Of a DNA stretch of 64,000 nucleotides, positions 1 to 64,000 are shown one piece after another. The position numbers were made by a program, and so were the translations under genes. The stretch's first letter is position 1. Each line of letters starts with the position of its first letter. The stretch is taken from NCBI RefSeq assembly GCF_007625075.1, contig NZ_QMIE01000009.1:62001-126000 (forward strand), given 5' to 3'. The DNA comes from Oceanidesulfovibrio indonesiensis (GTDB taxonomy: Bacteria; Desulfobacterota; Desulfovibrionia; Desulfovibrionales; Desulfovibrionaceae). The notes under the pieces are model-generated. The model was not told the DNA's origin and searched no databases. It saw nothing but the letters and a program-made list of their open reading frames with translations.

Positions 1-806
1 GTGCGGGCTTCCATATCCTCATTCCTTTCCTGGACCGCGTGGCCTACAAGCGCAGTCTGAAGGAAGAGGTCATGGACATCCCCTCGCAGATCTGCATCAC
101 ACGGGACAACGTCTCCGTGGAGGTGGACGGGGTGATCTACCTCATGGTGGTCGATTCCAAACTCTCCAGCTACGGCATCGAGAACTACAAGGTGGGCGCC
201 AGCCAGCTGGCGCAGACGTCCCTGCGCTCTGCCATCGGCAAGATCGACCTGGACAAAACCTTCGAGGAGCGCGAATCCATCAACCAGCAGGTAGTGGAAG
301 CCGTGGACGAGGCGGCCCAGAACTGGGGCGTGAAGGTGTTGCGTTACGAAATCAAGGACATCACCCCGCCCAACTCGGTGATGGCCGCCATGGAAGGGCA
401 GATGAAGGCCGAGCGCGAGAAGCGCGCCGCTATCTCCATCTCCGAAGGCGACCGCCAGTCGCGCATCAACCGCGCCGAAGGCGCCCGGCAGGAGGCCATC
501 GCCTTGTCCGAAGGCGAGAAAATGAAACGCATCAACGAGGCCGAAGGCCGCGCCCGGGAAATCGAACTCTTTGCCGACGCCACGGCCCAGGGCATCCGAA
601 CCGTGGCCGAAGCGCTGGCCGAGCGCGGCGGCGTGGCCGCCGCCAACCTGCGAATCGCCGAGCGCTACATCCAGGAGTTCGGCAACATCGCCAAGGAAAC
701 CAACACACTGGTCATTCCCTCCAACGTCTCCGATGTCTCCAGCATGGTCGCCACGCTGACCACTGTGCTGGAGGGCGTGCAGTCGAAGAAGGGGGATAAG
801 GAATAA
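1..806 (+). CDS. SPFH/Band-7 (stomatin-like) membrane protease-associated protein, 5' end outside window
   Basis: The open frame (frame 3) runs in from the left edge; residues before the first GTG at 39 (GFHILIPFLDRV) already match the family, so the gene is truncated by the window and 39 is not its start. The visible part is the SPFH domain followed by the helical tail with AEGAR/SEGE-type repeats typical of stomatins and QmcA, and a conserved end around TLVIPSNVSDVSSMV. Such proteins are anchored in the inner membrane by an N-terminal helix (not seen here), oligomerise into microdomain scaffolds and usually pair with an NfeD-type protease gene upstream, which would lie outside the window. 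The exact cellular role in this organism is not determinable. A bidirectional terminator follows. Confidence 0.9.
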   Translation, partial: AGFHILIPFLDRVAYKRSLKEEVMDIPSQICITRDNVSVEVDGVIYLMVVDSKLSSYGIENYKVGASQLAQTSLRSAIGKIDLDKTFEERESINQQVVEAVDEAAQNWGVKVLRYEIKDITPPNSVMAAMEGQMKAEREKRAAISISEGDRQSRINRAEGARQEAIALSEGEKMKRINEAEGRAREIELFADATAQGIRTVAEALAERGGVAAANLRIAERYIQEFGNIAKETNTLVIPSNVSDVSSMVATLTTVLEGVQSKKGDKE

Positions 807-850
807 CACTGCTGACTGACAGACCATTTTTTTCCCGTGCCCAAACGATG

Positions 851-880
851 AAGCCCCGACCGCATCCACGGCCGGGGCTT
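851..880. terminator. Bidirectional hairpin terminator
   Basis: AAGCCCCG...CGGGGCTT arms close a GC-rich stem (one mismatch), with TTATTATTT on the right side and AT-rich sequence on the left. It lies between the convergent SPFH and M16 genes and can serve both. Confidence 0.7.
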
Positions 881-911
881 ATTATTTGCTGAATGCCGGC
901 GTCGCGGCATC

Positions 912-3614
912 CTACGGTTGCAGCGTCACCTCGTAGGCCTTGTCCAGCTGCAGGTACTTATTCGCGAGTTCTTTGAGGTCCGCGGCTGTCAGAGACTGGG
1001 CCGCCTCAATGGCCTCGCGGTTCAGATCATGCGGCAGGCCCTGCGCCATCAGGCCCGAGGCTTCAGTGGACCGGCTCAGCAGGCTCTGGTGCTCGCGGTA
1101 GTAGTCGCCTGAAAGCTGGTTTTTGCCGCGTTCCACGCTCTCCTCGTCCATGGGAGTTTCGTGCAGCCGGGTGATAAGGGTGCGGAAGCCTTCCCGCGCC
1201 TGGTCGAGCTTCTCCGGCGAGGTGCCGATGTAGAAGGCGAGGAAGCCGGACTCCGGGCTCTGCCAGAGGAAGGTGGAAACGGAGTAGCCCAGGCCCTGTT
1301 CGTCTCGCAGGGTGCGGAAGAGCGGGCCGCTCATGCCGCCCAAAGAGTTGCGCAGCAGGCGCAGTCCCGGGCCGTCCTCCTGACCCTGGCCGGGCACCGG
1401 GAAGACCAGCAGCAGGTGCGCCTGGTTGCGGTCCTCCATGTGCAGGGCGAACTCACGGACATCACGCCATGCGGGCGCGGTGAAGGCAACGGGATCGTCC
1501 GTTGCCGGCAGTTCTTCGGCCAGGCGCTCGGCCGTCGCGACCACGATTTCGCGATCGAAATCGCCGCACACGGACATCACCCACGGCTGGCTGCGCTGCT
1601 GTTCCCAGAGCGCCAGCACGTCTTCGCGTGTCAGGGCCTCCAGGTCGTCCGGCTGGCCCATGTGGTAGTAGCCGTATGGGTGGTCCATGAACAGCTGTGG
1701 GAAAAGCTCGCGGAACATGCGGCCCATGGGCTGGTCCTCGCGTTTCATGATGGTGGCCAGCTGGTTGTTCTTTTCCCGCGCCACCTCTTCTTTCGGGAAC
1801 GTGGGCTCGGTGAGGACCTGGACGACGAGGTCGAGCACGTCCTCAGAAAAGCGAGTGGGGAACTTGGCAGAGACGCCCAACAGGTCGCGGCCGGCGCTGG
1901 TGTTCAGATCCGCGGCGCGGGCCGAGAGATAGTCCTGAATCTCGGTGGTGGACATCCCTTGCACGCCCCGCGGCAGCACGCGGCCCAGAAGTTCGGAGAG
2001 CCCCTGCTTGTCCTCGGTAATGAGCAGGTCGCCACCGCGGAAATGCAGGGACACGGCTGTGTACGGCAGCGTGGGATCGGGCAGCAGCACCAGGGTGCGG
2101 CCGTTGCCCAGGTCCATGTACTCGGCTTCACCGACGGTTTTATCCTTGCTGGTGGCGATACTATCGCGTCCCGGCTCCGCTTCCTGCGTCCATTTCTCTG
2201 CGATAATGCCGGCCAGTGCGTGCTCCACGCTTACGGCGCTGTCGTCGCGCACCGGGGCGTCGCCCTCGGTGGCTTCCGCCGGCATGAGCGTGGAAACGGA
2301 GAGGCGCGACGGCGCAAGATATGACGTGATGAGCCGGTCCAGAGTGGCGTGGTTCACCTGCCGCAATTCGGCCAGATAGTTCTCTTCGGCCAGTGGATTG
2401 CCCTCGAAGAACTGGAAGAAACCGAGTTTGCTGGCGAGTCCGCCCAGGGTTTCCTTGGTCTGGTAGAGGGAGTCTTCCATGTTGAGTTTGGCGCGGTCCA
2501 GGGCGTCTTCCGAAAAATCGTCTCCGCTCAGGCTGGCGAACTCCTCCATGAGCTGGCTCCAGAACGTCTCGAGGTTGCCGGAGTCGAGCACGGCGTGCAG
2601 GTAGAGCATGCCCACGCGCTCGAGAGCCAGGTAGGACATGGAGACTGTATCCACCAACTGCTTTTCGTACTTGTAGGTTCGGTAGAGTCTGGCAGTGTAG
2701 TCCCCCCCCAGCAGATGGGCCAGGACTTCCAGGCCGGTGGCGTCCGTGGCGCGAAAGCCGGGAGCCGGAAACGCCGCCGAGAGATAGGTCTTGTTGTAGG
2801 GGCCGTTGCGTACGGTGACCTGCGGCCCTTCGGTTCCCAGGAGCTTCAGCGGCAGCGGATTGGGCGGTGTGATGGAGCGGGTGTTCCTGAGTCCGCCGAA
2901 CACTCGCTCTGCCTCGGCCACAGCCTCCTCGGCAGAGACCTTGCCCACCACGACGAGGAGCATGGATTGCGGCTGATACTGCCGCTCGATGTATTCCTTC
3001 ACGTCCTCGGGCCGGATGGAGGTGACGGTTTCAGGGTAGCCGATGACGGGCCAGGCGTAAGAGGTCTCCGGCCACACTTTTTTCTGGATATCCTTGAAGA
3101 GCAGGGTGGAGGGGTTGTCTTCGCCGCGCTGGAGCTCGGACAGGACGACCTGCTTCTCGCGCTCCAGCTCCTCCGGGTCGATTGCCGCGCCGAAGATCAT
3201 GTCTTTGAACACGTCCAGGGCGAGCTGCCAGCGTTCTGCCGGGAGTTCGGAGAGATAAACCGTGTAGTCGAAGCTGGTGGCCGCGTTCACATAGCCGCCT
3301 ACAGCTTCGATGTCCCGGGCCACATCGCCGGGAGCGCGGTCCTCCGTGCCTTTGAACACCATATGTTCAAGCAGGTGGCTGATGCCGGCCTGATCCGCGG
3401 CTTCGTACGCCGAACCGGTGTGCACGTAGAGCCGTACGGATGCGAGCGGGAAGCGGTCGTCCTCCTGGACGAGGACGCTCATGCCGTTTTCTAGGTGTAT
3501 CAGCGTATGTCCCACGTCGCTTTCCTGGATGGCCAGGGCCTGGGGGGTCGGTCCGATAAACGAGATCATGGAGAGTACTCCAAAGCATACAAGTAAAGAA
3601 CGCCATACATTCAT
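912..3614 (-). CDS. Exported M16 (pitrilysin/insulinase) family zinc metalloprotease, two-domain
   Basis: 900 residues, the length of the fused two-module M16 peptidases. Residues 1-28 form a signal peptide ending PTPQALA. The inverted zinc-binding motif HXXEH is intact at about H80-L-L-E83-H84, in the context GISHLLEHMVFKGT; the third ligand glutamate lies downstream near the ELQRGEDNP segment. The C-terminal half (from about 490) is a second M16-like domain without HXXEH, as expected of the catalytically inactive half that completes the peptide-degrading chamber. AAGGAG precedes the ATG. The coding strand contains an in-frame G8 run at 2702-2709 (Leu-Gly-Gly-Asp), a useful control for the two frameshifted G runs elsewhere. 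Likely periplasmic peptide or protein degradation; substrate unknown. Confidence 0.93.
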   Translation of the reverse strand: MNVWRSLLVCFGVLSMISFIGPTPQALAIQESDVGHTLIHLENGMSVLVQEDDRFPLASVRLYVHTGSAYEAADQAGISHLLEHMVFKGTEDRAPGDVARDIEAVGGYVNAATSFDYTVYLSELPAERWQLALDVFKDMIFGAAIDPEELEREKQVVLSELQRGEDNPSTLLFKDIQKKVWPETSYAWPVIGYPETVTSIRPEDVKEYIERQYQPQSMLLVVVGKVSAEEAVAEAERVFGGLRNTRSITPPNPLPLKLLGTEGPQVTVRNGPYNKTYLSAAFPAPGFRATDATGLEVLAHLLGGDYTARLYRTYKYEKQLVDTVSMSYLALERVGMLYLHAVLDSGNLETFWSQLMEEFASLSGDDFSEDALDRAKLNMEDSLYQTKETLGGLASKLGFFQFFEGNPLAEENYLAELRQVNHATLDRLITSYLAPSRLSVSTLMPAEATEGDAPVRDDSAVSVEHALAGIIAEKWTQEAEPGRDSIATSKDKTVGEAEYMDLGNGRTLVLLPDPTLPYTAVSLHFRGGDLLITEDKQGLSELLGRVLPRGVQGMSTTEIQDYLSARAADLNTSAGRDLLGVSAKFPTRFSEDVLDLVVQVLTEPTFPKEEVAREKNNQLATIMKREDQPMGRMFRELFPQLFMDHPYGYYHMGQPDDLEALTREDVLALWEQQRSQPWVMSVCGDFDREIVVATAERLAEELPATDDPVAFTAPAWRDVREFALHMEDRNQAHLLLVFPVPGQGQEDGPGLRLLRNSLGGMSGPLFRTLRDEQGLGYSVSTFLWQSPESGFLAFYIGTSPEKLDQAREGFRTLITRLHETPMDEESVERGKNQLSGDYYREHQSLLSRSTEASGLMAQGLPHDLNREAIEAAQSLTAADLKELANKYLQLDKAYEVTLQP

Positions 3615-3844
3615 TGCGACAGTCTCCTTGCCGATTCCGGGCGATTAAATCGAAGCAGCCCATTGTGCAGTATACGCAATCTTGAGGAATTGAACAGGGT
3701 GTGGGCGGACGCTGACATAATTTTCACGATTGCCACGCCATGCGGGGTTTTCGATACGAGTAAACCAATTGCCTGTCGGGCTCGCTTGTCCTACACTCAG
3801 AACGTTGGATATCAAAGAACTGCCTCGCCAGCCGGCGGAGTCCC

Positions 3845-5020
3845 ATGAGCATAATCGACAACACAGCAACCTCCAACAAGGCGACTCCCAGCGACGGGGG
3901 CGTACCCAGTCCCACGGTGCTCGTGGTGGATGATGAGTACGTCAACACGGTTTTGCTGGACGGCATTTTGCGTGGCGCGGGATTCGACACCCTGGTTGCT
4001 GCGAGCGGCTCCGAGGCCAGGAGCCTGGCGCAAACCAGAAATCCGGACCTCATCTTGCTGGATGTAATGATGCCCGAAGAGGACGGCTTCGAAACCTGTC
4101 GTCTGCTCAAGCAGGACGCAAGGACGGCGGATATCCCGATCATCTTCATTTCGGCCATGTCGGACGTGAAGAGCAAGGTGGCCGGCCTGGAGCTCGGCGC
4201 CGTGGATTACATAGCCAAGCCTTTTGAAAATGCCGAGGTCGTGGCGCGAATCCGCCTGCACCTCAAACTTCAGTTCGCGGTGCGTGCGCTCGTTGAAGCA
4301 CAGGCAGCCAAGCTCGCCCAGATCACGGCGGCGCAGCAGGCAATTCTGGCCACGCCGGAGGACGTGCCCGGCGCGAGCTTTGCCGTGCGCTATGTTCCTG
4401 CTCTGGAGGCCGGGGGCGACTTCTACGACGTCTTCCCGGCAGGAGCAGGCATGCATATGTACTTCGTGGCTGACGTCTGCGGGCATGATCTCGGCGCTTC
4501 CTTCGTCACATCCTCGCTCAAGGCGCTCCTGCGGCAGAACTCCGGGCCGTTGTTCACGCCGCTGGAGACCATGAAGCACATGAACCTCGTGCTCAAAAGC
4601 ATCCTGCAGAACGGCCGGTTCCTTTCCGCACAGACCCTGGTCGTTAACCGCGAGACCGCAACCTTCGAGCTGATCTCCGCCGGGCATCCCTCCCCGGTGC
4701 TGGTGAAAGCGTCCGGCGAAACCCACATCCTGCACACGGAAGGCGACGTGCTCGGCGTGTTCGAAAACGCCTGGCTTGACGTGCTCGGACAATGCTTCGA
4801 GCCGGGCGACAGGATATATCTGTATACGGACGGCCTTGTGGAGCGGTACGCGGAAGGCGCGAAGGCAAATTTGCTGGAAAGGGAGCGCGAGTTGCTCGAC
4901 GCATTGCGGGAAAAGCGCGGCCTGCCGCTGGAGCAGGCCGTATCCGAGGTGGTGGACTCTATGTTCCGGCAGTTCGGGCCGCCACAGGACGACGTGGTCC
5001 TGCTAGGCGTGGAGCTGTGA
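3845..5020 (+). CDS. Response regulator with PP2C-type (RsbU/SpoIIE-like) serine phosphatase output
   Basis: 391 residues. An N-terminal receiver domain (about 23-140) has the acidic pair DDE at 29-31, phosphoacceptor D73 in LLDVMMPE and K125 in AKPF. A short coiled linker leads to a SpoIIE/PP2C domain (about 180-391) with metal-binding motifs GGDFYDV, DVCGHD, LYTDG and DDVV. Proteins of this architecture dephosphorylate a phospho-STAS anti-sigma antagonist when the receiver is phosphorylated. GGAG lies five bases before the ATG. The next gene, one base downstream, encodes an anti-sigma-like kinase domain fused to STAS, the predicted partner and substrate. The upstream histidine kinase is not in the window. 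Confidence 0.93.
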   Translation: MSIIDNTATSNKATPSDGGVPSPTVLVVDDEYVNTVLLDGILRGAGFDTLVAASGSEARSLAQTRNPDLILLDVMMPEEDGFETCRLLKQDARTADIPIIFISAMSDVKSKVAGLELGAVDYIAKPFENAEVVARIRLHLKLQFAVRALVEAQAAKLAQITAAQQAILATPEDVPGASFAVRYVPALEAGGDFYDVFPAGAGMHMYFVADVCGHDLGASFVTSSLKALLRQNSGPLFTPLETMKHMNLVLKSILQNGRFLSAQTLVVNRETATFELISAGHPSPVLVKASGETHILHTEGDVLGVFENAWLDVLGQCFEPGDRIYLYTDGLVERYAEGAKANLLERERELLDALREKRGLPLEQAVSEVVDSMFRQFGPPQDDVVLLGVEL

Positions 5021-5021
5021 C

Positions 5022-5750
5022 ATGTTCAGTGTGGACGCCACGTCGACTACGCTCGCCATCGCCATGTCGGCCGAACTGGAATACATCGACGCGGCGTGCA
5101 TGGAAGCAAGCGGATTCATCGACGGCCACGGTCTGGGATCCTGCCGTTTCGCCGTGTTGTTGGGTCTGCGGGAGGCCCTGGCCAACGCGATCATCCATGG
5201 CTCCGGCAGCGACGCAGCACGGACCGTGCGCCTGGAGCTGGCGTGCGCGGGCAACGTCATCCACGTTTCCGTGGAGGACGAAGGGAGCGGGTTCGACTGG
5301 GCCAGCGCAGGAACGGCCGTGCCAGACCCCTGGAGCATGGGCGGGCGCGGGTTGCCTATCATCATGGAGTATTTCGACGAAATGGCCTTCAACGAATCGG
5401 GCAATGCCATTCGTTTCTCCAAACAATGCAGGAGTCAGCCAGGCATGAGCATCATCAAGCGCGACGGCGACGCCGCCGTTGTCGAACCGGGCCGGGACAT
5501 CGTGGCCACCATGGCCGATGATCTGAAAAAGGATCTGAAAGAGCTGTTGAACGAGGGAGTGAACGAGATCACCATTGACATGCAGGGGGTCGATCTTGTG
5601 GACTCCATCGGCATAGGGCTTCTCATCGCCACGCACAACTCGCTTACGGATCTGGACGGGGCGCTGAGGCTCACGAACGTCAATGGAGACATAGCGAATC
5701 TTTTCGGCAGAATGCGGCTCGACAAACATTTCCGGATAGTGACTGCCTGA
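5022..5750 (+). CDS. RsbW-type ATP-binding (HATPase) domain fused to STAS anti-sigma-antagonist domain
   Basis: 242 residues with two normally separate partners in one chain. Residues about 1-138 form a Bergerat-fold HATPase with N box LREALANAIIHG, DEGSGFD and the G2-box-like GGRGLPIIMEYFDEM. Residues about 141-242 form a STAS domain with the phosphorylation-loop motif DLVDSIGIGLL, where Ser is the usual phosphosite. ATG 5445 inside the gene opens exactly at the STAS domain (MSIIKRDG) and is preceded at about 10 bases by AGGAG, so a free STAS protein may also be made, or the fusion may have arisen by loss of a stop codon. The role is partner switching with the receiver-PP2C protein upstream; the sigma factor or other target is not in the window. 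Confidence 0.88.
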   Translation: MFSVDATSTTLAIAMSAELEYIDAACMEASGFIDGHGLGSCRFAVLLGLREALANAIIHGSGSDAARTVRLELACAGNVIHVSVEDEGSGFDWASAGTAVPDPWSMGGRGLPIIMEYFDEMAFNESGNAIRFSKQCRSQPGMSIIKRDGDAAVVEPGRDIVATMADDLKKDLKELLNEGVNEITIDMQGVDLVDSIGIGLLIATHNSLTDLDGALRLTNVNGDIANLFGRMRLDKHFRIVTA

Positions 5751-5789
5751 AAAGTGTGTTTTCCAATGGCATGTTAGCGAGGATACGAC

Positions 5790-7065
5790 ATGGAAGACAG
5801 CCTGTTGCAGACGTTTGTGGAGGACACCAGGGCGGACCTCGCGGATATCGAGGCCGATCTGCTGGACTTCGAGGAAGGGGGGGGCGGCGTTCGACTCCGA
5901 GCTGGTCACCCGAATTTTCCGCACCGCCCACGCCATCAAGGGCAGCGCCAGCCTGCTGGGGCTCGATAAGGTTCGGGAGCTCGCCCACAGGGTTGAGAAT
6001 GTCCTGGACATGGTGCGCAGCAACGAAATGGAACCGACACGCGCCGTGGCTGAAGCGGTGGTGGCGTCCCTGGACAGGATCGCCGAACTGGTCGACGACA
6101 TAGCAGCGAGCGAATCCGCGGATACCGAAGCGCTCGTCAGCGCCCTGACCAGTCTCGTCAGCGCCAGCCTTCCGCCGGAGCGCCACGCGTCCCTCGCGAA
6201 AACGCGCCGGGTGGTGTTGCCGGATGATCGCGTCGCTTTCGAGATTCCCGAACACGACCTCATTCAGGCGCGCAAGGGCGGTAATTTCCTGTACCTCGTC
6301 GAGTACGACCTCATCGCCGACGTGCATCGCAAGCACAAGACGCCTCTCGATCTTCTGAACTTTCTGGAAAAAAGCGGTTTGCTGCTTGACTGCAAAATGG
6401 ACATCGCCGCCGTGGGCACGCTGGACGACGAGATAACCCGCCGCATCCCACTGTACGTGCTCTACGCGACCATTCTGGAAGAGGACCTGGTGCGCGCGGT
6501 CTTCCAGGTCGATTCCAGGTACATCCATATCGTTGAACGCGACGAGAAATCCGGCGTAGAGAAGGCCTGGCCGCTTGCGCCACGTGAACGCGTCCGGCCC
6601 ATGGCAACCACGACCTTCGACAAGGACGCCCTGGACAGCATGGAGGCGGCCTTCGACGAATCCCTGGCGCGGATGGGCGCCGCGACGGCTACGGCGCAGG
6701 AGCATAACGATATGGAGACAGAACTGGCGCCGAACGTGTCCGGTTCGGACGCGGCCGTCGCGTTGACCGGCAGGCTGACCATCGAGCGCGCGGCGGAAAT
6801 CAAAGAGATGTTCGCCCAGGCTCTGGATGCGGGCGATGACGTGACCGTGGACCTTTCCCGGGTGGAAGATGCCGATGTGACGTTCCTGCAGGTGCTCTGG
6901 GCAGCGTACAAAAGCGCCGGGCAGCGCGGGGTGCGGATATCACTTTCCGGCGAGATACCGGAAGGTCTCAAGGAAGCCGCCGCCCGCGCCGGACTGGCCG
7001 ATCTGACACCGGAAACCCAGGTTCAGCCGGACTTCCCGCTTCTGGGACGGGCGGTGGAGGGCTGA
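5790..7065 (+). pseudogene. Hpt/CheA P1-P2-like protein with C-terminal STAS domain, frame broken at a G8 run
   Basis: Start ATG 5790 follows AGGATACGAC and opens an Hpt domain (MEDSLLQTFVEDTRADLADI...). The frame is lost at a run of eight G (5877-5884); with seven G it would read through into FDSELVTRIFRTAHAIKGSA, which holds the phosphoacceptor His, and on to the stop at 7065 (424 residues). The middle part (KGGNFLYLVEYDL, PLYVLYATILEEDLV) resembles the P2 region of CheA; the C-terminal ~100 residues are a STAS-like domain. No kinase core is present. The gene ends the receiver-phosphatase/kinase-STAS operon and could feed a phosphoryl group to the receiver. The break may be a sequence error, phase variation or true inactivation. 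A start within the downstream frame at 5815 (ATG) lacks the first Hpt helix. Confidence 0.78.
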
Positions 7066-7152
7066 AGTCAGTTGATGATAAACGTCCGTTGCTTTGTGGA
7101 TTCACCGAAATTGAGCGCGACAATTATTCGGAACCTGGAAATTGGCTTTTCC

Positions 7153-7186
7153 AACTCGTGCTTAAGATTCTCCAAACGCACGAGTT
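7153..7186. terminator. Hairpin after the partner-switching operon
   Basis: AACTCGTGC (7153-7161) pairs perfectly with GCACGAGTT (7178-7186) around a 16-base loop, downstream of the stop at 7065. There is no U run, so terminator function is only probable. Confidence 0.4.
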
Positions 7187-7194
7187 AGGATATG

Positions 7195-7222
7195 CCGGCG
7201 GCATCACGGACTATGCCGCCGG
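7195..7222. terminator. Strong 10-bp hairpin between convergent genes
   Basis: CCGGCGGCAT (7195-7204) pairs perfectly with ATGCCGCCGG (7213-7222) around an 8-base loop, just beyond the stop of the radical-SAM gene. Together with the hairpin at 7153 it separates two convergent units. No U run on either side. Confidence 0.5.
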
Positions 7223-7232
7223 ATAAGCTCTC

Positions 7233-9812
7233 TCAGAACCGCGACGATTCCTTGGTCAGCAGGAATTTTTCCAGAGACAGTTCAGGGCAGATGCCCTGGG
7301 CGATGCGCAGCGGGCTCATGTATCCGGCGGCCCAGTCCAGGGTGAAGCGAACGGCCGCGTCTTCCAGCCCTTCTGTAGCAAGTTCGGTGACGAACGGCCG
7401 CATGTCCTTCATTTTCAGACCTTTTTTCGATTCGTACTCTACAGGGAACTCGCTGGCCTCGCGGAAAGCCTCCCAGGCGGCGCGCACGGTTTCGCGGTCC
7501 CGCGGGGTCCAGACCTCCAGCCGGAATTGTTCGGCCACGGGCTGGGGTTGCTTCTTGCCCATGGATAGATTCTCAACAAAAGTGATCGGCAGGAAGGCGG
7601 GCATGGCCGGCGCCAGTCTGCGGCGCACAGCCGCTGCGTCCAGCGGTTCGCGGAAAAAGCAGTTGATGTATTCGCACTCGCTTGCCACGCCCACAGGCAG
7701 CGCGCGGCCGAAGGAAATGAGCGGCAACGGGTGGAATCCCTGCGAGAAGGCCAGCGGCAGTCCGGCGCGTCGGAAGGCGCGTTCGAACACGGGTTGCAGT
7801 TCGAGTTGGCTCAGGAAGGCGGCCTCCTTGCGCGTGGCGTACCAGATGCGCACGTGTGACGCCTTGGTCCCCAGTTCGTGGCAGGCGTCCTCGGTGGTAT
7901 CCCGGGCTGCCTGGTCCGCGGCGGCGGTGTCCGCAATCGTTTGTCCGGACTCGGTTTCCGGTTCCTGGTCGCGCGCTTCCTGGTTGAGCACGTGGCCGAT
8001 GCCCGCCGGCTTCCCTTCCTCGGCGAAGACTGACCCCTTGGCCGAGCAATCGCACACGCCGCAGGAAACACACGCTCCGTAGCGGCAGTCCGGCGTGACC
8101 TTGGCGTCCAGAGCCCGCTTGCGTTCGCGCAACAGGAATTCGCGGGTCACGCCGCAGCCGATGTGCTCCCAGGGCAGGGGGGCGTCCAGGTCCCGCGCGG
8201 CAAGATAGCGTTCCGGGTCCATCCCGAGCTCGGCCATGGCGCTTCGCCAGGGCGCAAGGTCCAGGGAGTCGTTCCAGCTGTCGAAAAGCGCGCCGTTCTC
8301 GTAGGCGCGTTCCACCACTCGGGACAGGCTGCGGTCCCCCCGGGAGAAGACGCCTTCCAGCCAGCTCATCTCCGGCAGGTGGTAGCGGAAGTTGATTTTG
8401 GCCTGCCGGAATCGCTCCTTGAGGAACGCGATGCGCTCCTTGACCTCGTCGAGGCCGAGCTGTCGCTCCCACTGGAATGGGGTATGGGGCTTGGGCACGA
8501 AGGGCGAGACGGACCCGGTTATGGTGATCCGTCCTTTCTTGTGCGGCGTGGTGCGAAATGCTGTCTCCTTCACCTTACGGCACAGGCGGACGATGGCTTC
8601 CAGATCCTCCTCGGTCTCCGTGGGCAGGCCGATCATGAAATAGAGCTTCACGCCGTTCCAGCCATGCAGGAACAGGTTCTGGACGTGCTCCAGCAGTTGT
8701 TCCTCGGTGATGCCCTTGTTGATGACGTCGCGCAGCCTCTGGCTGCCGGCCTCCGGGGCCAGAGTCGCGCCGGTCCGGCGGATGCCGGCGATTGCGGCCA
8801 TGATCTCCGGCGTTACCGAGCCTACGCGCAGGGATGGCAGGGATATGGCCACCTGCTCCGCGGCGCAGCGGGGCACTGTCTGACGGAACAGGCCGCCCAA
8901 TGCGGAAAAATCGCCGGTGGACAGGGACAGCAGGGACAACTCCTCGTACCCGGACGCCGCGAGGCCCTCGGTTACGATACGACCCAGCTCGTCCAGGCTG
9001 CGCTCACGTACCGGGCGGTAGGTCATGCCGGCATGGCAGAACCGGCAGCCTCGCGTGCAGCCGCGGGCTATCTCTATGGTGAAGCGGTCGTGCACCGCGC
9101 CGAAAGGCTGCACCGGAGCGCGGGGGTAGCCCACGCCGTCCAGTTCCCGCACCAGCGTGCGCCGGGCCTGGGGGGCTACCTCTTCCGTCCGCTTCGCGCC
9201 GGAAAAACCGTGCAGGGAGGGCACGTACACTCCGTCCATTTCCGCGAGCCGGCGGAGCATCTCAGGGCGCTCCAGCCCCTGGCGACGCATGGCCGCCACG
9301 GCGTCCAGCAACTCGGGCAGAATCAACTCGCCGTCGCCCAGGACCATGCAGTCCATGAACTCGGCCAGGGGTTCGGCGTTCATGGTGCAGCCGCCGCCGG
9401 CGAGTACGATGGGCTCGTCCGTGCGGTCCGCGGCTTTGCGGGGAATGCCGGCGAGGTCGAGCATGAAGAGGACGTTGGTGTAGCAGAGCTCGTGAGTGAC
9501 GTGGAAGCCGATGCAGTCGAGCTCCGCAAGTGGAGTGTCGCTCTCCAGCGTGGCGAGCGGGGCGCCGCGTTCCCGCAGGATGGCGGCGGCTTCCCGGCAC
9601 GGGGTGAATACGCGTTCCGCCCACATGTGTTCGATGCGGTTCACGGCGTCATAGAGTATGGACATGCCCGTGTAGGACATGCCGACCTCATACATATCCG
9701 GAAATGCGAGGGCCATGCGGGCTTTCACGGAATGGGGGGGCTTGACCACCACGCCTTCCTCGACTCCGAGGTAGCGGCTGGGTTTGGGCAGGAGGGGGAG
9801 CAATTCGCGCAT
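7233..9812 (-). CDS. Fused radical SAM protein (TIGR03960-type) with C-terminal DUF2344 domain
   Basis: About 859 residues from ATG 9812 (MRELLPLLPKPSRYLG). The order is an N-terminal cobalamin-binding-like region, the radical SAM core with the 4Fe-4S motif CTRGCRFCHAG, a cysteine cluster (CRYGACVSCGVCDC), and a C-terminal DUF2344 domain (VRIWYATRKEAAFLSQLEL..., FSQGFHPLPLISFGRALPVG). This two-part fusion is widespread in Deltaproteobacteria; its reaction is not firmly known, though separate C-terminal homologues sit near ribosome-assembly genes. An in-frame ATG at 9875 would extend the protein by 21 residues, but that stretch overlaps a perfect terminator hairpin serving the upstream gene, so I prefer 9812. 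No clear ribosome-binding site precedes either start. Confidence 0.9.
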   Translation of the reverse strand: MRELLPLLPKPSRYLGVEEGVVVKPPHSVKARMALAFPDMYEVGMSYTGMSILYDAVNRIEHMWAERVFTPCREAAAILRERGAPLATLESDTPLAELDCIGFHVTHELCYTNVLFMLDLAGIPRKAADRTDEPIVLAGGGCTMNAEPLAEFMDCMVLGDGELILPELLDAVAAMRRQGLERPEMLRRLAEMDGVYVPSLHGFSGAKRTEEVAPQARRTLVRELDGVGYPRAPVQPFGAVHDRFTIEIARGCTRGCRFCHAGMTYRPVRERSLDELGRIVTEGLAASGYEELSLLSLSTGDFSALGGLFRQTVPRCAAEQVAISLPSLRVGSVTPEIMAAIAGIRRTGATLAPEAGSQRLRDVINKGITEEQLLEHVQNLFLHGWNGVKLYFMIGLPTETEEDLEAIVRLCRKVKETAFRTTPHKKGRITITGSVSPFVPKPHTPFQWERQLGLDEVKERIAFLKERFRQAKINFRYHLPEMSWLEGVFSRGDRSLSRVVERAYENGALFDSWNDSLDLAPWRSAMAELGMDPERYLAARDLDAPLPWEHIGCGVTREFLLRERKRALDAKVTPDCRYGACVSCGVCDCSAKGSVFAEEGKPAGIGHVLNQEARDQEPETESGQTIADTAAADQAARDTTEDACHELGTKASHVRIWYATRKEAAFLSQLELQPVFERAFRRAGLPLAFSQGFHPLPLISFGRALPVGVASECEYINCFFREPLDAAAVRRRLAPAMPAFLPITFVENLSMGKKQPQPVAEQFRLEVWTPRDRETVRAAWEAFREASEFPVEYESKKGLKMKDMRPFVTELATEGLEDAAVRFTLDWAAGYMSPLRIAQGICPELSLEKFLLTKESSRF

Positions 9813-9816
9813 AGGC

Positions 9817-9842
9817 AAAAAAAATCCGCGACCATGTCGCGG
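9817..9842 (-). terminator. Intrinsic terminator of the gene at 9915-10274
   Basis: On the minus strand CCGCGAC/GTCGCGG form a perfect 7-bp stem with a 3-base loop (9826-9842), followed by eight T (9824-9817). It lies immediately upstream of the preferred start of the radical-SAM gene, which therefore needs read-through or another start for expression. Confidence 0.8.
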
Positions 9843-9914
9843 GGGAGGCTGGAGTAGGTCCCGAAGGCCCGCCATGGGCAGGCCTCTGCGGGACGCGGGC
9901 AGCGCGGGTCGCGC

Positions 9915-10274
9915 TTATTTCTTCAGCAGGTCGGAGATATCCGAAACCCCGCCGCCTTTGCCGCCGGCCTGCATGTTCAGATTGCGCAGGGTGTTGGCGG
10001 AGGCCATGGTGAGGTTGGAGGAGGCTTCGAAGTACTTGTTCGTGAGCTCCTCCGGCACGTTTTTGTACTCATAGAGCACGTGGGTCATGGAGATTTCACC
10101 GCCGATCTCGTTCTCGAAGGGATACCCGAATGGCAGGAGCATCATCTGCACGCCCTGCTCGGTGGGGATGGTCTGGATGAGGGCGAGATCCTTGAGGGTG
10201 TTGTTTTCGGCGTCGTGTTTGCCCAGCACGAGCTCACCGTTGATGAGCTTGACCAGGCGGACATCATAGGCCAT
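9915..10274 (-). CDS. Small conserved protein of unknown function, possible Sm-like fold
   Basis: 119 residues from ATG 10274, chosen because AAGGAG lies eight bases upstream; an ATG at 10298 would place that site inside the gene. The N-terminal half alternates strands with a glycine turn (VRLVKLINGELVLGKHD) and a second motif-like stretch (MMLLPFGYPF), a pattern reminiscent of Sm/LSm folds, but this is inference. The C-terminal half is polar and ends in a glycine-rich linker and DISDLLKK. No enzyme motif is visible. It is transcribed as a single gene and closed by a strong terminator. I do not recognise a named function. Confidence 0.75.
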   Translation of the reverse strand: MAYDVRLVKLINGELVLGKHDAENNTLKDLALIQTIPTEQGVQMMLLPFGYPFENEIGGEISMTHVLYEYKNVPEELTNKYFEASSNLTMASANTLRNLNMQAGGKGGGVSDISDLLKK

Positions 10275-10520
10275 GGAAAGGACTCCTTTTTTTGTCAACG
10301 TTTTGCAGCTAGGTATGTATTGCCGGGGTTGCTGTCAAGGCGGCGCATCCCGGCGACGCACACGGCGCATCCGGCGCGAGCGCCTTGCCCCGGGGCTGTC
10401 TTTGATTTTGGGGCAAGGATAATGTTTGCTTCCTGCGCCCGAATGATTATGGTGCGAGCCGAGGACAGCGGCGCATGTTCCGGCCGCATTGGCAAATGGA
10501 AAAGTTGGCGCGCCGCGTAT

Positions 10521-10549
10521 TGACTGTCTTAAAATTCCACTGTAAATCT
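10521..10549 (+). promoter_or_regulatory. Candidate sigma-70 promoter for rpmH
   Basis: TTGACT (10521-10526) and TAAATC (10544-10549) are spaced by 17 bases, 30 bases before the rpmH start; the -10 is poor. The rest of the 306-base gap 10275-10580 holds no gene, and I saw no DnaA-box cluster that would mark an origin beside rpmH. Confidence 0.45.
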
Positions 10550-10580
10550 ACCTGTTCGTTTTTGCAAAGGAGAAATATAC

Positions 10581-10718
10581 ATGTCCAAGCGTACATACCA
10601 GCCGAGCAAGATCAAGAGAAAGCGGACTCACGGTTTTCTCGTTCGTTCCCGGACCAAGTCCGGCAAGGCCCTCCTGCGCCGCCGTCGGGCCAAGGGGCGC
10701 AAAAGATTAGCCTGTTAG
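10581..10718 (+). CDS. rpmH: 50S ribosomal protein L34
   Basis: 45 residues, [18 protein letters not shown]... ending [13 protein letters not shown], the complete and usual L34 sequence and length. AAAGGAG lies nine bases upstream of the ATG. L34 is a basic protein of the large ribosomal subunit. It begins the conserved cluster rpmH-rnpA-yidD-yidC-jag-mnmE and overlaps the probable start of rnpA. Confidence 0.98.
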
Positions 10719-11158
10719 GGCTTTCCCGGGACCTGTGCATTCGCAAACGGCCCGAATATCTCGTGTGCTACGAGAAGGGCCGCCGTTTTGCATCCCGGAG
10801 CTTTATGGTTTTCGCGTATGCGCGGCCGTGCGAGAATCCGGGATTCAGGTTTGGCATGGCTGTGAGCAAGAAAGTCGGCTCCGCCGTGCGGCGCAACCGG
10901 GTCAAGCGATTGATCCGTGAGTTTTTCCGGTTGCGCCAGCATGACATCCGCGAGTCGGCCGAACGGTTGTCCGAACAGACGGGGTCTCCCGCCTGTCTGG
11001 ATTTCGTTTGCGTGGCCAAACGCAGCGCCAGGCCGGAGTCCATGACTCTTGCGCAGGTGGACCAGGAGCTCTGGCCCGTGTTGAACAAGGTCGCCAAAAC
11101 CATGGCCGTAGACCCTCGGCGCCGCCCGGCGCACCAGGGCGATACGTCCTCTCATTAG
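10712..11158 (+). CDS. rnpA: Ribonuclease P protein component
   Basis: The frame contains the RnpA fold with [27 protein letters not shown], the basic RNR signature that binds the 5' leader and P RNA. With M1 RNA it matures tRNA 5' ends. The N-terminal part ([25 protein letters not shown]) is family-like, yet there is no ATG, GTG or TTG where the protein should begin. CTG 10712, with AAGGGG about 14 bases upstream and overlapping the last codons of rpmH, is the best guess; ATT 10706 is an alternative, and a TTG at 10562 would give a long Thermus-like extension. The C-terminal tail from about residue 125 is variable. The stop at 11158 is secure, the start is not. Confidence 0.9.
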
Positions 11159-11183
11159 GGCTTTCCCACGACCGGCAATCACC

Positions 11184-11444
11184 ATGCGACGCCTTCTTCT
11201 GCTCCTTCTGCGCGGCTACCAGCTGGGGATATCCCCCCTCAAGCCGCCGACCTGCCGGTTCGTACCGACATGCTCGCAATACGCATGCGAAGCGGTGACC
11301 GTGCACGGAGCATGCAAGGGGTCGCTGCTCGCAGCGTGGCGTCTGCTGCGTTGCAATCCGCTCTTCAAGGGAGGCTTCGATCCCGTGCCTCCGAAAAAGG
11401 TCTCCCCGGCGCCGCATTCCGCCGAGGGCGGACCCACCCGCTGA
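11184..11444 (+). CDS. yidD: Membrane protein insertion efficiency factor YidD
   Basis: 86 residues, the usual length. The diagnostic segments [27 protein letters not shown], and [17 protein letters not shown] are all present, including the three conserved cysteines and the GG-DPVP end. YidD is a small amphipathic inner-membrane-associated protein that assists YidC. It lies 25 bases after rnpA and five bases before yidC, so the genes are co-transcribed and probably translationally coupled. Confidence 0.97.
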
Positions 11445-11448
11445 TATT

Positions 11449-13092
11449 ATGGATAACAAACGCGTCATCATCGCAGTGGTCCTCTCCATGCTGGTGCTCG
11501 TCGGTTGGGGCTTCATTTTCCCGCCGGAGCCCGTCCACCGCATGGAGCCTCAGCAGCAGGGCAATGTCACGCAGGACAGCGCCGACCCTGCCCGAACCGC
11601 CTCCCTGCCAACCTCCGCTGACATCGAAGCCCCGCCGCTCGAAGTCGTGGAGGGGGAACTCATCACCGTGAACACGCCGCTCTACACCGCGGTGTTCAAC
11701 TCTCACGGCGGCACGCTCCAGCAATTCACGCTGCACGAGTACCAACAAACCATCAAGCCGGATTCCCCGGATGTCGATCTTGTCGGCACGGCCTCTCCCA
11801 TGGGTCCCATGGGGCTGCTGCTGAACCGCAAGGCCACCTGGAACATAGGCTCGTGGGGCGCAGCGACCGATCCTGAAGGAAACCCGGTCACCGAGATCGA
11901 TCTCAGCGGCGAAGAGACCGGGCAACTCGTTTTCACCGGCGAGGTGGACGGCATTCGCATCTCGCGGGTGCTCACGTTCGATCCCGCCAAGTACCTCGTG
12001 CGCGAACAGGTCCGGCTGGTCAATCCCATGGATCACCCCCTTGGCGGCAACCTTCGCTTCACCCTTGCGGCCAAGCACCTCACCACGGGCGACGACACCT
12101 ACAACATGACGCGCGTGGCTGCGTTGACGCCCTCCGGCCTTGAAGAAGAGAAGGATGTCGACGACCTCGCTACCGAAGGCGTCATCATCAACAACGGCGT
12201 ACTCTGGGGCGGCATCCAGTCCAACTACTTCCTGCTTGCCGTGACTCCCGATGAAGAGCAGACGCAGGGTGACGGTGTCGGTTTCCTGGCCAAGATGGAC
12301 GACAACGTCTATCGCGTGGCTCTGGAACGCCGCCTTGGCGATCTGGCGCCGAACAGCGAAACGCTGGTGAACGCCAACTACTACTTCGGTCCGAAGTCCG
12401 AGAAAACCATGGCCGGCATGCCCAATCAGCTGGACGCCGCCATCACCTACGGCTGGTTCGACATCATCGCCAAGCCGCTGCTTGTCGCCCTGAACCTTTT
12501 CTACGATTTCGCGGGCAACTACGGAATCGCCATCATCATTCTCACCATCGTCATCAAGATTCTGTTCTGGCCGCTCTCCAACAAGAGCTACAAGTCCATG
12601 AATCAGATGAAGAAGCTGCAGCCGATGATGGCCAAGATCCGAGAGAAGTACAAAGACGACAAGCAGAAGATGCAGCAGGAGATGATGAACCTGTACAGAA
12701 CGTACAAGGTCAACCCGGCCGGCGGCTGCCTGCCCATGCTGCTGCAAATCCCCGTCTTTATCGGACTTTACCAGGCACTGCTCAACTCCATTCAACTCCG
12801 GCACGCACCCTTTATCTCGCACCTGCCGTTCACGGACATCATCTGGCTTGCCGACCTTTCTGCCAAGGATCCCTTCTACATCACGCCCCTCGTCATGGGC
12901 GGCACCATGTTCCTGCAGCAAAAAATGACGCCTCAGCCCGGTGATCCGACCCAGGCCAAGATCATGATGTTCATGCCCGTGATCTTTACCTTTATCTTCC
13001 TCAACTTCCCGGCAGGGCTCGTGATCTACTGGCTGACGAACAACATCATATCCATCGCGCAGCAGCGCTGGATGCTCCGGAAAGATGCATAA
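11449..13092 (+). CDS. yidC: Membrane protein insertase YidC
   Basis: 547 residues, the Gram-negative form. There is an N-terminal transmembrane helix (VIIAVVLSMLVLVGWGFIF), a large periplasmic beta-sandwich domain (about 60-345), then the conserved five-helix core with LFYDFAGNYGIAIIILT, the basic cytoplasmic loop (SYKSMNQMKKLQPMM) and NPAGGCLPMLLQIPVFIGLY. It ends in MLRKDA. It inserts and folds inner-membrane proteins with or without SecYEG. It belongs to the rpmH-mnmE cluster and is followed at 32 bases by jag. Confidence 0.98.
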   Translation: MDNKRVIIAVVLSMLVLVGWGFIFPPEPVHRMEPQQQGNVTQDSADPARTASLPTSADIEAPPLEVVEGELITVNTPLYTAVFNSHGGTLQQFTLHEYQQTIKPDSPDVDLVGTASPMGPMGLLLNRKATWNIGSWGAATDPEGNPVTEIDLSGEETGQLVFTGEVDGIRISRVLTFDPAKYLVREQVRLVNPMDHPLGGNLRFTLAAKHLTTGDDTYNMTRVAALTPSGLEEEKDVDDLATEGVIINNGVLWGGIQSNYFLLAVTPDEEQTQGDGVGFLAKMDDNVYRVALERRLGDLAPNSETLVNANYYFGPKSEKTMAGMPNQLDAAITYGWFDIIAKPLLVALNLFYDFAGNYGIAIIILTIVIKILFWPLSNKSYKSMNQMKKLQPMMAKIREKYKDDKQKMQQEMMNLYRTYKVNPAGGCLPMLLQIPVFIGLYQALLNSIQLRHAPFISHLPFTDIIWLADLSAKDPFYITPLVMGGTMFLQQKMTPQPGDPTQAKIMMFMPVIFTFIFLNFPAGLVIYWLTNNIISIAQQRWMLRKDA

Positions 13093-13124
13093 GGCGGCGT
13101 GCTCATGGTCAAAGGATATCGCCC

Positions 13125-14024
13125 ATGAACACCGACGCGAAGGAATTTGAAGGCAAATCGATAGACGAGGCAATTGACGAAGCATGCAGATACTTCGATG
13201 TCGAACGGGAAGCGCTCGAAATCGAGATACTCCAGGATGCCTCAGGAGGCATCTTCGGGCTGGTCGGCGGACGCAAGGCCTCTGTTCGCGCACGGCTCCG
13301 TGATCAGAGCGTCGAGCTCCGACTCTTTGTGCGCGACGTGCTCGGCAAGCTGCTCGAACCTATCGTAGAGAACCCGAGTCTCGATATACGCATGGACAGC
13401 CCGAGCCGCGTCACTGCCGTTATCGACGACGAAGAGCAGGCCGGCCTGATCATCGGCAAGGAGGGTGTGACCCTCCAGGCGCTGCAGTACATCGCCAACC
13501 GCATCCTTGCCAAGCAATGGCCGGAGCCGGTGCGTCTGCGTCTGGACGCCGGCGAGTACCGTGAACGCCAGAATGAGAGCCTGCGGGAACTTGCGCTGAG
13601 CCTCGCGGAAAAGGCGGTTGCGCAGAATCGTGCGCAGTCTACGCGGCCGCTTTCTTCGTTCCACCGTCGGGTTGTGCACATGGCGCTCCAGGACGACGAG
13701 ACCGTCCAAACCCGCTCCAAGGGCGAGGGCCCCATGAAGCGGGTCGTCATTCAGCCTGCGGATGCCAAGGGCAGGACAAACGGCAATGCACAGGATGAGC
13801 CGGACGGCGAATCTTTTGCCAGCATCGACGAGCCCAACGGCAACATCGCGGAGGGGAATTCCGACAATAACTCCGCGGCGAATTCCGGCGCAATTTCCGA
13901 GAAAAGGAAGTCCAGCAGACGCCGTGGCTCCGGCAGCAGGGGCCGCAGACGGGGCGGTCGCAACAATCGCTCCAAGCCCGACGCCGACTCAGCATCTCCG
14001 GAATCTCCTGCGGAAAGCGAGTAG
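13125..14024 (+). CDS. jag: Jag/KhpB RNA-binding protein (Jag-N, KH, R3H)
   Basis: 299 residues. The N-terminal Jag_N domain (about 6-55, FEGKSIDEAIDEACRYFDV, GIFGLVGGRKA) is followed by a KH domain with IIGKEGVTLQALQYIANRI and an R3H domain around SFHRRVVHMALQ. The C-terminal ~90 residues are low-complexity, first acidic/asparagine-rich and then very basic (SRRRGSGSRGRRRGGRNNR), which suggests nonspecific RNA contact. KhpB-type proteins bind RNA and influence cell division and envelope in other bacteria. Position after yidC is the standard one. Confidence 0.96.
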   Translation: MNTDAKEFEGKSIDEAIDEACRYFDVEREALEIEILQDASGGIFGLVGGRKASVRARLRDQSVELRLFVRDVLGKLLEPIVENPSLDIRMDSPSRVTAVIDDEEQAGLIIGKEGVTLQALQYIANRILAKQWPEPVRLRLDAGEYRERQNESLRELALSLAEKAVAQNRAQSTRPLSSFHRRVVHMALQDDETVQTRSKGEGPMKRVVIQPADAKGRTNGNAQDEPDGESFASIDEPNGNIAEGNSDNNSAANSGAISEKRKSSRRRGSGSRGRRRGGRNNRSKPDADSASPESPAESE

Positions 14025-14040
14025 CCTCGACATAATTGCC

Positions 14041-14071
14041 AGAAGCGCGAAGTGAGCAACTTCGCGCTTCT
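14041..14071. terminator. Perfect 13-bp hairpin after jag
   Basis: AGAAGCGCGAAGT and ACTTCGCGCTTCT flank a GAGCA loop. There is no U run, so it may be a weak terminator, RNA-stabilising hairpin or REP-like element before mnmE. Confidence 0.45.
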
Positions 14072-14230
14072 GCGATAAGCGTGCGGGGGGCGCCGGTGGC
14101 GCGACCGTTTTTTGAAGAAACTGTAGCACAAAGAACATTGTCAGCTTCATGCTCCGGCCCGCCATAGACCTTGCCGATTTTAGAACTGGCGAGCATGCCG
14201 GAATTGCCTGCTCCCAGTAATACCCCGAGC

Positions 14231-15721
14231 ATGTTCATGCGCTCGAATGACGCATCCAACTTGACTTGCGAGACCATCGCCGCTGTCGCCACCCCGCCCG
14301 GCGCAGGCGGTGTCGGCATCGTGCGGCTTTCCGGTCCGGCAGCTGCGGCGTGCGCGCTGCGCGTATTCCAGCCCACTGCGTCCGGCTTCTCCGGCTTTGA
14401 ACCCCGCTACATGCATCACGGCCGCATCCTCGCGCCTTCCATCTCTCCAGCCGGCGCGGATAATGCGCGCATGGTGGATGAAGTCCTCGCGGTCTTCTTT
14501 CCTGCGCCTCACTCTTTCACCGGTGAGGACGTCGTGGAGATCCACGGCCATAGTGGGCCGCTCGTAGTGGCCGAGGTGCTGCGAACGCTGCTCGCAGCCG
14601 GCGAGGACCTGGGCGTGCGTGAGGCTCGTTGTGGCGAGTTTTCCAAGCGCGCATTCCTCAACGGCAAGATGGACCTCGTACAGGTGGAGGCCGTAGCCGA
14701 AGCCGTGGCTGCTGACTCGCCGGCAGGTCTTGCCCTGGCGCAGACGCGGCTCGCCGGCGGGCTGGGTCGCCGGGTTGACGACCTTCGGAGCAGGCTCGAA
14801 GCTCTGCGCACGCAGCTCTGCGTGGCGGTGGATTTCCCCGAGGACGAGGTGGAATGCCTGGCGCCTGAGGAACTGGCAAGCGGGGTAGGCGGACTCGTCG
14901 AGGCCCTCGATGCTCTGGCCGGGGCGGCGTCCCGCCGCCGTGTGTGGGAGGAGGGAGCCCTTGTGGTGCTCGCCGGCAGGGTCAATGCCGGCAAGTCCAG
15001 CCTGCTCAATGCCGTGGCCGGATCGGAGCGCGCCATCGTCACGGACCGTGCCGGCACCACGCGCGACTTCATCGAGGAACGGCTGCTGCTGGACGGACTG
15101 CCCGTCACCCTGGTGGACACGGCCGGGTTGCGAGCCGATGGCGAGCTTCTGACCGGCGAGATGGATCCGGTGGAGGCCGAGGGCGTTTCCCGCAGCCGGA
15201 CCCTGGCTGCCCGCGCTGACCTGCTTGTGCTTGTTCTGGACGGTGCCCGGCCCGAACCGCTCGGCGCGCCGGAGCGCGAGCTGCTCGGCCATGTCGATCT
15301 CGGCAAGGTTTTGGTCGTGCTCAACAAGGCCGATGTCCGGGCGCCCGAAACAAGCCCCGCTGCTGCCGTGGCTGAGGCTCTGCAGGATATCGGGCTCGGC
15401 ATGGTGGAAATCGTTTCGATTTCCGCCGCAACCGGACAGGGCCTCGACGCATTCACCCAGGCAGTGCGCCGCCGCCTTGCTGGCGACGACGCCGCGCCGC
15501 GGCCTGGCGAACTCGCTCCCAATCTGCGTCAGGCCCGGGCCATGGAACGCGCCGCCAGTGAGCTCCGCGATCTGCTCGCGGATATCGAAGCCGGCTTCCC
15601 TTACGATGTGCTCGGCGTGCGGCTGGAAACCGCCAGCGACATCCTCGCCGAGATCACCGGCGCCATTGCCAGCGAGGACGTGCTCAACGCCATTTTTGAT
15701 TCCTTCTGCATCGGGAAGTAG
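14231..15721 (+). CDS. mnmE: tRNA uridine-5-carboxymethylaminomethyl modification GTPase MnmE
   Basis: About 496 residues. The N-terminal folate-binding domain begins ETIAAVATPPGAGGVGIVRLSG and contains EIHGHSGP and FLNGKMDLVQ. The G domain has the P loop GRVNAGKSSLLNAV, DTAGLR and NKAD. The protein ends in the catalytic CIGK motif required for modification chemistry. With MnmG it makes the (c)mnm5 modification of the tRNA wobble uridine. The start is uncertain: no candidate (TTG 14171, ATG 14195, 14231 or 14240) has a clear ribosome-binding site; 14231 leaves a 15-residue leader. It closes the rpmH cluster and is followed by a hairpin. Confidence 0.96.
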   Translation: MFMRSNDASNLTCETIAAVATPPGAGGVGIVRLSGPAAAACALRVFQPTASGFSGFEPRYMHHGRILAPSISPAGADNARMVDEVLAVFFPAPHSFTGEDVVEIHGHSGPLVVAEVLRTLLAAGEDLGVREARCGEFSKRAFLNGKMDLVQVEAVAEAVAADSPAGLALAQTRLAGGLGRRVDDLRSRLEALRTQLCVAVDFPEDEVECLAPEELASGVGGLVEALDALAGAASRRRVWEEGALVVLAGRVNAGKSSLLNAVAGSERAIVTDRAGTTRDFIEERLLLDGLPVTLVDTAGLRADGELLTGEMDPVEAEGVSRSRTLAARADLLVLVLDGARPEPLGAPERELLGHVDLGKVLVVLNKADVRAPETSPAAAVAEALQDIGLGMVEIVSISAATGQGLDAFTQAVRRRLAGDDAAPRPGELAPNLRQARAMERAASELRDLLADIEAGFPYDVLGVRLETASDILAEITGAIASEDVLNAIFDSFCIGK

Positions 15722-15731
15722 CTTCGTTTTC

Positions 15732-15750
15732 CTGCCGCCGGTGGCGGCAG
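15732..15750. terminator. Compact hairpin after mnmE
   Basis: CTGCCGCC-GGT-GGCGGCAG is a perfect 8-bp stem between the convergent mnmE and VOC genes. No U run is present. Confidence 0.4.
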
Positions 15751-15791
15751 CGCCCCGCACGACCCGGTGCAGGATGCTTCAAACGCCACGG

Positions 15792-16217
15792 CTACACGTC
15801 GATCCTGCCGTCTGTGAAGTGCGGATTGGACTGCATAAGGAGCAGCAGATTTCCCCAGGGGTCGCGGAAGCTGGCCATGATGCCCCAGGGCATGGTCATA
15901 GGCTCTTCCACAAAATTCACGCCCTTGGCCTTCCAATCCTCGTATTGCGCCTGGAAATCGTCTGTTTCGATAATGAAAACAGGGGTGTAGTCGCCAGCGC
16001 TTTGATTGCCGATAATGGCGAACTCCGCATCGTTGGACGCTTTGTTGATGACGATGTTGCAGGTCTCGTGGCCTTGCGGTGAGACCGTGAGCCATCGCCA
16101 GCCGTTGTCCATGGCGACGTCCCACGTCCTGTTGAATCCCAAAACGCTCTCGTAATAATCAAGGCCTTTGTCGTGATCGTCCACCGTGATGAATACGTGC
16201 GTGATGGCTGATTTCAT
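15792..16217 (-). CDS. VOC-superfamily (glyoxalase/bleomycin-resistance-like) protein
   Basis: 141 residues from ATG 16217, selected because AGGAG lies eight bases upstream. The fold signature is HVFITVDDHDKGLDYYESVLGF at the N-terminus and MASFRDPWGNLLLLMQ near the end, i.e. the paired beta-alpha-beta-beta-beta units with the D-P-W/F-G-N turn. Metal ligands typical of glyoxalase I can be placed only tentatively (H7; a C-terminal Glu is not obvious). Family members include glyoxalases, dioxygenases and antibiotic-binding proteins; the substrate here cannot be assigned. It is a stand-alone gene. Confidence 0.88.
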   Translation of the reverse strand: MKSAITHVFITVDDHDKGLDYYESVLGFNRTWDVAMDNGWRWLTVSPQGHETCNIVINKASNDAEFAIIGNQSAGDYTPVFIIETDDFQAQYEDWKAKGVNFVEEPMTMPWGIMASFRDPWGNLLLLMQSNPHFTDGRIDV

Positions 16218-16420
16218 GAGCGGTTCTCCTGGCTTTGGGGGAAATAAGCCCAAGTATAGCACGACGTCCACGCCACGCAACGATTCATTGCAGGCTTCCA
16301 TTGGAAAGAATCTGCTGGCCGTGCATTCGACCATTGCAGGAATGTTGCTCCCTGGCGCTATGCAGCGAGTGCTGCGAAAGCACGGCGTCGACAACCTTGT
16401 TGCCCAGGTAATGCTCGATG

Positions 16421-16454
16421 AAAAAAGCCGGCCCGCTGTGTGCGGACCGGCCGT
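16421..16454 (-). terminator. Intrinsic terminator of the TRAP operon
   Basis: On the minus strand GGCCGGTCCGC and GCGGGCCGGC pair around ACACA and are followed by six T (16426-16421). It lies 25 bases beyond the dctM stop. Confidence 0.85.
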
Positions 16455-16478
16455 GTTGTCGGAGTGCAGTCACCCTCG

Positions 16479-17876
16479 TCAGTAGCCCTTCAGGTGGTCG
16501 ATGTACTCGGGCAGGAAGAGGGAAATCTGCGGGATGTAGGTTATCATGATGAGGAATACGAGCAGGATGAGCAGCCAGGGCAAGGCCGCGCGCACGACCC
16601 ATCCGATGCTGCGTCCCGTTATGCCCGCAGTGACAAAGAGGTTCAGTCCCACGGGCGGCGTTATCATGCCGATTTCCATGTTGACGACCATGATGACGCC
16701 CAGGTGGATGGGGTCGATCCCCAACTGCAGGGCGATGGGGAACAGAATGGGCGCCATGATGAGCAGGATCGCCGAAGGCTCCATGAAGTTGCCCGCGATG
16801 AGCAGCACGATGTTGACCACGATGAGGAATCCCCAGGCGGGCAGTCCCCATCCGGTGATCATCTCGGCAATCATGTGCGGTATGCGCTCGGTGGTGAGCA
16901 CGTGCGCAAACAGCATGGCGTTGGCGATGATGAAAAGCAGCATGATCGAAACCCGCGAGGCATCGAGGATGGTCTTGCGGATTTCAGGATGCGAAATGGA
17001 TTTGGGCAGCGCCAAGGCCATTTGGTACAGGTTCCGCACCACCGATGCGCCGATGTTCTCCCCATCGTTGCGCCAGCGGACGCCCTTCATGGGCCCCATG
17101 TCGCGGTAGATGAACACGGCGATGAAGTAAGCGTAGACGGCAGATACCGCCGCGGCTTCGGTTGGACTGGCGATGCCGCCGTATATGGAGCCGAGGACGA
17201 TGACGATGAGCAGGAGGCCGCCCATGGCCGTGAAGCTGGACTTGAAGAGCGCGACAAAGCCCGGAAAAGGCTGCGCAGGCAGCTTCTTGATGCGCGCCAT
17301 GATGTAGATGGCGATCATGAGCATGGTGCCCATGAGGATGCCAGGAATGAAGCCGGCCATGAACAGCCGGGCTGCCGATTCCGAGGTGGCCGCCGCATAG
17401 ACCAGCATGACGATGGAGGGCGGAATGAGGATGCCCAGCGTGCCCGCGTTGGCGATGACGCCTGCAGCCATGCGTTCCGGGTAGCCCGAACGGACCATGC
17501 CGGCGATGACGATGGAGCCGATGGCCGCCACCGTTGCCGGCGATGATCCCGAGACGGCGGCGAACAGCATGCACGCCAGGACCGAAGCCATGGCGAGGCC
17601 TCCGCGGATGAAACCCACGCAGTCAATAGCGAAGTTGATGAGCCGGCGCGCCACGCCGCCAGTGGAAAGGAACTGCGACGAGAGGATGAAGAACGGAATG
17701 GCGAGCAGCGTGTAGTGTCCGGAGAGCGCCTCGAACAGCTTGAGCGCCACGGAGGCGATCGAGTCGCTGGAGAACAGCAGGATTGTGGTGATGCTTGCGA
17801 GTCCGAGGCCGATGGCGATGGGCATGCCCGTCGCCAGGAAGACGAAGAGCGCGATGAACAGGAATGCCGATGTCAT
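16479..17876 (-). CDS. dctM: TRAP transporter large permease subunit (DctM family)
   Basis: 465 residues with about 12 hydrophobic segments. The N-terminus (FLFIALFVFLATGMPIAIGL) and GSSPATVAAIGSI, TLGILIPPSI, MTPPVGLNLFV motifs are characteristic of the DctM/SiaM membrane subunit that drives substrate uptake with a sodium gradient. It is about 40 residues longer than typical DctM because of a hydrophilic insertion near residues 255-300 (RWRNDGENIG...). Its ATG overlaps the dctQ stop by four bases, so translation is coupled. The operon order is dctP-dctQ-dctM. Confidence 0.94.
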   Translation of the reverse strand: MTSAFLFIALFVFLATGMPIAIGLGLASITTILLFSSDSIASVALKLFEALSGHYTLLAIPFFILSSQFLSTGGVARRLINFAIDCVGFIRGGLAMASVLACMLFAAVSGSSPATVAAIGSIVIAGMVRSGYPERMAAGVIANAGTLGILIPPSIVMLVYAAATSESAARLFMAGFIPGILMGTMLMIAIYIMARIKKLPAQPFPGFVALFKSSFTAMGGLLLIVIVLGSIYGGIASPTEAAAVSAVYAYFIAVFIYRDMGPMKGVRWRNDGENIGASVVRNLYQMALALPKSISHPEIRKTILDASRVSIMLLFIIANAMLFAHVLTTERIPHMIAEMITGWGLPAWGFLIVVNIVLLIAGNFMEPSAILLIMAPILFPIALQLGIDPIHLGVIMVVNMEIGMITPPVGLNLFVTAGITGRSIGWVVRAALPWLLILLVFLIMITYIPQISLFLPEYIDHLKGY

Positions 17877-18439
17877 TTGGCGCCTCCTGCCGCTTTATTT
17901 TCTTCCTCTTCCGCCTTGATGGCTTCGTACATGCCGCGGGCGTCCTTGGATTCGTCATGCAGCGAGAATCCATCCGCCTTGTCGCGGAGGATGCGGATGA
18001 ACAGCTGGACCAGCCGGAAACCAAGCAGGAGCATGCCGATAACGAGAATGCTCTGGGCGATCCATCGTTGTACCGGCAGATCCTCCATTTCCAGCCCGAT
18101 CATACGCATTTTCATGAGGTATACGTACGACCCCTTGATGATGAGGACGCAGTAGACCATGGCGAGCAGGCAGGCGATGGCGCTGACCACCCGCTTCGCG
18201 TTGCGCGGCAGCAGGCGGACAATGGCATCCACGCCGATGTGCGAGCCGACCTTGACGCCGTATGAGACGCCGAACAGGACCATCCACGCGGAGAGCAGCA
18301 GCGTCATCTCCTGGGCCCACATGAGGCCCGTATTGAAGACGAAGCGCAGAATGACCTCCACGAAGACGAGCAGTGTCATAGAAGCAAGGAGGAAGGAAAT
18401 GATTCCTTCCTCCAAGTCGTTGAGGATGCGTTTGACCAT
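17873..18439 (-). CDS. dctQ: TRAP transporter small permease subunit (DctQ family)
   Basis: 188 residues with four predicted transmembrane helices. The segment TGLMWAQEMTLLLSAWMVLFGVSYGVKVGSHIGVDA-like region contains the W-E and G-H-I-DA signature of DctQ. The C-terminal ~35 residues form a charged cytoplasmic tail (KAEEEENKAAGGAK), longer than usual. It links the periplasmic binding protein and DctM as a membrane complex. It starts 18 bases after dctP. Confidence 0.92.
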   Translation of the reverse strand: MVKRILNDLEEGIISFLLASMTLLVFVEVILRFVFNTGLMWAQEMTLLLSAWMVLFGVSYGVKVGSHIGVDAIVRLLPRNAKRVVSAIACLLAMVYCVLIIKGSYVYLMKMRMIGLEMEDLPVQRWIAQSILVIGMLLLGFRLVQLFIRILRDKADGFSLHDESKDARGMYEAIKAEEEENKAAGGAK

Positions 18440-18457
18440 AACGCTATATGATGGTCA

Positions 18458-19447
18458 CTAGTTGCAGGCGACGGCTGCGTCGATGTTTTCCTGGCCAATT
18501 TCGTCGGCGAACTGATCCCACACCGGCTTCATGGCTTCAACCCACTTGGCGCGCTCTTCGTCCGTCAGTTCGATGATCTCGCTACGACCGGAGTCGATGA
18601 TCATCTGCTTCTGCTGCTGGCTCAGGTTGTAGGATTCCTCGTTGCCGTATGCGAGGGCGTCGGCAAGCGTGTCTTCAAGTTCGGTTGCCACGTCTTCCGG
18701 CAGGCCGGACCAGAATTCCACGCTGGTCACGACCAGATAGTCGAGCAGACCGTGGTTGGACTCGGTGATGTACGGCTGCACTTCATAGAACTTCTGGGAA
18801 TAGATGTTGGACCAGGTGTTTTCCTGACCGTCGATGGCCTTGGTCTGCAGAAGGGTGAAGACCTCGGAGAAGGGCTTTTTCAGCGGAATGGCGTTCACGG
18901 CCTCGAACTGCGCGGCGAGCACGTCCGAGGTCATAATGCGGAACTTCTTCCCGGCTGCGTCTTCAGGCACGCGCAAGGGGCTGCTGGAGGAAAGCTGCTT
19001 CATGCCGTTGTGCAGGTATCCCAGGCCGAGGATGCCTTTGTTGGACATGGACTGCAGCATCTTCATCCCCTGGGGGCCTTGCTGGAAACATTCGACAGCC
19101 TCCATGTCCTTGAACAGGAAGGGCAGGTCGTAGATCTGCAACACGTCGGTGTATTTCTGGAACTTGGAGAGCGCAGGGGCGGCGAGTTGCACGTCACCCA
19201 GCAGAAGCGCCTGGAGGACACCGTCGTCGTTGAAGAGCTGGGAGTTGGGGTAGACTTCGACAACGACCTTATCGCCCATGCGCTCGGCAACGAGATCGCG
19301 GAACTTGTTGGCCATTTTACCCTTGGGAGTGTTCTCCGCAACCACATGGGAGAACTTGACGACAATGGGTTTCGCGTGGGCGCTCAGCGCCAGGCCAATG
19401 CTAAAAACGAGGGCCAAAATGACCGCGACACACGTTTTCTTCTGCAT
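18458..19447 (-). CDS. dctP: TRAP transporter periplasmic substrate-binding protein (DctP family)
   Basis: 329 residues, with a cleavable signal peptide (MQKKTCVAVILALVFSIGLALSAHA). The mature part starts KPIVVKFSHVVAENTPKGK and contains LPFLFKDMEAVECF, LGYLHNGMKQL, GKKFRIMTSDV with the conserved Arg that contacts the substrate carboxylate, and DGQENTWSNIYSQKFYEVQ. This is the DctP type that binds C4-dicarboxylates or related organic acids; the precise ligand is not derivable. It is the first gene of the operon. Confidence 0.94.
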   Translation of the reverse strand: MQKKTCVAVILALVFSIGLALSAHAKPIVVKFSHVVAENTPKGKMANKFRDLVAERMGDKVVVEVYPNSQLFNDDGVLQALLLGDVQLAAPALSKFQKYTDVLQIYDLPFLFKDMEAVECFQQGPQGMKMLQSMSNKGILGLGYLHNGMKQLSSSSPLRVPEDAAGKKFRIMTSDVLAAQFEAVNAIPLKKPFSEVFTLLQTKAIDGQENTWSNIYSQKFYEVQPYITESNHGLLDYLVVTSVEFWSGLPEDVATELEDTLADALAYGNEESYNLSQQQKQMIIDSGRSEIIELTDEERAKWVEAMKPVWDQFADEIGQENIDAAVACN

Positions 19448-19616
19448 ACTGCGCTTCCCCTTGGGTTGATAGGTTGGAAAATTCTTACAATTTGTTTACA
19501 GAAAGCCCCTGGAAAAACAACAGCCGAACCGTTGTTCGGACATCAGAAGATCGGTGAAGGGATGAATCGACCCGGTGAACGGCAGAAAGGGTGTCCGGTC
19601 TGAACCGGAGTGATCT

Positions 19617-20141
19617 TTACGGCAGATTCCAGGCGCGTCTGAGATTCGCGTATGCAGTATGCAGAGAGTCTTCTGTAAGTCTTAGTTTATCAAGGATTTC
19701 AGCGAGACTCCGCGCGCCGGAAATGGCGAGGCAGTCGGCGTCCAGGGGGCGGATGCGGCCCCGCGCCACCCAGAGCGGGAACAGCAGGCAATGCGCAGGT
19801 CTTGCAGATTGCGGGAGCAAGCACCCGGTATTGCCGAGGAAAACGCAACGCCCGTCGTCCAGGACACCGAGACGCGCGTGGAGTTGACCCGGGGGAAAGA
19901 GAGAGGAGACAATATTCTGCTCGGCAGGGAATAATCGAACCATAGCAGTCTGGAACTCGGCAGTGTTCGGTTCGTACTCCAGCCAGGCCGGAATGCCGAG
20001 TTCCTCTGCGCAACGATTCAGCCGTTCGATTTCCAGGGGAAAAAGCGGGAAAACAAGGGGCTTTTCTTCTGGAGTAACGACGCAGCATCGTGCGCAACGA
20101 GCGCAGACATGGGGCGACGCCGGGGGCGCGGACTGGTCCAT
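19617..20141 (-). CDS. YkgJ-type cysteine-cluster protein
   Basis: 174 residues. The N-terminus carries CARCARCCVVTPEEKPLVFP, the CxxCxxCC arrangement of the YkgJ/Fe-S- or zinc-cluster family, and later CVFLGNTGCLL and ARPAHCLLFPLW supply further cysteines in the expected C-x-x-x-x-x-x-C/RPxxC spacing. Members are thought to bind a metal cluster; the biochemical role is unknown. The gene is monocistronic, divergent from cbiB. Confidence 0.85.
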   Translation of the reverse strand: MDQSAPPASPHVCARCARCCVVTPEEKPLVFPLFPLEIERLNRCAEELGIPAWLEYEPNTAEFQTAMVRLFPAEQNIVSSLFPPGQLHARLGVLDDGRCVFLGNTGCLLPQSARPAHCLLFPLWVARGRIRPLDADCLAISGARSLAEILDKLRLTEDSLHTAYANLRRAWNLP

Positions 20142-20286
20142 GGGCGGAGAGTACTCCTGATCCCGGACAGGTCAAGTGGCTCTTCGCATTCGGGACGGGG
20201 CCGCTCAGGCTACGCTGCGCGAGCACGAAGTATGAAAATCAGCGTGCTACAAGTGGTACAAGAATCAATTGTCCCGATAACAAGAT

Positions 20287-21342
20287 ATGCTGAACAGCAT
20301 GGATCAGAACATCGTCTTCATGCATTTTATCCCGGTGCTCGCACTGGCGCTGGATATCCTGGTCGGCGACCCGCGCGGGCTGCCTCACCCTGTGGTCGGG
20401 CTGGGACGCCTCGCCTCCTGGTGGGAACGTCTCTCCCGGCGTCTTTCATGGGGTGCGCGTGGAGCAGGGGCCGTTCTCGCCGGCGGGTTCGGAACGCTCC
20501 TGCTCGCCGGATTCGCCGGTAGCGTCGCGTGGTATTTGTCCGGGCTGGATTACGTGGGGCCTCTCATCGCGCTGTATCTCGCATGGTCCGGCCTGGCTCT
20601 GGGCGGTCTGCTGCGGGAGGCGCACGCCGCCTTCCGAGTGGTGGAGACCGGCACTCTGCCCGAAGCCCGCCGGGCCGTGTCCATGCTGGTCAGCCGGGAC
20701 ACCTCGACAATGGAGGCCCCGGCATTGCGCAAGGCCCTGGCCGAGACCCTGGCCGAGAACCTCAACGACGGCCTCACGGCGCCTTTCTTTTATCTCATAC
20801 TTCTTGGTCCGGCAGGTCTCTGGGCGTACAAGGCCGTTTCCACTCTGGACTCCATGTGGGGATACAGGACGCCCGAGTACGAACACTTCGGCAAGGTCGC
20901 GGCGCGGCTGGACGATGTTCTGGCCTTCATTCCGGCGCGGCTCACGGCGCTAGGCATGTTGCTGGCGGCCGTGGTTGCGGGCCCGGTCGGCTTGCAGCCG
21001 AGGCGTCTTCTGCAAGTCCTGCGAGGGGTGCGGCGGGACGCGCGCAAAACGAGCAGCCCCAACGCCGGCTGGCCCATGGCCGCGGCGGCGTGGATATTCG
21101 GCGCACCCATGGGGGGGCGGGCGGTCTATTTCGGGGAATGGGTGAACAAGCCGGTGCTCGGGCCCGTTGAACAATCCGGCATGCCCACGGAGCCGCAGAC
21201 GGGAGACCGCAAGGCGCATTCCGATGGATGGACGCACAAACGGTTTATCGGGTTGCTGCGGCTGTGCTTTGTTGCCGGAGTGGGGATGTGCGTGGCAATG
21301 CATCTCGCCGGCATGTTCGTGCGCGGCGAAATCGGCGTGTGA
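20287..21342 (+). CDS. cbiB: Adenosylcobinamide-phosphate synthase CbiB/CobD
   Basis: 351 residues with about six hydrophobic segments. The family signatures LALDILVGDPRGLPHPVVGLGRLASWWE, DTSTMEAPALRKALAETLAENLNDGLTAPFFYL-like region and TLDSMWGYRTPEYEHFGKVAARLDDVL-like region are all present in order, including the conserved E-N-x-x-D that binds metal. It joins aminopropanol (phosphate) to adenosylcobyric acid in the inner membrane, a late step of cobalamin synthesis. No other cobalamin gene and no recognisable cobalamin riboswitch lie beside it. The C-terminal 50 residues include a hydrophilic stretch before the last helix. Confidence 0.95.
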   Translation: MLNSMDQNIVFMHFIPVLALALDILVGDPRGLPHPVVGLGRLASWWERLSRRLSWGARGAGAVLAGGFGTLLLAGFAGSVAWYLSGLDYVGPLIALYLAWSGLALGGLLREAHAAFRVVETGTLPEARRAVSMLVSRDTSTMEAPALRKALAETLAENLNDGLTAPFFYLILLGPAGLWAYKAVSTLDSMWGYRTPEYEHFGKVAARLDDVLAFIPARLTALGMLLAAVVAGPVGLQPRRLLQVLRGVRRDARKTSSPNAGWPMAAAAWIFGAPMGGRAVYFGEWVNKPVLGPVEQSGMPTEPQTGDRKAHSDGWTHKRFIGLLRLCFVAGVGMCVAMHLAGMFVRGEIGV

Positions 21343-21349
21343 ATCGAGC

Positions 21350-21604
21350 TCAGGCCTGTTCCTCGATGATGCTGCGGATGCTCGTGTCGAGCAGGTAGGT
21401 CTGCTTGAAAGCTGAGAGTCCGTTCATGGCGCTGGGCGGCAGTTCCGGCAGGCCGGAGCGAATGCGCGCCAGCGTGACGGACGCGAGCGTGTGCATGGTG
21501 CCGCTTGCGATGGAGTCGGAGTACTGGCTCCACTCCAGGATGTCCGACCACATCTGCTCTTTGGTGTAGCCGGTTATGTCTGCGGGCGGTCCGTTGAGCT
21601 TCAT
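21350..21604 (-). CDS. Small protein of unknown function
   Basis: 84 residues from ATG 21604 (MKLNGPPADITGYTKEQMWSD). The composition is that of a soluble, mostly helical protein with a conserved-looking beginning and an acidic end (SIRSIIEEQA). No motif is recognised. It ends eight bases from the cbiB stop on the opposite strand. The 290 bases upstream, to 21894, contain no gene that I can support. Confidence 0.5.
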   Translation of the reverse strand: MKLNGPPADITGYTKEQMWSDILEWSQYSDSIASGTMHTLASVTLARIRSGLPELPPSAMNGLSAFKQTYLLDTSIRSIIEEQA

Positions 21605-21894
21605 ATTTTTTCTATGCCCCAAATCGTGGGGAGAATCAATTCAGAACAGACATGCCTCGGGTGGGCAGGCGAGCTGATTTTCTCTGGACGCTGTCCTGGA
21701 GCTATGCACGTATCCAACCGCACAACGAGCTTCGCCATGCGGCCCCCAAAGAACAGAGACGATCTTGCCATTTAATTGCGCCTTGGCGAGAATGCCTCTC
21801 AATTTCATGTGGTCGTTCTCAGAAAGTAGATGTAGATGTGAGATTGTGCAACGCCATGTATTGGATCAAACAAGTTGTGGGCACAGCAGCGCCT

Positions 21895-22404
21895 TTATGA
21901 AATATCCAGACAGACTTCGACCACGATATCGCCATGCGGGCAGGTGAACGGTATGCAGAGCACCGGCGCCTTGGCAAGGTGCTCCACCGTGTGTTCGGGG
22001 CCCATCATGACTTCCGGGACCGAGGCGTGGAATTTCATGCCGAGGTGGGCGAGGTCCCGTCGTGCGAGGCCGGCAATCATGTTGGTGAGCTCGCCGACGC
22101 CGTCGCGAACGTCGTTGCCGTAGGGCGCGAGTTCCTCGCCGCCGAGCATGGTGGAGATGATTGCGCGGGCGCAGGGTTCCGGAAACGTCAGGGCGAAGCT
22201 GCCTTTGGAATATCCGGTGACGGCAATGAGGCCCGTAACATCGCCGCGTGCCTTGTCGTCTTCTTTGAGGTACGGTTTGCCCGGCTCGACTTCAGTCGTG
22301 GCCATGGTCCGCAGCACCTCGATGACGGCGTTGAGGAACGGGTTGATGAAGGCGACATCGAGCGTGCGCCGTTTGGAATGGGTCTTGGCGTCGAGACTTG
22401 GCAT
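21895..22404 (-). CDS. cheX: CheX-type chemotaxis phosphatase-like protein
   Basis: 169 residues from ATG 22404. The fold of the CheC/CheX family is visible: FINPFLNAVIEVLRTM at the N-terminus, VTGLIAVTGYSKGSFALTFPE, and GVGELTNMIAGLARRDL, whose E-x-x-N pair is the catalytic motif that dephosphorylates CheY-P. No chemotaxis genes lie nearby, so it is an orphan copy. Upstream codons in this frame read through to the copA region but have neither family similarity nor a ribosome-binding site and are antisense to copA. Confidence 0.85.
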   Translation of the reverse strand: MPSLDAKTHSKRRTLDVAFINPFLNAVIEVLRTMATTEVEPGKPYLKEDDKARGDVTGLIAVTGYSKGSFALTFPEPCARAIISTMLGGEELAPYGNDVRDGVGELTNMIAGLARRDLAHLGMKFHASVPEVMMGPEHTVEHLAKAPVLCIPFTCPHGDIVVEVCLDIS

Positions 22405-22528
22405 GTTACATGACAAAGGAAACAGTATGGGCGAACTTTGGATAATTGCTTCGATATAATGAATATATTTATCAAACAACAATAGCGTTATCCAGCGTTT
22501 TTCCGTCCTTCGCAAACAAGCAGGCAGA

Positions 22529-25174
22529 ATGTCCGGGAAAAAAATGAAACATAGCCGGTTCGCCGTGAGCGGCATGACGTGCGCTGCGTGTTCAAGCCGT
22601 ATTGAGCGCGTGCTGGGGCGTTTGGAAGGGGTAGACGAGGTTTCCGTGAACCTCGCCGCGGAAACCATGCAGATCAAGTACGACCCCGACAGGCAGAGTG
22701 ATGCGTCCATCGCCGAGGCGGTGCGCAAACTGGGATTCGATGCCGACCCCATACGCGAGGGAGGCAGCCGGGACATCGTGCTCGACGTGGGCGGCATGAC
22801 GTGCGCCGCCTGCTCCAGCCGGTTGGAGCGGGTGCTCGGCAAGCTGGACGGCGTTGCCCATGCACAGGTGAACCTGGCCACGGAAACGGCGACCATCCAG
22901 CCGGAGGAGGGGGCAGACTTCGAAGCGTTGCTGACCGCTGCATTGACGGCAGTTGAGCGCGCAGGGTTTTCTGCTGCTTCGCGCCAATCCGCGGCAGGCG
23001 GGGCTCAGGATATGTGGGACCGCCAGCGCCGCGAGGTGGAGGAGCGCCTGGCAGCGTGGCGCCGCCGGCTCTATCCGGCGTTCGCATTCGCCTTGCCGCT
23101 GCTGATCATCTCCATGGGCGAGATGGTGGGCCTGCCCATGCCGGGGTTCCTCAGCCCGCACGAGTCGCCGCTCACATTCGGCCTCGCGCAGCTTCTGCTC
23201 GTGCTGCCGGTTGTCTGGTCCGGCCGGGAATTCTACACCCACGGCATTTCGAACCTGCTGCGGGGCGGACCGAACATGGACTCGCTCATAGCCGTGGGCA
23301 CGGGCGCCGCCGTCATCTATTCCGTGTGGAACGTGGTGCTCATCGCCCTGGACATCGACCCCATGGCCCACGCCATGGATTTGTACTTTGAATCCGCAGC
23401 TGTGCTCATCGCACTGGTTTCTTTAGGGAAATATTTCGAGACACGATCCCGCGCCCGGACCTCGGACGCCGTGCGCGCGCTCATGGAGCTCTCGCCGGAT
23501 GAGGCGACGCTCGTTCTGGACAGCCGGGAGCGTGAGGGAGAACCAGGCGCCACGCCGGATGCCAGCGCGACCAAGCGTATTCCCGCGGACCAGGTGCGCC
23601 CCGGCGACGTGCTGCTGGTGCGTCCAGGGGAGCGCGTGCCCGTGGACGGCGTTGTGGTGTGGGGCCGTTCGAGTTTGGACGAGTCCATGCTCACCGGGGA
23701 ATCCATGCCTGTGGGCAAGGAAGAGGGCGACCGTGTGACCGGCGGTACGGTGAACGGCCACGGCGCGTTCCGTATGCGCGCCGACCGCGTGGGCGAGGAC
23801 ACCACATTGTCGCGAATTGTACGCCTGGTGCAGGAGGCCCAGGGCACCAAGGCCCCCATCGCCAATCTTGCGGACCGCGTGAGCTACTACTTCGTGCCGG
23901 CGGTCATGGCCGTGGCGGTCGTGTCCGGCGTGGGCTGGCTCGTCTCCGGGGCGGAGTTCACCTTTGCCCTGCGCATCTTCATCTCGGTGCTCGTCATCGC
24001 CTGCCCCTGCGCAATGGGTCTGGCCACGCCTACGTCCATCATGGTGGCCACGGGCCGGGGCGCGCAGCTGGGGGTCCTGTTCAAGAGCGGACCAGCGCTG
24101 GAGCAGGCAGGGCGGCTCGATGTGCTGGTGATGGACAAGACCGGCACCCTTACCCGCGGCGAACCGGTGGTGACAGAGATCGCCACGCTGGGGAACATTG
24201 AGGAGGCGCAATGCCTCGCCCTGGCCGCCGGTGTGGAGGCAGGCTCTGAACACCCCCTGGCCGCAGCCGTGCGGCGCGCCGCCGAGGAACGCTCCATTCA
24301 AGTCTCTGAGGCGGCAACCTTCGAATATCGGCCCGGCGCCGGCGTGGTGGGAGAAATCTCTCGCAATGGGCAAACCCGCCGCGTGGCGGTTGGAACCATC
24401 GCCCTGGCGGATGCGGTGGCCCGGGAAGCCGGGACACCGTTGGACGACTCGATACGCAATGTCTTGCAAGAGCGGATGAGCGCGATGGCGGATACGGGCT
24501 CCACGCCGCTGGCGCTGGTGGTGGACGGCGCGCCGGCCGCGGTGCTGGCTGTGGCCGACCCGCCGCGGGATGAAGCGCGTGACGTGCTGGCGCGGCTGGG
24601 CGAGATGGGCGTGTCCGTGGTCATGCTCACGGGGGACACCAATCGCACGGCCCGGGCAGTGGCGCAGAAACTCGGCATCCCGGACCATGCGCCCGACGAA
24701 AAAAGCGGAGAACTGGGCGGCTACTGGGCCGAGGTGCTGCCCGAAGACAAGGCGGAGCGGGTGCGCCAGCTCATGGCGCAGGGCCGTGTGGTGGGCATGG
24801 CCGGCGACGGCGTGAACGACGCCCCGGCGCTGGCCACAGCTGACGTGGGCATGGCCATGGGCAGCGGCATGGACGTGGCCATGGAAGCCGGCGACGTGGT
24901 GCTCATGGGCGACTCGCTATGGTCCGTGGTGGACGCGGTCGCGCTGTCGCGCGCAGCGGTTCGCAACATTAAGCAGAACCTGGTGTGGGCATTCGGCTAC
25001 AACACCCTGGGCATCCCGGTGGCAGCCGGCGTGCTGTATATATTCGGTGGGCCGACCCTCTCGCCCATGATCGCCGGCGCGGCCATGGCCTTGAGCTCCG
25101 TGAGCGTGGTGACGAATGCGTTGCGGCTGAGGTGGTTCCGCTCGGGACGCGCGGAGAAGACGCATTCGGAATAA
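22529..25174 (+). CDS. copA: Copper-type heavy-metal translocating P1B ATPase
   Basis: 881 residues. Two N-terminal heavy-metal-associated domains each carry GMTCAAC (first at about 16-22). The core contains TGES, the intramembrane metal site CPC in [15 protein letters not shown], the phosphorylation site [11 protein letters not shown], the HP motif in GSEHPLAAA, and GDGVNDAP. These identify a Cu(I) exporter of the inner membrane, probably for copper detoxification or cuproenzyme supply. A TATAAT-like -10 lies at 22455 but no matching -35 or CueR palindrome was clear. The nucleotide-binding region has a slightly expanded actuator loop ([18 protein letters not shown]). It is transcribed alone. 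Confidence 0.96.
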
Positions 25175-25235
25175 AGGCATGTCCGCGGCTGCCGGGGTCC
25201 TATGGTCTACGGACCCAAACATGTATTCAGGATGC

Positions 25236-25264
25236 AAAAAAATCCCGCCGGGTGGGGCGGGATC
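25236..25264 (-). terminator. Intrinsic terminator of the gene at 25300-25722
   Basis: On the minus strand ATCCCGCC and GGCGGGAT enclose CCACCC and are followed by a run of T (25242-25236). It can also stop copA transcripts from the other side only weakly. Confidence 0.8.
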
Positions 25265-25299
25265 ATGAAAGACAAAGAAGGAAAGCGCCGCGCAGGCGT

Positions 25300-25722
25300 T
25301 CAGTGCATCTTGAGATACTCATCCAGGGGCACGTTCTCGTACTCCTTGGAGACCCAGTAGGCCGTGGCCCAGATCATCAACGCCGTGGCCTGGGTATCGT
25401 CGAGCTTTTTTATCTTGGCTTCCAGGGTGGAGTAGGACGAGCCGTGCTTGGTGTGTACGAGATCCAGTTCGCAGGCGTCCTGCAGGCGGAGCTGGAGATA
25501 GGCGACGCGGGACTGGTCCGGCAGCAGGCGGATGTCTCGGTGCGCTTCGATGATGGTCTTGAGTTCGGCCGTGGAAAACAGGCTCTTCAGGTTGTTGATG
25601 GCGCGGAAAAACGTGTCCACAGCCCACGGCAGGATGAATTCCGCACCGGCGGACTTCGTCTTGAAGAACTCTTTGAGCCACTGCTCATGGTTCGTCGTGA
25701 TCCGAGCTGCTACCTGCGGCAT
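25300..25722 (-). CDS. Conserved-looking soluble protein of unknown function
   Basis: 140 residues, largely helical: AVDTFFRAINNLKSLFSTAEL, RVAYLQLRLQDACELD and ATALMIWATAYWVSKEYENV. No catalytic, DNA-binding or membrane motif is visible. Codon use is like that of neighbouring chromosomal genes, and a dedicated terminator follows, so it is likely a real gene. The ribosome-binding site before ATG 25722 is weak (GGGGGTAACG). Confidence 0.7.
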   Translation of the reverse strand: MPQVAARITTNHEQWLKEFFKTKSAGAEFILPWAVDTFFRAINNLKSLFSTAELKTIIEAHRDIRLLPDQSRVAYLQLRLQDACELDLVHTKHGSSYSTLEAKIKKLDDTQATALMIWATAYWVSKEYENVPLDEYLKMH

Positions 25723-26054
25723 CGTTACCCCCTGCGCCTTGCCAAGCGGGATCTGAGAGCCACCTGGCTCGAACCGACGACCTGTCGTGCCTGCTCTCGT
25801 TGAGGACGCGCCGGATACCGGCGAGACCGTGCGGATCCTGACTGGCCTACAATACCTGCCTTAAATTTCGATGCTAATTGGTGCCCATATCTATCGTAAT
25901 ACGTGGGCGAGATCAAGATTTTTTCTAAATAATATTCAATAGAAAAGCTGGCGCTATTTCAATGTATTGAGGTTTCGTATTCAATTGGCACAGGGTGTTG
26001 CAGCGTGCGCCCGGTCACGACATTCTATAAACTCTCGGCATACAAGCATTATGC
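25723..26054. other. Intergenic region, AT-rich in its second half, no gene found
   Basis: 332 bases. The part from about 25860 to 26000 is markedly AT-richer than the surroundings. On the minus strand 25760-25785 resembles the T arm of a tRNA (GGTTCGAGCC), but the stems do not close and no cloverleaf can be drawn. Confidence 0.5.
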
Positions 26055-26972
26055 TCAGATGTCGAAGCCGTCGCGGATCTTGCGGAACAATACGAGCAGG
26101 AAGGGGTCCGGCACCGGATTGCCGTCAATCGTCAGCCTGGCTATGCGCACCACCCGATTCCCATTAGGCGTCACGGTCTGTTGCAGTTCGATAGCGTGTT
26201 CGTGCCCCTGTCCGTCCGTCCCCCTGGTGGTCAGTGTCAGTACGTAGCCGTCGCTGCCGGCAGCGTCCCAGCGCAAGGTGACGCGTCGATCGGACTCGCG
26301 GGCGTTGCGCCGCACAATGCGAATAAATTCCTGCAAAGAGAAATGGCCGTGCTTGCCGGCGACCCCGAGGTACTCGCCCTTGTCGTTCATCACCACGAGG
26401 GGCAAATGCATGAAATCACTGTCCGGACTCTTGGCGTGACCGGTGCCGCCACGATCCTTCCGGTCGATGCGCTCCCAAATCTTTTCGAACATGTCGGTGC
26501 GCTCGCGGCGTAGCTCCGCCACTTCGGTTTCGAGCCGGCCGATCTCGTCGCGGTAGCGCTTCTCGATGAGCTCCTTTTCCTGCCTGAGTGTGGAAAGCTC
26601 CGTGCGAAGCGATTCGATTTCCGCGCGGAACAGGGCCTGGGTGTCCAACAGGTCGGAGAGTTTCTCCACGACAGAAGCGAGTTCGGAAAGGCTGCGTGCT
26701 TCGTTCGGGGCTGCACCAGTGTCGTGCATCGGAGAGAATTTGCGCGCAAGGTCGCGCTCCACTTGTTCGGCCGAATAGTTGTTGTTGAACATATGCCGAA
26801 TCTCCTTGAAAATAGGCAGGGCGTCTGCGGGGTAACGGGTGCGGCGTCCGCTGCCGCCCTGTTGAGGGATGAACCGGGAGAAGCGATCCTTATAGTAGGC
26901 GACGGAAGAGGGGGGGATGTTGAGGCGTCGCCCGATCTCCCGCAAGCTCATATATTCAGTGCCGTTTGACAT
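26055..26972 (-). CDS. MerR-like DNA-binding protein with central coiled coil
   Basis: 305 residues. The N-terminal ~70 residues are a MerR-type winged helix-turn-helix (YMSLREIGRRLNIPPSSVAYYKDRF, then the wing GSGRRTRYPADALPIF). A coiled coil of about 80 residues follows (SELASVVEKLSDLL... to RRERTDMFEKIWERI), and a C-terminal globular region of about 110 residues begins near HLPLVVMNDKGEYLGV. No metal-binding cysteines typical of MerR effectors are present, so the inducer is unknown. The codon run of seven C (26909-26915 on the plus strand as G) is in frame. The gene is alone, with AT-rich flanks and a T/G-rich upstream region. Confidence 0.8.
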   Translation of the reverse strand: MSNGTEYMSLREIGRRLNIPPSSVAYYKDRFSRFIPQQGGSGRRTRYPADALPIFKEIRHMFNNNYSAEQVERDLARKFSPMHDTGAAPNEARSLSELASVVEKLSDLLDTQALFRAEIESLRTELSTLRQEKELIEKRYRDEIGRLETEVAELRRERTDMFEKIWERIDRKDRGGTGHAKSPDSDFMHLPLVVMNDKGEYLGVAGKHGHFSLQEFIRIVRRNARESDRRVTLRWDAAGSDGYVLTLTTRGTDGQGHEHAIELQQTVTPNGNRVVRIARLTIDGNPVPDPFLLVLFRKIRDGFDI

Positions 26973-27461
26973 GTCTTGTTGGTCATTCTGTGCGATTGTT
27001 GTTTTTATTACAGAGGAAAGTACTGTTTGTCAATATATCTGAAGGGATGCCCTGGTCATTTTCTGGTTGGTTGTTTCTGAGGTGGTGTTGAGTTGTTGAT
27101 TATTCATGTTTTTTGTTTTATTTTAAGGTGATAGGTGTTGGACATTTGGCTGCGCGCGAGCAGGAGGCCAGAACGTATCAGCGCGTGAAGTGTATGTCCG
27201 GTCGAAACGGGGGGACTACTTCAGCCGGGGGCGAGGCGCTCAAGCGCCGACATCCTTGGTCCGGTGCGAGTGGGTCTGTTTTCAGGCGCAAAAAAAGCCC
27301 CCGGACCTGAAAAGCGGTCCAGGGGCGAATCGTCGCGTATCTGGCGGGATGCAGCTTCCTAGTGCATTTCCATATTGAAACAAGGCTCGCGTCTGAAACA
27401 ATTTCATATTGCTTCAGATGAATGCATAAGAGCCTCTGAATCCTTTCAAGCGTAAGATGCT
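26973..27461. other. Intergenic region with AT/TG-rich promoter side and a terminator
   Basis: The first ~150 bases (26973-27130) are AT- and TG-rich and probably hold the promoter and operator of the MerR-like gene; TGGTCATTCTG (about 26980) and TGGTCATTTTCTGG (about 27053) look like a degenerate direct repeat. The remainder contains the terminator of the qmoC-qmoD unit at 27290-27326 and no supported gene. Confidence 0.5.
27290..27326 (-). terminator. Intrinsic terminator of qmoC-qmoD
   Basis: On the minus strand GCCCCTGGACC pairs with GGTCCGGGGGC (one mismatch) and is followed by seven T (27296-27290). It is about 135 bases beyond the qmoD stop. Confidence 0.85.
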
Positions 27462-28142
27462 CTAGAAACCGAAGCCGTCGCCGTCGGAACCGGAAGCGCC
27501 GAAGCCGAAGTCGTCCGGCACGCCGCCGGATTCCTCGGCGCCGCCGGCAGGCGCTGCGGCTGCGCCTTCGCCGGCAGCCACGGTTACCACGCCGTGCTTC
27601 TTGACGTTCTCGATCTGCTCAAGCAGTTCATTGACCTTGCCGATGTACTCTTCGACGGTCTGCTGGGAAGTGACGATGACCTTGTCGCCTTCGCCCTTGG
27701 CGCTGGCCTCGAAGGCTTCGACCTTACCCTTGTACTCGGCCAGATCCTTTTCGAGAGCTGCAGCCTTGGTTTCGAACTCAGTCTTGGCGGCTTCGAGTTC
27801 TTTGATCCTGGCGGACTGCTCTTCCAGGGTCTTCTGGTATCCCTCGATGCGGGCGAACACAGCGTCGGCTTCGGCCTTGGCCTCTGCGGACATGGGCGTC
27901 ACGGAGACGTTGTCGCCCAGATTCAGCACTTCCTTGCCCTTCATCTTGCAGAGCTCGGGGTGCTGCTCGTAGACGTAGGCTTTGCCCAGAGCCTCGGCAA
28001 AGGGCAGCGTATCTTCGCTGATCTCGCGGCCGGTGAGGTGTTCGAGCATCTCTTTGATGTTCGTGATCTGGGCCTCTTTATTCACGCCCTTGATGTAAGC
28101 GGCGAACGTGCTCATGGAGAAAATCTTTCTGGCGTCGGCCAT
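27462..28142 (-). CDS. qmoD: QmoD-like accessory protein of unknown function
   Basis: 226 residues. The N-terminal ~80 residues are a small globular domain (FAAYIKGVNKEAQITNIKEMLEHLTGREISED); the centre is a long coiled coil (AKAEADAVFARIEGYQKTLEEQ... to AFEASAKGEG); the C-terminus is Ala/Gly-rich and ends DGDGFGF. In Desulfovibrio the gene after qmoC, qmoD, encodes a sulfate-reducer-specific protein of similar size needed for growth on sulfate; I assign it by position and general look rather than by motif. It starts 51 bases after qmoC. A cytoplasmic location is likely, as no signal peptide is present. Confidence 0.65.
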   Translation of the reverse strand: MADARKIFSMSTFAAYIKGVNKEAQITNIKEMLEHLTGREISEDTLPFAEALGKAYVYEQHPELCKMKGKEVLNLGDNVSVTPMSAEAKAEADAVFARIEGYQKTLEEQSARIKELEAAKTEFETKAAALEKDLAEYKGKVEAFEASAKGEGDKVIVTSQQTVEEYIGKVNELLEQIENVKKHGVVTVAAGEGAAAAPAGGAEESGGVPDDFGFGASGSDGDGFGF

Positions 28143-28193
28143 GGCTGCTGATCCTCCTTAGGGATATGCTTGAAACAATGGAAAAAAGTGTCC

Positions 28194-29399
28194 TTATATC
28201 TCGAAGGTCTTCTTCTGTACCGGAGGCGCCGGGACGCGGCCGGTCATGCGGGTGAAGATGAGCGCTGTCGTGCGGTAGACGAGGTGCCCCAGCTTGGACC
28301 ACGGCAGGTATGCGATGAGCATGAACACCGTGATGAGGTGCACGTAGTAGATCGGGTAGGCCAGCGAGGCCGCGTCGGCAAGGCGAAGCAGTTCGCTGAG
28401 GATTCCCGTGATCGTCACCGCCCATATGACGCCCAGAAGGTACCAGTCGTAATAAGACGAGGAGTCCTTCTCGCGGTCCTTGTCCATGCGCCGTTTGGTG
28501 AGGAACCACAGGCCGATGACCAGAGCGATGGCCCCGGCGTTGGCGAGGAGCTTGACCGGATTGAGCAGGTGGAGCGGAGTGTGGCCCACGGGTGAGATGA
28601 ACGGGATGATCTTGCCGCCCCAGTGGCCAATGGCGATGGTGCTGGTGACCACGAGCAGCGCCGCGAACGCCCAGAACACGAGGAAGTGGCCTTTGAACTT
28701 CTGCTCGTCGGACTGGGTTTCCTCACCGCATTCCTTCCACTTGCGGTGGGTGAAGATTTCGTCCACCAACACCTCTTTGGCCGCCTGCCAGAAGCCGGGC
28801 TTCTTGTATTCGCCCACAAAGAACGTGGTGGGCGTCTTTTCCTTGAAGCCCTTCCACAGCTGCGTCACACCGCGGTAGAACGTGAACACGACAAAGAAGA
28901 AGGTGAGGCTGAACACGGGGTCGATGGTGTAGTCGCCGGGGAAGACCTTGCCGTAGATGATCTCGCCGTCCGGAATGGAGAGGCCGGTGGTGATCGCCCA
29001 GATGATGAGGAAGAGCACGGCCGGGATGGCGATGAGCTTGGGCAGGTGCTTGGGCGAGCTCATCCATTCGCCGAGAACGGCGGGCTTGGTGAGCTTCTTG
29101 TACGTGATGTTGCGGGCGGCGGCGAGCAGTTCGGCCGGGTTTGCGCCCCGGGGGCAGTAGTCGGAGCAGGCGCCGCAGTTGTGGCAGAGCCAGATGTCGA
29201 TGTCATCAAGGAGCTTGTCCTTGAGACCCCACTGGGCCCAGATCATTTCCTTACGCGGATAGGGGTTGTCCTCCGGAGCGAGGGGGCAGACCACGCTGCA
29301 GGTGGCGCATTGGTAGCACCGTTTGAGCGTGTCGCCGCCGGCTTCCCGGAGTTCGTTGATGAACTCCCTGTCTGGCTCGATGCGAACCGGCTGAGGCAT
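28194..29399 (-). CDS. qmoC: QmoC: quinone-interacting membrane-bound oxidoreductase subunit C
   Basis: 401 residues from ATG 29399, preceded by AAGGAG. Two 4Fe-4S clusters are bound by C28-x2-C31-x2-C34-x3-C38 and C72-x2-C75-x2-C78-x3-C82, as in HdrC. The C-terminal part has about six transmembrane helices with histidines in membrane or loop positions, the NarI/HdrE-like cytochrome b module that exchanges electrons with menaquinone. The Qmo complex passes electrons from the quinone pool to APS reductase in sulfate respiration. QmoA and QmoB, the usual upstream partners, are not here; an unrelated divergent metal transporter takes their place. Confidence 0.9.
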   Translation of the reverse strand: MPQPVRIEPDREFINELREAGGDTLKRCYQCATCSVVCPLAPEDNPYPRKEMIWAQWGLKDKLLDDIDIWLCHNCGACSDYCPRGANPAELLAAARNITYKKLTKPAVLGEWMSSPKHLPKLIAIPAVLFLIIWAITTGLSIPDGEIIYGKVFPGDYTIDPVFSLTFFFVVFTFYRGVTQLWKGFKEKTPTTFFVGEYKKPGFWQAAKEVLVDEIFTHRKWKECGEETQSDEQKFKGHFLVFWAFAALLVVTSTIAIGHWGGKIIPFISPVGHTPLHLLNPVKLLANAGAIALVIGLWFLTKRRMDKDREKDSSSYYDWYLLGVIWAVTITGILSELLRLADAASLAYPIYYVHLITVFMLIAYLPWSKLGHLVYRTTALIFTRMTGRVPAPPVQKKTFEI

Positions 29400-29642
29400 G
29401 GGCTTCTCCTTGACAGTTGATGAAAAGGGCGCCGTTCCCGGTGTGGGCTGGAACCGGGAGGCGTGCCCGATCAATTGTGAATCCTGCTTGTGAAATTTGT
29501 AATAAGCAAGGCGATGCTTACCAGGACTTCGCACAAAAACCAACCCCATGAGCCTTTATCCTGTCCGAAAAGTCACCGGAAATGAGTGACGGCGCATGAC
29601 CGGCGCTGGTCAAGACGTCATGGTCCGTGGTACGTTTTTGAG

Positions 29643-30593
29643 ATGATCCGTTTTCTTTTCTTCCCGATCCTGATCTGTATTGCAACCTTGTGGCTTGGGG
29701 CAGGGCCGTGCAGCGCTCAGGGCGACAAACCCGTGGCCGTGGCCTCCACAACCCAGGTGGCGGACTTCGCGCGTCATGTGGCCGGAGACGATATCGACGT
29801 ACGCTGTATTCTGGCCCCCGGCGCCGATCCACATACCTACGTGCCCACGCCCGGGGATGTGAAGATGGTCGCCGACGCCGACATCGCCTTGCAGAATGGC
29901 ATGTACCTGGAAGGTAACAACTGGATGGCCAAGCTTGCAGAGGATGCGGGCAAACCTCTGGTTGTCTGCACAGAGGGCGTCGCGCCCATTGGCTTGGAGT
30001 ACGAGGGCCGGCAGGTGCAGGACCCCCACGCCTGGTTCGATCCGGCGAACGCGGCCGTGTATGTGCACAATATCACACACGCTTTTGTGGAGCTGGACCC
30101 GGACAATGCCGAAAACTACCGGGCTCGCGCCAGGCTTTACCTTGCCCAGCTCAGGGCCCTGGACGGCTGGATCCGCGCGCAGGTTGCCAACGTTCCGCCG
30201 AAAGAGCGGGTCCTGGTCACCAGCCACGACGCCTTCAACTACTTTTGCAGGGCGTATCATTTCAATCCGGACAATGACTATATGAGCCTGGCCCCCATGG
30301 GCTGGTCCACCGGGTCCGAGGTGGGCGGAGGCATGACGCCGTCTTCCCGCAGCCGGGTCGTGCAGTCTCTGCAGGAGAGCGGCGCCCGCGCCGTGTTCGT
30401 GGAAACGAGCGTGAACCCGAAGCTGCTGCGGGAAATCGCCCGGGAGGCCGGCGTGGCCATAGGCGGCTCGCTGTATTCCGACTCCATGGGCGAGGGAGGC
30501 TCCGCAGGCGAGACGTACATCGGCATGATGCGCGAGAATACACTGACCATAGTCCGGGCCCTGACCACTGGCCTGGAGCAGAGCGGGCAATAG
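29643..30593 (+). CDS. Metal ABC transporter substrate-binding protein (TroA/PsaA/ZnuA family, cluster A-I)
   Basis: 316 residues from ATG 29643, with a signal peptide (MIRFLFFPILICIATLWLGAGPCSA). The expected metal ligands are present: H64 in PHTYVP, H129 in DPHAWFDP, H195 in SHDAFNYF and D280 in LYSDSMG, with E254 also available. The His-rich loop of zinc-specific ZnuA is missing, so Mn(II) or Fe(II) are as likely as Zn(II). The first gene of a four-gene operon with an unknown membrane-anchored protein, an ATPase and a permease-regulator fusion. An imperfect operator-like dyad, TAAGC-N8-GCTTA, lies at 29503-29520. Confidence 0.92.
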   Translation: MIRFLFFPILICIATLWLGAGPCSAQGDKPVAVASTTQVADFARHVAGDDIDVRCILAPGADPHTYVPTPGDVKMVADADIALQNGMYLEGNNWMAKLAEDAGKPLVVCTEGVAPIGLEYEGRQVQDPHAWFDPANAAVYVHNITHAFVELDPDNAENYRARARLYLAQLRALDGWIRAQVANVPPKERVLVTSHDAFNYFCRAYHFNPDNDYMSLAPMGWSTGSEVGGGMTPSSRSRVVQSLQESGARAVFVETSVNPKLLREIAREAGVAIGGSLYSDSMGEGGSAGETYIGMMRENTLTIVRALTTGLEQSGQ

Positions 30594-31118
30594 ATGCGTC
30601 TTCTCGGCGTGGTTCTTGTCTGGGCAGCCATACTGTGCGCCCTCGGCCTGTTCCTGATGGGACGGGATCGTCCGGCGCGAACGGTGGCCCCTGCAGCTGT
30701 GGAGTCCGGCAGCGGGAGCGCCTTCGACTCCGCCGGGTACACCCTGGAGATTACACCGAGCTTCGCGCCTGCGCCCGATTCGTTTGCGTTGCCGGGTGAT
30801 CCACTGGCCCGCTCCGGTCTCGTAGTCAGCAGGAACGGTCACATCCTTTATACATATGAAAACGGCGGGGAGCAGGGAGCGACCATCGAACTGCACCCTG
30901 CGCCCGGAATCGAGCCGGGATTGGTGGAATATCTCGTGGAAGCGTCTGCGGTGCAGGATGCGAACGGTTCGCCGCAGTCCGCAGCCCTGCGTGTCCGGTT
31001 GTTGCATTATGGCGGGACACTTGCCGAAAAAACGTTCTGGTCGGACCCTGGCGGCCTCATCCGCGGCGTTCTCCGCGTGTCCATAGAAACGCCGGAGGGA
31101 ATGGACCATGGCGGATAG
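30594..31118 (+). CDS. Membrane-anchored protein of unknown function in the metal-transport operon
   Basis: 174 residues with one N-terminal hydrophobic helix (LLGVVLVWAAILCALGLFLM) and a periplasmic part that appears to be a beta-rich domain (YTLEITPSFAPAPDSFAL, ATIELHPAPGIEPGLVEYLVEA). Its ATG directly follows the binding-protein stop and its end overlaps the ATPase start by 11 bases, so it is certainly co-expressed. No metal-binding motif is evident. A metal-chaperone or accessory role is an inference from position only. Confidence 0.7.
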   Translation: MRLLGVVLVWAAILCALGLFLMGRDRPARTVAPAAVESGSGSAFDSAGYTLEITPSFAPAPDSFALPGDPLARSGLVVSRNGHILYTYENGGEQGATIELHPAPGIEPGLVEYLVEASAVQDANGSPQSAALRVRLLHYGGTLAEKTFWSDPGGLIRGVLRVSIETPEGMDHGG

Positions 31119-31899
31119 GCGCATGCCACCGGCCATCGAGGTCGCCCATCTCACTGTGAGTTACGGGGTGCAGACCGTACTTTTCGATGTGACCGTGACC
31201 ATCGAGCGCGGTATGCTTGTTGGCGTCATCGGTCCCAACGGCGGCGGCAAGTCCACGTTCATCAAGTCCATCCTCGGCTTCGTCAAGCGGGACATCGGCA
31301 GCGTTTCCATACTTGGGAAACCGGCGGACAAGGCCAAGGGCCTGGTGGCGTATGTGCCGCAACGCGGCGCCGTGGATTGGGATTTTCCCATCACCGTGGG
31401 GCAGGTGGCCATGATGGGTCGCTATGGCAGGATTCCCTGGTGGCGCGATCCCGGCAAGGAAGACAGGCGCATAGTGGACGAAGCCCTGGAGATGGTGCGC
31501 ATGGCGGAGTACCGGGACCGGCAGATCGGCCAACTCTCCGGCGGCCAGCAGCAACGCGTGTTCATGGCGCGCGCCCTGGCCCAGGGGTCGGAGGTACTGC
31601 TTCTGGACGAGCCTTTCGCCGGGGTGGACGCCGCCACGGAGCACGCCATACTCGATGTGCTCCGCACCGCCAAGGAAGCGGGCAAGACACTTGTGGTCGT
31701 GCATCATGATCTTGCCACAGCCGCCGAGTACTTCGACCGTCTTGCGCTCATCAAGAAACGGCTCTACGCCTATGGACCGCCCAGGGCCGTGCTGCGAGAG
31801 GACCTCATGGCGCAGGTGTACGAGGGCCGGCTCCAGGTGTTCTCGCGTATGGGGGAGTCCAGCAATATGGAGCCTCCGGTTCGGGAGGAAAGTCCATGA
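31108..31899 (+). CDS. Metal ABC transporter ATP-binding protein
   Basis: 263 residues. Walker A GPNGGGKSTF (residues about 40-49), Q loop VPQRGAVDWDFP, ABC signature LSGGQQQRV, Walker B LLLDEPFAGVD and the H loop VHHD are all intact. The Q-loop neighbourhood is the form found in the Mn/Zn family. GGAGG precedes the ATG. Its end overlaps the permease start by four bases (ATGA). It powers the uptake of the metal captured by the upstream binding protein. Confidence 0.95.
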   Translation: MADRRMPPAIEVAHLTVSYGVQTVLFDVTVTIERGMLVGVIGPNGGGKSTFIKSILGFVKRDIGSVSILGKPADKAKGLVAYVPQRGAVDWDFPITVGQVAMMGRYGRIPWWRDPGKEDRRIVDEALEMVRMAEYRDRQIGQLSGGQQQRVFMARALAQGSEVLLLDEPFAGVDAATEHAILDVLRTAKEAGKTLVVVHHDLATAAEYFDRLALIKKRLYAYGPPRAVLREDLMAQVYEGRLQVFSRMGESSNMEPPVREESP

Positions 31900-33425
31900 T
31901 CCTGGACTTCGTCGTCGCTCCTCTGGGTGAGGCATACTTCCAGAAAGCGCTGCTTGGCGGCATTCTCGTGGCTGTGGTCTCCGGCGTGGTCGGTTCGCTG
32001 GTGGTGCTGCGGCGCATGGCGTTTCTGGGCGACGCCCTGGCCCACGCCATGATTGCCGGCGTGGCCGGCGGCTATCTGGGCATGAAGCTCCTTTTCGGGC
32101 TGGAGGCGCACGCTCCCGGCATGCTCGTGGGCTCGCTCATCGCCGCCGTGCTCACTGTGTTTCTCATCGGCTTCGTCTCGCGGGTGAGCCGGGTCAAGGA
32201 GGACGCCTCCATCGGCATCATGTACACAGGCGTTTTCGCGGCCGGCGTGGTGCTCGTCTCGGTCTTCCGGGAGCACATCCATATCGACCTCATGCACTTC
32301 ATCATGGGCGACGTGCTCGCCGTGGGCGATGCAGACCTGTACGTGGCGGCGTTCACCTGCGGCCTCGTGCTCACCATCATCCTGTTGTTCTACCGCAGCT
32401 TCCAGATTCTCAGCTTCGATCCCGTCATGGCCGCGGCCATAGGCGTGCCCGTGGTGCTGCTGGACTACGTGCTCACCATCAGCGTCTCTCTCGTCGTGGT
32501 CAGCGCGGTGAGCATGGTGGGTGTGATCCTCGTGGTGGGACTGCTCATCACTCCGGCCGCCACCGCCTACCTGCTTGCCGACAGACTGGAGCGCATGATG
32601 GCGCTGGCCGCCGTGTTCGGCGTGTCCAGCGTGGTGGGCGGGCTGTACCTCTGCGTTCTACTCGATGCCTCGGGCGGCGGCGCGGTCATGCTGTTCTGCA
32701 CGCTGCAATTTCTCGTGGTTCTGGTCGTGGCGCCGAGGTATGGTCTGTTGGCGCGCTGGAGGCGTCAGCACGCGGCCCCGCCGCAGCTTATCGAGGACAT
32801 ACTCGCTCTGGCAGCACGCCGCGACGGCGCCATGGGGGTGGAGGATATCCGCGCGAACGTGGACAGGCCGCGTCTCGTAACTCGCGCCCTCAAGACCATG
32901 CAGCGGCAGAAGGCCGCAGTTCTGGACAACGGAACCATGGTGCTCACGGAGCCGGGCATGGCCAGGGCCATGGAGGTGCTGCGCGCGCACCGGCTCTGGG
33001 AAACGTATCTGGAGCATGTGGGCACCCCGCCGGACGAACTGCACACGCGCGCCCACGAGCTGGAGCACATGAACGACCCCTCGACCATGGCGGACCTGGA
33101 CGATCTGCTTGAGCATCCTGAGATCGATCCGCACGGGGAACCCATACCGGTGGATCCACTGGTGACGGGCGGGGCGCTGGTGCCGGCGTCGCTGCTGCGC
33201 GAGGGTCTGAGCGGCACCGTGGAGAGCGTTGCCGAACCGGCCACGAAAGCCGGCGTTGTGGCCGGCGAGCATGTGAGCATGGGGCCGCGTCTGTCCACGG
33301 AGGACGGCCACGCCCGCTGGAACCTGTGCACGGACGACGGAACGAGCCATGTGCTGGATCACGAGCAGGCCGACGCAGTGATCATTCGCGTGGAGGCACT
33401 GCACGGCGCTGTCTGCGAGACTTAG
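31896..33425 (+). CDS. Metal ABC transporter permease fused to a DtxR-family metalloregulator-like C-terminus
   Basis: 509 residues, almost twice a normal permease. Residues 1-285 have the ABC-3 fold with about 8-9 helices (SLVVLRRMAFLGDALAHAMIAG). From about 290 there is a soluble region: a winged helix (QLIEDILALAARRDGA... ALKTMQRQKAAVL), then the DtxR dimerisation motif HRLWETYLEHVG and ELEHMND, then HPEIDPHGEPIP, and a FeoA/SH3-like end. DtxR metal-ligand positions (H-x3-E, E-H) are kept, while the Cys of site 2 appears as His. It could sense intracellular metal and gate the channel or regulate DNA from the membrane. It is the last gene of the operon. Confidence 0.9.
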   Translation: MILDFVVAPLGEAYFQKALLGGILVAVVSGVVGSLVVLRRMAFLGDALAHAMIAGVAGGYLGMKLLFGLEAHAPGMLVGSLIAAVLTVFLIGFVSRVSRVKEDASIGIMYTGVFAAGVVLVSVFREHIHIDLMHFIMGDVLAVGDADLYVAAFTCGLVLTIILLFYRSFQILSFDPVMAAAIGVPVVLLDYVLTISVSLVVVSAVSMVGVILVVGLLITPAATAYLLADRLERMMALAAVFGVSSVVGGLYLCVLLDASGGGAVMLFCTLQFLVVLVVAPRYGLLARWRRQHAAPPQLIEDILALAARRDGAMGVEDIRANVDRPRLVTRALKTMQRQKAAVLDNGTMVLTEPGMARAMEVLRAHRLWETYLEHVGTPPDELHTRAHELEHMNDPSTMADLDDLLEHPEIDPHGEPIPVDPLVTGGALVPASLLREGLSGTVESVAEPATKAGVVAGEHVSMGPRLSTEDGHARWNLCTDDGTSHVLDHEQADAVIIRVEALHGAVCET

Positions 33426-33547
33426 CAGGCTGTTGAATAACGTCCGATCGCTGCGTTGCTTGCAACGATTAACCCCTCACGTCCTGGAAGTGCGCTTTGA
33501 CATTGAGCTTTTTTGCGCAGTGCACTCGAAGTTTTTTGAACAGCCTG
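33426..33547. repeat. Short inverted-repeat element (MITE/REP-like)
   Basis: CAGGCTGTTGAATAA at the left end and its near-inverse TTTTTTGAACAGCCTG at the right end bound 122 bases with no coding capacity directly after the permease stop. Such CAGGCTGTT ends are frequent borders of small non-autonomous repeats in proteobacteria (from memory). A separate 30-base stretch just downstream (33576-33606) matches part of the element at 45740. Confidence 0.55.
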
Positions 33548-33689
33548 TAATAATGACTTTTTCGACGGCCAGTTAAAGCGCCTGAAAAACCTTGTTCCCA
33601 TTCGCGCTGCTGGTCACTTCAGACGTTGACGGAGATCGTTCGACTCCATAGCGTGCCCGGAAACAATCATACCAGGGCTTCGCAACAGT

Positions 33690-35423
33690 ATGTCCATTCC
33701 AGCGCGATACCAGCACATCCTCGATAGCGTGAGCTACGCCGTGGTCACCATGGATCTCAATTGCCGGGTGACCTACCTGAACGAGCGGGCCAAAGTTTTT
33801 CTCAAAGGCCGCGGCCGTGACCATTATCGGGTGGGCATAGAGGCGGAGGCTATCCTCCCTCTGGCGGCGCCCCAGGCCAGAAAGGCGATGCAGACCGAGG
33901 AGTTCCAGCGCGGTGACGGGCGCATTGTGGACAGGGGCGACGAGCTGTTTTTCGAGATCACTCCCCTCATGGCCGACGGCGTGATGGCCGGCGCCGTGGT
34001 CAGTCTGCAACGACCCGAACGATTCGAGGAGCTGGCAACCAAACTCGATTCCCACCGGCGGCTTGTCAAGCAGCTCCAGACCATTTTCGACGCATCCAGC
34101 GACGGCATATGGGTGTGCGACGGCGACGGCACCGTCATCAGCATCAACCGAGCCTCGGAGCAGATCAACGGCATCCGCGCGGAATCGGTGATCGGCCGCA
34201 ACGTGGACACCATCGTGCACAGCGGCATGGTGGACCGCTCAGTGACCCTGGAGGTGCTGCGCTGCAAGGAGCAGGTCTCCATCATGCAGCATATCAAGCG
34301 CACGGACAAAGAACTGCTGGTCACGGGAACCCCCGCCTTCGACGAAAAGGGCGCGATAAACCTCGTGGTGGTCAACGAACGCGATGTGACCGATCTCAAC
34401 CGGTTGAAGTCCAACCTGGAGAATATGACGCGGGCCAAGGAGAAGGCCCAGGACGAGCTCACGGGATTCATGATGCTGGAGCTGGAGCAGGCCGGCATCG
34501 TGGCCGAAAGCAAGGCCATGCGCAAACTCCTGACCACTGCCGTGAAGCTTGCGCAACTGGACGCTTCCGGCATCCTCCTGCTGGGCGAGTCAGGCACTGG
34601 CAAGAGCCTGGCCGCCAAGTTCATTCACAAGAACAGCCCACGCCGGGACAAGCCATTCCTCAGCATCAACTGCGCCGCTCTGCCGGAGTCGTTGTTCGAG
34701 GCTGAACTGTTCGGACACGAGAAGGGCGCTTTTACCGGCGCGGCGGAGCGCGGCAAAATAGGCTTGATCGGCCTGGCCGGCGAGGGCACGCTGTTTCTGG
34801 ACGAAGTAGGCGAGCTGCCCCTGGCCGTGCAGGCAAAGTTGCTCAAATGCCTGGATGAGAAAGAGTACCTGCCCGTGGGCGGACGCACGTACAAAAAAAT
34901 GCAGTGCTCCATCATCGCAGCCACCAACCGCGATCTGGAGCTCATGGTTCAGAAGCGTCGGTTCCGTGAAGACCTATTTTATCGTCTCAATACCTTCGCA
35001 CTCTCCATCCCGCCCCTGCGCGAACGGGTTGAAGACATCTTCGAACTCGCGAGCCACTACATCAAAGTCTACAACGAGAAGTACGGCCAGTCGAAACGTA
35101 TCACGACCCGGACTCTGGACATCTTCCAGGCCTACGCCTTTCCGGGCAATGTCCGTGAGTTGGTCAACATCATCAAGAAAGGTGTTGCGCTACACGACGG
35201 TGAGGTGCTGGACGACTTTTTTGAAGACGCCCTGCACCCCCCGCACAAGGTGTCTTCAACGCACGAGTTGAGCCTGAATCAGGAACTGGACCGCACCGAG
35301 CGCATGGTGCTGCAACGCGCCATGACGGCGTGCAGCACGACCCGTCAGATGGCCCGGCTGCTGGGAACGAGCCAACCCACGATTGTGCGCAAGCTCAAGA
35401 AGCATGGGTTCAGCCTGCAGTAA
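33690..35423 (+). CDS. Sigma-54-dependent transcriptional activator with PAS input
   Basis: 577 residues. Residues about 5-110 and 125-240 form two PAS domains ([37 protein letters not shown]), so the signal is sensed in the cytoplasm and not by a receiver. The AAA+ domain has [13 protein letters not shown], the sigma-54-contact loop GAFTGA and LFLDEVGEL. The C-terminal helix-turn-helix ([19 protein letters not shown]) is of the TyrR/Fis kind. It lies just upstream of the GABA-type operon, in the same direction, and the intergenic region carries a sigma-54 promoter and three dyads; it is very probably the activator of that operon. Confidence 0.93.
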
Positions 35424-35427
35424 TAAT

Positions 35428-35445
35428 TGATTCAGAAATGAATCG
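35428..35445. promoter_or_regulatory. Upstream activator dyad, copy 1
   Basis: TGATTCAGAAATGAATCG: arms TGATTC-A and TGAATC(G) with a four-base spacer. It starts four bases after the stop of the activator gene. Confidence 0.6.
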
Positions 35446-35583
35446 GCGACGACTCGATTTGTCTTTCACGGCGCCACCAGGCATGCAATTGAGGCTGGAG
35501 TCCCGACGGAAGAGGATTATTTGTCGGTGACCACAGCAGAGATTTGTCTCAGGACAGGAGACGGGCTGCACTACCGTGCCTGT

Positions 35584-35601
35584 CGATTCATTGTTGAATC
35601 G
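35584..35601. promoter_or_regulatory. Upstream activator dyad, copy 2
   Basis: CGATTCATTGTTGAATCG is a perfect 7-bp inverted repeat with a four-base spacer, 156 bases after copy 1 and 58 before copy 3. Confidence 0.7.
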
Positions 35602-35641
35602 AATCTATCATCAATAATTGAAACATATTATGGGCAAGTGC

Positions 35642-35659
35642 TGATTTATTTATGAATCA
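35642..35659. promoter_or_regulatory. Upstream activator dyad, copy 3
   Basis: TGATTTATTTATGAATCA: 7-bp arms with one mismatch and a four-base spacer; it ends 62 bases upstream of the -24 element. Confidence 0.65.
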
Positions 35660-35720
35660 GGACAGGGCGTCCGTTGTGTTGTGTGCTTGTAACATGCAGT
35701 AATTCCAGATGATTTTATTA

Positions 35721-35735
35721 GGGCATGCGTCTTGC
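35721..35735 (+). promoter_or_regulatory. Sigma-54 (-24/-12) promoter of the gabT operon
   Basis: GGGCATGCGTCTTGC has GG and GC separated by exactly ten bases and matches the TGGCAC-N5-TTGC consensus except at two positions. Transcription would start near 35747, about 65 bases before gabT. Confidence 0.7.
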
Positions 35736-35812
35736 TTCATATCTCTTCTGCCGTGCGCAGGAGTTTTGTGACCAAATCAGATTAAATTGACTAGCAAGCA
35801 AGGACCGAGACC

Positions 35813-37117
35813 ATGCCCCAGACCAACGCAGACCTGTATGAAAGACGCACGAAAGCCGTCGCCAAAGGAGTGTCCAACCTTGGGCCCGTCTTTGTGGAGC
35901 GCGCCGAAGGCGCAGCCATCATCGATGTGGAAGGCCGGGAGTTCATCGACTTTGCCGGCGGTATCGGCGTCGTCAACGTAGGCCACTGCAACGAAAAGGT
36001 CGTCAACGCCATACAGGAGCAGTCCAAAAAGCTGCTTCATTCCTGTTTTCATATCGCCATGTACGAGGGGTACGTGGCTCTGGCCGAAAAGCTCATAGAA
36101 CTTTCCCCTGGTGACTTCGAGAAACGCGCCGCGCTGTTCAACAGCGGCGCCGAGGCCGTGGAGAATGCGGTAAAGATCTCCCGCTGCGCCACGGGCAAGC
36201 CCGGCGTGGTCGTTTTCGAGAATGGTTTTCATGGCCGCACTCTGCTGACCATGACCATGACCAGCAAGGTCAAGCCGTACAAGTTCAGTTTCGGCCCCTA
36301 CGCGCCGGAAGTCTACAGAATGCCGAGCGCGTACTGCTACCGCTGCCCGCTGGGCAAGGAGTATCCTTCCTGCGAATGCGCCTGCGCAGACAAGCTTGAG
36401 GATTTCTTCATCAGCCACGCCGCTGCCGAGAACATCGCCTGCCTGGTGGCCGAGCCTGTTATCGGCGAAGGCGGGTTCATCACGCCGCCGCCGGAATATT
36501 TCCCCAAGCTGCAGAAAATCTGCAACGAACACGGCATATTGTTCACTGCGGACGAAGTGCAGACGGGCATGGGCCGCACCGGAACCATGTTCGCCATGGA
36601 GCACTGGGGCGTCACTCCGGACCTCTGCACCGTGGCCAAAAGCATGGGGGGCGGCATGCCCATCTCCGGTGTCGTGGGCCGCGCGGATATCATGGATGCG
36701 CCACATGTCGGCGGTCTGGGCGGGACCTACGGCGGCAACCCCGTGAGCTGCGCCGCATCCCTGGCCGCCATCGACGCATTGCAGAACGACGGACTGCTGG
36801 ACAGGGCCAAGAGCCTGGGCGAGGAACTGCGCGGCCACTTCGAAGCCTTGCAGAAAAAGTATCCCATCATTGGCGACATCCGCGGCAAAGGTCCCATGCT
36901 GGCTCTTGAGCTTGTGGAGGATCCGGAAACCAGGACCCCGGCAGCGGCCAAAGCAAAGGCGCTCACTTCCTTCTGCCTGGACCAGGGACTCATCCTGCTT
37001 TCCTGCGGCAACTACGGCAACGTGATCCGCACGCTCATGCCGCTGGTTATCACAGACGAACAACTGGATCGGGGCCTGAGCATCCTGGACGAAGGCTTCG
37101 CCGCCGTATGCGCCTGA
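35813..37117 (+). CDS. gabT: 4-aminobutyrate (or related omega-amino acid) aminotransferase, class III
   Basis: 434 residues, usual length. PLP-binding features are visible: NSGAEAVENAVK, FHGRT, EPVIGEGGF, the aspartate in LFTADEVQTGMGRTG, and the Schiff-base lysine in AKSMGGGMP. The N-terminal region VGHCNEKVVNAI is GabT-like. It transfers the amino group of GABA to 2-oxoglutarate, producing succinate semialdehyde. A four-cysteine insertion near residue 170-195 (YCYRCPLGKEYPSCECAC) is a typical variant of the GABA/5-aminovalerate group. The first gene of a seven-gene operon that includes an uptake system and an aldehyde dehydrogenase; 5-aminovalerate or beta-alanine cannot be excluded. Confidence 0.9.
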   Translation: MPQTNADLYERRTKAVAKGVSNLGPVFVERAEGAAIIDVEGREFIDFAGGIGVVNVGHCNEKVVNAIQEQSKKLLHSCFHIAMYEGYVALAEKLIELSPGDFEKRAALFNSGAEAVENAVKISRCATGKPGVVVFENGFHGRTLLTMTMTSKVKPYKFSFGPYAPEVYRMPSAYCYRCPLGKEYPSCECACADKLEDFFISHAAAENIACLVAEPVIGEGGFITPPPEYFPKLQKICNEHGILFTADEVQTGMGRTGTMFAMEHWGVTPDLCTVAKSMGGGMPISGVVGRADIMDAPHVGGLGGTYGGNPVSCAASLAAIDALQNDGLLDRAKSLGEELRGHFEALQKKYPIIGDIRGKGPMLALELVEDPETRTPAAAKAKALTSFCLDQGLILLSCGNYGNVIRTLMPLVITDEQLDRGLSILDEGFAAVCA

Positions 37118-37198
37118 GGGCGACAGGGGGCAGGGGAAACGAATCACAGTTGTCGCATGAAATATATTTGTAGAAAACCTGAATAAATGGAGATGGTT

Positions 37199-38437
37199 AT
37201 GAGAAAACTGACAATGATCGCGGCGATTTTCGCAATGGTTTTCGCCATACACGCAGGCATAGGCGTCGCGCATGCCGAAGACGTGGTCAAGGTGGGCAAC
37301 ATCCTGCCGTTGTCCGGTCCTTCGGCGTCCGTGGGGCAGCAGGGCAAGCAGGCGCGTGAGATGGCCGTGGAAGAGATCAACGAAGCCGGCGGCATCAAGT
37401 CTCTGGGCGGCGCCAAAATCAAGCTCCTGTACGCCGACTCCAAGTCCGACCCCAATGTGGGCGTGACCGAGGCCGAGCGCTTTATCAACACGGAGAAGGT
37501 CCATGTGATAACCGGCGCCTGGAACTCGGGCGTCACCTATCCATCCAGCGCAGTGGCCGAGCGCTACGGCGTGCCCTACATCGTGCCCGTGTCCGTGCGC
37601 GACACCATCACGGAGCGCGGCTTCAAGTACGTCTTCCGCATCGCGGCCAAGGATTCCTGGTGGACACGCGACCAGTTCATGTTCCTGGATGATATGCAGG
37701 AGGAGTTCGGCGAAGAGCTCAAGACCGTGGCCTTCGTGTACGAAAACGGCGACTGGGGCACCGGCTTTGCCGCGCAGTGGGAAGAACTGGCCAAGGAGCA
37801 TGGCTATGAGGTGGTGCTCAACGAGCCCTATCCTTCCTCGGCCACGGATCTTACTCCGGTGGTCAACAAGATCCGTCGCGCCCGCCCCGACGTGTTGCTG
37901 CTCACCTCCAATGCCGCCGACGCCATTCTGCTGACCAACACCCTGGCCGACTACAAGGTCAGCCCCAAGGTCATCATCGGTTCCGGCGGCGGCCATGCCG
38001 ATCCCACCTTCCTCAGCGCCACGGGCGACAACGCCAAGTACGTCTTCGACATCGTGGAGTGGGAAACGGACGTGAACAAGCCCGGCGCCAAGGAAGTGAA
38101 CGCCAAGTACAAAGAGCGCTACGGCGCCAACCTGACCGGCGAGGCCGTGGACGCCTATGTGGCCATGTACGTTCTGGCGGATGCGCTGGAGCGCGCCGGT
38201 TCCCTGGAGCCCGCGGCCGTCCGCGACGCCCTGGCAGCCACCGAGTACTCGGAAGGCCCCGGCATGATCGTGACCTACGATTCCATCAAGTTCGATGAAT
38301 CCGGGCAGAACGTGAATGCGGCCCTGGCTGTCGTGCAGGTCAACGACATCGGCAACGGTCTGGAGCGCATCACAGTCTGGCCTCAGAGCGCGCGTCGGGA
38401 AGGCTACTCCCCGGTGTTCCCCATGCCCGCGAAGTAA
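37199..38437 (+). CDS. Branched-chain-type ABC transporter substrate-binding protein
   Basis: 412 residues from ATG 37199, chosen over 37187 because GGAG lies six bases upstream. A signal peptide (MRKLTMIAAIFAMVFAIHAGIGVAHA) is followed by a LivJ/K fold: VVKVGNILPLSGPSASVGQQGKQ, VHVITGAWNSGVTYPSSAVAERYGVP. The conserved Ser/Thr pair that grips the amino-acid alpha-carboxylate is not obvious in the usual form, consistent with an omega-amino acid ligand. Position between gabT and the permeases suggests GABA or a similar compound as ligand; that is inference. Confidence 0.9.
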   Translation: MRKLTMIAAIFAMVFAIHAGIGVAHAEDVVKVGNILPLSGPSASVGQQGKQAREMAVEEINEAGGIKSLGGAKIKLLYADSKSDPNVGVTEAERFINTEKVHVITGAWNSGVTYPSSAVAERYGVPYIVPVSVRDTITERGFKYVFRIAAKDSWWTRDQFMFLDDMQEEFGEELKTVAFVYENGDWGTGFAAQWEELAKEHGYEVVLNEPYPSSATDLTPVVNKIRRARPDVLLLTSNAADAILLTNTLADYKVSPKVIIGSGGGHADPTFLSATGDNAKYVFDIVEWETDVNKPGAKEVNAKYKERYGANLTGEAVDAYVAMYVLADALERAGSLEPAAVRDALAATEYSEGPGMIVTYDSIKFDESGQNVNAALAVVQVNDIGNGLERITVWPQSARREGYSPVFPMPAK

Positions 38438-38605
38438 TTCGAGACCAATCGAACCGTGTGTAGCGGGCGATCAGTCGGTGTTCGCCCGCTACATCTCGAT
38501 CGAACGATATGGCGTCGGGTTATGAATGCAGCAAGGCTTGTTCGTGGCCGGCGCAACAGAAGATTCAATCATGAACGCATTATATAGCGAATTTCGGAGA
38601 GGGTG

Positions 38606-39499
38606 ATGGACTTGGTCTTTCTGCTCCAGGACGTAATCAACGGCGTGCTCATGGGGTCCATATACGGATTGGTGGCCCTCGGCCTTACGCTCATTTTCGG
38701 CGTGCTCAAGGTCATCAACTTCGCCCATGGTTCGTTCATCATGGTCGGCATGTTCGTGGGCTACTGGATCGTGCTGTTTACCGGGCTGCATCCTTATCTC
38801 GCGCTCGTTCTCGTGGTGCCGGTCATGTTCTTTTTCGGCTATGCCGTGCAGCACTGGCTCATCCGGCCCATCTTCATCGCAGAGCGGGACGTACGCGAGC
38901 CGATCACAGTGATCATCGTCACCACAGGCATATGGTACGTGTTGGACAACCTGGCTCTGCTCCTCTTCGGTCCGGACTACCGCGCACTTTCCCCCAATCC
39001 TCTCAAAGGCGAGATGCTCGAACTCGGCGAGATATTCATCTCCATCCCCAAATTCTATGGCTTTCTGACCACTATCGCGACCTGCGCCGGACTTTACTGG
39101 TTCATGCAGAAGACGCGCACCGGCCGGGCGATCCGCGCCGTGAGCCTGGATCGCGACGCCGCCAGTATGATGGGGATCAACCAGTGGAAAATATTCAACA
39201 TCGCTTTCGGTATCGGCACCGCTGTCGCCGGCATCGCCGGCGTGGTGCTCACGCCCTTCTACAACGTCTACCCCTCCGTGGGCGTCCCCTTTGACGTCAA
39301 ATCGTTCGTCATCGTGGTTCTGGGCGGACTGGGCAGCATCCCCGGGGCTCTCTTGGGCGGTGTCATCATCGGGCTCATCGAATCCCTGGGGCCCATCTAC
39401 ATGACCGCAACCTGGACCGAAGCCATCGTCTACGGCCTCTTTCTGATGGTGCTCTTCTTCAAACCTTCCGGCCTGTTCGGCCAGAAGCACGATTGGTAA
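38606..39499 (+). CDS. livH: Branched-chain-type ABC transporter permease, LivH family
   Basis: 297 residues from ATG 38606 (GGAG upstream; a GTG at 38603 is also in frame). About eight hydrophobic helices, with the family motifs NGVLMGSIYGLVALGLTLIFGVLKVINFAHG-like N-terminus and LGSIPGALLGGVIIGLIES near the end. It pairs with the LivM gene downstream to form the channel. Part of the operon gabT-livK-livH-livM-livG-livF-gabD. Confidence 0.94.
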   Translation: MDLVFLLQDVINGVLMGSIYGLVALGLTLIFGVLKVINFAHGSFIMVGMFVGYWIVLFTGLHPYLALVLVVPVMFFFGYAVQHWLIRPIFIAERDVREPITVIIVTTGIWYVLDNLALLLFGPDYRALSPNPLKGEMLELGEIFISIPKFYGFLTTIATCAGLYWFMQKTRTGRAIRAVSLDRDAASMMGINQWKIFNIAFGIGTAVAGIAGVVLTPFYNVYPSVGVPFDVKSFVIVVLGGLGSIPGALLGGVIIGLIESLGPIYMTATWTEAIVYGLFLMVLFFKPSGLFGQKHDW

Positions 39500-39512
39500 T
39501 CCCAAAATCGAG

Positions 39513-40565
39513 ATGACCATGTCGCCGAAACAATTCAAGCAGACACTCCTTGCCGTTCTGGTGATCACGGCGTTCTTGCTGCCTCTGGCGGTACAGAGCC
39601 CCACCTACCTGCATATCCTCATAATGCTCTATCTGTATGCCTACATGACCACATCGTGGAATCTGGTGGGCGGCTTTGCCGGCGTGCTGCCGCTGGGCCA
39701 CTCCGTGTTCGTGGGCATCGGCGCGTACATTTCCACGGCCCTCTGGCTGCAGTGGGGCATAAGCCCTTGGCTGGGCATGCTGGCCGGCGGCGTCGTGGCT
39801 GCCGGCGTGGGCTATCTGATAGGCAAACCCACCCTCAAGATGCGCGGGGCCTACTTCGCGTTGTCCACAATGGCTTTCGTCGAGGGCGTCCGCGTCATAG
39901 TGGAGAACCTGGACTACCTGGGACCGCTCAAGCTCAATGGTCCGCGCGGTCTGAACATTCCACCGGCGGATGGCGGATTCTGGGCCTTCCAGTTCTCCTC
40001 CAAGGAGCCGTACTACTACATCATTCTCATCATGCTCATCGGTGTGGCGCTGCTCACGTGGTACATCTCCCGGTCCAAGCTGGGCTATTGCCTGCAAGCT
40101 GGTGGCGAGGAACCGGAAGCCGCACAGGCCCTGGGCGTGAACGTGGCGCGCAGCAAGGTCATCGCGATGGTCATGAGCTCGTTCCTCACCGCCATCGCCG
40201 GCTCATTTCTTGCGCAGCTCACCTTGTTCATCTACCCCAAAAGCGTGTTGACGCTGGATCTCTCCTTCGAGCTCGCGTTCATCGCGCTGGTCGGCGGCAG
40301 GGGATACATAGCCGGCCCCATCCTGGGCGCGTTCCTGCTCCGCCCCGTCAGCGAGTTCAGCCGCATCTACTTCGGGGACAGCCTGCCCGGCATGCACCTC
40401 ATTATCTACGGCGTCATCCTCATCGTGGTCATGCTGTATCAGCCTCGGGGACTGGCCGAGCCCTTTGGCCGTCTCTTCGACTCCGTCGCGAGGAAATTCG
40501 CCACCAAGGACGACGACACAGCCCAGACCGTCGGATCGAGCGACAAAGTGAAGGGGGGTGCGTAA
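39513..40565 (+). CDS. livM: Branched-chain-type ABC transporter permease, LivM family
   Basis: 350 residues, about nine hydrophobic helices. The signature TTSWNLVGGFAGVLPLGHSVFVGIGAY and VGGRGYIAGPILGAFLL identify the second membrane subunit. It begins 14 bases after livH and ends one base before the livG ATG. The C-terminal 30 residues are charged and hydrophilic (KFATKDDDTAQTVGSSDKVK). Confidence 0.94.
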   Translation: MTMSPKQFKQTLLAVLVITAFLLPLAVQSPTYLHILIMLYLYAYMTTSWNLVGGFAGVLPLGHSVFVGIGAYISTALWLQWGISPWLGMLAGGVVAAGVGYLIGKPTLKMRGAYFALSTMAFVEGVRVIVENLDYLGPLKLNGPRGLNIPPADGGFWAFQFSSKEPYYYIILIMLIGVALLTWYISRSKLGYCLQAGGEEPEAAQALGVNVARSKVIAMVMSSFLTAIAGSFLAQLTLFIYPKSVLTLDLSFELAFIALVGGRGYIAGPILGAFLLRPVSEFSRIYFGDSLPGMHLIIYGVILIVVMLYQPRGLAEPFGRLFDSVARKFATKDDDTAQTVGSSDKVKGGA

Positions 40566-41291
40566 ATGTCCATGCTCGAACTCAGGAATCTGACCATGGA
40601 CTTCGGCGGTCTGCGCGCCGTGGATAATCTGTGCCTGACCATCGAGGAGGGCTCCATCCTGGGCCTTATCGGGCCCAACGGCGCCGGAAAGTCCACCGCC
40701 TTCAACTGCGTGGCCGGGGTATACAGGCCCACCGGGGGCGAGATCATCTTTGACGGTGAGAATGTCGTGGGACAGAAGCCCTGGAACCTCTGCAAAAAGG
40801 GAATGGCGCGCACGTTTCAGATCGTCAAACCATTCGGCACCAAGTCCGTGCTCTACAACGTGATGGTCGGCGCCTTCGCTCGTACGGACAGCACGGAGCA
40901 GGCCAGGCGCGACGCCGAGGAAGTGCTGGAGTTTCTGCACATGGAAGACAAGAAGGACGCACGCGCCAGCGCCCTGACCATTGCCGACCGAAAGCGGCTG
41001 GAGATCGCCCGCGCCCTGGCGACCAAGCCCAAGCTGCTTCTGCTGGACGAGGTCATGGCCGGGCTGCGGCCCACCGAGGTGGACGAGATGATCGCCATCA
41101 TCCAGCAGATGCGCGACAGCGGCGTCACCGTCTTTGTCATCGAGCACATCATGCGCGCGATCATGGCGCTTTCCGATGAGATCGTGGTCATCCATTTCGG
41201 GAAGAAAATCTGTTCAGGCGATCCGCAAGCCGTGGCCTGCGACGAAAACGTGATCAAGGCGTACCTGGGAGAAGACTATGCCGCTGCTTGA
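40566..41291 (+). CDS. livG: Branched-chain-type ABC transporter ATP-binding protein, LivG family
   Basis: 241 residues. Walker A GPNGAGKSTAFN, Q loop region TFQIVKPF, signature-like LTIADRKRLEIARAL, where the usual LSGG is replaced by LTIAD, Walker B LLLDEVMAGL and the H loop IEHIM are visible. The LTIADRKRLE variant is common in this subfamily. It overlaps livF by 14 bases, so the two ATPases are translationally coupled. Confidence 0.93.
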   Translation: MSMLELRNLTMDFGGLRAVDNLCLTIEEGSILGLIGPNGAGKSTAFNCVAGVYRPTGGEIIFDGENVVGQKPWNLCKKGMARTFQIVKPFGTKSVLYNVMVGAFARTDSTEQARRDAEEVLEFLHMEDKKDARASALTIADRKRLEIARALATKPKLLLLDEVMAGLRPTEVDEMIAIIQQMRDSGVTVFVIEHIMRAIMALSDEIVVIHFGKKICSGDPQAVACDENVIKAYLGEDYAAA

Positions 41292-41988
41292 ATTGAACGA
41301 CGTCAACGTCTCCTACGGCGACGTCCAGGTGTTGTTCGATGTGTCCCTGCACGTGAACGAAGGCGAGGTCGTATCCATCATCGGCGGCAACGGCGCTGGG
41401 AAGACCACCTTGTTGCGCGCCATCTCCGGCCTGCTGCGGCTGGGGTCCGGCTCCATCGCCTTCGAGGGCGCGCCGCTCCATACGCTTACACCGGAAAAGG
41501 TTGTCGAGCGCGGCGTGGTGCAGGTTCCGGAAGGCCGGAAGCTCTTCCACCTGATGACGGTTCTCGATAACCTCATCGTCGGGGCGTACAACAAAAGGGC
41601 CGACGCGGTGAAAGACGAGACCCTCGCCACCGTGTACGAACTCTTTCCCAGACTCAAGGAGCGCACCGCCCAGCTCGCCATGACCCTGTCCGGCGGTGAA
41701 CAGCAGATGGTGGCCATCGGCCGCGGCATGATGGCGTGCCCCAAGCTGCTCATGCTCGACGAGCCGTCCCTGGGCCTTGCCCCCATCCTCATGCAGGAGA
41801 TTTTCAGCAACGTGCGGGCCATTGCCGACCAGGGAGCCACCGTGCTTCTGGTGGAGCAGGACGTGAAAAATTCTCTGGCGCTTTCCGACAGGGCCTACGT
41901 GCTGGAGCACGGCCGTGTCGCCATGGAAGGCGAAGCTTCGCACCTGATGAACGATCCGCATGTGAAGACCGCCTACCTGGGCCTCTAG
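41278..41988 (+). CDS. livF: Branched-chain-type ABC transporter ATP-binding protein, LivF family
   Basis: 236 residues. Walker A GGNGAGKTTLLR, the Q loop VPEGRKLFHLMTV, signature LSGGEQQMVAIGR, Walker B LLMLDEPSLGLAP and the downstream VEQDV are all present. It is the second ATPase of the transporter. Only 66 bases separate it from the ribosome-binding site of gabD. Confidence 0.94.
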   Translation: MPLLELNDVNVSYGDVQVLFDVSLHVNEGEVVSIIGGNGAGKTTLLRAISGLLRLGSGSIAFEGAPLHTLTPEKVVERGVVQVPEGRKLFHLMTVLDNLIVGAYNKRADAVKDETLATVYELFPRLKERTAQLAMTLSGGEQQMVAIGRGMMACPKLLMLDEPSLGLAPILMQEIFSNVRAIADQGATVLLVEQDVKNSLALSDRAYVLEHGRVAMEGEASHLMNDPHVKTAYLGL

Positions 41989-42081
41989 AGCCTTCGGCTC
42001 AATTGTGAACAGACGCCAGGCCTCGGGCTGTGGCAGCTGTTTTGCCGTGGATGATTGAAAATCAACAATCAGGAGATATCA

Positions 42082-43536
42082 ATGTCGCTTACGGAGAAAA
42101 TACTGTCGCGCACGGCCTGTCTGGTGGGCGGGGAGTGGATCGTGGCGGATTCCGGCGAAACCATTGACGTGGACAACCCGGCCACCGGAGAAACCATAGG
42201 CAGCGCGCCCAGATGCGGCAGGGATGAAACGGCCCGGGCCATTGACGCGGCGGCTGCGTCTTTTGCGGACTGGCGGGCCCGCACGGCCATTGAACGTGCT
42301 GACGTCATACTGCGCTGGCGCGATTTGGTCATGGATCGCCAGGAAGAACTTGCTGAGCTGATGACCCTGGAGCAGGGCAAGCCCCTGCCCGAAGCCCGCG
42401 GCGAGATAGCCTACGGCGCCAGCTACTTGCGCTGGTTCGCCGAAGAAGCCCGACGCGTCTACGGCGAGATCGTGCCGCCGCCGGTTCCCGGCAGAACTCT
42501 TCTAGTCACCAGGCAGCCCGTAGGCGTTGTGGGCATCATCACCCCCTGGAACTTTCCCATGGCCATGATCGCCCGCAAGGTGGGCCCGGCTCTGGCCGTG
42601 GGCTGTCCCTCGGTGATCAAACCGGCCAGCCAGACACCGTTCTCAGCGCTGGCTCTGGCCGAGCTGGCCCTGCAGGCTGGTGTGCCTCCAGGCGTGATAA
42701 ACGTGGTGACAGGCGATGCCCGCGCCATCGGCGGCGAACTCACCGAGAATCCAGTCGTTCGTAAAATCAGCTTCACCGGCTCCACCGATGTGGGCAAGAT
42801 CCTGCTCCGGCAGTGCGCCGGCACCGTGAAGAAGGTATCCATGGAGTTGGGCGGCAACGCGCCGTTCATCGTCTTCGAAGATGCTGATGTGGATCGGGCC
42901 GTGGCAGGCGCCGTGGCCAGCAAATACCGCAACAGCGGCCAGACCTGCGTATGCACCAACCGTTTCTATGTACAGGAGGGCGTGTACGAAGAATTTGTGG
43001 AGAAGTTCAGCAAAGCTGTGGCCGAACTGAAGGTGGGCAACGGCATGAAGGAGGGCGTCAATCAGGGGCCGCTCATCGACGGAAAGGCCGTGGCGCATGT
43101 GGAATCCCAGATCGAAGATGCGCTGGACAAGGGCGGCCGCTTGGTCGTGGGCGGCAAACGTCACGAACTGGGCGGCAATTTCTTCGAGCCCACGGTCATA
43201 GCGGATGCCACCAGGGACATGTCGTTTGCCAGGGAAGAGACCTTCGGCCCGCTCGCGCCGGTATTCCGCTTCAAGGAAGAAGCCGAGGCCGTGGCCCAGG
43301 CCAATGACACCGACTATGGTCTGGCCGCTTATTTCTACACCCGGAGCATCGGCCGAGCATTCCGGGTGTCCGAGGCCCTGGAATATGGCCTCGTGGGCGT
43401 CAACGAAGGACTGCTTTCCAGCTGCGAGGCGCCTTTCGGCGGCATGAAGGAAAGCGGTCTCGGCCGCGAAGGGTCCTGCCACGGCATCGACGATTACGTA
43501 GAGCTCAAGTATGTCTGTCTGGGGCTGGGTGACTGA
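42082..43536 (+). CDS. gabD: Aldehyde dehydrogenase, likely succinate-semialdehyde dehydrogenase
   Basis: 484 residues from ATG 42082 (AGGAG upstream); an ATG at 42055 has none. Catalytic Cys lies in NSGQTCVCTNRF, the general-base Glu in VSMELGGNAPFIVFEDADVD-like region, and cofactor contacts in TPWNFPMAMIARKVGPAL and FTGSTDVGKIL. Sequence order and length fit the SSADH/GabD group that oxidises succinate semialdehyde to succinate with NAD(P)+. Together with GabT it completes a route from GABA to succinate, which may feed the respiratory chain. No clear terminator follows. Confidence 0.92.
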   Translation: MSLTEKILSRTACLVGGEWIVADSGETIDVDNPATGETIGSAPRCGRDETARAIDAAAASFADWRARTAIERADVILRWRDLVMDRQEELAELMTLEQGKPLPEARGEIAYGASYLRWFAEEARRVYGEIVPPPVPGRTLLVTRQPVGVVGIITPWNFPMAMIARKVGPALAVGCPSVIKPASQTPFSALALAELALQAGVPPGVINVVTGDARAIGGELTENPVVRKISFTGSTDVGKILLRQCAGTVKKVSMELGGNAPFIVFEDADVDRAVAGAVASKYRNSGQTCVCTNRFYVQEGVYEEFVEKFSKAVAELKVGNGMKEGVNQGPLIDGKAVAHVESQIEDALDKGGRLVVGGKRHELGGNFFEPTVIADATRDMSFAREETFGPLAPVFRFKEEAEAVAQANDTDYGLAAYFYTRSIGRAFRVSEALEYGLVGVNEGLLSSCEAPFGGMKESGLGREGSCHGIDDYVELKYVCLGLGD

Positions 43537-44174
43537 CGGGCCTCTTGCCTGAAGCTCGGTCCCCTCCGCGCGGCTTGCCTGGGCTCCTGACGCAATCGAT
43601 CTGCACTGGCTACGCCGTCTCGATGTCTACACCAGGGGCCAGTCCGTTCGGGTGGCCGGTGTGCAAGCTCCCTTGCACGGCCTGTTTCATGAGTGCGCTG
43701 TCCGAAAGGTCATTGCACCTGCGGCGAACACGTGAAGCTTTTTTCATACGGTCAGGGGCGATTGAGGAGATGCGCAAACTGCAATGCAGGCCATCAGTTT
43801 TCGAGCAGGCAGTCTCGAAAAAGGCACTGGCCTGACCGCACAGGTTCTGCTTTTGGAAAAACCTTGACAAACATGGAGGGCGTTTAGTCCACTCCCACGG
43901 TAAACATGGCTCGACGGTTTGGGCATGATCTGTTGTAAAGCGCATCGGATGTTGCTTGGAGCACAATGTCGTTCGCCTGGTGCTCCCTCAGCATGCGCCA
44001 CACAATCTCCATCGGAGCATGGCCGTCCTCGTAAAACTGTCGAGTGCAAAGGCAAGACATTCAGCTTCCGGCAGTTTGCTTCCGGGCTGTTCTTGAACAT
44101 CGTGACGCCTTGGAAGACGCAGTCCCGGCCGTGCCTGCATCTTTGGCGTCTTTTCTTGATTTGTGGGGTGGACA
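43537..44174. other. 638-base intergenic region, one zinc-ribbon-like relic
   Basis: No well-supported gene. A hairpin GGAGCAC...GTGCTCC lies at 43958-43986, and a possible transposase fragment at 43693-43887 is listed separately. Base composition is somewhat lower in GC than the operon. Confidence 0.5.
43693..43887 (+). pseudogene. Possible zinc-ribbon fragment of a transposase
   Basis: A GTG-initiated frame of 64 residues with four Cys in pairs (C-P-K-G-H-C-T-C-G, C-A-N-C), then GHQFSSRQSR. The pattern of a zinc ribbon followed by LRRC-x2-C and F-S-S/E-R resembles the N-terminus of several insertion-sequence transposases. It has no catalytic domain, ribosome-binding site or neighbours of that kind, so at most it is a relic. 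TGA immediately precedes the GTG. Confidence 0.25.
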
Positions 44175-45599
44175 ATGAAAATCGGACGTAATGAGCCGTG
44201 TCCCTGCGGCAGCGGGAAGAAGTACAAGAAATGCTGTTTGTCCAAGGTAGAGGCGGAGGACTCCGCCTATCACCATGTCAGCGCCGTATATAATGGCCTG
44301 GTGGACAAACTGATGCACTTTGTGGGCAATGATCTCGGAGAGGATATCCTTGACGTCGCGCTGGATGAATTCCTGCTATGGGAAAGCGATGACGAAGAAC
44401 TGGCGCCTTTTGAGGGCTTTGCTCAACTGTTCATACCCTGGACGCTGTTCACCTGGAGTCTGCACGAAGAAGATATCCAGGATATTGACGCGCCCATTTC
44501 TCTGCCTCCCGAGACAACGATTGCGGAGTACTATGCTCAGAAGAACGCCGACTCATTGAACAGCTTGGAGAAAAAAACTCTGATGGCTGTTGGTCGTGTG
44601 CCCTTCTCCTTCTGCGAGATTGCGAGCGTCAATCCGGGCCGGGGCTTCACATGTCAGGATATCTTCACAATGCAGACACGAAAGATCGTGGAACACAGCG
44701 GTTCATCCAGTCTCGAACGAGGGGATATCCTTTTCTACTCCGCCGCCAAGATCGATGCTGTTGAAATGCTTCTGGGCCTGAGCCCGATCAAGTTCCCGCC
44801 GGCAAACAAAATCCATCTCATCGATCTGCGTACCTTCCTGGAGCAGCACCATGGCGCCATCACCCAGAGCGTATTGCACGAGCGCGACGTGGAACTGCGC
44901 GAGATGTTTCTGGATCTTTACGAGGCAGCGTTCAGTCCGCCAGTCTTTACCAATACGGATGGCGATCTGCTGGAGCCACGCACCCTGCATTTTGCAATAG
45001 ACGACGCGCAACAAGCCTTTGAGGCGCTGCACCATCTCTGCGCTACGGGAACACGCAAAGAGCTGCTCGAATATGCCGAGAGGGATAGCTCAGGCAGGCT
45101 GGTCGCGGTCGAAATTCCGTGGGAAAGGCTCGAATCAGGGGAAAACGCCCTCATGGGCAATACGTTGCTCGGTTCCATCATCATCACAGGGCAGAAAATG
45201 ACGGTGGAGGTCAATTCAGAGGGCAGGGCGCGACAGATCAAGGACGTTATTACCAATGCCCTGGGCGACAGTGTACGACACAAGACAACCAGCCTGCACT
45301 CGCTGTCGGCGCCGGGCGGCAAGAAGTCAAAGACGGACGCCATGGAGTCTCACAACATGTTGCTGGAAGATCCGCAGCTGCGGGCAGAGTTGGAGCAGCG
45401 GTTCATCGACCATTGGAGCAACTGGCTGGACTCTCCGTTGCCGGCCTTGAAGGGCATCTCCCCACGTGAGGCGGCCGCAACGTCTGAAGGGCGTGAGAAG
45501 GTGCAAGCGTTGCTGGACAGCGCTGCCTCCAACAAGGGCCCGGAGCTTGAATTGCAGGCAAAGGGGATCGAGCTGGCGAGGAAGGAGCTGGGGTTGTGA
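44175..45599 (+). CDS. SEC-C motif protein of unknown function
   Basis: 474 residues from ATG 44175, preceded by GGGGTGG. The N-terminus is the zinc-binding SEC-C motif ([19 protein letters not shown], residues about 3-21), as at the end of SecA. The remaining ~450 residues have no recognised domain; they are largely helical with mixed charge and end in [12 protein letters not shown] motifs bind zinc and contact SecB, the ribosome or other proteins. No neighbour suggests a function. It is followed by a repeat element. Confidence 0.75.
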
Positions 45600-46035
45600 G
45601 TGTGGAAAGCGGTCTGGGATGAGCGGCTTCCTGCTCGTATGATGAAGATTTCAGTCCCACCCGACCCCGCCCTTGCGGGTAGCCTTCCGCGCAACGTTGC
45701 GTACCGGGCGCCGGTTGACGATTTCCGTGGCTTAAGAGCGCCTAACAAACCTCGTCTCCATTCGCGCGGCTTGCTTGGCAACTGTCATCGTCAAACTGCA
45801 TCGACGTAGGTTGACTACGCCTGCTTCGTTTTCCTCGCCAGATGCAAAGCCGCTCGCGCTCGGAGGAGCAACCGGTTTTGTTAGGCACCCTTAGCCCGAG
45901 AGGCCTGCCCAACAGGCGCCGGGGACAAGCACGGCAGATGTTCCCCCCTCATCGTCTTGTCTTTCAGGGCGGATATTCGATGCAGTCGGCCTCATGCGGG
46001 CTTGTCTTTTGCATGCATACGGGCAAGGAGACGCC
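45600..46035. other. Intergenic region holding a repeat element
   Basis: 436 bases with no gene; a 147-base inverted-repeat element (45740-45886) and several GC-rich hairpins (for instance CCGCCCTTGCGGG near 45667) occupy it. Confidence 0.5.
45740..45886. repeat. Short inverted-repeat element (MITE/REP-like)
   Basis: GCCTAACAAACC at the left end and GGTTTTGTTAGGC at the right end are near-perfect inverse copies bounding 147 bases. It contains an internal hairpin (CGTAG-GTTGA-CTACG). The left end with its flank (AGCGCCTAACAAACCTCG...CCATTCGCG) shares about 22 of 28 positions with 33577-33606 beside the other element, so they may be one family. Confidence 0.55.
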
Positions 46036-47013
46036 ATGCGATACATAACCAACCAATCGACAGATCCCGCCTATAATCTCGCAGCCGAAGAATGGCTTTT
46101 GACCAACACCGACACGGAAGTGTTCATGCTGTGGCGCAATGCGCCTGCGGTTATCGTCGGCCGAAATCAAAACACATTGGCCCAGATCGACGAAACCTTT
46201 GTGCGCGAACGCGGCATTCCGGTAGTCAGGCGCCTGTCCGGCGGCGGCGCTGTATTTCACGACCTCGGAAACATCAACTTCACCTTCATCAGTCTCGACG
46301 GAGGGCGCGGCGACCTCGATTTCCTCCGGTTCACAACGCCGATCGTGGATGCATTGGGCAGCATGGGTTTGCCCTGCACGTTTGACGGGCGAAACGATCT
46401 GGTCATAAACGGCCGCAAAATTTCCGGAAATGCCCAGCACATCGCCCAGGGCCGAGTCCTGCACCACGGAACGTTGCTCTTTTCCGCCGATATCACCGAC
46501 ATAACAGGAGCACTGCGTGTCGATCCTGAAAAGTACAAAGACAAGGCGGTGCAAAGTGTTCGCAAACGCGTGACCAACATCGCCGACCACCTGCCCGAAC
46601 CCATGGATGTCGTGGAGTTCATGGACCGCCTCATGGCATATGTCTCCAACGGTTGCGAGCAGGGCCGGACAACGCTTTCCGAGGAGGAAGAGCGCGCCAT
46701 CCAAGGCTTGGCCGATACACGGTACAGGAAATGGGAATGGAATTATGGCCATTCGCCGGCCTACGGATTCACGCGCATCACCAGAACCCCCGGCGGCGTC
46801 GTGGAAGCTCACCTGGATGTCAGATCCGGGGTGATCCGCAAAATTCGTCTGTTCGGTGACTACTTCGGCGCCAGGGATATCGCGGAACTCGAAACCATGC
46901 TGGCCGGCTGCCGGCACGACAGGGACGAGCTGGCATGCGCGCTTGAGAGCACGCCACTGGAGCCGTTCATGCGAGGTGTCGATCTCCCAACCCTGATCGA
47001 TTGTCTTTTCTGA
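46036..47013 (+). CDS. lplA: Lipoate-protein ligase A family
   Basis: 325 residues from ATG 46036 (AAGGAG upstream). The LplA signature PAYNLAAEEWLL, the conserved RRLSGGGAVFHDLGNINFTFI with the Gly-rich lipoyl-AMP loop, and NDLVINGRKISGNAQ with the catalytic Lys are present, followed by the C-terminal accessory domain (about 245-325). It attaches exogenous lipoate to E2 or GcvH proteins. It lies opposite the aco operon, whose AcoC needs lipoylation; that link is inference. Confidence 0.92.
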   Translation: MRYITNQSTDPAYNLAAEEWLLTNTDTEVFMLWRNAPAVIVGRNQNTLAQIDETFVRERGIPVVRRLSGGGAVFHDLGNINFTFISLDGGRGDLDFLRFTTPIVDALGSMGLPCTFDGRNDLVINGRKISGNAQHIAQGRVLHHGTLLFSADITDITGALRVDPEKYKDKAVQSVRKRVTNIADHLPEPMDVVEFMDRLMAYVSNGCEQGRTTLSEEEERAIQGLADTRYRKWEWNYGHSPAYGFTRITRTPGGVVEAHLDVRSGVIRKIRLFGDYFGARDIAELETMLAGCRHDRDELACALESTPLEPFMRGVDLPTLIDCLF

Positions 47014-47213
47014 GGATGCACTCGGGGAGTTGTGCCCGGCGCTGTTCGATTCTCGACCAATGTTCTGCTTCAGGACAGAGCAGGTGCATGACGGCTAGCG
47101 GAGTTTATCATATAAACATCTGAATATACACAAAAAAGAGGCATATTCCGTCCTGGGCATAGTCCTTGCTGTACCGCCGCAAAGAATCAACATCCAACCC
47201 CAGGAGAAAAGTT

Positions 47214-47540
47214 ATGGATGCGGCGGAAAAAGCAGCAACAACGCTGGCGAAAATGCAGGAAAGAGCTGGCAACGTATTCCCCAAATATCTCGAGTTCACC
47301 AAGGAAATAAGCCAGTTCAGCTCGATCGACCACAAGACGCAGGAACTCATTCATGTGGCTTGCTCCATGATGTCCCAGTGCGAGATGTGCATCTCCCTGC
47401 ATATCCAGGGCGCTGCCAGCAACGGCGCCACCAAGGAAGAAATCATGCAGGCGGCCATGCTGGCCATATCCATGGGTGGCTCGCCCAAGGTGATGTACAT
47501 GAAGTACGTTTTTGACGAGCTTGAAGACCTGTTCGACTAA
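47214..47540 (+). CDS. AhpD-like carboxymuconolactone decarboxylase-family protein
   Basis: 108 residues from ATG 47214 (AGGAG upstream). The CxxC-x3-H motif (SQCEMCISLH) and the following GATKEEIMQAAMLAISMGGSP-like helix identify the AhpD/CMD fold. AhpD proteins use lipoyl domains to reduce peroxiredoxins; the neighbourhood of lipoate ligase and a lipoyl-bearing AcoC makes a redox role with lipoylated protein plausible. True decarboxylase activity is not predicted. Confidence 0.88.
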   Translation: MDAAEKAATTLAKMQERAGNVFPKYLEFTKEISQFSSIDHKTQELIHVACSMMSQCEMCISLHIQGAASNGATKEEIMQAAMLAISMGGSPKVMYMKYVFDELEDLFD

Positions 47541-47661
47541 AATCCAGGATATATCAGCCAGAGTGTGTAAAACGTGACGGCGCGCTCTGGCGGCATTCGC
47601 TATATGGCGATTGCCACTACTCGGCGCAAGAAGGTTGTGTACTTTCTTCACCCGGGTAGTA

Positions 47662-47696
47662 TCTCCCGGGCCGGCGGATGTCGCCGGTCCGGGAGA
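47662..47696. terminator. 15-bp hairpin between the AhpD-like and thioesterase genes
   Basis: TCTCCCGGGCCGGCG pairs with CGCCGGTCCGGGAGA (one mismatch) around a 5-base loop, without a U run. It could be a terminator or an RNA-stabilising stem upstream of the thioesterase. Confidence 0.45.
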
Positions 47697-47746
47697 CCTT
47701 CAACCATCGGCAATGCTGCAAGGGAATCACGGCCGTAGAGGAATAT

Positions 47747-48136
47747 ATGCAGATATTGACGCATCAGGAGATTGACCAGTCATTGTGCGGGGAGCCGTTC
47801 GAAGTCGGCGAAGGACGGAGCAGGGTGCGCCTGGAGTGTGACAGTCGCATGGCTGCGGACTCAAGCGGCTTGATCCATGGCGGGTTTATTTTCGGGCTGG
47901 CAGATTATGCAGCCATGCTCGCTGTGAATCACCCGAACGTCGTGCTCGGCTCGGCCGAGACGCGATTCCTGAAACCGTCGCGGATTGGCGATGTGCTGGT
48001 CGCCACTGCGGATGACACGAGTCCTGAAGCCAGGAAACGACATGTCCTGGTTGAAGTTCACTGCGGTGAGGAGCTTGTGTTTACGGGATCGTTCACATGC
48101 TTTGTTCCTGCACAGCATGTTCTCGATACTGCGTAG
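47747..48136 (+). CDS. Hotdog-fold thioesterase (PaaI-like)
   Basis: 129 residues from ATG 47747 with AGAGGAATAT upstream. The hotdog helix motif SSGLIHGGFIFGLADYAAMLAV carries the conserved H-G-G and D, and the strand SAETRFLKPSRIGDVLVATA the FxxP. Family members hydrolyse acyl-CoA esters in the cytoplasm; the substrate is unknown. A different ORF start, 47678, has no ribosome-binding site. Confidence 0.87.
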   Translation: MQILTHQEIDQSLCGEPFEVGEGRSRVRLECDSRMAADSSGLIHGGFIFGLADYAAMLAVNHPNVVLGSAETRFLKPSRIGDVLVATADDTSPEARKRHVLVEVHCGEELVFTGSFTCFVPAQHVLDTA

Positions 48137-48145
48137 AGAGAAAAG

Positions 48146-48168
48146 GGGGCGTGCGGTTCGCCCCCCGA
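48146..48168. terminator. Hairpin between convergent genes
   Basis: GGGGGCG-TGCGGTT-CGCCCCC, with AAAA on the left and a short GATTTG on the right, sits between the convergent thioesterase and DUF6506 genes and can act on both strands. Confidence 0.55.
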
Positions 48169-48180
48169 TTTGCGTGTGTA

Positions 48181-48489
48181 TCAGCCAAAAAGCGTATCGC
48201 CGCTGACATTTCCCAGTCCGGGGTGCGCATCGAAGCGGACCACGCCCACGGGCACATCGACGGCCGCCGCGATGCGGGCCGTTCCGACATTGCCGAAACC
48301 GCCGCACAGCTCGATAGCCGCAATCCCGTCCTTTTCCACAAGATTCCGAGCCAGAGACTCGGCCTGCCCATAGGTGCTCACGGCCACGGTCAGCAACTCG
48401 ACCTCGTCGGTCTTCACCCAGCCTCTGTGTTTCAAAGGATCACCGCCTGGAGCGATGAAAATGAATGCGGCCTTCAATAGAGCGCTCAT
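48181..48489 (-). CDS. DUF6506-type small protein
   Basis: 102 residues. The segments LKAAFIFIAPGGDP, IAAIELCGGFGNVGTARIAAAV and VGVVRFDAHPGLGN are typical of DUF6506, a family of about 100 residues whose function is not known. It starts 22 bases past the acoX stop, so it is the last gene of the aco operon. Its presence beside acetoin-type genes might reflect a shared regulon. Confidence 0.75.
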   Translation of the reverse strand: MSALLKAAFIFIAPGGDPLKHRGWVKTDEVELLTVAVSTYGQAESLARNLVEKDGIAAIELCGGFGNVGTARIAAAVDVPVGVVRFDAHPGLGNVSGDTLFG

Positions 48490-48511
48490 GGTATTCCCCC
48501 TGTGTTTGTTG

Positions 48512-49496
48512 TTACCGCGTGAATAACGCGTGCTCGCTGGCCAGGGCCATGGTTCTCGGCACGTCCACCACCCTCGGCCCTTTAGTATTCAATCTGATGG
48601 AGGCCGAGGAACCCTGGGGTATCTCCACCTCACGCTCTCCATCCACGGCAATCAGGCAAGGAGAGGTGGGTATCCGATGTATTTCGCCGGGGAGCATTGC
48701 GAAAAAATTCTGCACATCGACGTCCGCGAACATTCCTGGCGCGATAGCCGCCGTGACCGTAACCTGTGCGGGGTGTCCGAGCTCCAGAGCCAGGCCGGCG
48801 GGCTCTTCCGCCCCAATGCTCCGCAACTGGCCGCCTATTGCCGAAAGTCCGATGGACGATGGGCTGCACCGGGTGAGGAAGATTTGCGGCACCTTCTCCA
48901 TGTGCCAGACCGCCCTGGACCCCATGAAGATGTCATCGTACACGGCGGCGTCCACCAGGGCGATGTCTGCGGGCTCACCGTCCAGGAGGATGTCGAACAT
49001 GCAGGTACGGATGCAGCATGCCTCGCGGGGAAGCCTGCCGGACGCCACCAAACCGGCGGCCAGTCCGGCAATGGTGGCCTCTCCCATGGAGGGAAAGACA
49101 TTGTTGGTGCCGGTTGAAAGCGGGAGAATGGGAATGTTGACTGTTCCTTTGCAGGCGGCGCGGTTCGTCCCGTCCCCCCCCCAGAACGACCAGGCAGCTG
49201 ACCCCCAGGGTTTCCATGATGCCTGCAGCCGTTGTTGTGTCCACCTGGCTGTTGCGCACGGGCATTTCCACCGCTTCCACCGGTATGGAGGGGGAAATAG
49301 AGTTCAGAGCGCGGGGGACCGTGGCGTAGGAGTCCGGCATGTAGAGGATTCGCGAAACCCCGGCACGTTCCACTCCGAGGATCAGACGCCGCACCATGCG
49401 GACCTTTTCCTGGTTGTCGAAGACGCTTCCATGCGCCACCAGGCGCCGTATGTCCTTGCCTGAGGCGGGGTTCGCCAAAATGCCTACGCTGCTCAC
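48512..49496 (-). pseudogene. acoX: AcoX-like NAD kinase-fold protein, frame broken at a G9 run
   Basis: A GTG start at 49496 (AGGA eight bases upstream) gives SSVGILANPASGKDIRRLV, a typical AcoX/ATP-NAD kinase beginning. At a run of nine G (C9 at 49174-49182 on the plus strand) the reading frame shifts; with eight G the protein reads LGGDGTNRAA, the GGDG motif of the NADK/DAGK fold, and continues to the stop at 48512 (327 residues), which is AcoX-like in length. AcoX is encoded in acetoin operons of many bacteria but its activity is unclear. It follows acoB. The break may be error, phase variation or real decay. Confidence 0.8.
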
Positions 49497-49556
49497 CGAG
49501 AAATCCTTGTTGGAAAGATGCGCGGGAAACAGCCGGAGCCATTTCCCGCGACAATG

Positions 49557-50528
49557 CTAGCGGATGCTTTTGACCGCCGAGACAATGTTCTCCACCCCGG
49601 GAATGTAGAACTGCTCCAGGGGCGGTGAAAAAGGAACCGGACAGAACGGGGCGCCTACCCGCTTGATGGGGGCGTCCAGGTACTCGATAGCCTCATCGGC
49701 GACGATGGCAGCGATCTCGGCTCCCGGCCCTGCGAACTGCACGGCCTCGTGGGCGATAACGAGCGCATTGGTTTTCTTGACGGATTCGATGATCAGATCC
49801 TTGTCCAGAGGCTGGAGGCAACGCGGGTCGACAACCTCCGCCTCGATGCCCTCGGCTTTGAGTTTCTCGGCCGCTTCCAGAGCCGTGTACACCATCTGCG
49901 AGGTCGCCACGATGGTCACATCGGCGCCCTCCCGTTTGATTTCGCCCTTGCCGATCTCGATGGTGTAGCTCTCGTCCGGCACCTCGCCTGACACGCCGTA
50001 CAACAGCTTGTGCTCCAGGAACACCACCGGGTTGTCGTCGCGTATGGCGCTGATGAGCAGGCCCTTGGCGTCGTACGGGGTGGAGGGGATAACGACCTTC
50101 AGCCCCGGGATATGCATGAACCAGGCTTCCAGGCTCTGGGAATGCTGCGCCGCCGCGCCGATGCCCGCGCCCTGAGGCATGCGCAACGTCATGGGCACTG
50201 TGGCCTTGCCTCCGAACATGAAGCGCATCTTGGCGGCCTGGTTGAACAACTGGTCCATGGAGACGCCGATGAAGTCCACGAACATCAGTTCGGCAACAGG
50301 ACGCAATCCGCTGGCGGCAGCGCCCGCAGCCGCGCCGAGAATGGCGCTCTCCGTAATGGGCGTATCAATTACACGTTCTTCGCCGAACTCGTCGAACAAT
50401 CCCTGGGTTACGCCGAAGCACCCGCCGAACTGTCCGACGTCTTCGCCCATGATAAACACGTTCTCGTCGCGTTCCATTTCCAGACGCAGCGCCTCGTTGA
50501 GAGCCTGCAAATATGTTTTCTCGGCCAT
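49557..50528 (-). CDS. acoB: Acetoin dehydrogenase-type E1 component, beta subunit
   Basis: 323 residues, the usual length of the E1-beta subunits. The N-terminal Pyr domain has YLQALNEALRLEMERDENVFIMGEDVGQFGG-like sequence with the catalytic Glu, and the C-terminal transketolase domain ends CPVPFSPPLEQFYIPGVENI. Its pair AcoA lies upstream. The two subunits form the thiamine-diphosphate enzyme that cleaves acetoin (or a related 2-oxoacid-like compound) and passes the acetyl group to the lipoyl arm of E2. The neighbour AcoX favours acetoin over pyruvate. Confidence 0.92.
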   Translation of the reverse strand: MAEKTYLQALNEALRLEMERDENVFIMGEDVGQFGGCFGVTQGLFDEFGEERVIDTPITESAILGAAAGAAASGLRPVAELMFVDFIGVSMDQLFNQAAKMRFMFGGKATVPMTLRMPQGAGIGAAAQHSQSLEAWFMHIPGLKVVIPSTPYDAKGLLISAIRDDNPVVFLEHKLLYGVSGEVPDESYTIEIGKGEIKREGADVTIVATSQMVYTALEAAEKLKAEGIEAEVVDPRCLQPLDKDLIIESVKKTNALVIAHEAVQFAGPGAEIAAIVADEAIEYLDAPIKRVGAPFCPVPFSPPLEQFYIPGVENIVSAVKSIR

Positions 50529-50577
50529 TGTATTTCTCCGTGGGGTCGATTTTCTTTTTGGAATGCTGCCGCTCGCC

Positions 50578-51537
50578 CTAAGCGTATACGTCGTCCATCA
50601 GCGCAGAGGTCGGAGGCAGGGGGCTTTCCTGCGCATATCTGACGGCTTCTTCGACCTCCTGTCCTATCCGCGCCTTGATGCTTTCCACTTCTTTCTCACT
50701 GAGGGTCTTGCTCTCCAGAAGCTTGCTTTCGAAACGAGGGAGCGGATCTTTGGCCATCCATTCTTCCAGTTCATCGACACAGCGATAGGTGCAAGCGTCG
50801 CCCTCGAAGTGTCCGCGCCAGCGGTAGGTTTTGCACTCCACGAGAGAGGGGCCTTCGCCCTTTCGTGCACGCTTCACCGCTTCGGTGACCGCCTCGAACA
50901 CGGCCAGCACGTCGTTGCCGTCCACCACGACGCCGGGCATGTCATACGCGGCTGCGCGATCGGCAATGTCCACCACGGCCATGGATTTACACTGTGGGCA
51001 GGAGATGCCGTATCCGTTGTTCTCGTTCACAAAGACCAGCGGCAGTTTCCAGGCGCTCGCCATGTTCAGAGACTCTTGCGTGGTGCCCTGGTTGGAAGCG
51101 CCATCGCCGAAGAAGCACAGGGCCACGTGGTCGGTCTTCTTGTACTTCGCAGCCAGAGCTGCGCCCACGGCCAGGGGACCGCCGCCCCCCACGATGCCGT
51201 TGGCGCCGAGAATGCCAAGGTCGAGGTCGGCAATATGCATGGAGCCGCCTTTGCCCTTGCAGTAGCCGGTCTGCCTGCCGAAAATTTCCGCCATCATCAG
51301 CTTGAGATCGCCGCCCTTGGCCAGAAGGTGTCCGTGCCCGCGGTGGGTGCTGGTGATCATATCCTTGTCGGTCAGAGCAGCGCACGCCCCGGTGGCGACA
51401 GCTTCTTCGCCCAGATACAAATGCACGAATCCGGGAATTTCGCCTGCTGCGAAAAATTCCTGCAATTTTTGCTCGAACATTCGAATCCTGTTCATCGTTT
51501 CGAACATGTGAACCAATGTCTGTTTGCTGAGAGCCAT
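50578..51537 (-). CDS. acoA: Acetoin dehydrogenase-type E1 component, alpha subunit
   Basis: 319 residues from ATG 51537 (AAGGAG upstream). The thiamine-diphosphate motif GDGASNQGTTQESLNMAS...ENNGYGIS is complete, and GFVHLYLGEEAVATG, GKGGSMHIAD and GGPLAVGAALA are E1-alpha features. The regulatory phosphoserine loops of the mammalian form are not conserved. It starts 37 bases after the Lin0512-family gene and is followed at 49 bases by acoB. Confidence 0.93.
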   Translation of the reverse strand: MALSKQTLVHMFETMNRIRMFEQKLQEFFAAGEIPGFVHLYLGEEAVATGACAALTDKDMITSTHRGHGHLLAKGGDLKLMMAEIFGRQTGYCKGKGGSMHIADLDLGILGANGIVGGGGPLAVGAALAAKYKKTDHVALCFFGDGASNQGTTQESLNMASAWKLPLVFVNENNGYGISCPQCKSMAVVDIADRAAAYDMPGVVVDGNDVLAVFEAVTEAVKRARKGEGPSLVECKTYRWRGHFEGDACTYRCVDELEEWMAKDPLPRFESKLLESKTLSEKEVESIKARIGQEVEEAVRYAQESPLPPTSALMDDVYA

Positions 51538-51574
51538 TGCTTTCGCTCCTTTTTCTCTGGTGAGTTGTTCGGCC

Positions 51575-51994
51575 CTATGTGGCGCACCCACAAGCACCGT
51601 CCCGAGATGCGCCACCACTGTGCTCCATGGCGTCCGTATCCACTGAGACAGTCAGGGCGGCGCAAGCGACAATGATGTTGCTTGTTCCCGGCCCAAAACA
51701 GGGAACTTCGATTCCGGCGACGCTCATGCCGCCTGCGATCACGGACACGGACTTCTCGCCAATGGGAATGGCGGCAAGCAGTTCCTCCGTGTCCACTCTT
51801 TCCGGTACAGGAACAGCAACGTCGGCATGCACATACACGCCCTGGAACTGGTTCCTGCCCCATATCTCCACAATCCCGCACAGACATGTTCTCGATATCG
51901 CGTCGCGGACTGCACGCACCGCGGCCTTGGTCATGTCTTCTCCGTGCATGTCGGCGGCGTAACCGAGTTCAATGGCGAATCGTTTTCTCGGCAT
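51575..51994 (-). CDS. Lin0512 family protein of unknown function
   Basis: 139 residues. RKRFAIELGYAADMHGEDMTKAAVRAVRDAI is the family opening, followed by VEIWGRNQFQGVYVHADVAVPVPE. Lin0512 proteins of about 115 residues are found in scattered bacteria, often in 2-oxoacid or acetoin operons, with no assigned activity. Here it lies between acoC and acoA, 12 bases after acoC. The C-terminal tail SRDGACGCAT contains two cysteines and is additional to the usual domain. Confidence 0.8.
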   Translation of the reverse strand: MPRKRFAIELGYAADMHGEDMTKAAVRAVRDAISRTCLCGIVEIWGRNQFQGVYVHADVAVPVPERVDTEELLAAIPIGEKSVSVIAGGMSVAGIEVPCFGPGTSNIIVACAALTVSVDTDAMEHSGGASRDGACGCAT

Positions 51995-52006
51995 GACGAC
52001 TACTCC

Positions 52007-53341
52007 CTACATGGTCATGAGGGCCGGGTTTTCCAGCATGTCCCCGAGCTCGCGCAGGAAGGTCATGGCCGGCGCGCCATCGGTGGTCATGTGGTTGAAG
52101 GTCAGGGAAAGGGTCATCATGCTCCGGATGCAGATCTCGCCATCCTTTACAGCGGGTTTTTCTACCACGCGGCCAATGCCCAGGATGCCGGTCTCCGGAG
52201 GGTTCAGGATCGGTGTGAAGCCATCGACACCCAGCATGCTGACGTTGCTTATGGTGAACGTTCCGCCGGTTATCTCGTCCATTGTCAGGCCACCCTTGCG
52301 CGCGCGGCCGGCCACATCACGGACGTGGCCCTTCAATTCTTCAAGGGAATAGGTGTCGGCCTGCTTGACGTTCGGGACGATCAGCCCATTGGGCAGGGCC
52401 ACGGCGATGCCGAGGTTGACGTGCTTATGCAGGTGGATGCCGTCCTCCTGCAGCGTGGAGTTCATGATCGGATGGCGCTTGAGTGCGCGGCACACAGCGT
52501 AGGAAATGATGTCGTTGTAGGACAGACGGTACTCGACATCGCGCTTGTTCCGCTCGTGAAGCGCGGCGCGCAGACGGACCATCTCCGTCACATCCAGCTC
52601 GACAAAGACCGAAAGCTGGGCAGCGCTTTGCAGGCTGGCGTGCATATTGTCCGCAACCAGTTTGCGCACACCTTCCATGGGCACGATGGTGTCCTGCACG
52701 GGCGCCTCGCGCGGCTCCGCCTGTTCAGGCTGGGACGGGTTCATGGCTCGCAGGATGTCCGCCTTGGTGATCCGGCCGCCTTCTCCAGTGCCGGCGATCT
52801 GGCTGAGATCGACACCTTTCCTGCGGGCGAATGCAATGGCCTTGGGGCTGGCGTTGACGCCGCCGCCGGAGTCCGCCGTGCTTTGCACGTCCCGCCTGGT
52901 GATGGCGCCGTTGGGACCGGTGCCCTCTACGGTGGCGAGATCAACGCCCAGCTCTTCGGCGAGCTTTCTTGCGGCAGGCATCGCCGGAACGAATGTCCCG
53001 TCCCCCTGGTCAGCCTCCTTAGCCGCAGGCGCTCCGACGGCCACCGTGGAAGCTTCCGGCGCGTCCGATAAAGTCCCGGAATCGACGCGTTCCGGTGCTT
53101 CTCCTTCAGCGGCGATAATGGCCAGAACCGCCTGGACCGGGGCGACCTCTCCCTCGGGCACGACAATCTGGAACAGAATTCCGCTGGCAGGCGCTTCAAC
53201 CGAGTTGGTTATTTTGTCGGTTTCCACCTCAAATAAAGGCTCTCCCTCTTTCACCGGATCGCCCTCTCCTTTCAGCCAGCGGACGATCTTTCCTTCTTTC
53301 ATGGTCAAGCCCCATTTGGGCATGATCACTTGTTGGGCCAT
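52007..53341 (-). CDS. acoC: Dihydrolipoamide acetyltransferase (E2) of an acetoin dehydrogenase-type complex
   Basis: 444 residues. Lipoyl domain (1-80) with the lipoylation lysine in FEVETDKITNSVEA, then two peripheral-subunit-binding domains: PAARKLAEELGVDLATVEGTGPNGAITRRDV-like (about 120-150) and SPKAIAFARRKGVDLSQIAGTGEGGRITKADI-like (about 165-197). The catalytic domain (about 225-444) has HxxxDG in FNHMTTDGAP. It is the core of the complex and transfers the acetyl group to CoA. An E3 gene is not present in the operon, so E3 is shared. It is the first gene of the operon, under a sigma-54 promoter. Confidence 0.93.
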   Translation of the reverse strand: MAQQVIMPKWGLTMKEGKIVRWLKGEGDPVKEGEPLFEVETDKITNSVEAPASGILFQIVVPEGEVAPVQAVLAIIAAEGEAPERVDSGTLSDAPEASTVAVGAPAAKEADQGDGTFVPAMPAARKLAEELGVDLATVEGTGPNGAITRRDVQSTADSGGGVNASPKAIAFARRKGVDLSQIAGTGEGGRITKADILRAMNPSQPEQAEPREAPVQDTIVPMEGVRKLVADNMHASLQSAAQLSVFVELDVTEMVRLRAALHERNKRDVEYRLSYNDIISYAVCRALKRHPIMNSTLQEDGIHLHKHVNLGIAVALPNGLIVPNVKQADTYSLEELKGHVRDVAGRARKGGLTMDEITGGTFTISNVSMLGVDGFTPILNPPETGILGIGRVVEKPAVKDGEICIRSMMTLSLTFNHMTTDGAPAMTFLRELGDMLENPALMTM

Positions 53342-53382
53342 GACATTCCTCCTGAATATTTTCTGTGGGCACAGCCAGCCAC

Positions 53383-53398
53383 TGCAACCGAGGTGCCA
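53383..53398 (-). promoter_or_regulatory. Sigma-54 (-24/-12) promoter of the acoC operon
   Basis: On the minus strand TGGCACCTCGGTTGCA equals the consensus TGGCAC-N5-TTGCA exactly. The initiation site would be about 12 bases beyond, near 53371, some 30 bases before the acoC ATG. Confidence 0.9.
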
Positions 53399-53461
53399 CT
53401 GAGGAATGCTCTTTCATATTGGGGGATTATAAGAAAATAATGGCGCTGTCGTCCCGGCTTA

Positions 53462-53473
53462 TGTTCGCGAACA
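53462..53473. promoter_or_regulatory. Candidate AcoR-site palindrome (inner)
   Basis: TGTTCGCGAACA is a perfect 12-base palindrome 64 bases upstream of the -24 element of acoC, a plausible upstream activating site. Confidence 0.45.
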
Positions 53474-53562
53474 GGACAGACTGGATACGTGGGGGAAATG
53501 TGCTGGTTTAATGTTTATGTCATTGTAATGGTTGGTCAAAAGGGAATGGCATGCAGGACGCG

Positions 53563-53581
53563 GTGTTCCAGAATTGAACAC
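53563..53581. promoter_or_regulatory. Candidate AcoR-site dyad (outer)
   Basis: GTGTTCCAGAATTGAACAC has perfect 6-bp arms around seven bases. It shares TGTTC/GAACA half-sites with the palindrome at 53462, but the spacer differs. It is also 84 bases from the acoR start, so it may act on either gene. Confidence 0.5.
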
Positions 53582-53664
53582 TTGACGAATACCGGTAGTT
53601 ACAGGGAAGTGAGCAATAGTTCGCCGATGGGGATAGTTTCTTTCTCACGAGTGGGAGGAAGACC

Positions 53665-55716
53665 ATGTATTCGCTCTTCAGAGATGGTGACAACTTTGGG
53701 ATTCGCCATGACTCACCCGGGGCATCGGAAGCGCAGGGGGCTATGTTGCCCCTGGGCTCCAGGTGCAAAGAATCGAGCGTGAACTACGCTCACTGGAAAC
53801 AGTTCATGGAAAAGGGCTGGCTTCCTGAGGGAGGGATCGAGAAAGCCCTGGTGGATTCATGGCGACGTTGCCTCGACATGGGAGTGGATCATGCGCCACG
53901 GAGTTGTTGGGATTTTATCCCCATGAAACAGCTTGAACCCTTCACGTCCGTCCTCGGAAAAATCGGCGCGGACATCGTGTCCGCGACCTACAACGCCATC
54001 AAGGGCAAACAGCTCTTGATCACCATCACGAACGCAAACGGCAGAGTGGCGCAAACCTGTGGCGACCTGGAGGTCCTGCGTCAGGCGGACAAACTGAATT
54101 TCGGTCCTGGAGCCAACTGGGCGGAAGAAAGTGTCGGCACCAACGCCATCGGCACGGCTCTCGCCACGGGCCGACCGATGCAGGTGTTCGGCGAAGAACA
54201 CTTCTGCCTCAGCCACCACAGCTGGAGTTGCACAGCAGCACCGGTTCTCGATCCCCATGGGAACGTATGGGGATGTTTCGACATTTCCGGAGAAAAGAAC
54301 GCTGATCATTCCAACTCGCTCAGTCTGGTGCTGCAGGCATCCAGAGCGATGGAGCAGCGGCTGTGCCAATTCTACTGCTCAGAGATCGAAGGAAAGATGA
54401 GTTCCCTTTTTTCGTCGATGTTCAACACAGTAATGATGGGCATCATCACGCTGGACAATACGGGGCATGTCATCAGCTCGAACAGTGCCGCGGAGTCATT
54501 GCTGGGTCGTCCCGGCTGCGCACTTCGCGGCCGGCAGGCAAGTTCGCTCTTTGATTTCGATACGTTGCTCGCCAAGATGAAGCATGCCTCCATGAGCGAA
54601 CCCGTGGTGCTCAAATGTTTTGCGGATCCCAGTCTGTTCGTTCGGGCAATACCCATCTTCGACACCAATGGGAGCTGGAATGATACCATTGTCACCATCA
54701 GCGAGCCGCAACGGCCCAGAGCCGCCGCAGCAACCCGGAACCAGAAAAAGAATGCCCCCGTACAAGGATTCGAAAAGGTCCTTCACAGCAGCGCGATAAT
54801 GCGCCAGGCGGTGCAACAAGCGGCCAATGCTGCCAGAACTCCCTCAACTGTTCTGCTTTACGGGGAGTCCGGAACCGGCAAGGAGCTTTTTGCCAAAGGT
54901 ATCCACCAGGCAGGCCCGCGCAACAAGGGCCCTTTCGTCGCCGTCAATTGCGGAGCGTTTTCCGGAGAACTCATTCAAAGCGAGCTGTTCGGGTACATGG
55001 AAGGGGCTTTCACCGGCGCCATGAAGCGGGGCCGGATAGGCAGGTTCGAAAAAGCGCACACGGGAGTGTTGTTTCTCGATGAGATCTCGGAGATGCCGCT
55101 TCAACAACAGGTCAACCTGCTCCGCGTGTTGGAAGAGCGCGCCATCGTTCCTGTTGGAGGGAACGACACCCGTTCCGTGGACGTGAAAGTTATTGCGGGC
55201 ACCAACAAAAACTTGTGGAATCTGGTTGAAAAAGGCGAATTCCGCGAGGACTTGTATTACCGGCTCAATGTGGTGGGCATTTCCATTCCTCCCTTGCGGA
55301 AACGTGGTGAGGATATCCTGCTGCTTGCGCGGCAACGCCTGCATCGCCTCTGTGCGGAGTTCAGTCTCCGGCAGGCGGAATTCGATCCGGAAGTCGAACA
55401 AATTCTCATGGGCTATGACTGGCCGGGCAACGTTCGGGAACTGTTCAACTGCCTGGAACATGCCGTCAACAATCTTGCCGGCGACATGGTTTTACCGGAG
55501 TACCTGCCGTCGTACTTGATGGATCGGTGCCGGGATAAGCCTGCCGTTGAACAGGACGCCGGGGCGGACGAGTTCCAACTCAAAAAGCGGGAAGCCGACA
55601 CCATCCGCGAAGCTTTGGAATTCCATGACGGCAACATCAGCAAAACGGCGAAGGCCCTCGGCATAGGGCGCAACACTCTGTATGCCAAAATGGAGAAATT
55701 CCATATCCAACCCTGA
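53665..55716 (+). CDS. acoR: AcoR-type sigma-54-dependent activator of acetoin genes
   Basis: 683 residues from ATG 53665 (GGAGGAAGACC upstream). The N-terminus (residues about 40-240) has the AcoR-type SWRRC segment and a GAF domain with WAEESVGTNAIGTALATGRP, VFGEEHFC and CTAAPVLDPHG. A PAS-like region lies at about 255-335. The AAA+ core has GESGTGKELFAKG, GAFTGA and LFLDEISEMP; the C-terminal Fis-like helix-turn-helix is GNISKTAKALGIGRNTLYAKM. It is divergent from the acetoin-type operon, whose promoter is a perfect sigma-54 element, so control of that operon is highly likely. Confidence 0.94.
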   Translation: MYSLFRDGDNFGIRHDSPGASEAQGAMLPLGSRCKESSVNYAHWKQFMEKGWLPEGGIEKALVDSWRRCLDMGVDHAPRSCWDFIPMKQLEPFTSVLGKIGADIVSATYNAIKGKQLLITITNANGRVAQTCGDLEVLRQADKLNFGPGANWAEESVGTNAIGTALATGRPMQVFGEEHFCLSHHSWSCTAAPVLDPHGNVWGCFDISGEKNADHSNSLSLVLQASRAMEQRLCQFYCSEIEGKMSSLFSSMFNTVMMGIITLDNTGHVISSNSAAESLLGRPGCALRGRQASSLFDFDTLLAKMKHASMSEPVVLKCFADPSLFVRAIPIFDTNGSWNDTIVTISEPQRPRAAAATRNQKKNAPVQGFEKVLHSSAIMRQAVQQAANAARTPSTVLLYGESGTGKELFAKGIHQAGPRNKGPFVAVNCGAFSGELIQSELFGYMEGAFTGAMKRGRIGRFEKAHTGVLFLDEISEMPLQQQVNLLRVLEERAIVPVGGNDTRSVDVKVIAGTNKNLWNLVEKGEFREDLYYRLNVVGISIPPLRKRGEDILLLARQRLHRLCAEFSLRQAEFDPEVEQILMGYDWPGNVRELFNCLEHAVNNLAGDMVLPEYLPSYLMDRCRDKPAVEQDAGADEFQLKKREADTIREALEFHDGNISKTAKALGIGRNTLYAKMEKFHIQP

Positions 55717-55773
55717 TGGCGGTGGACGTCGGAAAAAAAGCCATGTGGGTAAGACGCTCCATGCCCTCAAGGC

Positions 55774-55798
55774 GGGTGCACCCTGACCGGGTGCACCC
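55774..55798. terminator. Hairpin after acoR made of two GGGTGCACCC palindromes
   Basis: GGGTGCACCC occurs twice, separated by TGACC; each is itself a palindrome and together they form a 10-bp stem. No U run. It lies between convergent acoR and the pilus-like operon. Confidence 0.45.
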
Positions 55799-55886
55799 GG
55801 TAGATATTGGGGCAAAAATGAGAAATCAGAAATATGTAATGGTGTTAAACGGACTTTGGTGGCAGGGCGGGCAAAGAGCCCAGTCC

Positions 55887-56417
55887 CTACATCCTGCTGT
55901 TTTTTCTTCTGCGCCGCGCCAGCAGGAACCCCACGCCGCCGAGGACCACGACGCCGGCCGCCATGAAGTATGTATGGCCGCCAGCCTTGGACGTGACCGG
56001 GCCGTGTCCCCCGCTGGAGATGCTGCCGTCCGGGTTGACGAACGTATAGATGCGCTCCTCGATGATCTGCCCGTCGGCCTCGACGTGATTCCAGGTGTTG
56101 TCCGCATTGCGCTGTAAATATAGCACCTCAGGCGACTGCTGAGCCGTCCTCGAGTCGTTGATCAATACATGCACCTCGGCAAGACCATCATGGACTTTGA
56201 TTTCATGGAATTCCCAGAGCTGATAACGGAATTTTCGGCCATCCTCGTCGATGCGGTTGTTCACATGCGGCTCCAGATAGAAAGCGATCTGGTCCGGAAT
56301 CAGGGTTTCGGACTGCAGGGTGATGCGCTCCAGACCTTGACGGCTGTGGGCATGGGCATTCTGGCAGAGCATCACGGAAAGAGCCGCGCATGCGAAGAAA
56401 AGTAAGCACTTAATCAT
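55887..56417 (-). CDS. Exported membrane-anchored protein of the pilus-like operon, C-terminal TM-Arg tail
   Basis: 176 residues from ATG 56417 (AAGGAG upstream). It has an N-terminal signal peptide (MIKCLLFFACAALSVMLCQNAHA), a soluble domain of about 110 residues rich in aromatic strands, and a C-terminal Gly-rich linker (GGHGPVTSKAGG), one helix (HTYFMAAGVVVLGGVGFLLA) and RRRRKNSR. This tripartite tail resembles C-terminal sorting signals, or simply a single membrane anchor; no LPXTG or PEP motif is seen. It overlaps the preceding gene by eight bases. Function unknown. Confidence 0.75.
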   Translation of the reverse strand: MIKCLLFFACAALSVMLCQNAHAHSRQGLERITLQSETLIPDQIAFYLEPHVNNRIDEDGRKFRYQLWEFHEIKVHDGLAEVHVLINDSRTAQQSPEVLYLQRNADNTWNHVEADGQIIEERIYTFVNPDGSISSGGHGPVTSKAGGHTYFMAAGVVVLGGVGFLLARRRRKNSRM

Positions 56418-56961
56418 TTGAATCTCCTTGAGTAATACTCTGTCTGGCAGCTTGAACGCGTTCAGCGGCCTGTACAGGATCGAGAGATTTCTCGACAAGG
56501 TCCTTCTCAAGTTGCTTCAGGGCGGCCACGGTTCGGGCTGTGTCCATGTCCATCTTTCCGGGATGTAGTGGGGCGAGCCGCACCGTGTCTTCGGAAGGGA
56601 GACGATTCGAATCCCCGGCATGGGAACCAGTTCGGTCCTGGTCCGGGGGGGCGCCCAGGTCTGCGGTGCTTGATGGACCGATTGAATCGCAGAGTGTGGC
56701 TTCGTACACGCCTGTTTGCCGGAGCCACCAGAGCAGCGTGATTATTGACGTGATTGCCAGGCCCAGAATCATGTTCCAGATGAAGGCGTCCTGCATGGGA
56801 GTAGCCATGCGGCTGTCCGCCCGGAACAGAAACAGCCAGGCGATGATGAACGACAGTATCGTTCCATTCAGACCGGCCAGTGCGACGAGCAGGGTGGCGT
56901 GGCGGATCTGCCGTCGCCTGCCGGTAAAAAACAGGTTCCGGGGAGGGATTTGTGTGTTCAT
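56410..56961 (-). CDS. Two-helix inner-membrane protein of unknown function
   Basis: 183 residues. Two hydrophobic helices (ATLLVALAGLNGTILSFIIAWLFLF and FIWNMILGLAITSIITLLWWL) are followed by a soluble, polar C-terminal part of about 90 residues, ending in an amphipathic helix (LKQLEKDLVEKSLDPVQAAERVQAA). It resembles a platform or scaffold protein in type II/IV systems only in outline. It starts 26 bases after the 127-residue protein and is in the same operon. Confidence 0.75.
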   Translation of the reverse strand: MNTQIPPRNLFFTGRRRQIRHATLLVALAGLNGTILSFIIAWLFLFRADSRMATPMQDAFIWNMILGLAITSIITLLWWLRQTGVYEATLCDSIGPSSTADLGAPPDQDRTGSHAGDSNRLPSEDTVRLAPLHPGKMDMDTARTVAALKQLEKDLVEKSLDPVQAAERVQAARQSITQGDSND

Positions 56962-56987
56962 GATCCAATCCTCACTGCATTCGAGGG

Positions 56988-57371
56988 TTACGGTCCCGTG
57001 TAGACCAGATCATCATCGGTGCCGTGCAGGGTGTCCGGCCCTGCGCTGACGAGCCGAAAGGTCTTGCCTTTGGCCGAGGTTGAGTATTCCCAGGGCGTTC
57101 CCCATACATCCAGGGCAAGTTCGCGGGACTGGTTTTCCTTGAAGGTCTTGCGCATCCAGTCCTCAAAGCGGGATTTATCCGGATAGCGGCCGGTGCGGAC
57201 GTATTCGTAATCGAGCATCATACCGATATTGCGCATATCCATTGCGCTCACCACGTATAGTGTCTGGGCTGTGACTTCGTGGTAAAAGCGCTCGATGTCC
57301 TCCGCATTGCCGGCGATGAGTCCCAGAGAGAGGCCCAGGGCAAGGAGCTTTGTTACGAACGATTGCATCAT
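56988..57371 (-). CDS. Small GspG-tail pseudopilin-like protein without prepilin leader
   Basis: 127 residues with an N-terminal hydrophobic helix (FVTKLLALGLSLGLIAG). No prepilin-cleavage G|xxxxE motif is present. The C-terminal half has the GspG signature: LDVWGTPWEYSTSAKGKTFRLVSAGPDTLHGTDDDLVY-like region, namely D-W-G-x-P, S-A-G-P-D, and T-D-D-D. In GspG this acidic loop binds calcium. It may be a minor pseudopilin variant or a soluble capping subunit of the filament. It begins six bases past the stop of the large pseudopilin. Confidence 0.75.
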   Translation of the reverse strand: MMQSFVTKLLALGLSLGLIAGNAEDIERFYHEVTAQTLYVVSAMDMRNIGMMLDYEYVRTGRYPDKSRFEDWMRKTFKENQSRELALDVWGTPWEYSTSAKGKTFRLVSAGPDTLHGTDDDLVYTGP

Positions 57372-57377
57372 CCCTCG

Positions 57378-59489
57378 TCAGGGTTTGGGGCCCAGGGAAA
57401 CACGCGGGGACGTGCCGGGATGGATAATTACATGGGCGGCATATCCTGGAGGCCCCTGCATGTCGCTGCCGTCCCGGCTTTCGCTCCTGGACGGGCAGGC
57501 GTGATATGTAGCGTTGTCTGTCGTATAGCTGTCGTCCCGAAGAAAGACGAAACAGGACCCGATAGAAAGCCAGGGCGCATTGTCCGGGGGCGTGGTGTCA
57601 ACTGTGGAGAGTCCCCAGTCGGCATAATGCGAGAGGTTTTCTGATGGGATGTCGTTCCAGTCTTCCTGCGCACCGGTGAACGAAACGCGCCAGGAAGCCC
57701 CGTCAGAAGATGCCGCCACGTGCCGGGAGCGCAGCAGTCCGTTTTCCACTCGGACGAGCTCAACAAAATCATTGTCCGATATCGTCACGTCGCCCCAGCC
57801 CGAGCCGGAGGAACCCTCGATGTCGACAACCACAGGCATCTCGTATTCGTTACGGAAAATACTCACGAAAACGTTGTCTTGATTGCCGGCGAGTGTTGCA
57901 TTGAAAACGTCGCCTTCATCCGCAGCGCCGTCCGGTCCAGGGCTGAAGATTCGCAGTTCCTTAGGCTGACCCGCCGTGTCGCCGCCCAGATCGACGGCGA
58001 AATTCACAGCGTTGCCCCAGGCATCGGTGAGTATTTCGGAGCCGAGTGGCGCGTATGGGCCGCGCCAACCGGCGCCCAGCCCCACGGTGGAGTTGAACTC
58101 CCAGGCCGGCAGTACCTGCGATGTATAATCGCGCGTGGAGACGTACGTCTGAACCCAGGGTTGGTCCGCAAAGCCGTTGTCCGCGATCCAGTTCGTGCTG
58201 GCAGCTGAAGGCGCGCCCGAGCAGGAATCCGCGGCGCAGCGGTAGTGCACGCCGTCATGGAGCACGTAATCGTAATTGATATAGAGTAGTTCAGGTTGGG
58301 GGGCGTAGTATTTGCGACCTTCCTTCCAGGTTGGTGCGAAGGCGTATCCGCTCGTATCCGGACTGATGAGGTTCCAGTGGCTGGCCGAAATGCCGGGAGC
58401 GTTGCCCGTGGTGGACTCGTGTCTCAGGAGGCAGGAGTAGACCCCGCTGCCGTGTTTGACCACGGATCCTGCAAGGGGCTCCAGGGTGCCGATGTCGGCG
58501 ATGAATCCGTTTGGTTGCAGCACGCCGTCCGTGATCGTGCCTGATCTGCCTGCGACACCGGTTTTCAAAGCGTCCAGAACCCGGCGCGTGGAGGCGATTT
58601 TCTGGTCGTCCAGCCGCCATTCAGTTGCCGCAATTTTGAGAATGATGTTGTCTGCGTTGGCGGAGAGCACGTTCCCGCTTGCATCCCGCAGGGGATCCTC
58701 GGGGTCGAAGGAAAAGTCGATCTGCCGGTCAGGGCCTGCGCTGATGGCATACAGATCGTCGCCATACCCGTCGTTGTTCCGGTCCTTGCCTGCCCGGTAC
58801 ACGACCAGGGCCGACCCCCAGCCGTCCAGAAGGCGGTTCTTTCGACCCTGGCGCAGCAGAAAACGCCGGTTGTTCTGCTTTTCTGCTGCGCCGGAGGGAG
58901 ATGGTTTAAACTCGAACAGGTCGTCATCGTTGGCGTAATTGTCCACGGGCAGGACCACATACGGGCCGTTCCAATTCGCGGCCTCCACGATTTCAACGAA
59001 GCCGCCGTTTTCCGTCACGCCTTCGGTTTTCAGCGAGGTTTCCCAGAGCCCCACGGGCATGGCTGCGTCATCGCCTGGCGCATCGCCCCAGGCAACCTTG
59101 ACGTCGGTTCCGTTGTTGTTCGTCTGCATGGGGTAGTCGGAGCCGTCATTGGGATGCACGAACCCGGAAGAGCCGCTGTCCCAGTTGAAAACGTAAAGAT
59201 CGGGCAGTTTGCCGAAATCCCCCACGTATCCGCCAATAACGCGGTCGCCCCGGTCGTCGAAACTGTTGGGTGCTCCCAGTACGGCGAAGCGCAGAGCCTC
59301 GAAGAGCGCGAGAGTCTTTTCACGTTTCGCGTGGTTGTCCATGCCTGCGCTTATGGGCAGGACCATAGCTGTGAGGACGCCCAGAATGCCAATGACTATT
59401 ATGAGCTCCATGAGAGTCATGCCCTGCGATCCTCCACGCTGAGAAGGACAGGGCGACCTGCCTGGGGATGGGTAATCAGCGACGTTCAT
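57378..59489 (-). CDS. Very large pseudopilin with duplicated GspG-like lobes and chitin-binding-like modules
   Basis: 703 residues, about five times a normal pseudopilin. A 23-residue leader ends in SQG, followed by MTLMELIIVIGILGVLTAMVL: the prepilin-peptidase site G|MTLME with Glu at +5, so the start at 59489 is right. Two GspG-like lobes follow: WNGPY...DGWGSALVVY...ISAGPD (about 170-265) and WRGPY...TDAWGNAVNF...FSPGPDG (about 495-545). Between them are two segments, SGVYSCLLRHESTTGNAPG...W and GVHYRCAADSCSG...W (about 365-460), like CBM5/12 chitin-binding modules. The C-terminus (about 560-703) has no known fold. It suggests a secreted or pilus-tip carbohydrate-binding subunit. Confidence 0.88.
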   Translation of the reverse strand: MNVADYPSPGRSPCPSQRGGSQGMTLMELIIVIGILGVLTAMVLPISAGMDNHAKREKTLALFEALRFAVLGAPNSFDDRGDRVIGGYVGDFGKLPDLYVFNWDSGSSGFVHPNDGSDYPMQTNNNGTDVKVAWGDAPGDDAAMPVGLWETSLKTEGVTENGGFVEIVEAANWNGPYVVLPVDNYANDDDLFEFKPSPSGAAEKQNNRRFLLRQGRKNRLLDGWGSALVVYRAGKDRNNDGYGDDLYAISAGPDRQIDFSFDPEDPLRDASGNVLSANADNIILKIAATEWRLDDQKIASTRRVLDALKTGVAGRSGTITDGVLQPNGFIADIGTLEPLAGSVVKHGSGVYSCLLRHESTTGNAPGISASHWNLISPDTSGYAFAPTWKEGRKYYAPQPELLYINYDYVLHDGVHYRCAADSCSGAPSAASTNWIADNGFADQPWVQTYVSTRDYTSQVLPAWEFNSTVGLGAGWRGPYAPLGSEILTDAWGNAVNFAVDLGGDTAGQPKELRIFSPGPDGAADEGDVFNATLAGNQDNVFVSIFRNEYEMPVVVDIEGSSGSGWGDVTISDNDFVELVRVENGLLRSRHVAASSDGASWRVSFTGAQEDWNDIPSENLSHYADWGLSTVDTTPPDNAPWLSIGSCFVFLRDDSYTTDNATYHACPSRSESRDGSDMQGPPGYAAHVIIHPGTSPRVSLGPKP

Positions 59490-60183
59490 AGATGGCCTTC
59501 AGGTGTGGATCGGCGACGCGTACATCGGCAGCGTCGATCAGCCTGGCCAGGTAGCTGTCGAAGGCGTCACGTCGTTTTTCTTCCAGGAGTATGGTGTGGA
59601 GCTGTTCGCTGACGTCCTGAAACGATGCGCCGGGGTACTTTTCCTTGTCCAGCTCGTACCTGGCGAGTACCTGGTCCTCGGCAACGTCGACTGATGCGAC
59701 GATTTTCTCGGCCACGAGTCGGTTGACCGAGGCTTGTTGACTCCATATCTCCGAGTATTGTTGCTCCGTCATGCCGGCTTTTGCCAATGCCTGCCGAAAA
59801 TCTTCCTGTTTTTTGTAGCCGTTGCGGATGATGGTGGCGCGCAGCGCGCCCCCGGATAACTCGACTGTGAGCCCCTGGCGCCGTGCTTGTTGCTCCAGCA
59901 GCTTCATGGCCACGAGGTTGTCGAGCACGTCCCGCTGGTGTTGGGCCAATGAGCTGCTGCCGGATTCTTCCGACGCCGCGTCGTCCTTGCGGAGCACGTC
60001 ACGAAGTGCATTGTCGAACATCCAGCGCGGCACCGCCTCGCCGTTCACCTCCAGCAGCGTGGAGTTGTCCTGGGCGGCGATGATTTCGGCGTCGGACGGA
60101 ATGGCTTCGGAACATATCGCAACGTCGGGAACGGCAAGGGTCAAGGCGAAGCAGAGAATTGAAAGAAAGAGAGTGTATTGCAC
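59476..60183 (-). CDS. SurA-N-like periplasmic chaperone, no PPIase domain
   Basis: 235 residues from GTG 60183, chosen because AGGAGG lies six bases upstream; a longer ORF starts at 60270 without such a site. A signal peptide (VQYTLFLSILCFALTLAVPDVAICS) precedes a SurA_N-type helical domain: VNGEAVPRWMFDNALRDVLR, LDNLVAMKLLEQQARRQGL. The parvulin PPIase domain is missing, so it would act as a holding chaperone for exported subunits, such as the large pseudopilin that follows (14-base overlap). The match is to family pattern, not a definite assignment. Confidence 0.75.
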   Translation of the reverse strand: MQYTLFLSILCFALTLAVPDVAICSEAIPSDAEIIAAQDNSTLLEVNGEAVPRWMFDNALRDVLRKDDAASEESGSSSLAQHQRDVLDNLVAMKLLEQQARRQGLTVELSGGALRATIIRNGYKKQEDFRQALAKAGMTEQQYSEIWSQQASVNRLVAEKIVASVDVAEDQVLARYELDKEKYPGASFQDVSEQLHTILLEEKRRDAFDSYLARLIDAADVRVADPHLKAIYERR

Positions 60184-60202
60184 GGTCGCCTCCTGGTTGG
60201 TT

Positions 60203-61420
60203 TCAGAGGCCATAGACGGCCAGCATTCCTGAGATGAGCCCGTAGAAGACAAAACCGACAATCGATCCAAGTGTCAGTATGAGCAGGGGCTCGACCATTG
60301 AGTTCATTCGCTTGATGTTTGATTCCAGTATCTTGTGATAGATGTCGGCGGCGAGATCCAGCACCTTGACCAATTCTCCGGTTTCCTCGCCGGTGGCTAC
60401 CATCTCTCCCACCATGTTCGGGAAAATGCGTGGATTTCGCAGCAGCGGTCCGGAGATGGCATGGCCTTCGAGGACGTCCTCCATTATTTCATCCATGACC
60501 ATGACTGCGGCTTTGTTGCCCAGGGTGCCGCGCACGGTATGCAGGGCATCCATAAGGGGCACGCCGCTGGAGAACAGGATCGCCATGTTCTTTGAAAAAT
60601 TTACGACAATGCCGCAGCGCAACACGCCGCCCACGAGAGGGATGCGCAGCAGCACTACATCGATGATCTTCCCGCCTTCTTCGGTTTTGCGGAATACGAC
60701 GATGAAAACGATCAGGCAGACGATGCCGACGAACAGGTGCAGCCAGTAGGACTGAATCCAGTTGGAAGCGTCCATAATAGTCTGGGTGGCGAAGGGCAGA
60801 GAACGCCCCCGTTCGCCCAACAATGGCTTGAACTTGGGGATGACCCAGAGCGCAAGAATGCCGATGACGATTCCCGCTGTGATGACCACGATGCCGGGAT
60901 AGATCATGCTCGTGATGATCTGCCGTTTGAAGGCTGCGGACGCCTCAAGCCGGTCCGCCAGGCTGTTCAGGGCGAGTTCCATTTCACCAGTGATTTCGGC
61001 AGCCTTTACGATGTTGATAATGTAAGGCGTGAACACGCGATGCTGGGACATTGCCTCGGAAAGGGGCACTCCGCTTTCTACGGAGAGGCGCACCATTTGC
61101 AGCATCTTCTTGGTCCCGGCCCTTGAGGTTTGCCGTTCCAGTATGTTGAAGGCCTGGACGATGCCGAGGCCCGAGTCCAGCAGGACGGCAAGTTGCCGGA
61201 AAATAAGCACGAGGTCTTTCCGGCGGGCCGGGTTCAGCCATACTGTCATCGAACCGGCCTCGGCCGCTGCGACCTTGCCGTCGGCCATCGGCTTTACCCT
61301 GAGAACGAAGCGGCCGCTTTTTTTGATCATGTCGGCGGCATCAGCAGAGGAGGCGGCGGAGAGTATCTCGCTGCGTTCCTTGCCCGAAGCATCGAGAGAA
61401 GTGCAGTGGAAACGCGGCAT
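60203..61420 (-). CDS. PilC/GspF-type inner-membrane platform protein
   Basis: 405 residues, normal for the family. The T2SSF domain occurs twice: FRQLAVLLDSGLGIVQAFNIL (about 75) and FSKNMAILFSSGVPLMDALHTV (about 275), each followed by hydrophobic helices; the C-terminus ends GFVFYGLISGMLAVYGL. It is the membrane platform on which the PilB/GspE ATPase drives filament assembly. Its ATG overlaps the stop of the ATPase gene (TAATG). Confidence 0.95.
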   Translation of the reverse strand: MPRFHCTSLDASGKERSEILSAASSADAADMIKKSGRFVLRVKPMADGKVAAAEAGSMTVWLNPARRKDLVLIFRQLAVLLDSGLGIVQAFNILERQTSRAGTKKMLQMVRLSVESGVPLSEAMSQHRVFTPYIINIVKAAEITGEMELALNSLADRLEASAAFKRQIITSMIYPGIVVITAGIVIGILALWVIPKFKPLLGERGRSLPFATQTIMDASNWIQSYWLHLFVGIVCLIVFIVVFRKTEEGGKIIDVVLLRIPLVGGVLRCGIVVNFSKNMAILFSSGVPLMDALHTVRGTLGNKAAVMVMDEIMEDVLEGHAISGPLLRNPRIFPNMVGEMVATGEETGELVKVLDLAADIYHKILESNIKRMNSMVEPLLILTLGSIVGFVFYGLISGMLAVYGL

Positions 61421-63117
61421 TAGTCCCCCACGGTCACACGGAGCACTTCTTCCACTGATGTGGCGCCCTGCATGGCCTTGTTCACGGCGTCCGCGCGCAG
61501 TGTCGTCATGCCCTGGTCGAGGGCTGCGCGGCGGATGGATTCTGTGGAACCGTTTCGCAGGATTTCGGAGCGTACTTCGTCATTTACGAGCATCAGTTCG
61601 AAAACTCCGGTCCGTCCGCGATAACCGGTGTTGAAACAGGAGGGGCATCCCACAGGTCTGCACCAGGAGGCCGCTTCCGGGTGGTCCCCGTTCGCGGATG
61701 TAACGCCCAGGCTTTTAAGCATGGCGGCGTCCGGTGTGAAGCGTTCCTTGCATTTTTGGCATAGCCGCCGCACCAGCCTTTGGGCCAGGATGCCGGAGAC
61801 CGAGGAAGCTACGAGAAACGGCTCGCAGCCCATGTCCACGAGGCGCGGCAGAGCCCCAGGGGCGTCGTTGGTGTGCAGGGTGGTGAAGACCAGGTGTCCG
61901 GTGAGGGCCGCACGAAGCGAGATGCTCGCAGTCTCCTGGTCCCTGGTCTCGCCGACCATGATAACGTCCGGATCCTGGCGCAGGATGGAGCGCAGCGCGC
62001 TGGCAAAGGAAATCTTCTCATTATGCCGGATTTGCACCTGATTCACGCCGTTGATTTTGTATTCGACGGGATCTTCGACCGTAGTGATGTTGATGTCCGG
62101 GTGATTGATGGTGTTGAGCGCTGCGCACAGGGTAGTGGATTTGCCCGAGCCGGTGGGGCCCACGATGCAGATGATGCCGTAGGGTCTCCTGATGATGGAG
62201 CTGAATTTTCCGTAGTCCTCGGAAGAGAGTCCGAGCTGATCAATCGTGAGCCTGTTCGAATAGCCGGCGAGTATGCGCAGCACAACTTTCTCGCCATGCA
62301 CGATGGGCAGGGTGGAAACGCGCAGGTCGAAGTTTTCGTGGACATCCTCGAAAACGATGGCGCCGTCCTGTGGACTGCGGCGCTCTGCAATGTTCAGTCC
62401 GGCCATGACCTTGATGCGCGAGGTCAGGGAGGCAAGCATGTCTGGCGAGTAACGCTTGATCTCCTGGAGCACGCCGTCGATGCGGAAACGCAGCCGCACC
62501 GTGTCCTCGCCTGGTTCGAGGTGGATGTCCGAGGCCTTGAGCCGCAGTGCCTTGAGTATGATGTCGTTGACGATCTCCACGGCTGAGCCGTCGTCCAACT
62601 CGGCGCTCATGCTTTTTTCGTAAATCCGGGCAAGGGCATCCCGGATCTTGCCGGAAGAAGCGATGTGCAATACAACGCAACGTCTGGTCCGGCGTTCGAT
62701 GTTTTTGAGCGCCTGCGCCGACAGAGGACGGTCCACAGCTGCTTCGAAGTTGTCCTCGTTCAGACGCAACGGGACCATGGCCTGCCGCTCTGCCACGCCG
62801 GGGGGCAGCAGCTTGGCAGCAGCCGGATCGATGACGACATCGTCCAGGTTGATGTAGGGGATGCCGGAACAGTCGGCGATGGCCCGGGCCACATCCTCCT
62901 CGGTGACATGGCCGAGCCGGCGCAGAGCCTCTCCAAGCGGAATGTTTTCCTTGACTTTGATGCGCAGGGCCTCTCGCAGCTGTTCCTCGGTAATCAGCCC
63001 CCGTTCGACGAACGCTGAACCGAGCTGACGATCATTAAGCGGGCTGGAGCCCTTGGCGCCTCCATTGCCTCGGTGAAGCCCGGAGGCTGCGCGCAGCTGG
63101 GCACGGTGTTCAGGCAT
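61420..63117 (-). CDS. PilB/GspE-type assembly ATPase
   Basis: 565 residues. The N-terminal MshEN-like domain (about 30-170) is present, followed by the core: GSAVEIVNDIILKALRLKASDIHLEPG, Walker A GPTGSGKSTTL, Asp box and EDPVEYKI, Walker B RSILRQDPDVIMVGETRD, His box AALTGHLVFTTLHTND. The four-cysteine metal-binding insert CQKCKERF...CPSCFNTGYRGR is complete. It powers pilus or pseudopilus extension. It overlaps the pilT-like gene by eight bases. It may be type II secretion or pilus type; sequence alone does not settle this. Confidence 0.95.
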   Translation of the reverse strand: MPEHRAQLRAASGLHRGNGGAKGSSPLNDRQLGSAFVERGLITEEQLREALRIKVKENIPLGEALRRLGHVTEEDVARAIADCSGIPYINLDDVVIDPAAAKLLPPGVAERQAMVPLRLNEDNFEAAVDRPLSAQALKNIERRTRRCVVLHIASSGKIRDALARIYEKSMSAELDDGSAVEIVNDIILKALRLKASDIHLEPGEDTVRLRFRIDGVLQEIKRYSPDMLASLTSRIKVMAGLNIAERRSPQDGAIVFEDVHENFDLRVSTLPIVHGEKVVLRILAGYSNRLTIDQLGLSSEDYGKFSSIIRRPYGIICIVGPTGSGKSTTLCAALNTINHPDINITTVEDPVEYKINGVNQVQIRHNEKISFASALRSILRQDPDVIMVGETRDQETASISLRAALTGHLVFTTLHTNDAPGALPRLVDMGCEPFLVASSVSGILAQRLVRRLCQKCKERFTPDAAMLKSLGVTSANGDHPEAASWCRPVGCPSCFNTGYRGRTGVFELMLVNDEVRSEILRNGSTESIRRAALDQGMTTLRADAVNKAMQGATSVEEVLRVTVGD

Positions 63118-64000
63118 CTATGCGCTCCAGTCGCGGCAGGATGATGGATTCGTTTTTGGCCATGCGCAGGGCTGAATCGCGGTCTATCTTGCCCTCCCGG
63201 TAAAGATCCGCCAGGGACAGCTCCATGGTCTGCATCCCGAGTCTGCCGCCGGTTTCGATGGCAGAGTATATCCGCTCCAGCTTGCCCGAACGGATCAGGT
63301 TGGAAATGGCCGAGGTGACTTTCATGACTTCCACCGCGGCCACTCGACTCTCTCCGTTCATGTGCTTGAGCAGGCGCTGGGAGACAACGCCTTTCAATGT
63401 GGCGGAGAGTTGATGGCGGATCTGGGCCTGTTCTTCGATGGAAAAGACGCCGATCATGCGCGTGAGAGACGAAATGGCGTCGCGCGAGTGCAGGGTGGAG
63501 AAAACGAGGTGGCCTGTTTCTGCAGCCATGATGGCGGTGCGCATGGTGTCCAGGTCGCGCATCTCGCCGACGAGTATCACGTCCGGATCCTCGCGCAAGG
63601 CGTCGCGCAGGGCCAGTGAAAACGAGGGCACGTCGGTGAAGAGCTCGCGCTGGGTGACCAGGGACCTGATGTTGGAGTGCACGAACTCCACCGGGTCCTC
63701 GATAGTAATGATGTGGCACGATTTGTTGCGGTTGATCTTGTCGATAATGGCCGCCAGAGTAGTCGACTTGCCGGATCCAGTGGGGCCGGTCACAAGGACG
63801 AGGCCGTCCTTGAGTTCGGAGAAGCTGTCTATCCCTGAAGGCATGCCAAGTGCACCCAGTGTCAACTTCAGGCTCGGCAATTTTCTGAAAACAGCAGCCA
63901 ACGCGCCGCGCTGGTAGAAAATGTTGACCCGGAAACGGTGGTCGGCGTCATAGGTGTATGCCAGGTCCACGGAAGACTTCTCTTCCAGCACATTGCGCTG
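63110..64000 (-). CDS. PilT-type retraction ATPase, 5' end outside window
   Basis: The 296 visible residues include VNIFYQRGALAAVFRKLP, Walker A GPTGSGKSTTLAA, EDPVEFVHSN, Walker B REDPDVILVGEMRD, AAETGHLVFSTLHSRDA and the C-terminal IRSGKLERIYSAIETGGRLGMQTME-like motif, the AIRNLIREGK-type retraction signature. The GTG at 63991 is internal: codons upstream (QRN) are in frame to the window edge, so the start is missing. PilT depolymerises type IV pili; its presence upstream of the PilB/GspE gene in the same operon favours a retractable pilus over a pure type II secretion system. Confidence 0.92.
   Translation of the reverse strand, partial: QRNVLEEKSSVDLAYTYDADHRFRVNIFYQRGALAAVFRKLPSLKLTLGALGMPSGIDSFSELKDGLVLVTGPTGSGKSTTLAAIIDKINRNKSCHIITIEDPVEFVHSNIRSLVTQRELFTDVPSFSLALRDALREDPDVILVGEMRDLDTMRTAIMAAETGHLVFSTLHSRDAISSLTRMIGVFSIEEQAQIRHQLSATLKGVVSQRLLKHMNGESRVAAVEVMKVTSAISNLIRSGKLERIYSAIETGGRLGMQTMELSLADLYREGKIDRDSALRMAKNESIILPRLERIDA

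What the first reader, a model, noticed from the sequence alone, without database searches (positions are those of the whole stretch)
57378..59489. Giant pseudopilin built from two GspG-like lobes and two chitin-binding-like modules
Seen: a class III-like prepilin leader cleaved before MTLMEL, then a 680-residue mature protein; two W-x-GPY ... D-x-WG ... GPD lobes resembling GspG C-termini; between them two 30-40-residue segments with the VYxC...TxxNxPG...W pattern of CBM5/12 modules. Known: major pseudopilins are about 140 residues and have one such lobe. Inference: duplication of the GspG fold plus insertion of carbohydrate-binding modules has produced a filament or tip subunit that recognises an extracellular polymer such as chitin.
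Basis: partly seen in the sequence, partly recalled or inferred. Interest (0 to 1): 0.85.

Follow-up and report, generated by a model that had tools for sequence, protein, structure and literature searches.

The report
Two-headed giant pilin, carbohydrate-binding-like inserts
A bacterial pilus operon encodes an unusually large pilin whose globular head has been duplicated and, in two of the ten relatives found, carries inserted segments that resemble chitin- or cellulose-binding modules, so it is probably a sticky tip subunit of a retractable pilus.

Summary
In detail: 57378-59489(-) encodes a 703-residue class III prepilin. Ten full-length giants (this one included) share leader, long α1 and two homologous heads (hhalign 99.6%, E 4e-24; reversed control 0.1%). 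Single-head pilins link the heads to GspG. The repeat is a whole head (helix plus sheet), not only the GspG C-terminus. Two CBM5/12-like segments (about 339-376 and 385-438) sit inside head 2; both beat all 300 shuffles and lead a sliding scan, but stay below Pfam's cut-off. They occur in 2 of 10 giants, at the same place, as conserved as the heads. All ten giants lie beside a second large prepilin family, a PilO-like gene and a secretin; PilT and PilB follow in nine, the tenth contig ends first. This is a modular pilin, most likely a tip or minor adhesive subunit. Chitin as ligand is unsupported: no GH18 match in either carrier genome, and both AlphaFold models were too poor to test folds. 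The operon recalls the little-described Pih pilus of Pelobacter carbinolicus (large prepilins, a pilin without the PilD motif); kinship could not be tested. New variant of a known kind.

The parts
57378..59489 (-). giant two-headed prepilin gene, 703 aa
   Evidence: nine full-length relatives in other genomes
59421..59489 (-). class III leader peptide, residues 1-23, cleavage predicted G23|M24, Glu at +5
   Evidence: TIGR02532 19.4 bits over cut-off 16.3
59277..59420 (-). alpha-1 helix, residues 24-71
   Evidence: helix 26-71 is the only part of the model with fair confidence (10-residue block means 59 to 89 over residues 21-80); 26 of 51 residues identical to G115 over 21-71
58614..59276 (-). 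pilin head 1, residues 72-292
   Evidence: hhalign head 1 vs head 2 99.6%, E 4.3e-24; T2SSG Pfam hit in head 1 of relative G035, 23.8 bits over cut-off 21
58476..58613 (-). N-terminal part of head 2, residues 293-338: second helix and the GFIADIGTLEPL motif matching GGYVGDFGKLPDL of head 1
58362..58475 (-). CBM5/12-like segment 1, residues 339-376 (resembles the later part of the module)
   Evidence: Pfam PF02839 16.7 bits in the whole protein, 19.2 in the 121-aa stretch, cut-off 26.2; hhalign score 27.4, 0 of 300 shuffles reach it
58176..58337 (-). CBM5/12-like segment 2, residues 385-438 (W388...Y395...V409...Y416-R-C418...C423...P427...W434)
   Evidence: hhalign score 25.5, 0 of 300 shuffles; sliding scan; PF02839 weak match (9.0 bits) at this place in the genome-wide search
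57834..58154 (-). sheet part of pilin head 2, residues 446-552
57381..57833 (-). C-terminal domain, residues 553-703, poorly conserved (34 of 147 identical to G115), unknown fold
   Evidence: no similarity to C-termini of single-head pilins by hhalign
56988..57371 (-). 127-aa GspG-like head without a class III leader, 6 bases downstream of the giant
   Evidence: PF08334 27.5 bits over cut-off 21; orthologues near the end of the operons of G061 (44%) and G464 (41%)
56410..56961 (-). 183-aa ORF downstream, no clear family
55887..56510 (-). 207-aa protein with a C-terminal membrane tail (membrane reading is mine); relatives near the giants of G115, G061, G043 and G464
59476..60270 (-). SurA-like periplasmic chaperone-family protein; its stop overlaps the start of the giant
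   Evidence: PF13624 45.4 bits; homologue directly before the giant in G115
60203..61420 (-). platform protein (GspF/PilC family)
   Evidence: PF00482 163 bits
61420..63117 (-). extension ATPase (PilB/GspE family) with MshEN domain
   Evidence: PF00437 431.6 bits, PF05157 60.2 bits; cyclic-di-GMP-binding motif model NF053729 48.7 over 38
63110..64000 (-). PilT-family retraction ATPase, start lies beyond the window
   Evidence: TIGR01420 389 bits over cut-off 319.1; complete 370-aa ORF at L004:7111-8223

Best explanation
The protein is a modular type IV pilin. Shown by sequence: a class III leader and a single α1 carry two tandem copies of a GspG-related pilin head plus a C-terminal domain, and in this lineage two CBM5/12-like segments have been inserted between the helix part and the sheet part of the second head. 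Inferred: a prepilin peptidase (encoded elsewhere, contig C11) cleaves the leader, α1 anchors the subunit in the filament, the operon's SurA-like protein helps the large periplasmic part fold, the PilB-like ATPase extends and PilT retracts the filament through the dedicated secretin, and the giant, encoded once per operon, sits at or near the tip where the inserted segments touch an extracellular ligand, probably a polysaccharide. The 316-430-residue prepilin family encoded in the same operons would supply the shaft. Chitin is only one possible ligand.
For: Leader and α1. Heads homologous to each other (99.6%, E 4e-24; reversed 0.1%) and joined to GspG through single-head pilins (giant leader+head 1 vs single-head 99.2%; single-head vs GspG 98.6%, E 1e-15; both include the leader) and directly through the sheet motif (head 2 vs GspG E 4e-4, reversed 0.33). 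The CBM-like segments each beat 300 of 300 shuffles, lead a sliding scan, and are 43% identical (45 of 104) between the two carriers against 38% for head 1, 36% for head 2 sheet part and 23% for the C-terminal domain, which suggests selection. Ten of ten giants lie beside a PilO-like gene and a secretin; PilT and PilB homologues follow in nine and PilC in eight; the contigs of G077 and G051 end first. One giant per operon, one to three of the 316-aa family, two or three in 4 of 10. Published precedent: modular pilins carry adhesive modules and are thought tip-exposed (PMC8179133, passages).
Against: No usable structure model. Pfam CBM_5_12 cut-off not met; the G115 stretch gave no Pfam hit and as a single sequence only 6% against the CBM profile. 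Segment 1 matches only part of a CBM. No ligand evidence; no GH18 match in the two carrier genomes. Tip position and minor status rest only on gene counts and precedent; the giant keeps Glu5, which a body subunit would also have. The SurA-like protein here shows no similarity to the PPIase of the G061 operon (E 0.59), so a shared foldase is a matter of gene kind and place only.
Confidence: 0.6

Rival explanations
1. Same two-headed pilin, but the inserts are not carbohydrate-binding: they are structural ornaments of head 2 or bind a protein partner.
For: CBM scores are below curated cut-offs; segment 1 is partial; eight of ten giants do without them; the only above-cut-off PF02839 match in G115 lies in another protein that looks like a phage structural protein (the phage reading is my own recall).
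Against: The insert is at least as conserved as the heads and keeps Trp/Tyr/Cys positions.
Confidence: 0.25
2. It is a pseudopilin of a type II-like secretion system whose large heads capture a secreted substrate in the periplasm.
For: PilM/N-like parts in one protein (PilN Pfam at its C-terminus), secretin best NCBIfam match is GspD (178.8 bits, below cut-off 351.35), heads related to GspG.
Against: PilT-family ATPase in the operon over its cut-off and PilT homologues in nine of ten operons; no T2SSG match at E<=1e-15 in the genome; the review PMC10191384 (passages) gives loss of PilT as the step to T2SS.
Confidence: 0.12
3. The giant is itself a main shaft subunit, giving a thick filament decorated along its length.
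For: Glu5 present; no ordinary 140-residue prepilin was recognised in the operon, only a leaderless 127-aa head.
Against: One copy per operon while the 316-aa family is always alongside and multiplied in 4 of 10; the bulky modular pilin PilB could be modelled only at the tip (PMC8179133 passages).
Confidence: 0.15

Closest known systems
Modular type IV pilins (PilB and PilC of Streptococcus sanguinis; PMC8179133, passages read)
   Same: class III leader plus pilin module plus extra module not specific to pili; PilC has a lectin module
   Different: here the pilin head itself is duplicated and the extra segments are inserted in the second head instead of being appended at the C-terminus; that paper's main text holds neither 'chitin' nor 'CBM'
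GspK and ComZ (as described in PMC8179133 passages)
   Same: extra domain inserted inside the pilin head
   Different: one head only as described there; GspK has an α-domain and ComZ a β-solenoid
GspG, major pseudopilin (PF08334, TIGR01710)
   Same: leader, α1, W-x-GPY / D-x-WG / GPD sheet motifs
   Different: GspG is about 140 residues with one head; the giant scores 32 bits against a cut-off of 88.85 and only in the leader
Pih pilus of Pelobacter carbinolicus and P. propionicus (PMC3543383, section 18 part 1 of 2 read)
   Same: unusually large prepilins and a pilin lacking the PilD motif; compare the leaderless GspG-like ORF 56988-57371 and its orthologues in G061 and G464
   Different: three large minor pilins and an own putative peptidase PihH there; no such peptidase recognised in this operon; sequence kinship not testable here
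Carbohydrate-binding module family 5/12 (PF02839)
   Same: W..G..Y...V...Y.C...P...W spacing, profile similarity
   Different: below Pfam cut-off; segment 1 partial; longer loop in segment 2

Membership tests
class III prepilin / type IV pilin | G|xTLxxE-type leader followed by a hydrophobic α1 helix | tested here: met
   TIGR02532 19.4 over 16.3; helix 26-71 in the model; conserved in all ten giants (and L073)
GspG (TIGR01710) | score over 88.85 bits across the protein | tested here: not met
   32 bits, residues 22-69 only
GspG (TIGR01710) | single head, about 140 residues | tested here: not met
   two homologous heads, 680-residue mature chain
[quoted passage not shown]
   motif met; extra domain supported by profile comparison and shuffles but below the Pfam cut-off
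[quoted passage not shown]
   needs biochemistry
CBM5/12 | Pfam PF02839 gathering score 26.2 | tested here: not met
   16.7 bits whole protein, 19.2 bits in the 121-aa stretch, none for the G115 stretch
CBM5/12 | CBM5/12 fold | tested here: inconclusive
   AlphaFold pLDDT 34 on the segment
CBM5/12 | binding of chitin or cellulose | not testable with these tools
   needs a binding assay
type II secretion system | no PilT; canonical GspG | tested here: not met
   PilT-family ATPase 389 bits over 319.1; no T2SSG match at 1e-15 in the genome
MSHA pilus | PilT lost, MshN gained (PMC10191384 passages) | tested here: not met
   PilT present in the operon; MshN itself not searched
type IVa pilus | secretin, PilM/N/O, extension and retraction ATPases, platform | tested here: met
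   PilM/N in one ORF with only the PilN part recognised by Pfam; the ORF in the place of PilP has no Pfam match
type IVa pilus | PilHIJK minor pilins and PilY1 | not tested
   none recognised in the operon; genome not searched for them
Pih pilus | sequence kinship to PihA, PihD, PihO, PihQ, PihH | not testable with these tools

The most novel reading that the evidence does not exclude
A distinct, barely described branch of type IV filaments in which the filament is made of oversized prepilins together with a leaderless soluble GspG-like head and a dedicated foldase, the tip subunit being a tandem-headed pilin whose second head serves as an exchangeable display scaffold for ligand-binding inserts such as CBM5/12.
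Probability: 0.3. Interest if true: 0.72.

Novelty: new variant of a known kind. Interest (0 to 1): 0.52.

Why it matters
It suggests that pilus subunits can be diversified by duplicating the pilin head itself and using the spare head as a display scaffold, and it gives a natural comparison set (two giants with inserts, eight without) for testing what an insert adds. It also points to a rare pilus operon whose filament composition is unknown.

Tried and rejected
PDB sequence searches with the insert stretches gave only unrelated names at E 0.07 or worse; the whole protein matched GspG 5wda at E 0.002, mainly by the leader. AlphaFold on the full protein (seven sequences) gave pLDDT 36.9, on the insert alone 34.3, so no fold search was run. 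The idea that the C-terminal domain descends from the C-termini of single-head pilins was tested by hhalign and dropped (0.2% at best). Head 1 against GspG alone is weak (11%, E 0.0027). The two inserts do not match each other well (5%). Ten further phylum genomes at E<=1e-8 (of 12 of 395) match only within the first 126 of 643 model positions; four of those ten were fetched and showed no giant of this family, six were not looked at. The CBM profile was built from four domains; of six loci, the two of G404 were dropped because my script did not show a clear domain in frame, and a short fragment typed for G473 was removed before use. The GspG profile uses 10 of 30 loci, the ones my script could cut out. 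The SurA-like protein was compared with the G061 PPIase without success. On re-checking, my first claim that PilT follows wherever a stretch reaches far enough was not borne out by the first fetch (G043 showed none in the 1.1 kb after the secretin); a further fetch found it about 1.2 kb past the secretin.

Full report
Observation. The ORF at 57378-59489(-) is open for 703 codons. Its leader fits the class III pattern (TIGR02532 19.4 bits over 16.3; Pfam N_methyl 20 against a cut-off of 21.2). Its start overlaps the stop of a SurA-like gene, and 6 bases after its stop a 127-aa GspG-like ORF begins. Full-length relatives in nine other genomes keep the frame, so the gene is real.

Relatives. In the order of the host, 8 of 348 genomes (own included) have a match at E<=1e-8. 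In a phylum sample 12 of 395 do: besides the own genome only G464 matches beyond the first 126 of 643 model positions. A named record, a Geobacter sp. UBA2189 MAG, adds one (L073). The ten full-length giants measure 586 to 732 residues. G001, the one same-genus genome I saw listed, has neither the giant at E<=1e-8 nor the companion prepilin at E<=1e-12, so the distribution is patchy.

Heads. In an alignment of the ten giants, residues 72-292 and 293-552 of the window protein match each other by hhalign at 99.6% (E 4.3e-24); with one profile reversed the value is 0.1%. The repeat includes a helix (T..LxALxxxVxG here) and the motif G[YF]xxDxGxLxxL before the sheet motifs, so the unit is a whole pilin head. 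Direct comparison with a GspG profile is weak but in register (head 2 E 4.4e-4 against 0.33 reversed; head 1 E 0.0027 against 0.11 reversed). Single-head pilins from WOR-3 and Methylophaga MAGs bridge the gap: giant leader plus head 1 against them 99.2%, they against GspG 98.6% with E 1e-15; both bridge alignments include the leader, which inflates them. Pfam T2SSG finds head 1 of G035 over its cut-off (23.8 against 21) and of G043 just under it (19.1).

Inserts. Pfam CBM_5_12 gives 16.7 bits in the whole protein and 19.2 in the 121-aa stretch, below the cut-off of 26.2, and nothing in the G115 stretch. In the six-frame search of the own genome, two of the three matches at E<=10 fall inside this ORF, one at each segment (14.3 and 9.0 bits, E 0.23 and 9.7). 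Profile comparison of each segment (G000 and G115 aligned) with four CBM5/12 domains scores 27.4 and 25.5; 0 of 300 column shuffles reach either. Scanning along the G000-G115 alignment, the best 13 of 89 scored windows lie within residues 304-442 and the next scores 16.1 against 28.5. The other eight giants, each scanned as a single sequence at this place, give at most 3.2%. Against the reading: as single sequences G000 gives 42% and G115 only 6%, the two segments barely match each other (5%), and the test profile is small; one of its four domains also comes from G115, from another protein. Between G000 and G115 the insert is 43% identical (45 of 104, 33 gap columns) against 38% in head 1 (40 gap columns), 30 to 36% in head 2 and 23% in the C-terminal domain.

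Operon. Upstream of the giant the strand carries, in order away from it, SurA-like protein, PilC/GspF, PilB/GspE with MshEN, PilT, secretin, a 179-aa ORF in the place of PilP without Pfam match, PilO, a PilM/N-type ORF (Pfam PilN at its C-terminus) and a 316-aa prepilin. G115 has the same order, with a SurA-like gene again just before the giant. In the other eight loci the giant follows the 316-aa-type prepilins and precedes a roughly 500-aa ORF in the place of PilM/N (a BLAST match to the own protein only in G061 and G464; PilN below its Pfam cut-off in G051; the rest by position), a PilO match and the secretin. With the longer stretches PilT and PilB homologues are seen in nine of ten operons and PilC in eight: the G077 contig ends after the secretin and the G051 contig after PilB. 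A PPIase-type gene follows PilC in G061 and G075 and, below the Pfam cut-off, in L073; the G061 one is not similar to the SurA-like protein here. The leaderless GspG-like head occurs near the end of the operon in G000, G061 and G464, and relatives of the 207-aa protein in G000, G115, G061, G043 and G464. Of 23 of 348 genomes with a match to the 316-aa family at E<=1e-12, nine match far beyond the leader: the eight with the giant and G282, whose copy holds a stop and lies on a 10-kb contig. The own genome has a prepilin peptidase on contig C11 (PF06750 113 bits) and a second secretin system on C7.

Function. The operon says type IV pilus rather than type II secretion: PilT-family ATPase over its cut-off and no T2SSG match at E<=1e-15 in the genome. 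Precedent says modular pilins are widespread (over 1,200 proteins, 264 architectures) and likely tip-exposed (PMC8179133, passages). I therefore take the giant to be a tip or minor adhesive subunit with the inserts as contact surface; tip position, folding help by the SurA-like protein and polysaccharide binding are inference. Chitin is not favoured: no GH18 match in G000 or G115 at E<=0.01 (0 of 2).

Known or new. The nearest system in print that I met is the Pih pilus of Pelobacter carbinolicus (PMC3543383, section 18 part 1 of 2 read): large minor pilins and a pilin without the PilD motif, which recalls the leaderless head here, in G061 and in G464. I could not test kinship. Ten literature searches showed me no tandem-headed pilin and no pilin with CBM5/12 modules in the listings and passages I saw; most subscription papers and all supplements were out of reach. 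I file it as a new variant of the modular pilin.

Noticed in passing
window 56988-57371(-): GspG-like head of 127 aa without class III leader but with a signal-peptide-like N-terminus (my reading) ending GNA before E/D, shared with G061 (L141:3880-4260-); a third relative in G464 (L147:5079-5390-). May be a soluble pilin head or an analogue of PihA.
   Followed up: partly
L004:15229-16635(+) and L046 14160-15197(+): SpoIID-family gene beside the pilus operon in both genomes that carry the CBM-like inserts; no match in the other loci compared, which cover only the fetched stretches.
   Followed up: partly
window 55887-56510(-): Protein with a C-terminal tail that matches LPXTG-anchor models and, just under cut-off, MYXO-CTERM; relatives near the giants of G115, G061, G043 and G464.
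   Followed up: partly
G282 (L137 about 7044-7928; L142 about 7502-7701): Copies of the 316-aa prepilin and of the leaderless head are interrupted, suggesting a decaying operon; no full giant seen on these 10-kb contigs.
   Followed up: partly
L046 15618-16574(+): In G115 a prepilin-peptidase-like ORF (judged by eye, motif recalled, no family search) lies downstream of the giant, unlike in the own genome.
   Followed up: no
window 49557-55716: Acetoin dehydrogenase-like genes on the minus strand with a sigma-54-type regulator on the plus strand next to the pilus operon (read from translations, no family search).
   Followed up: no
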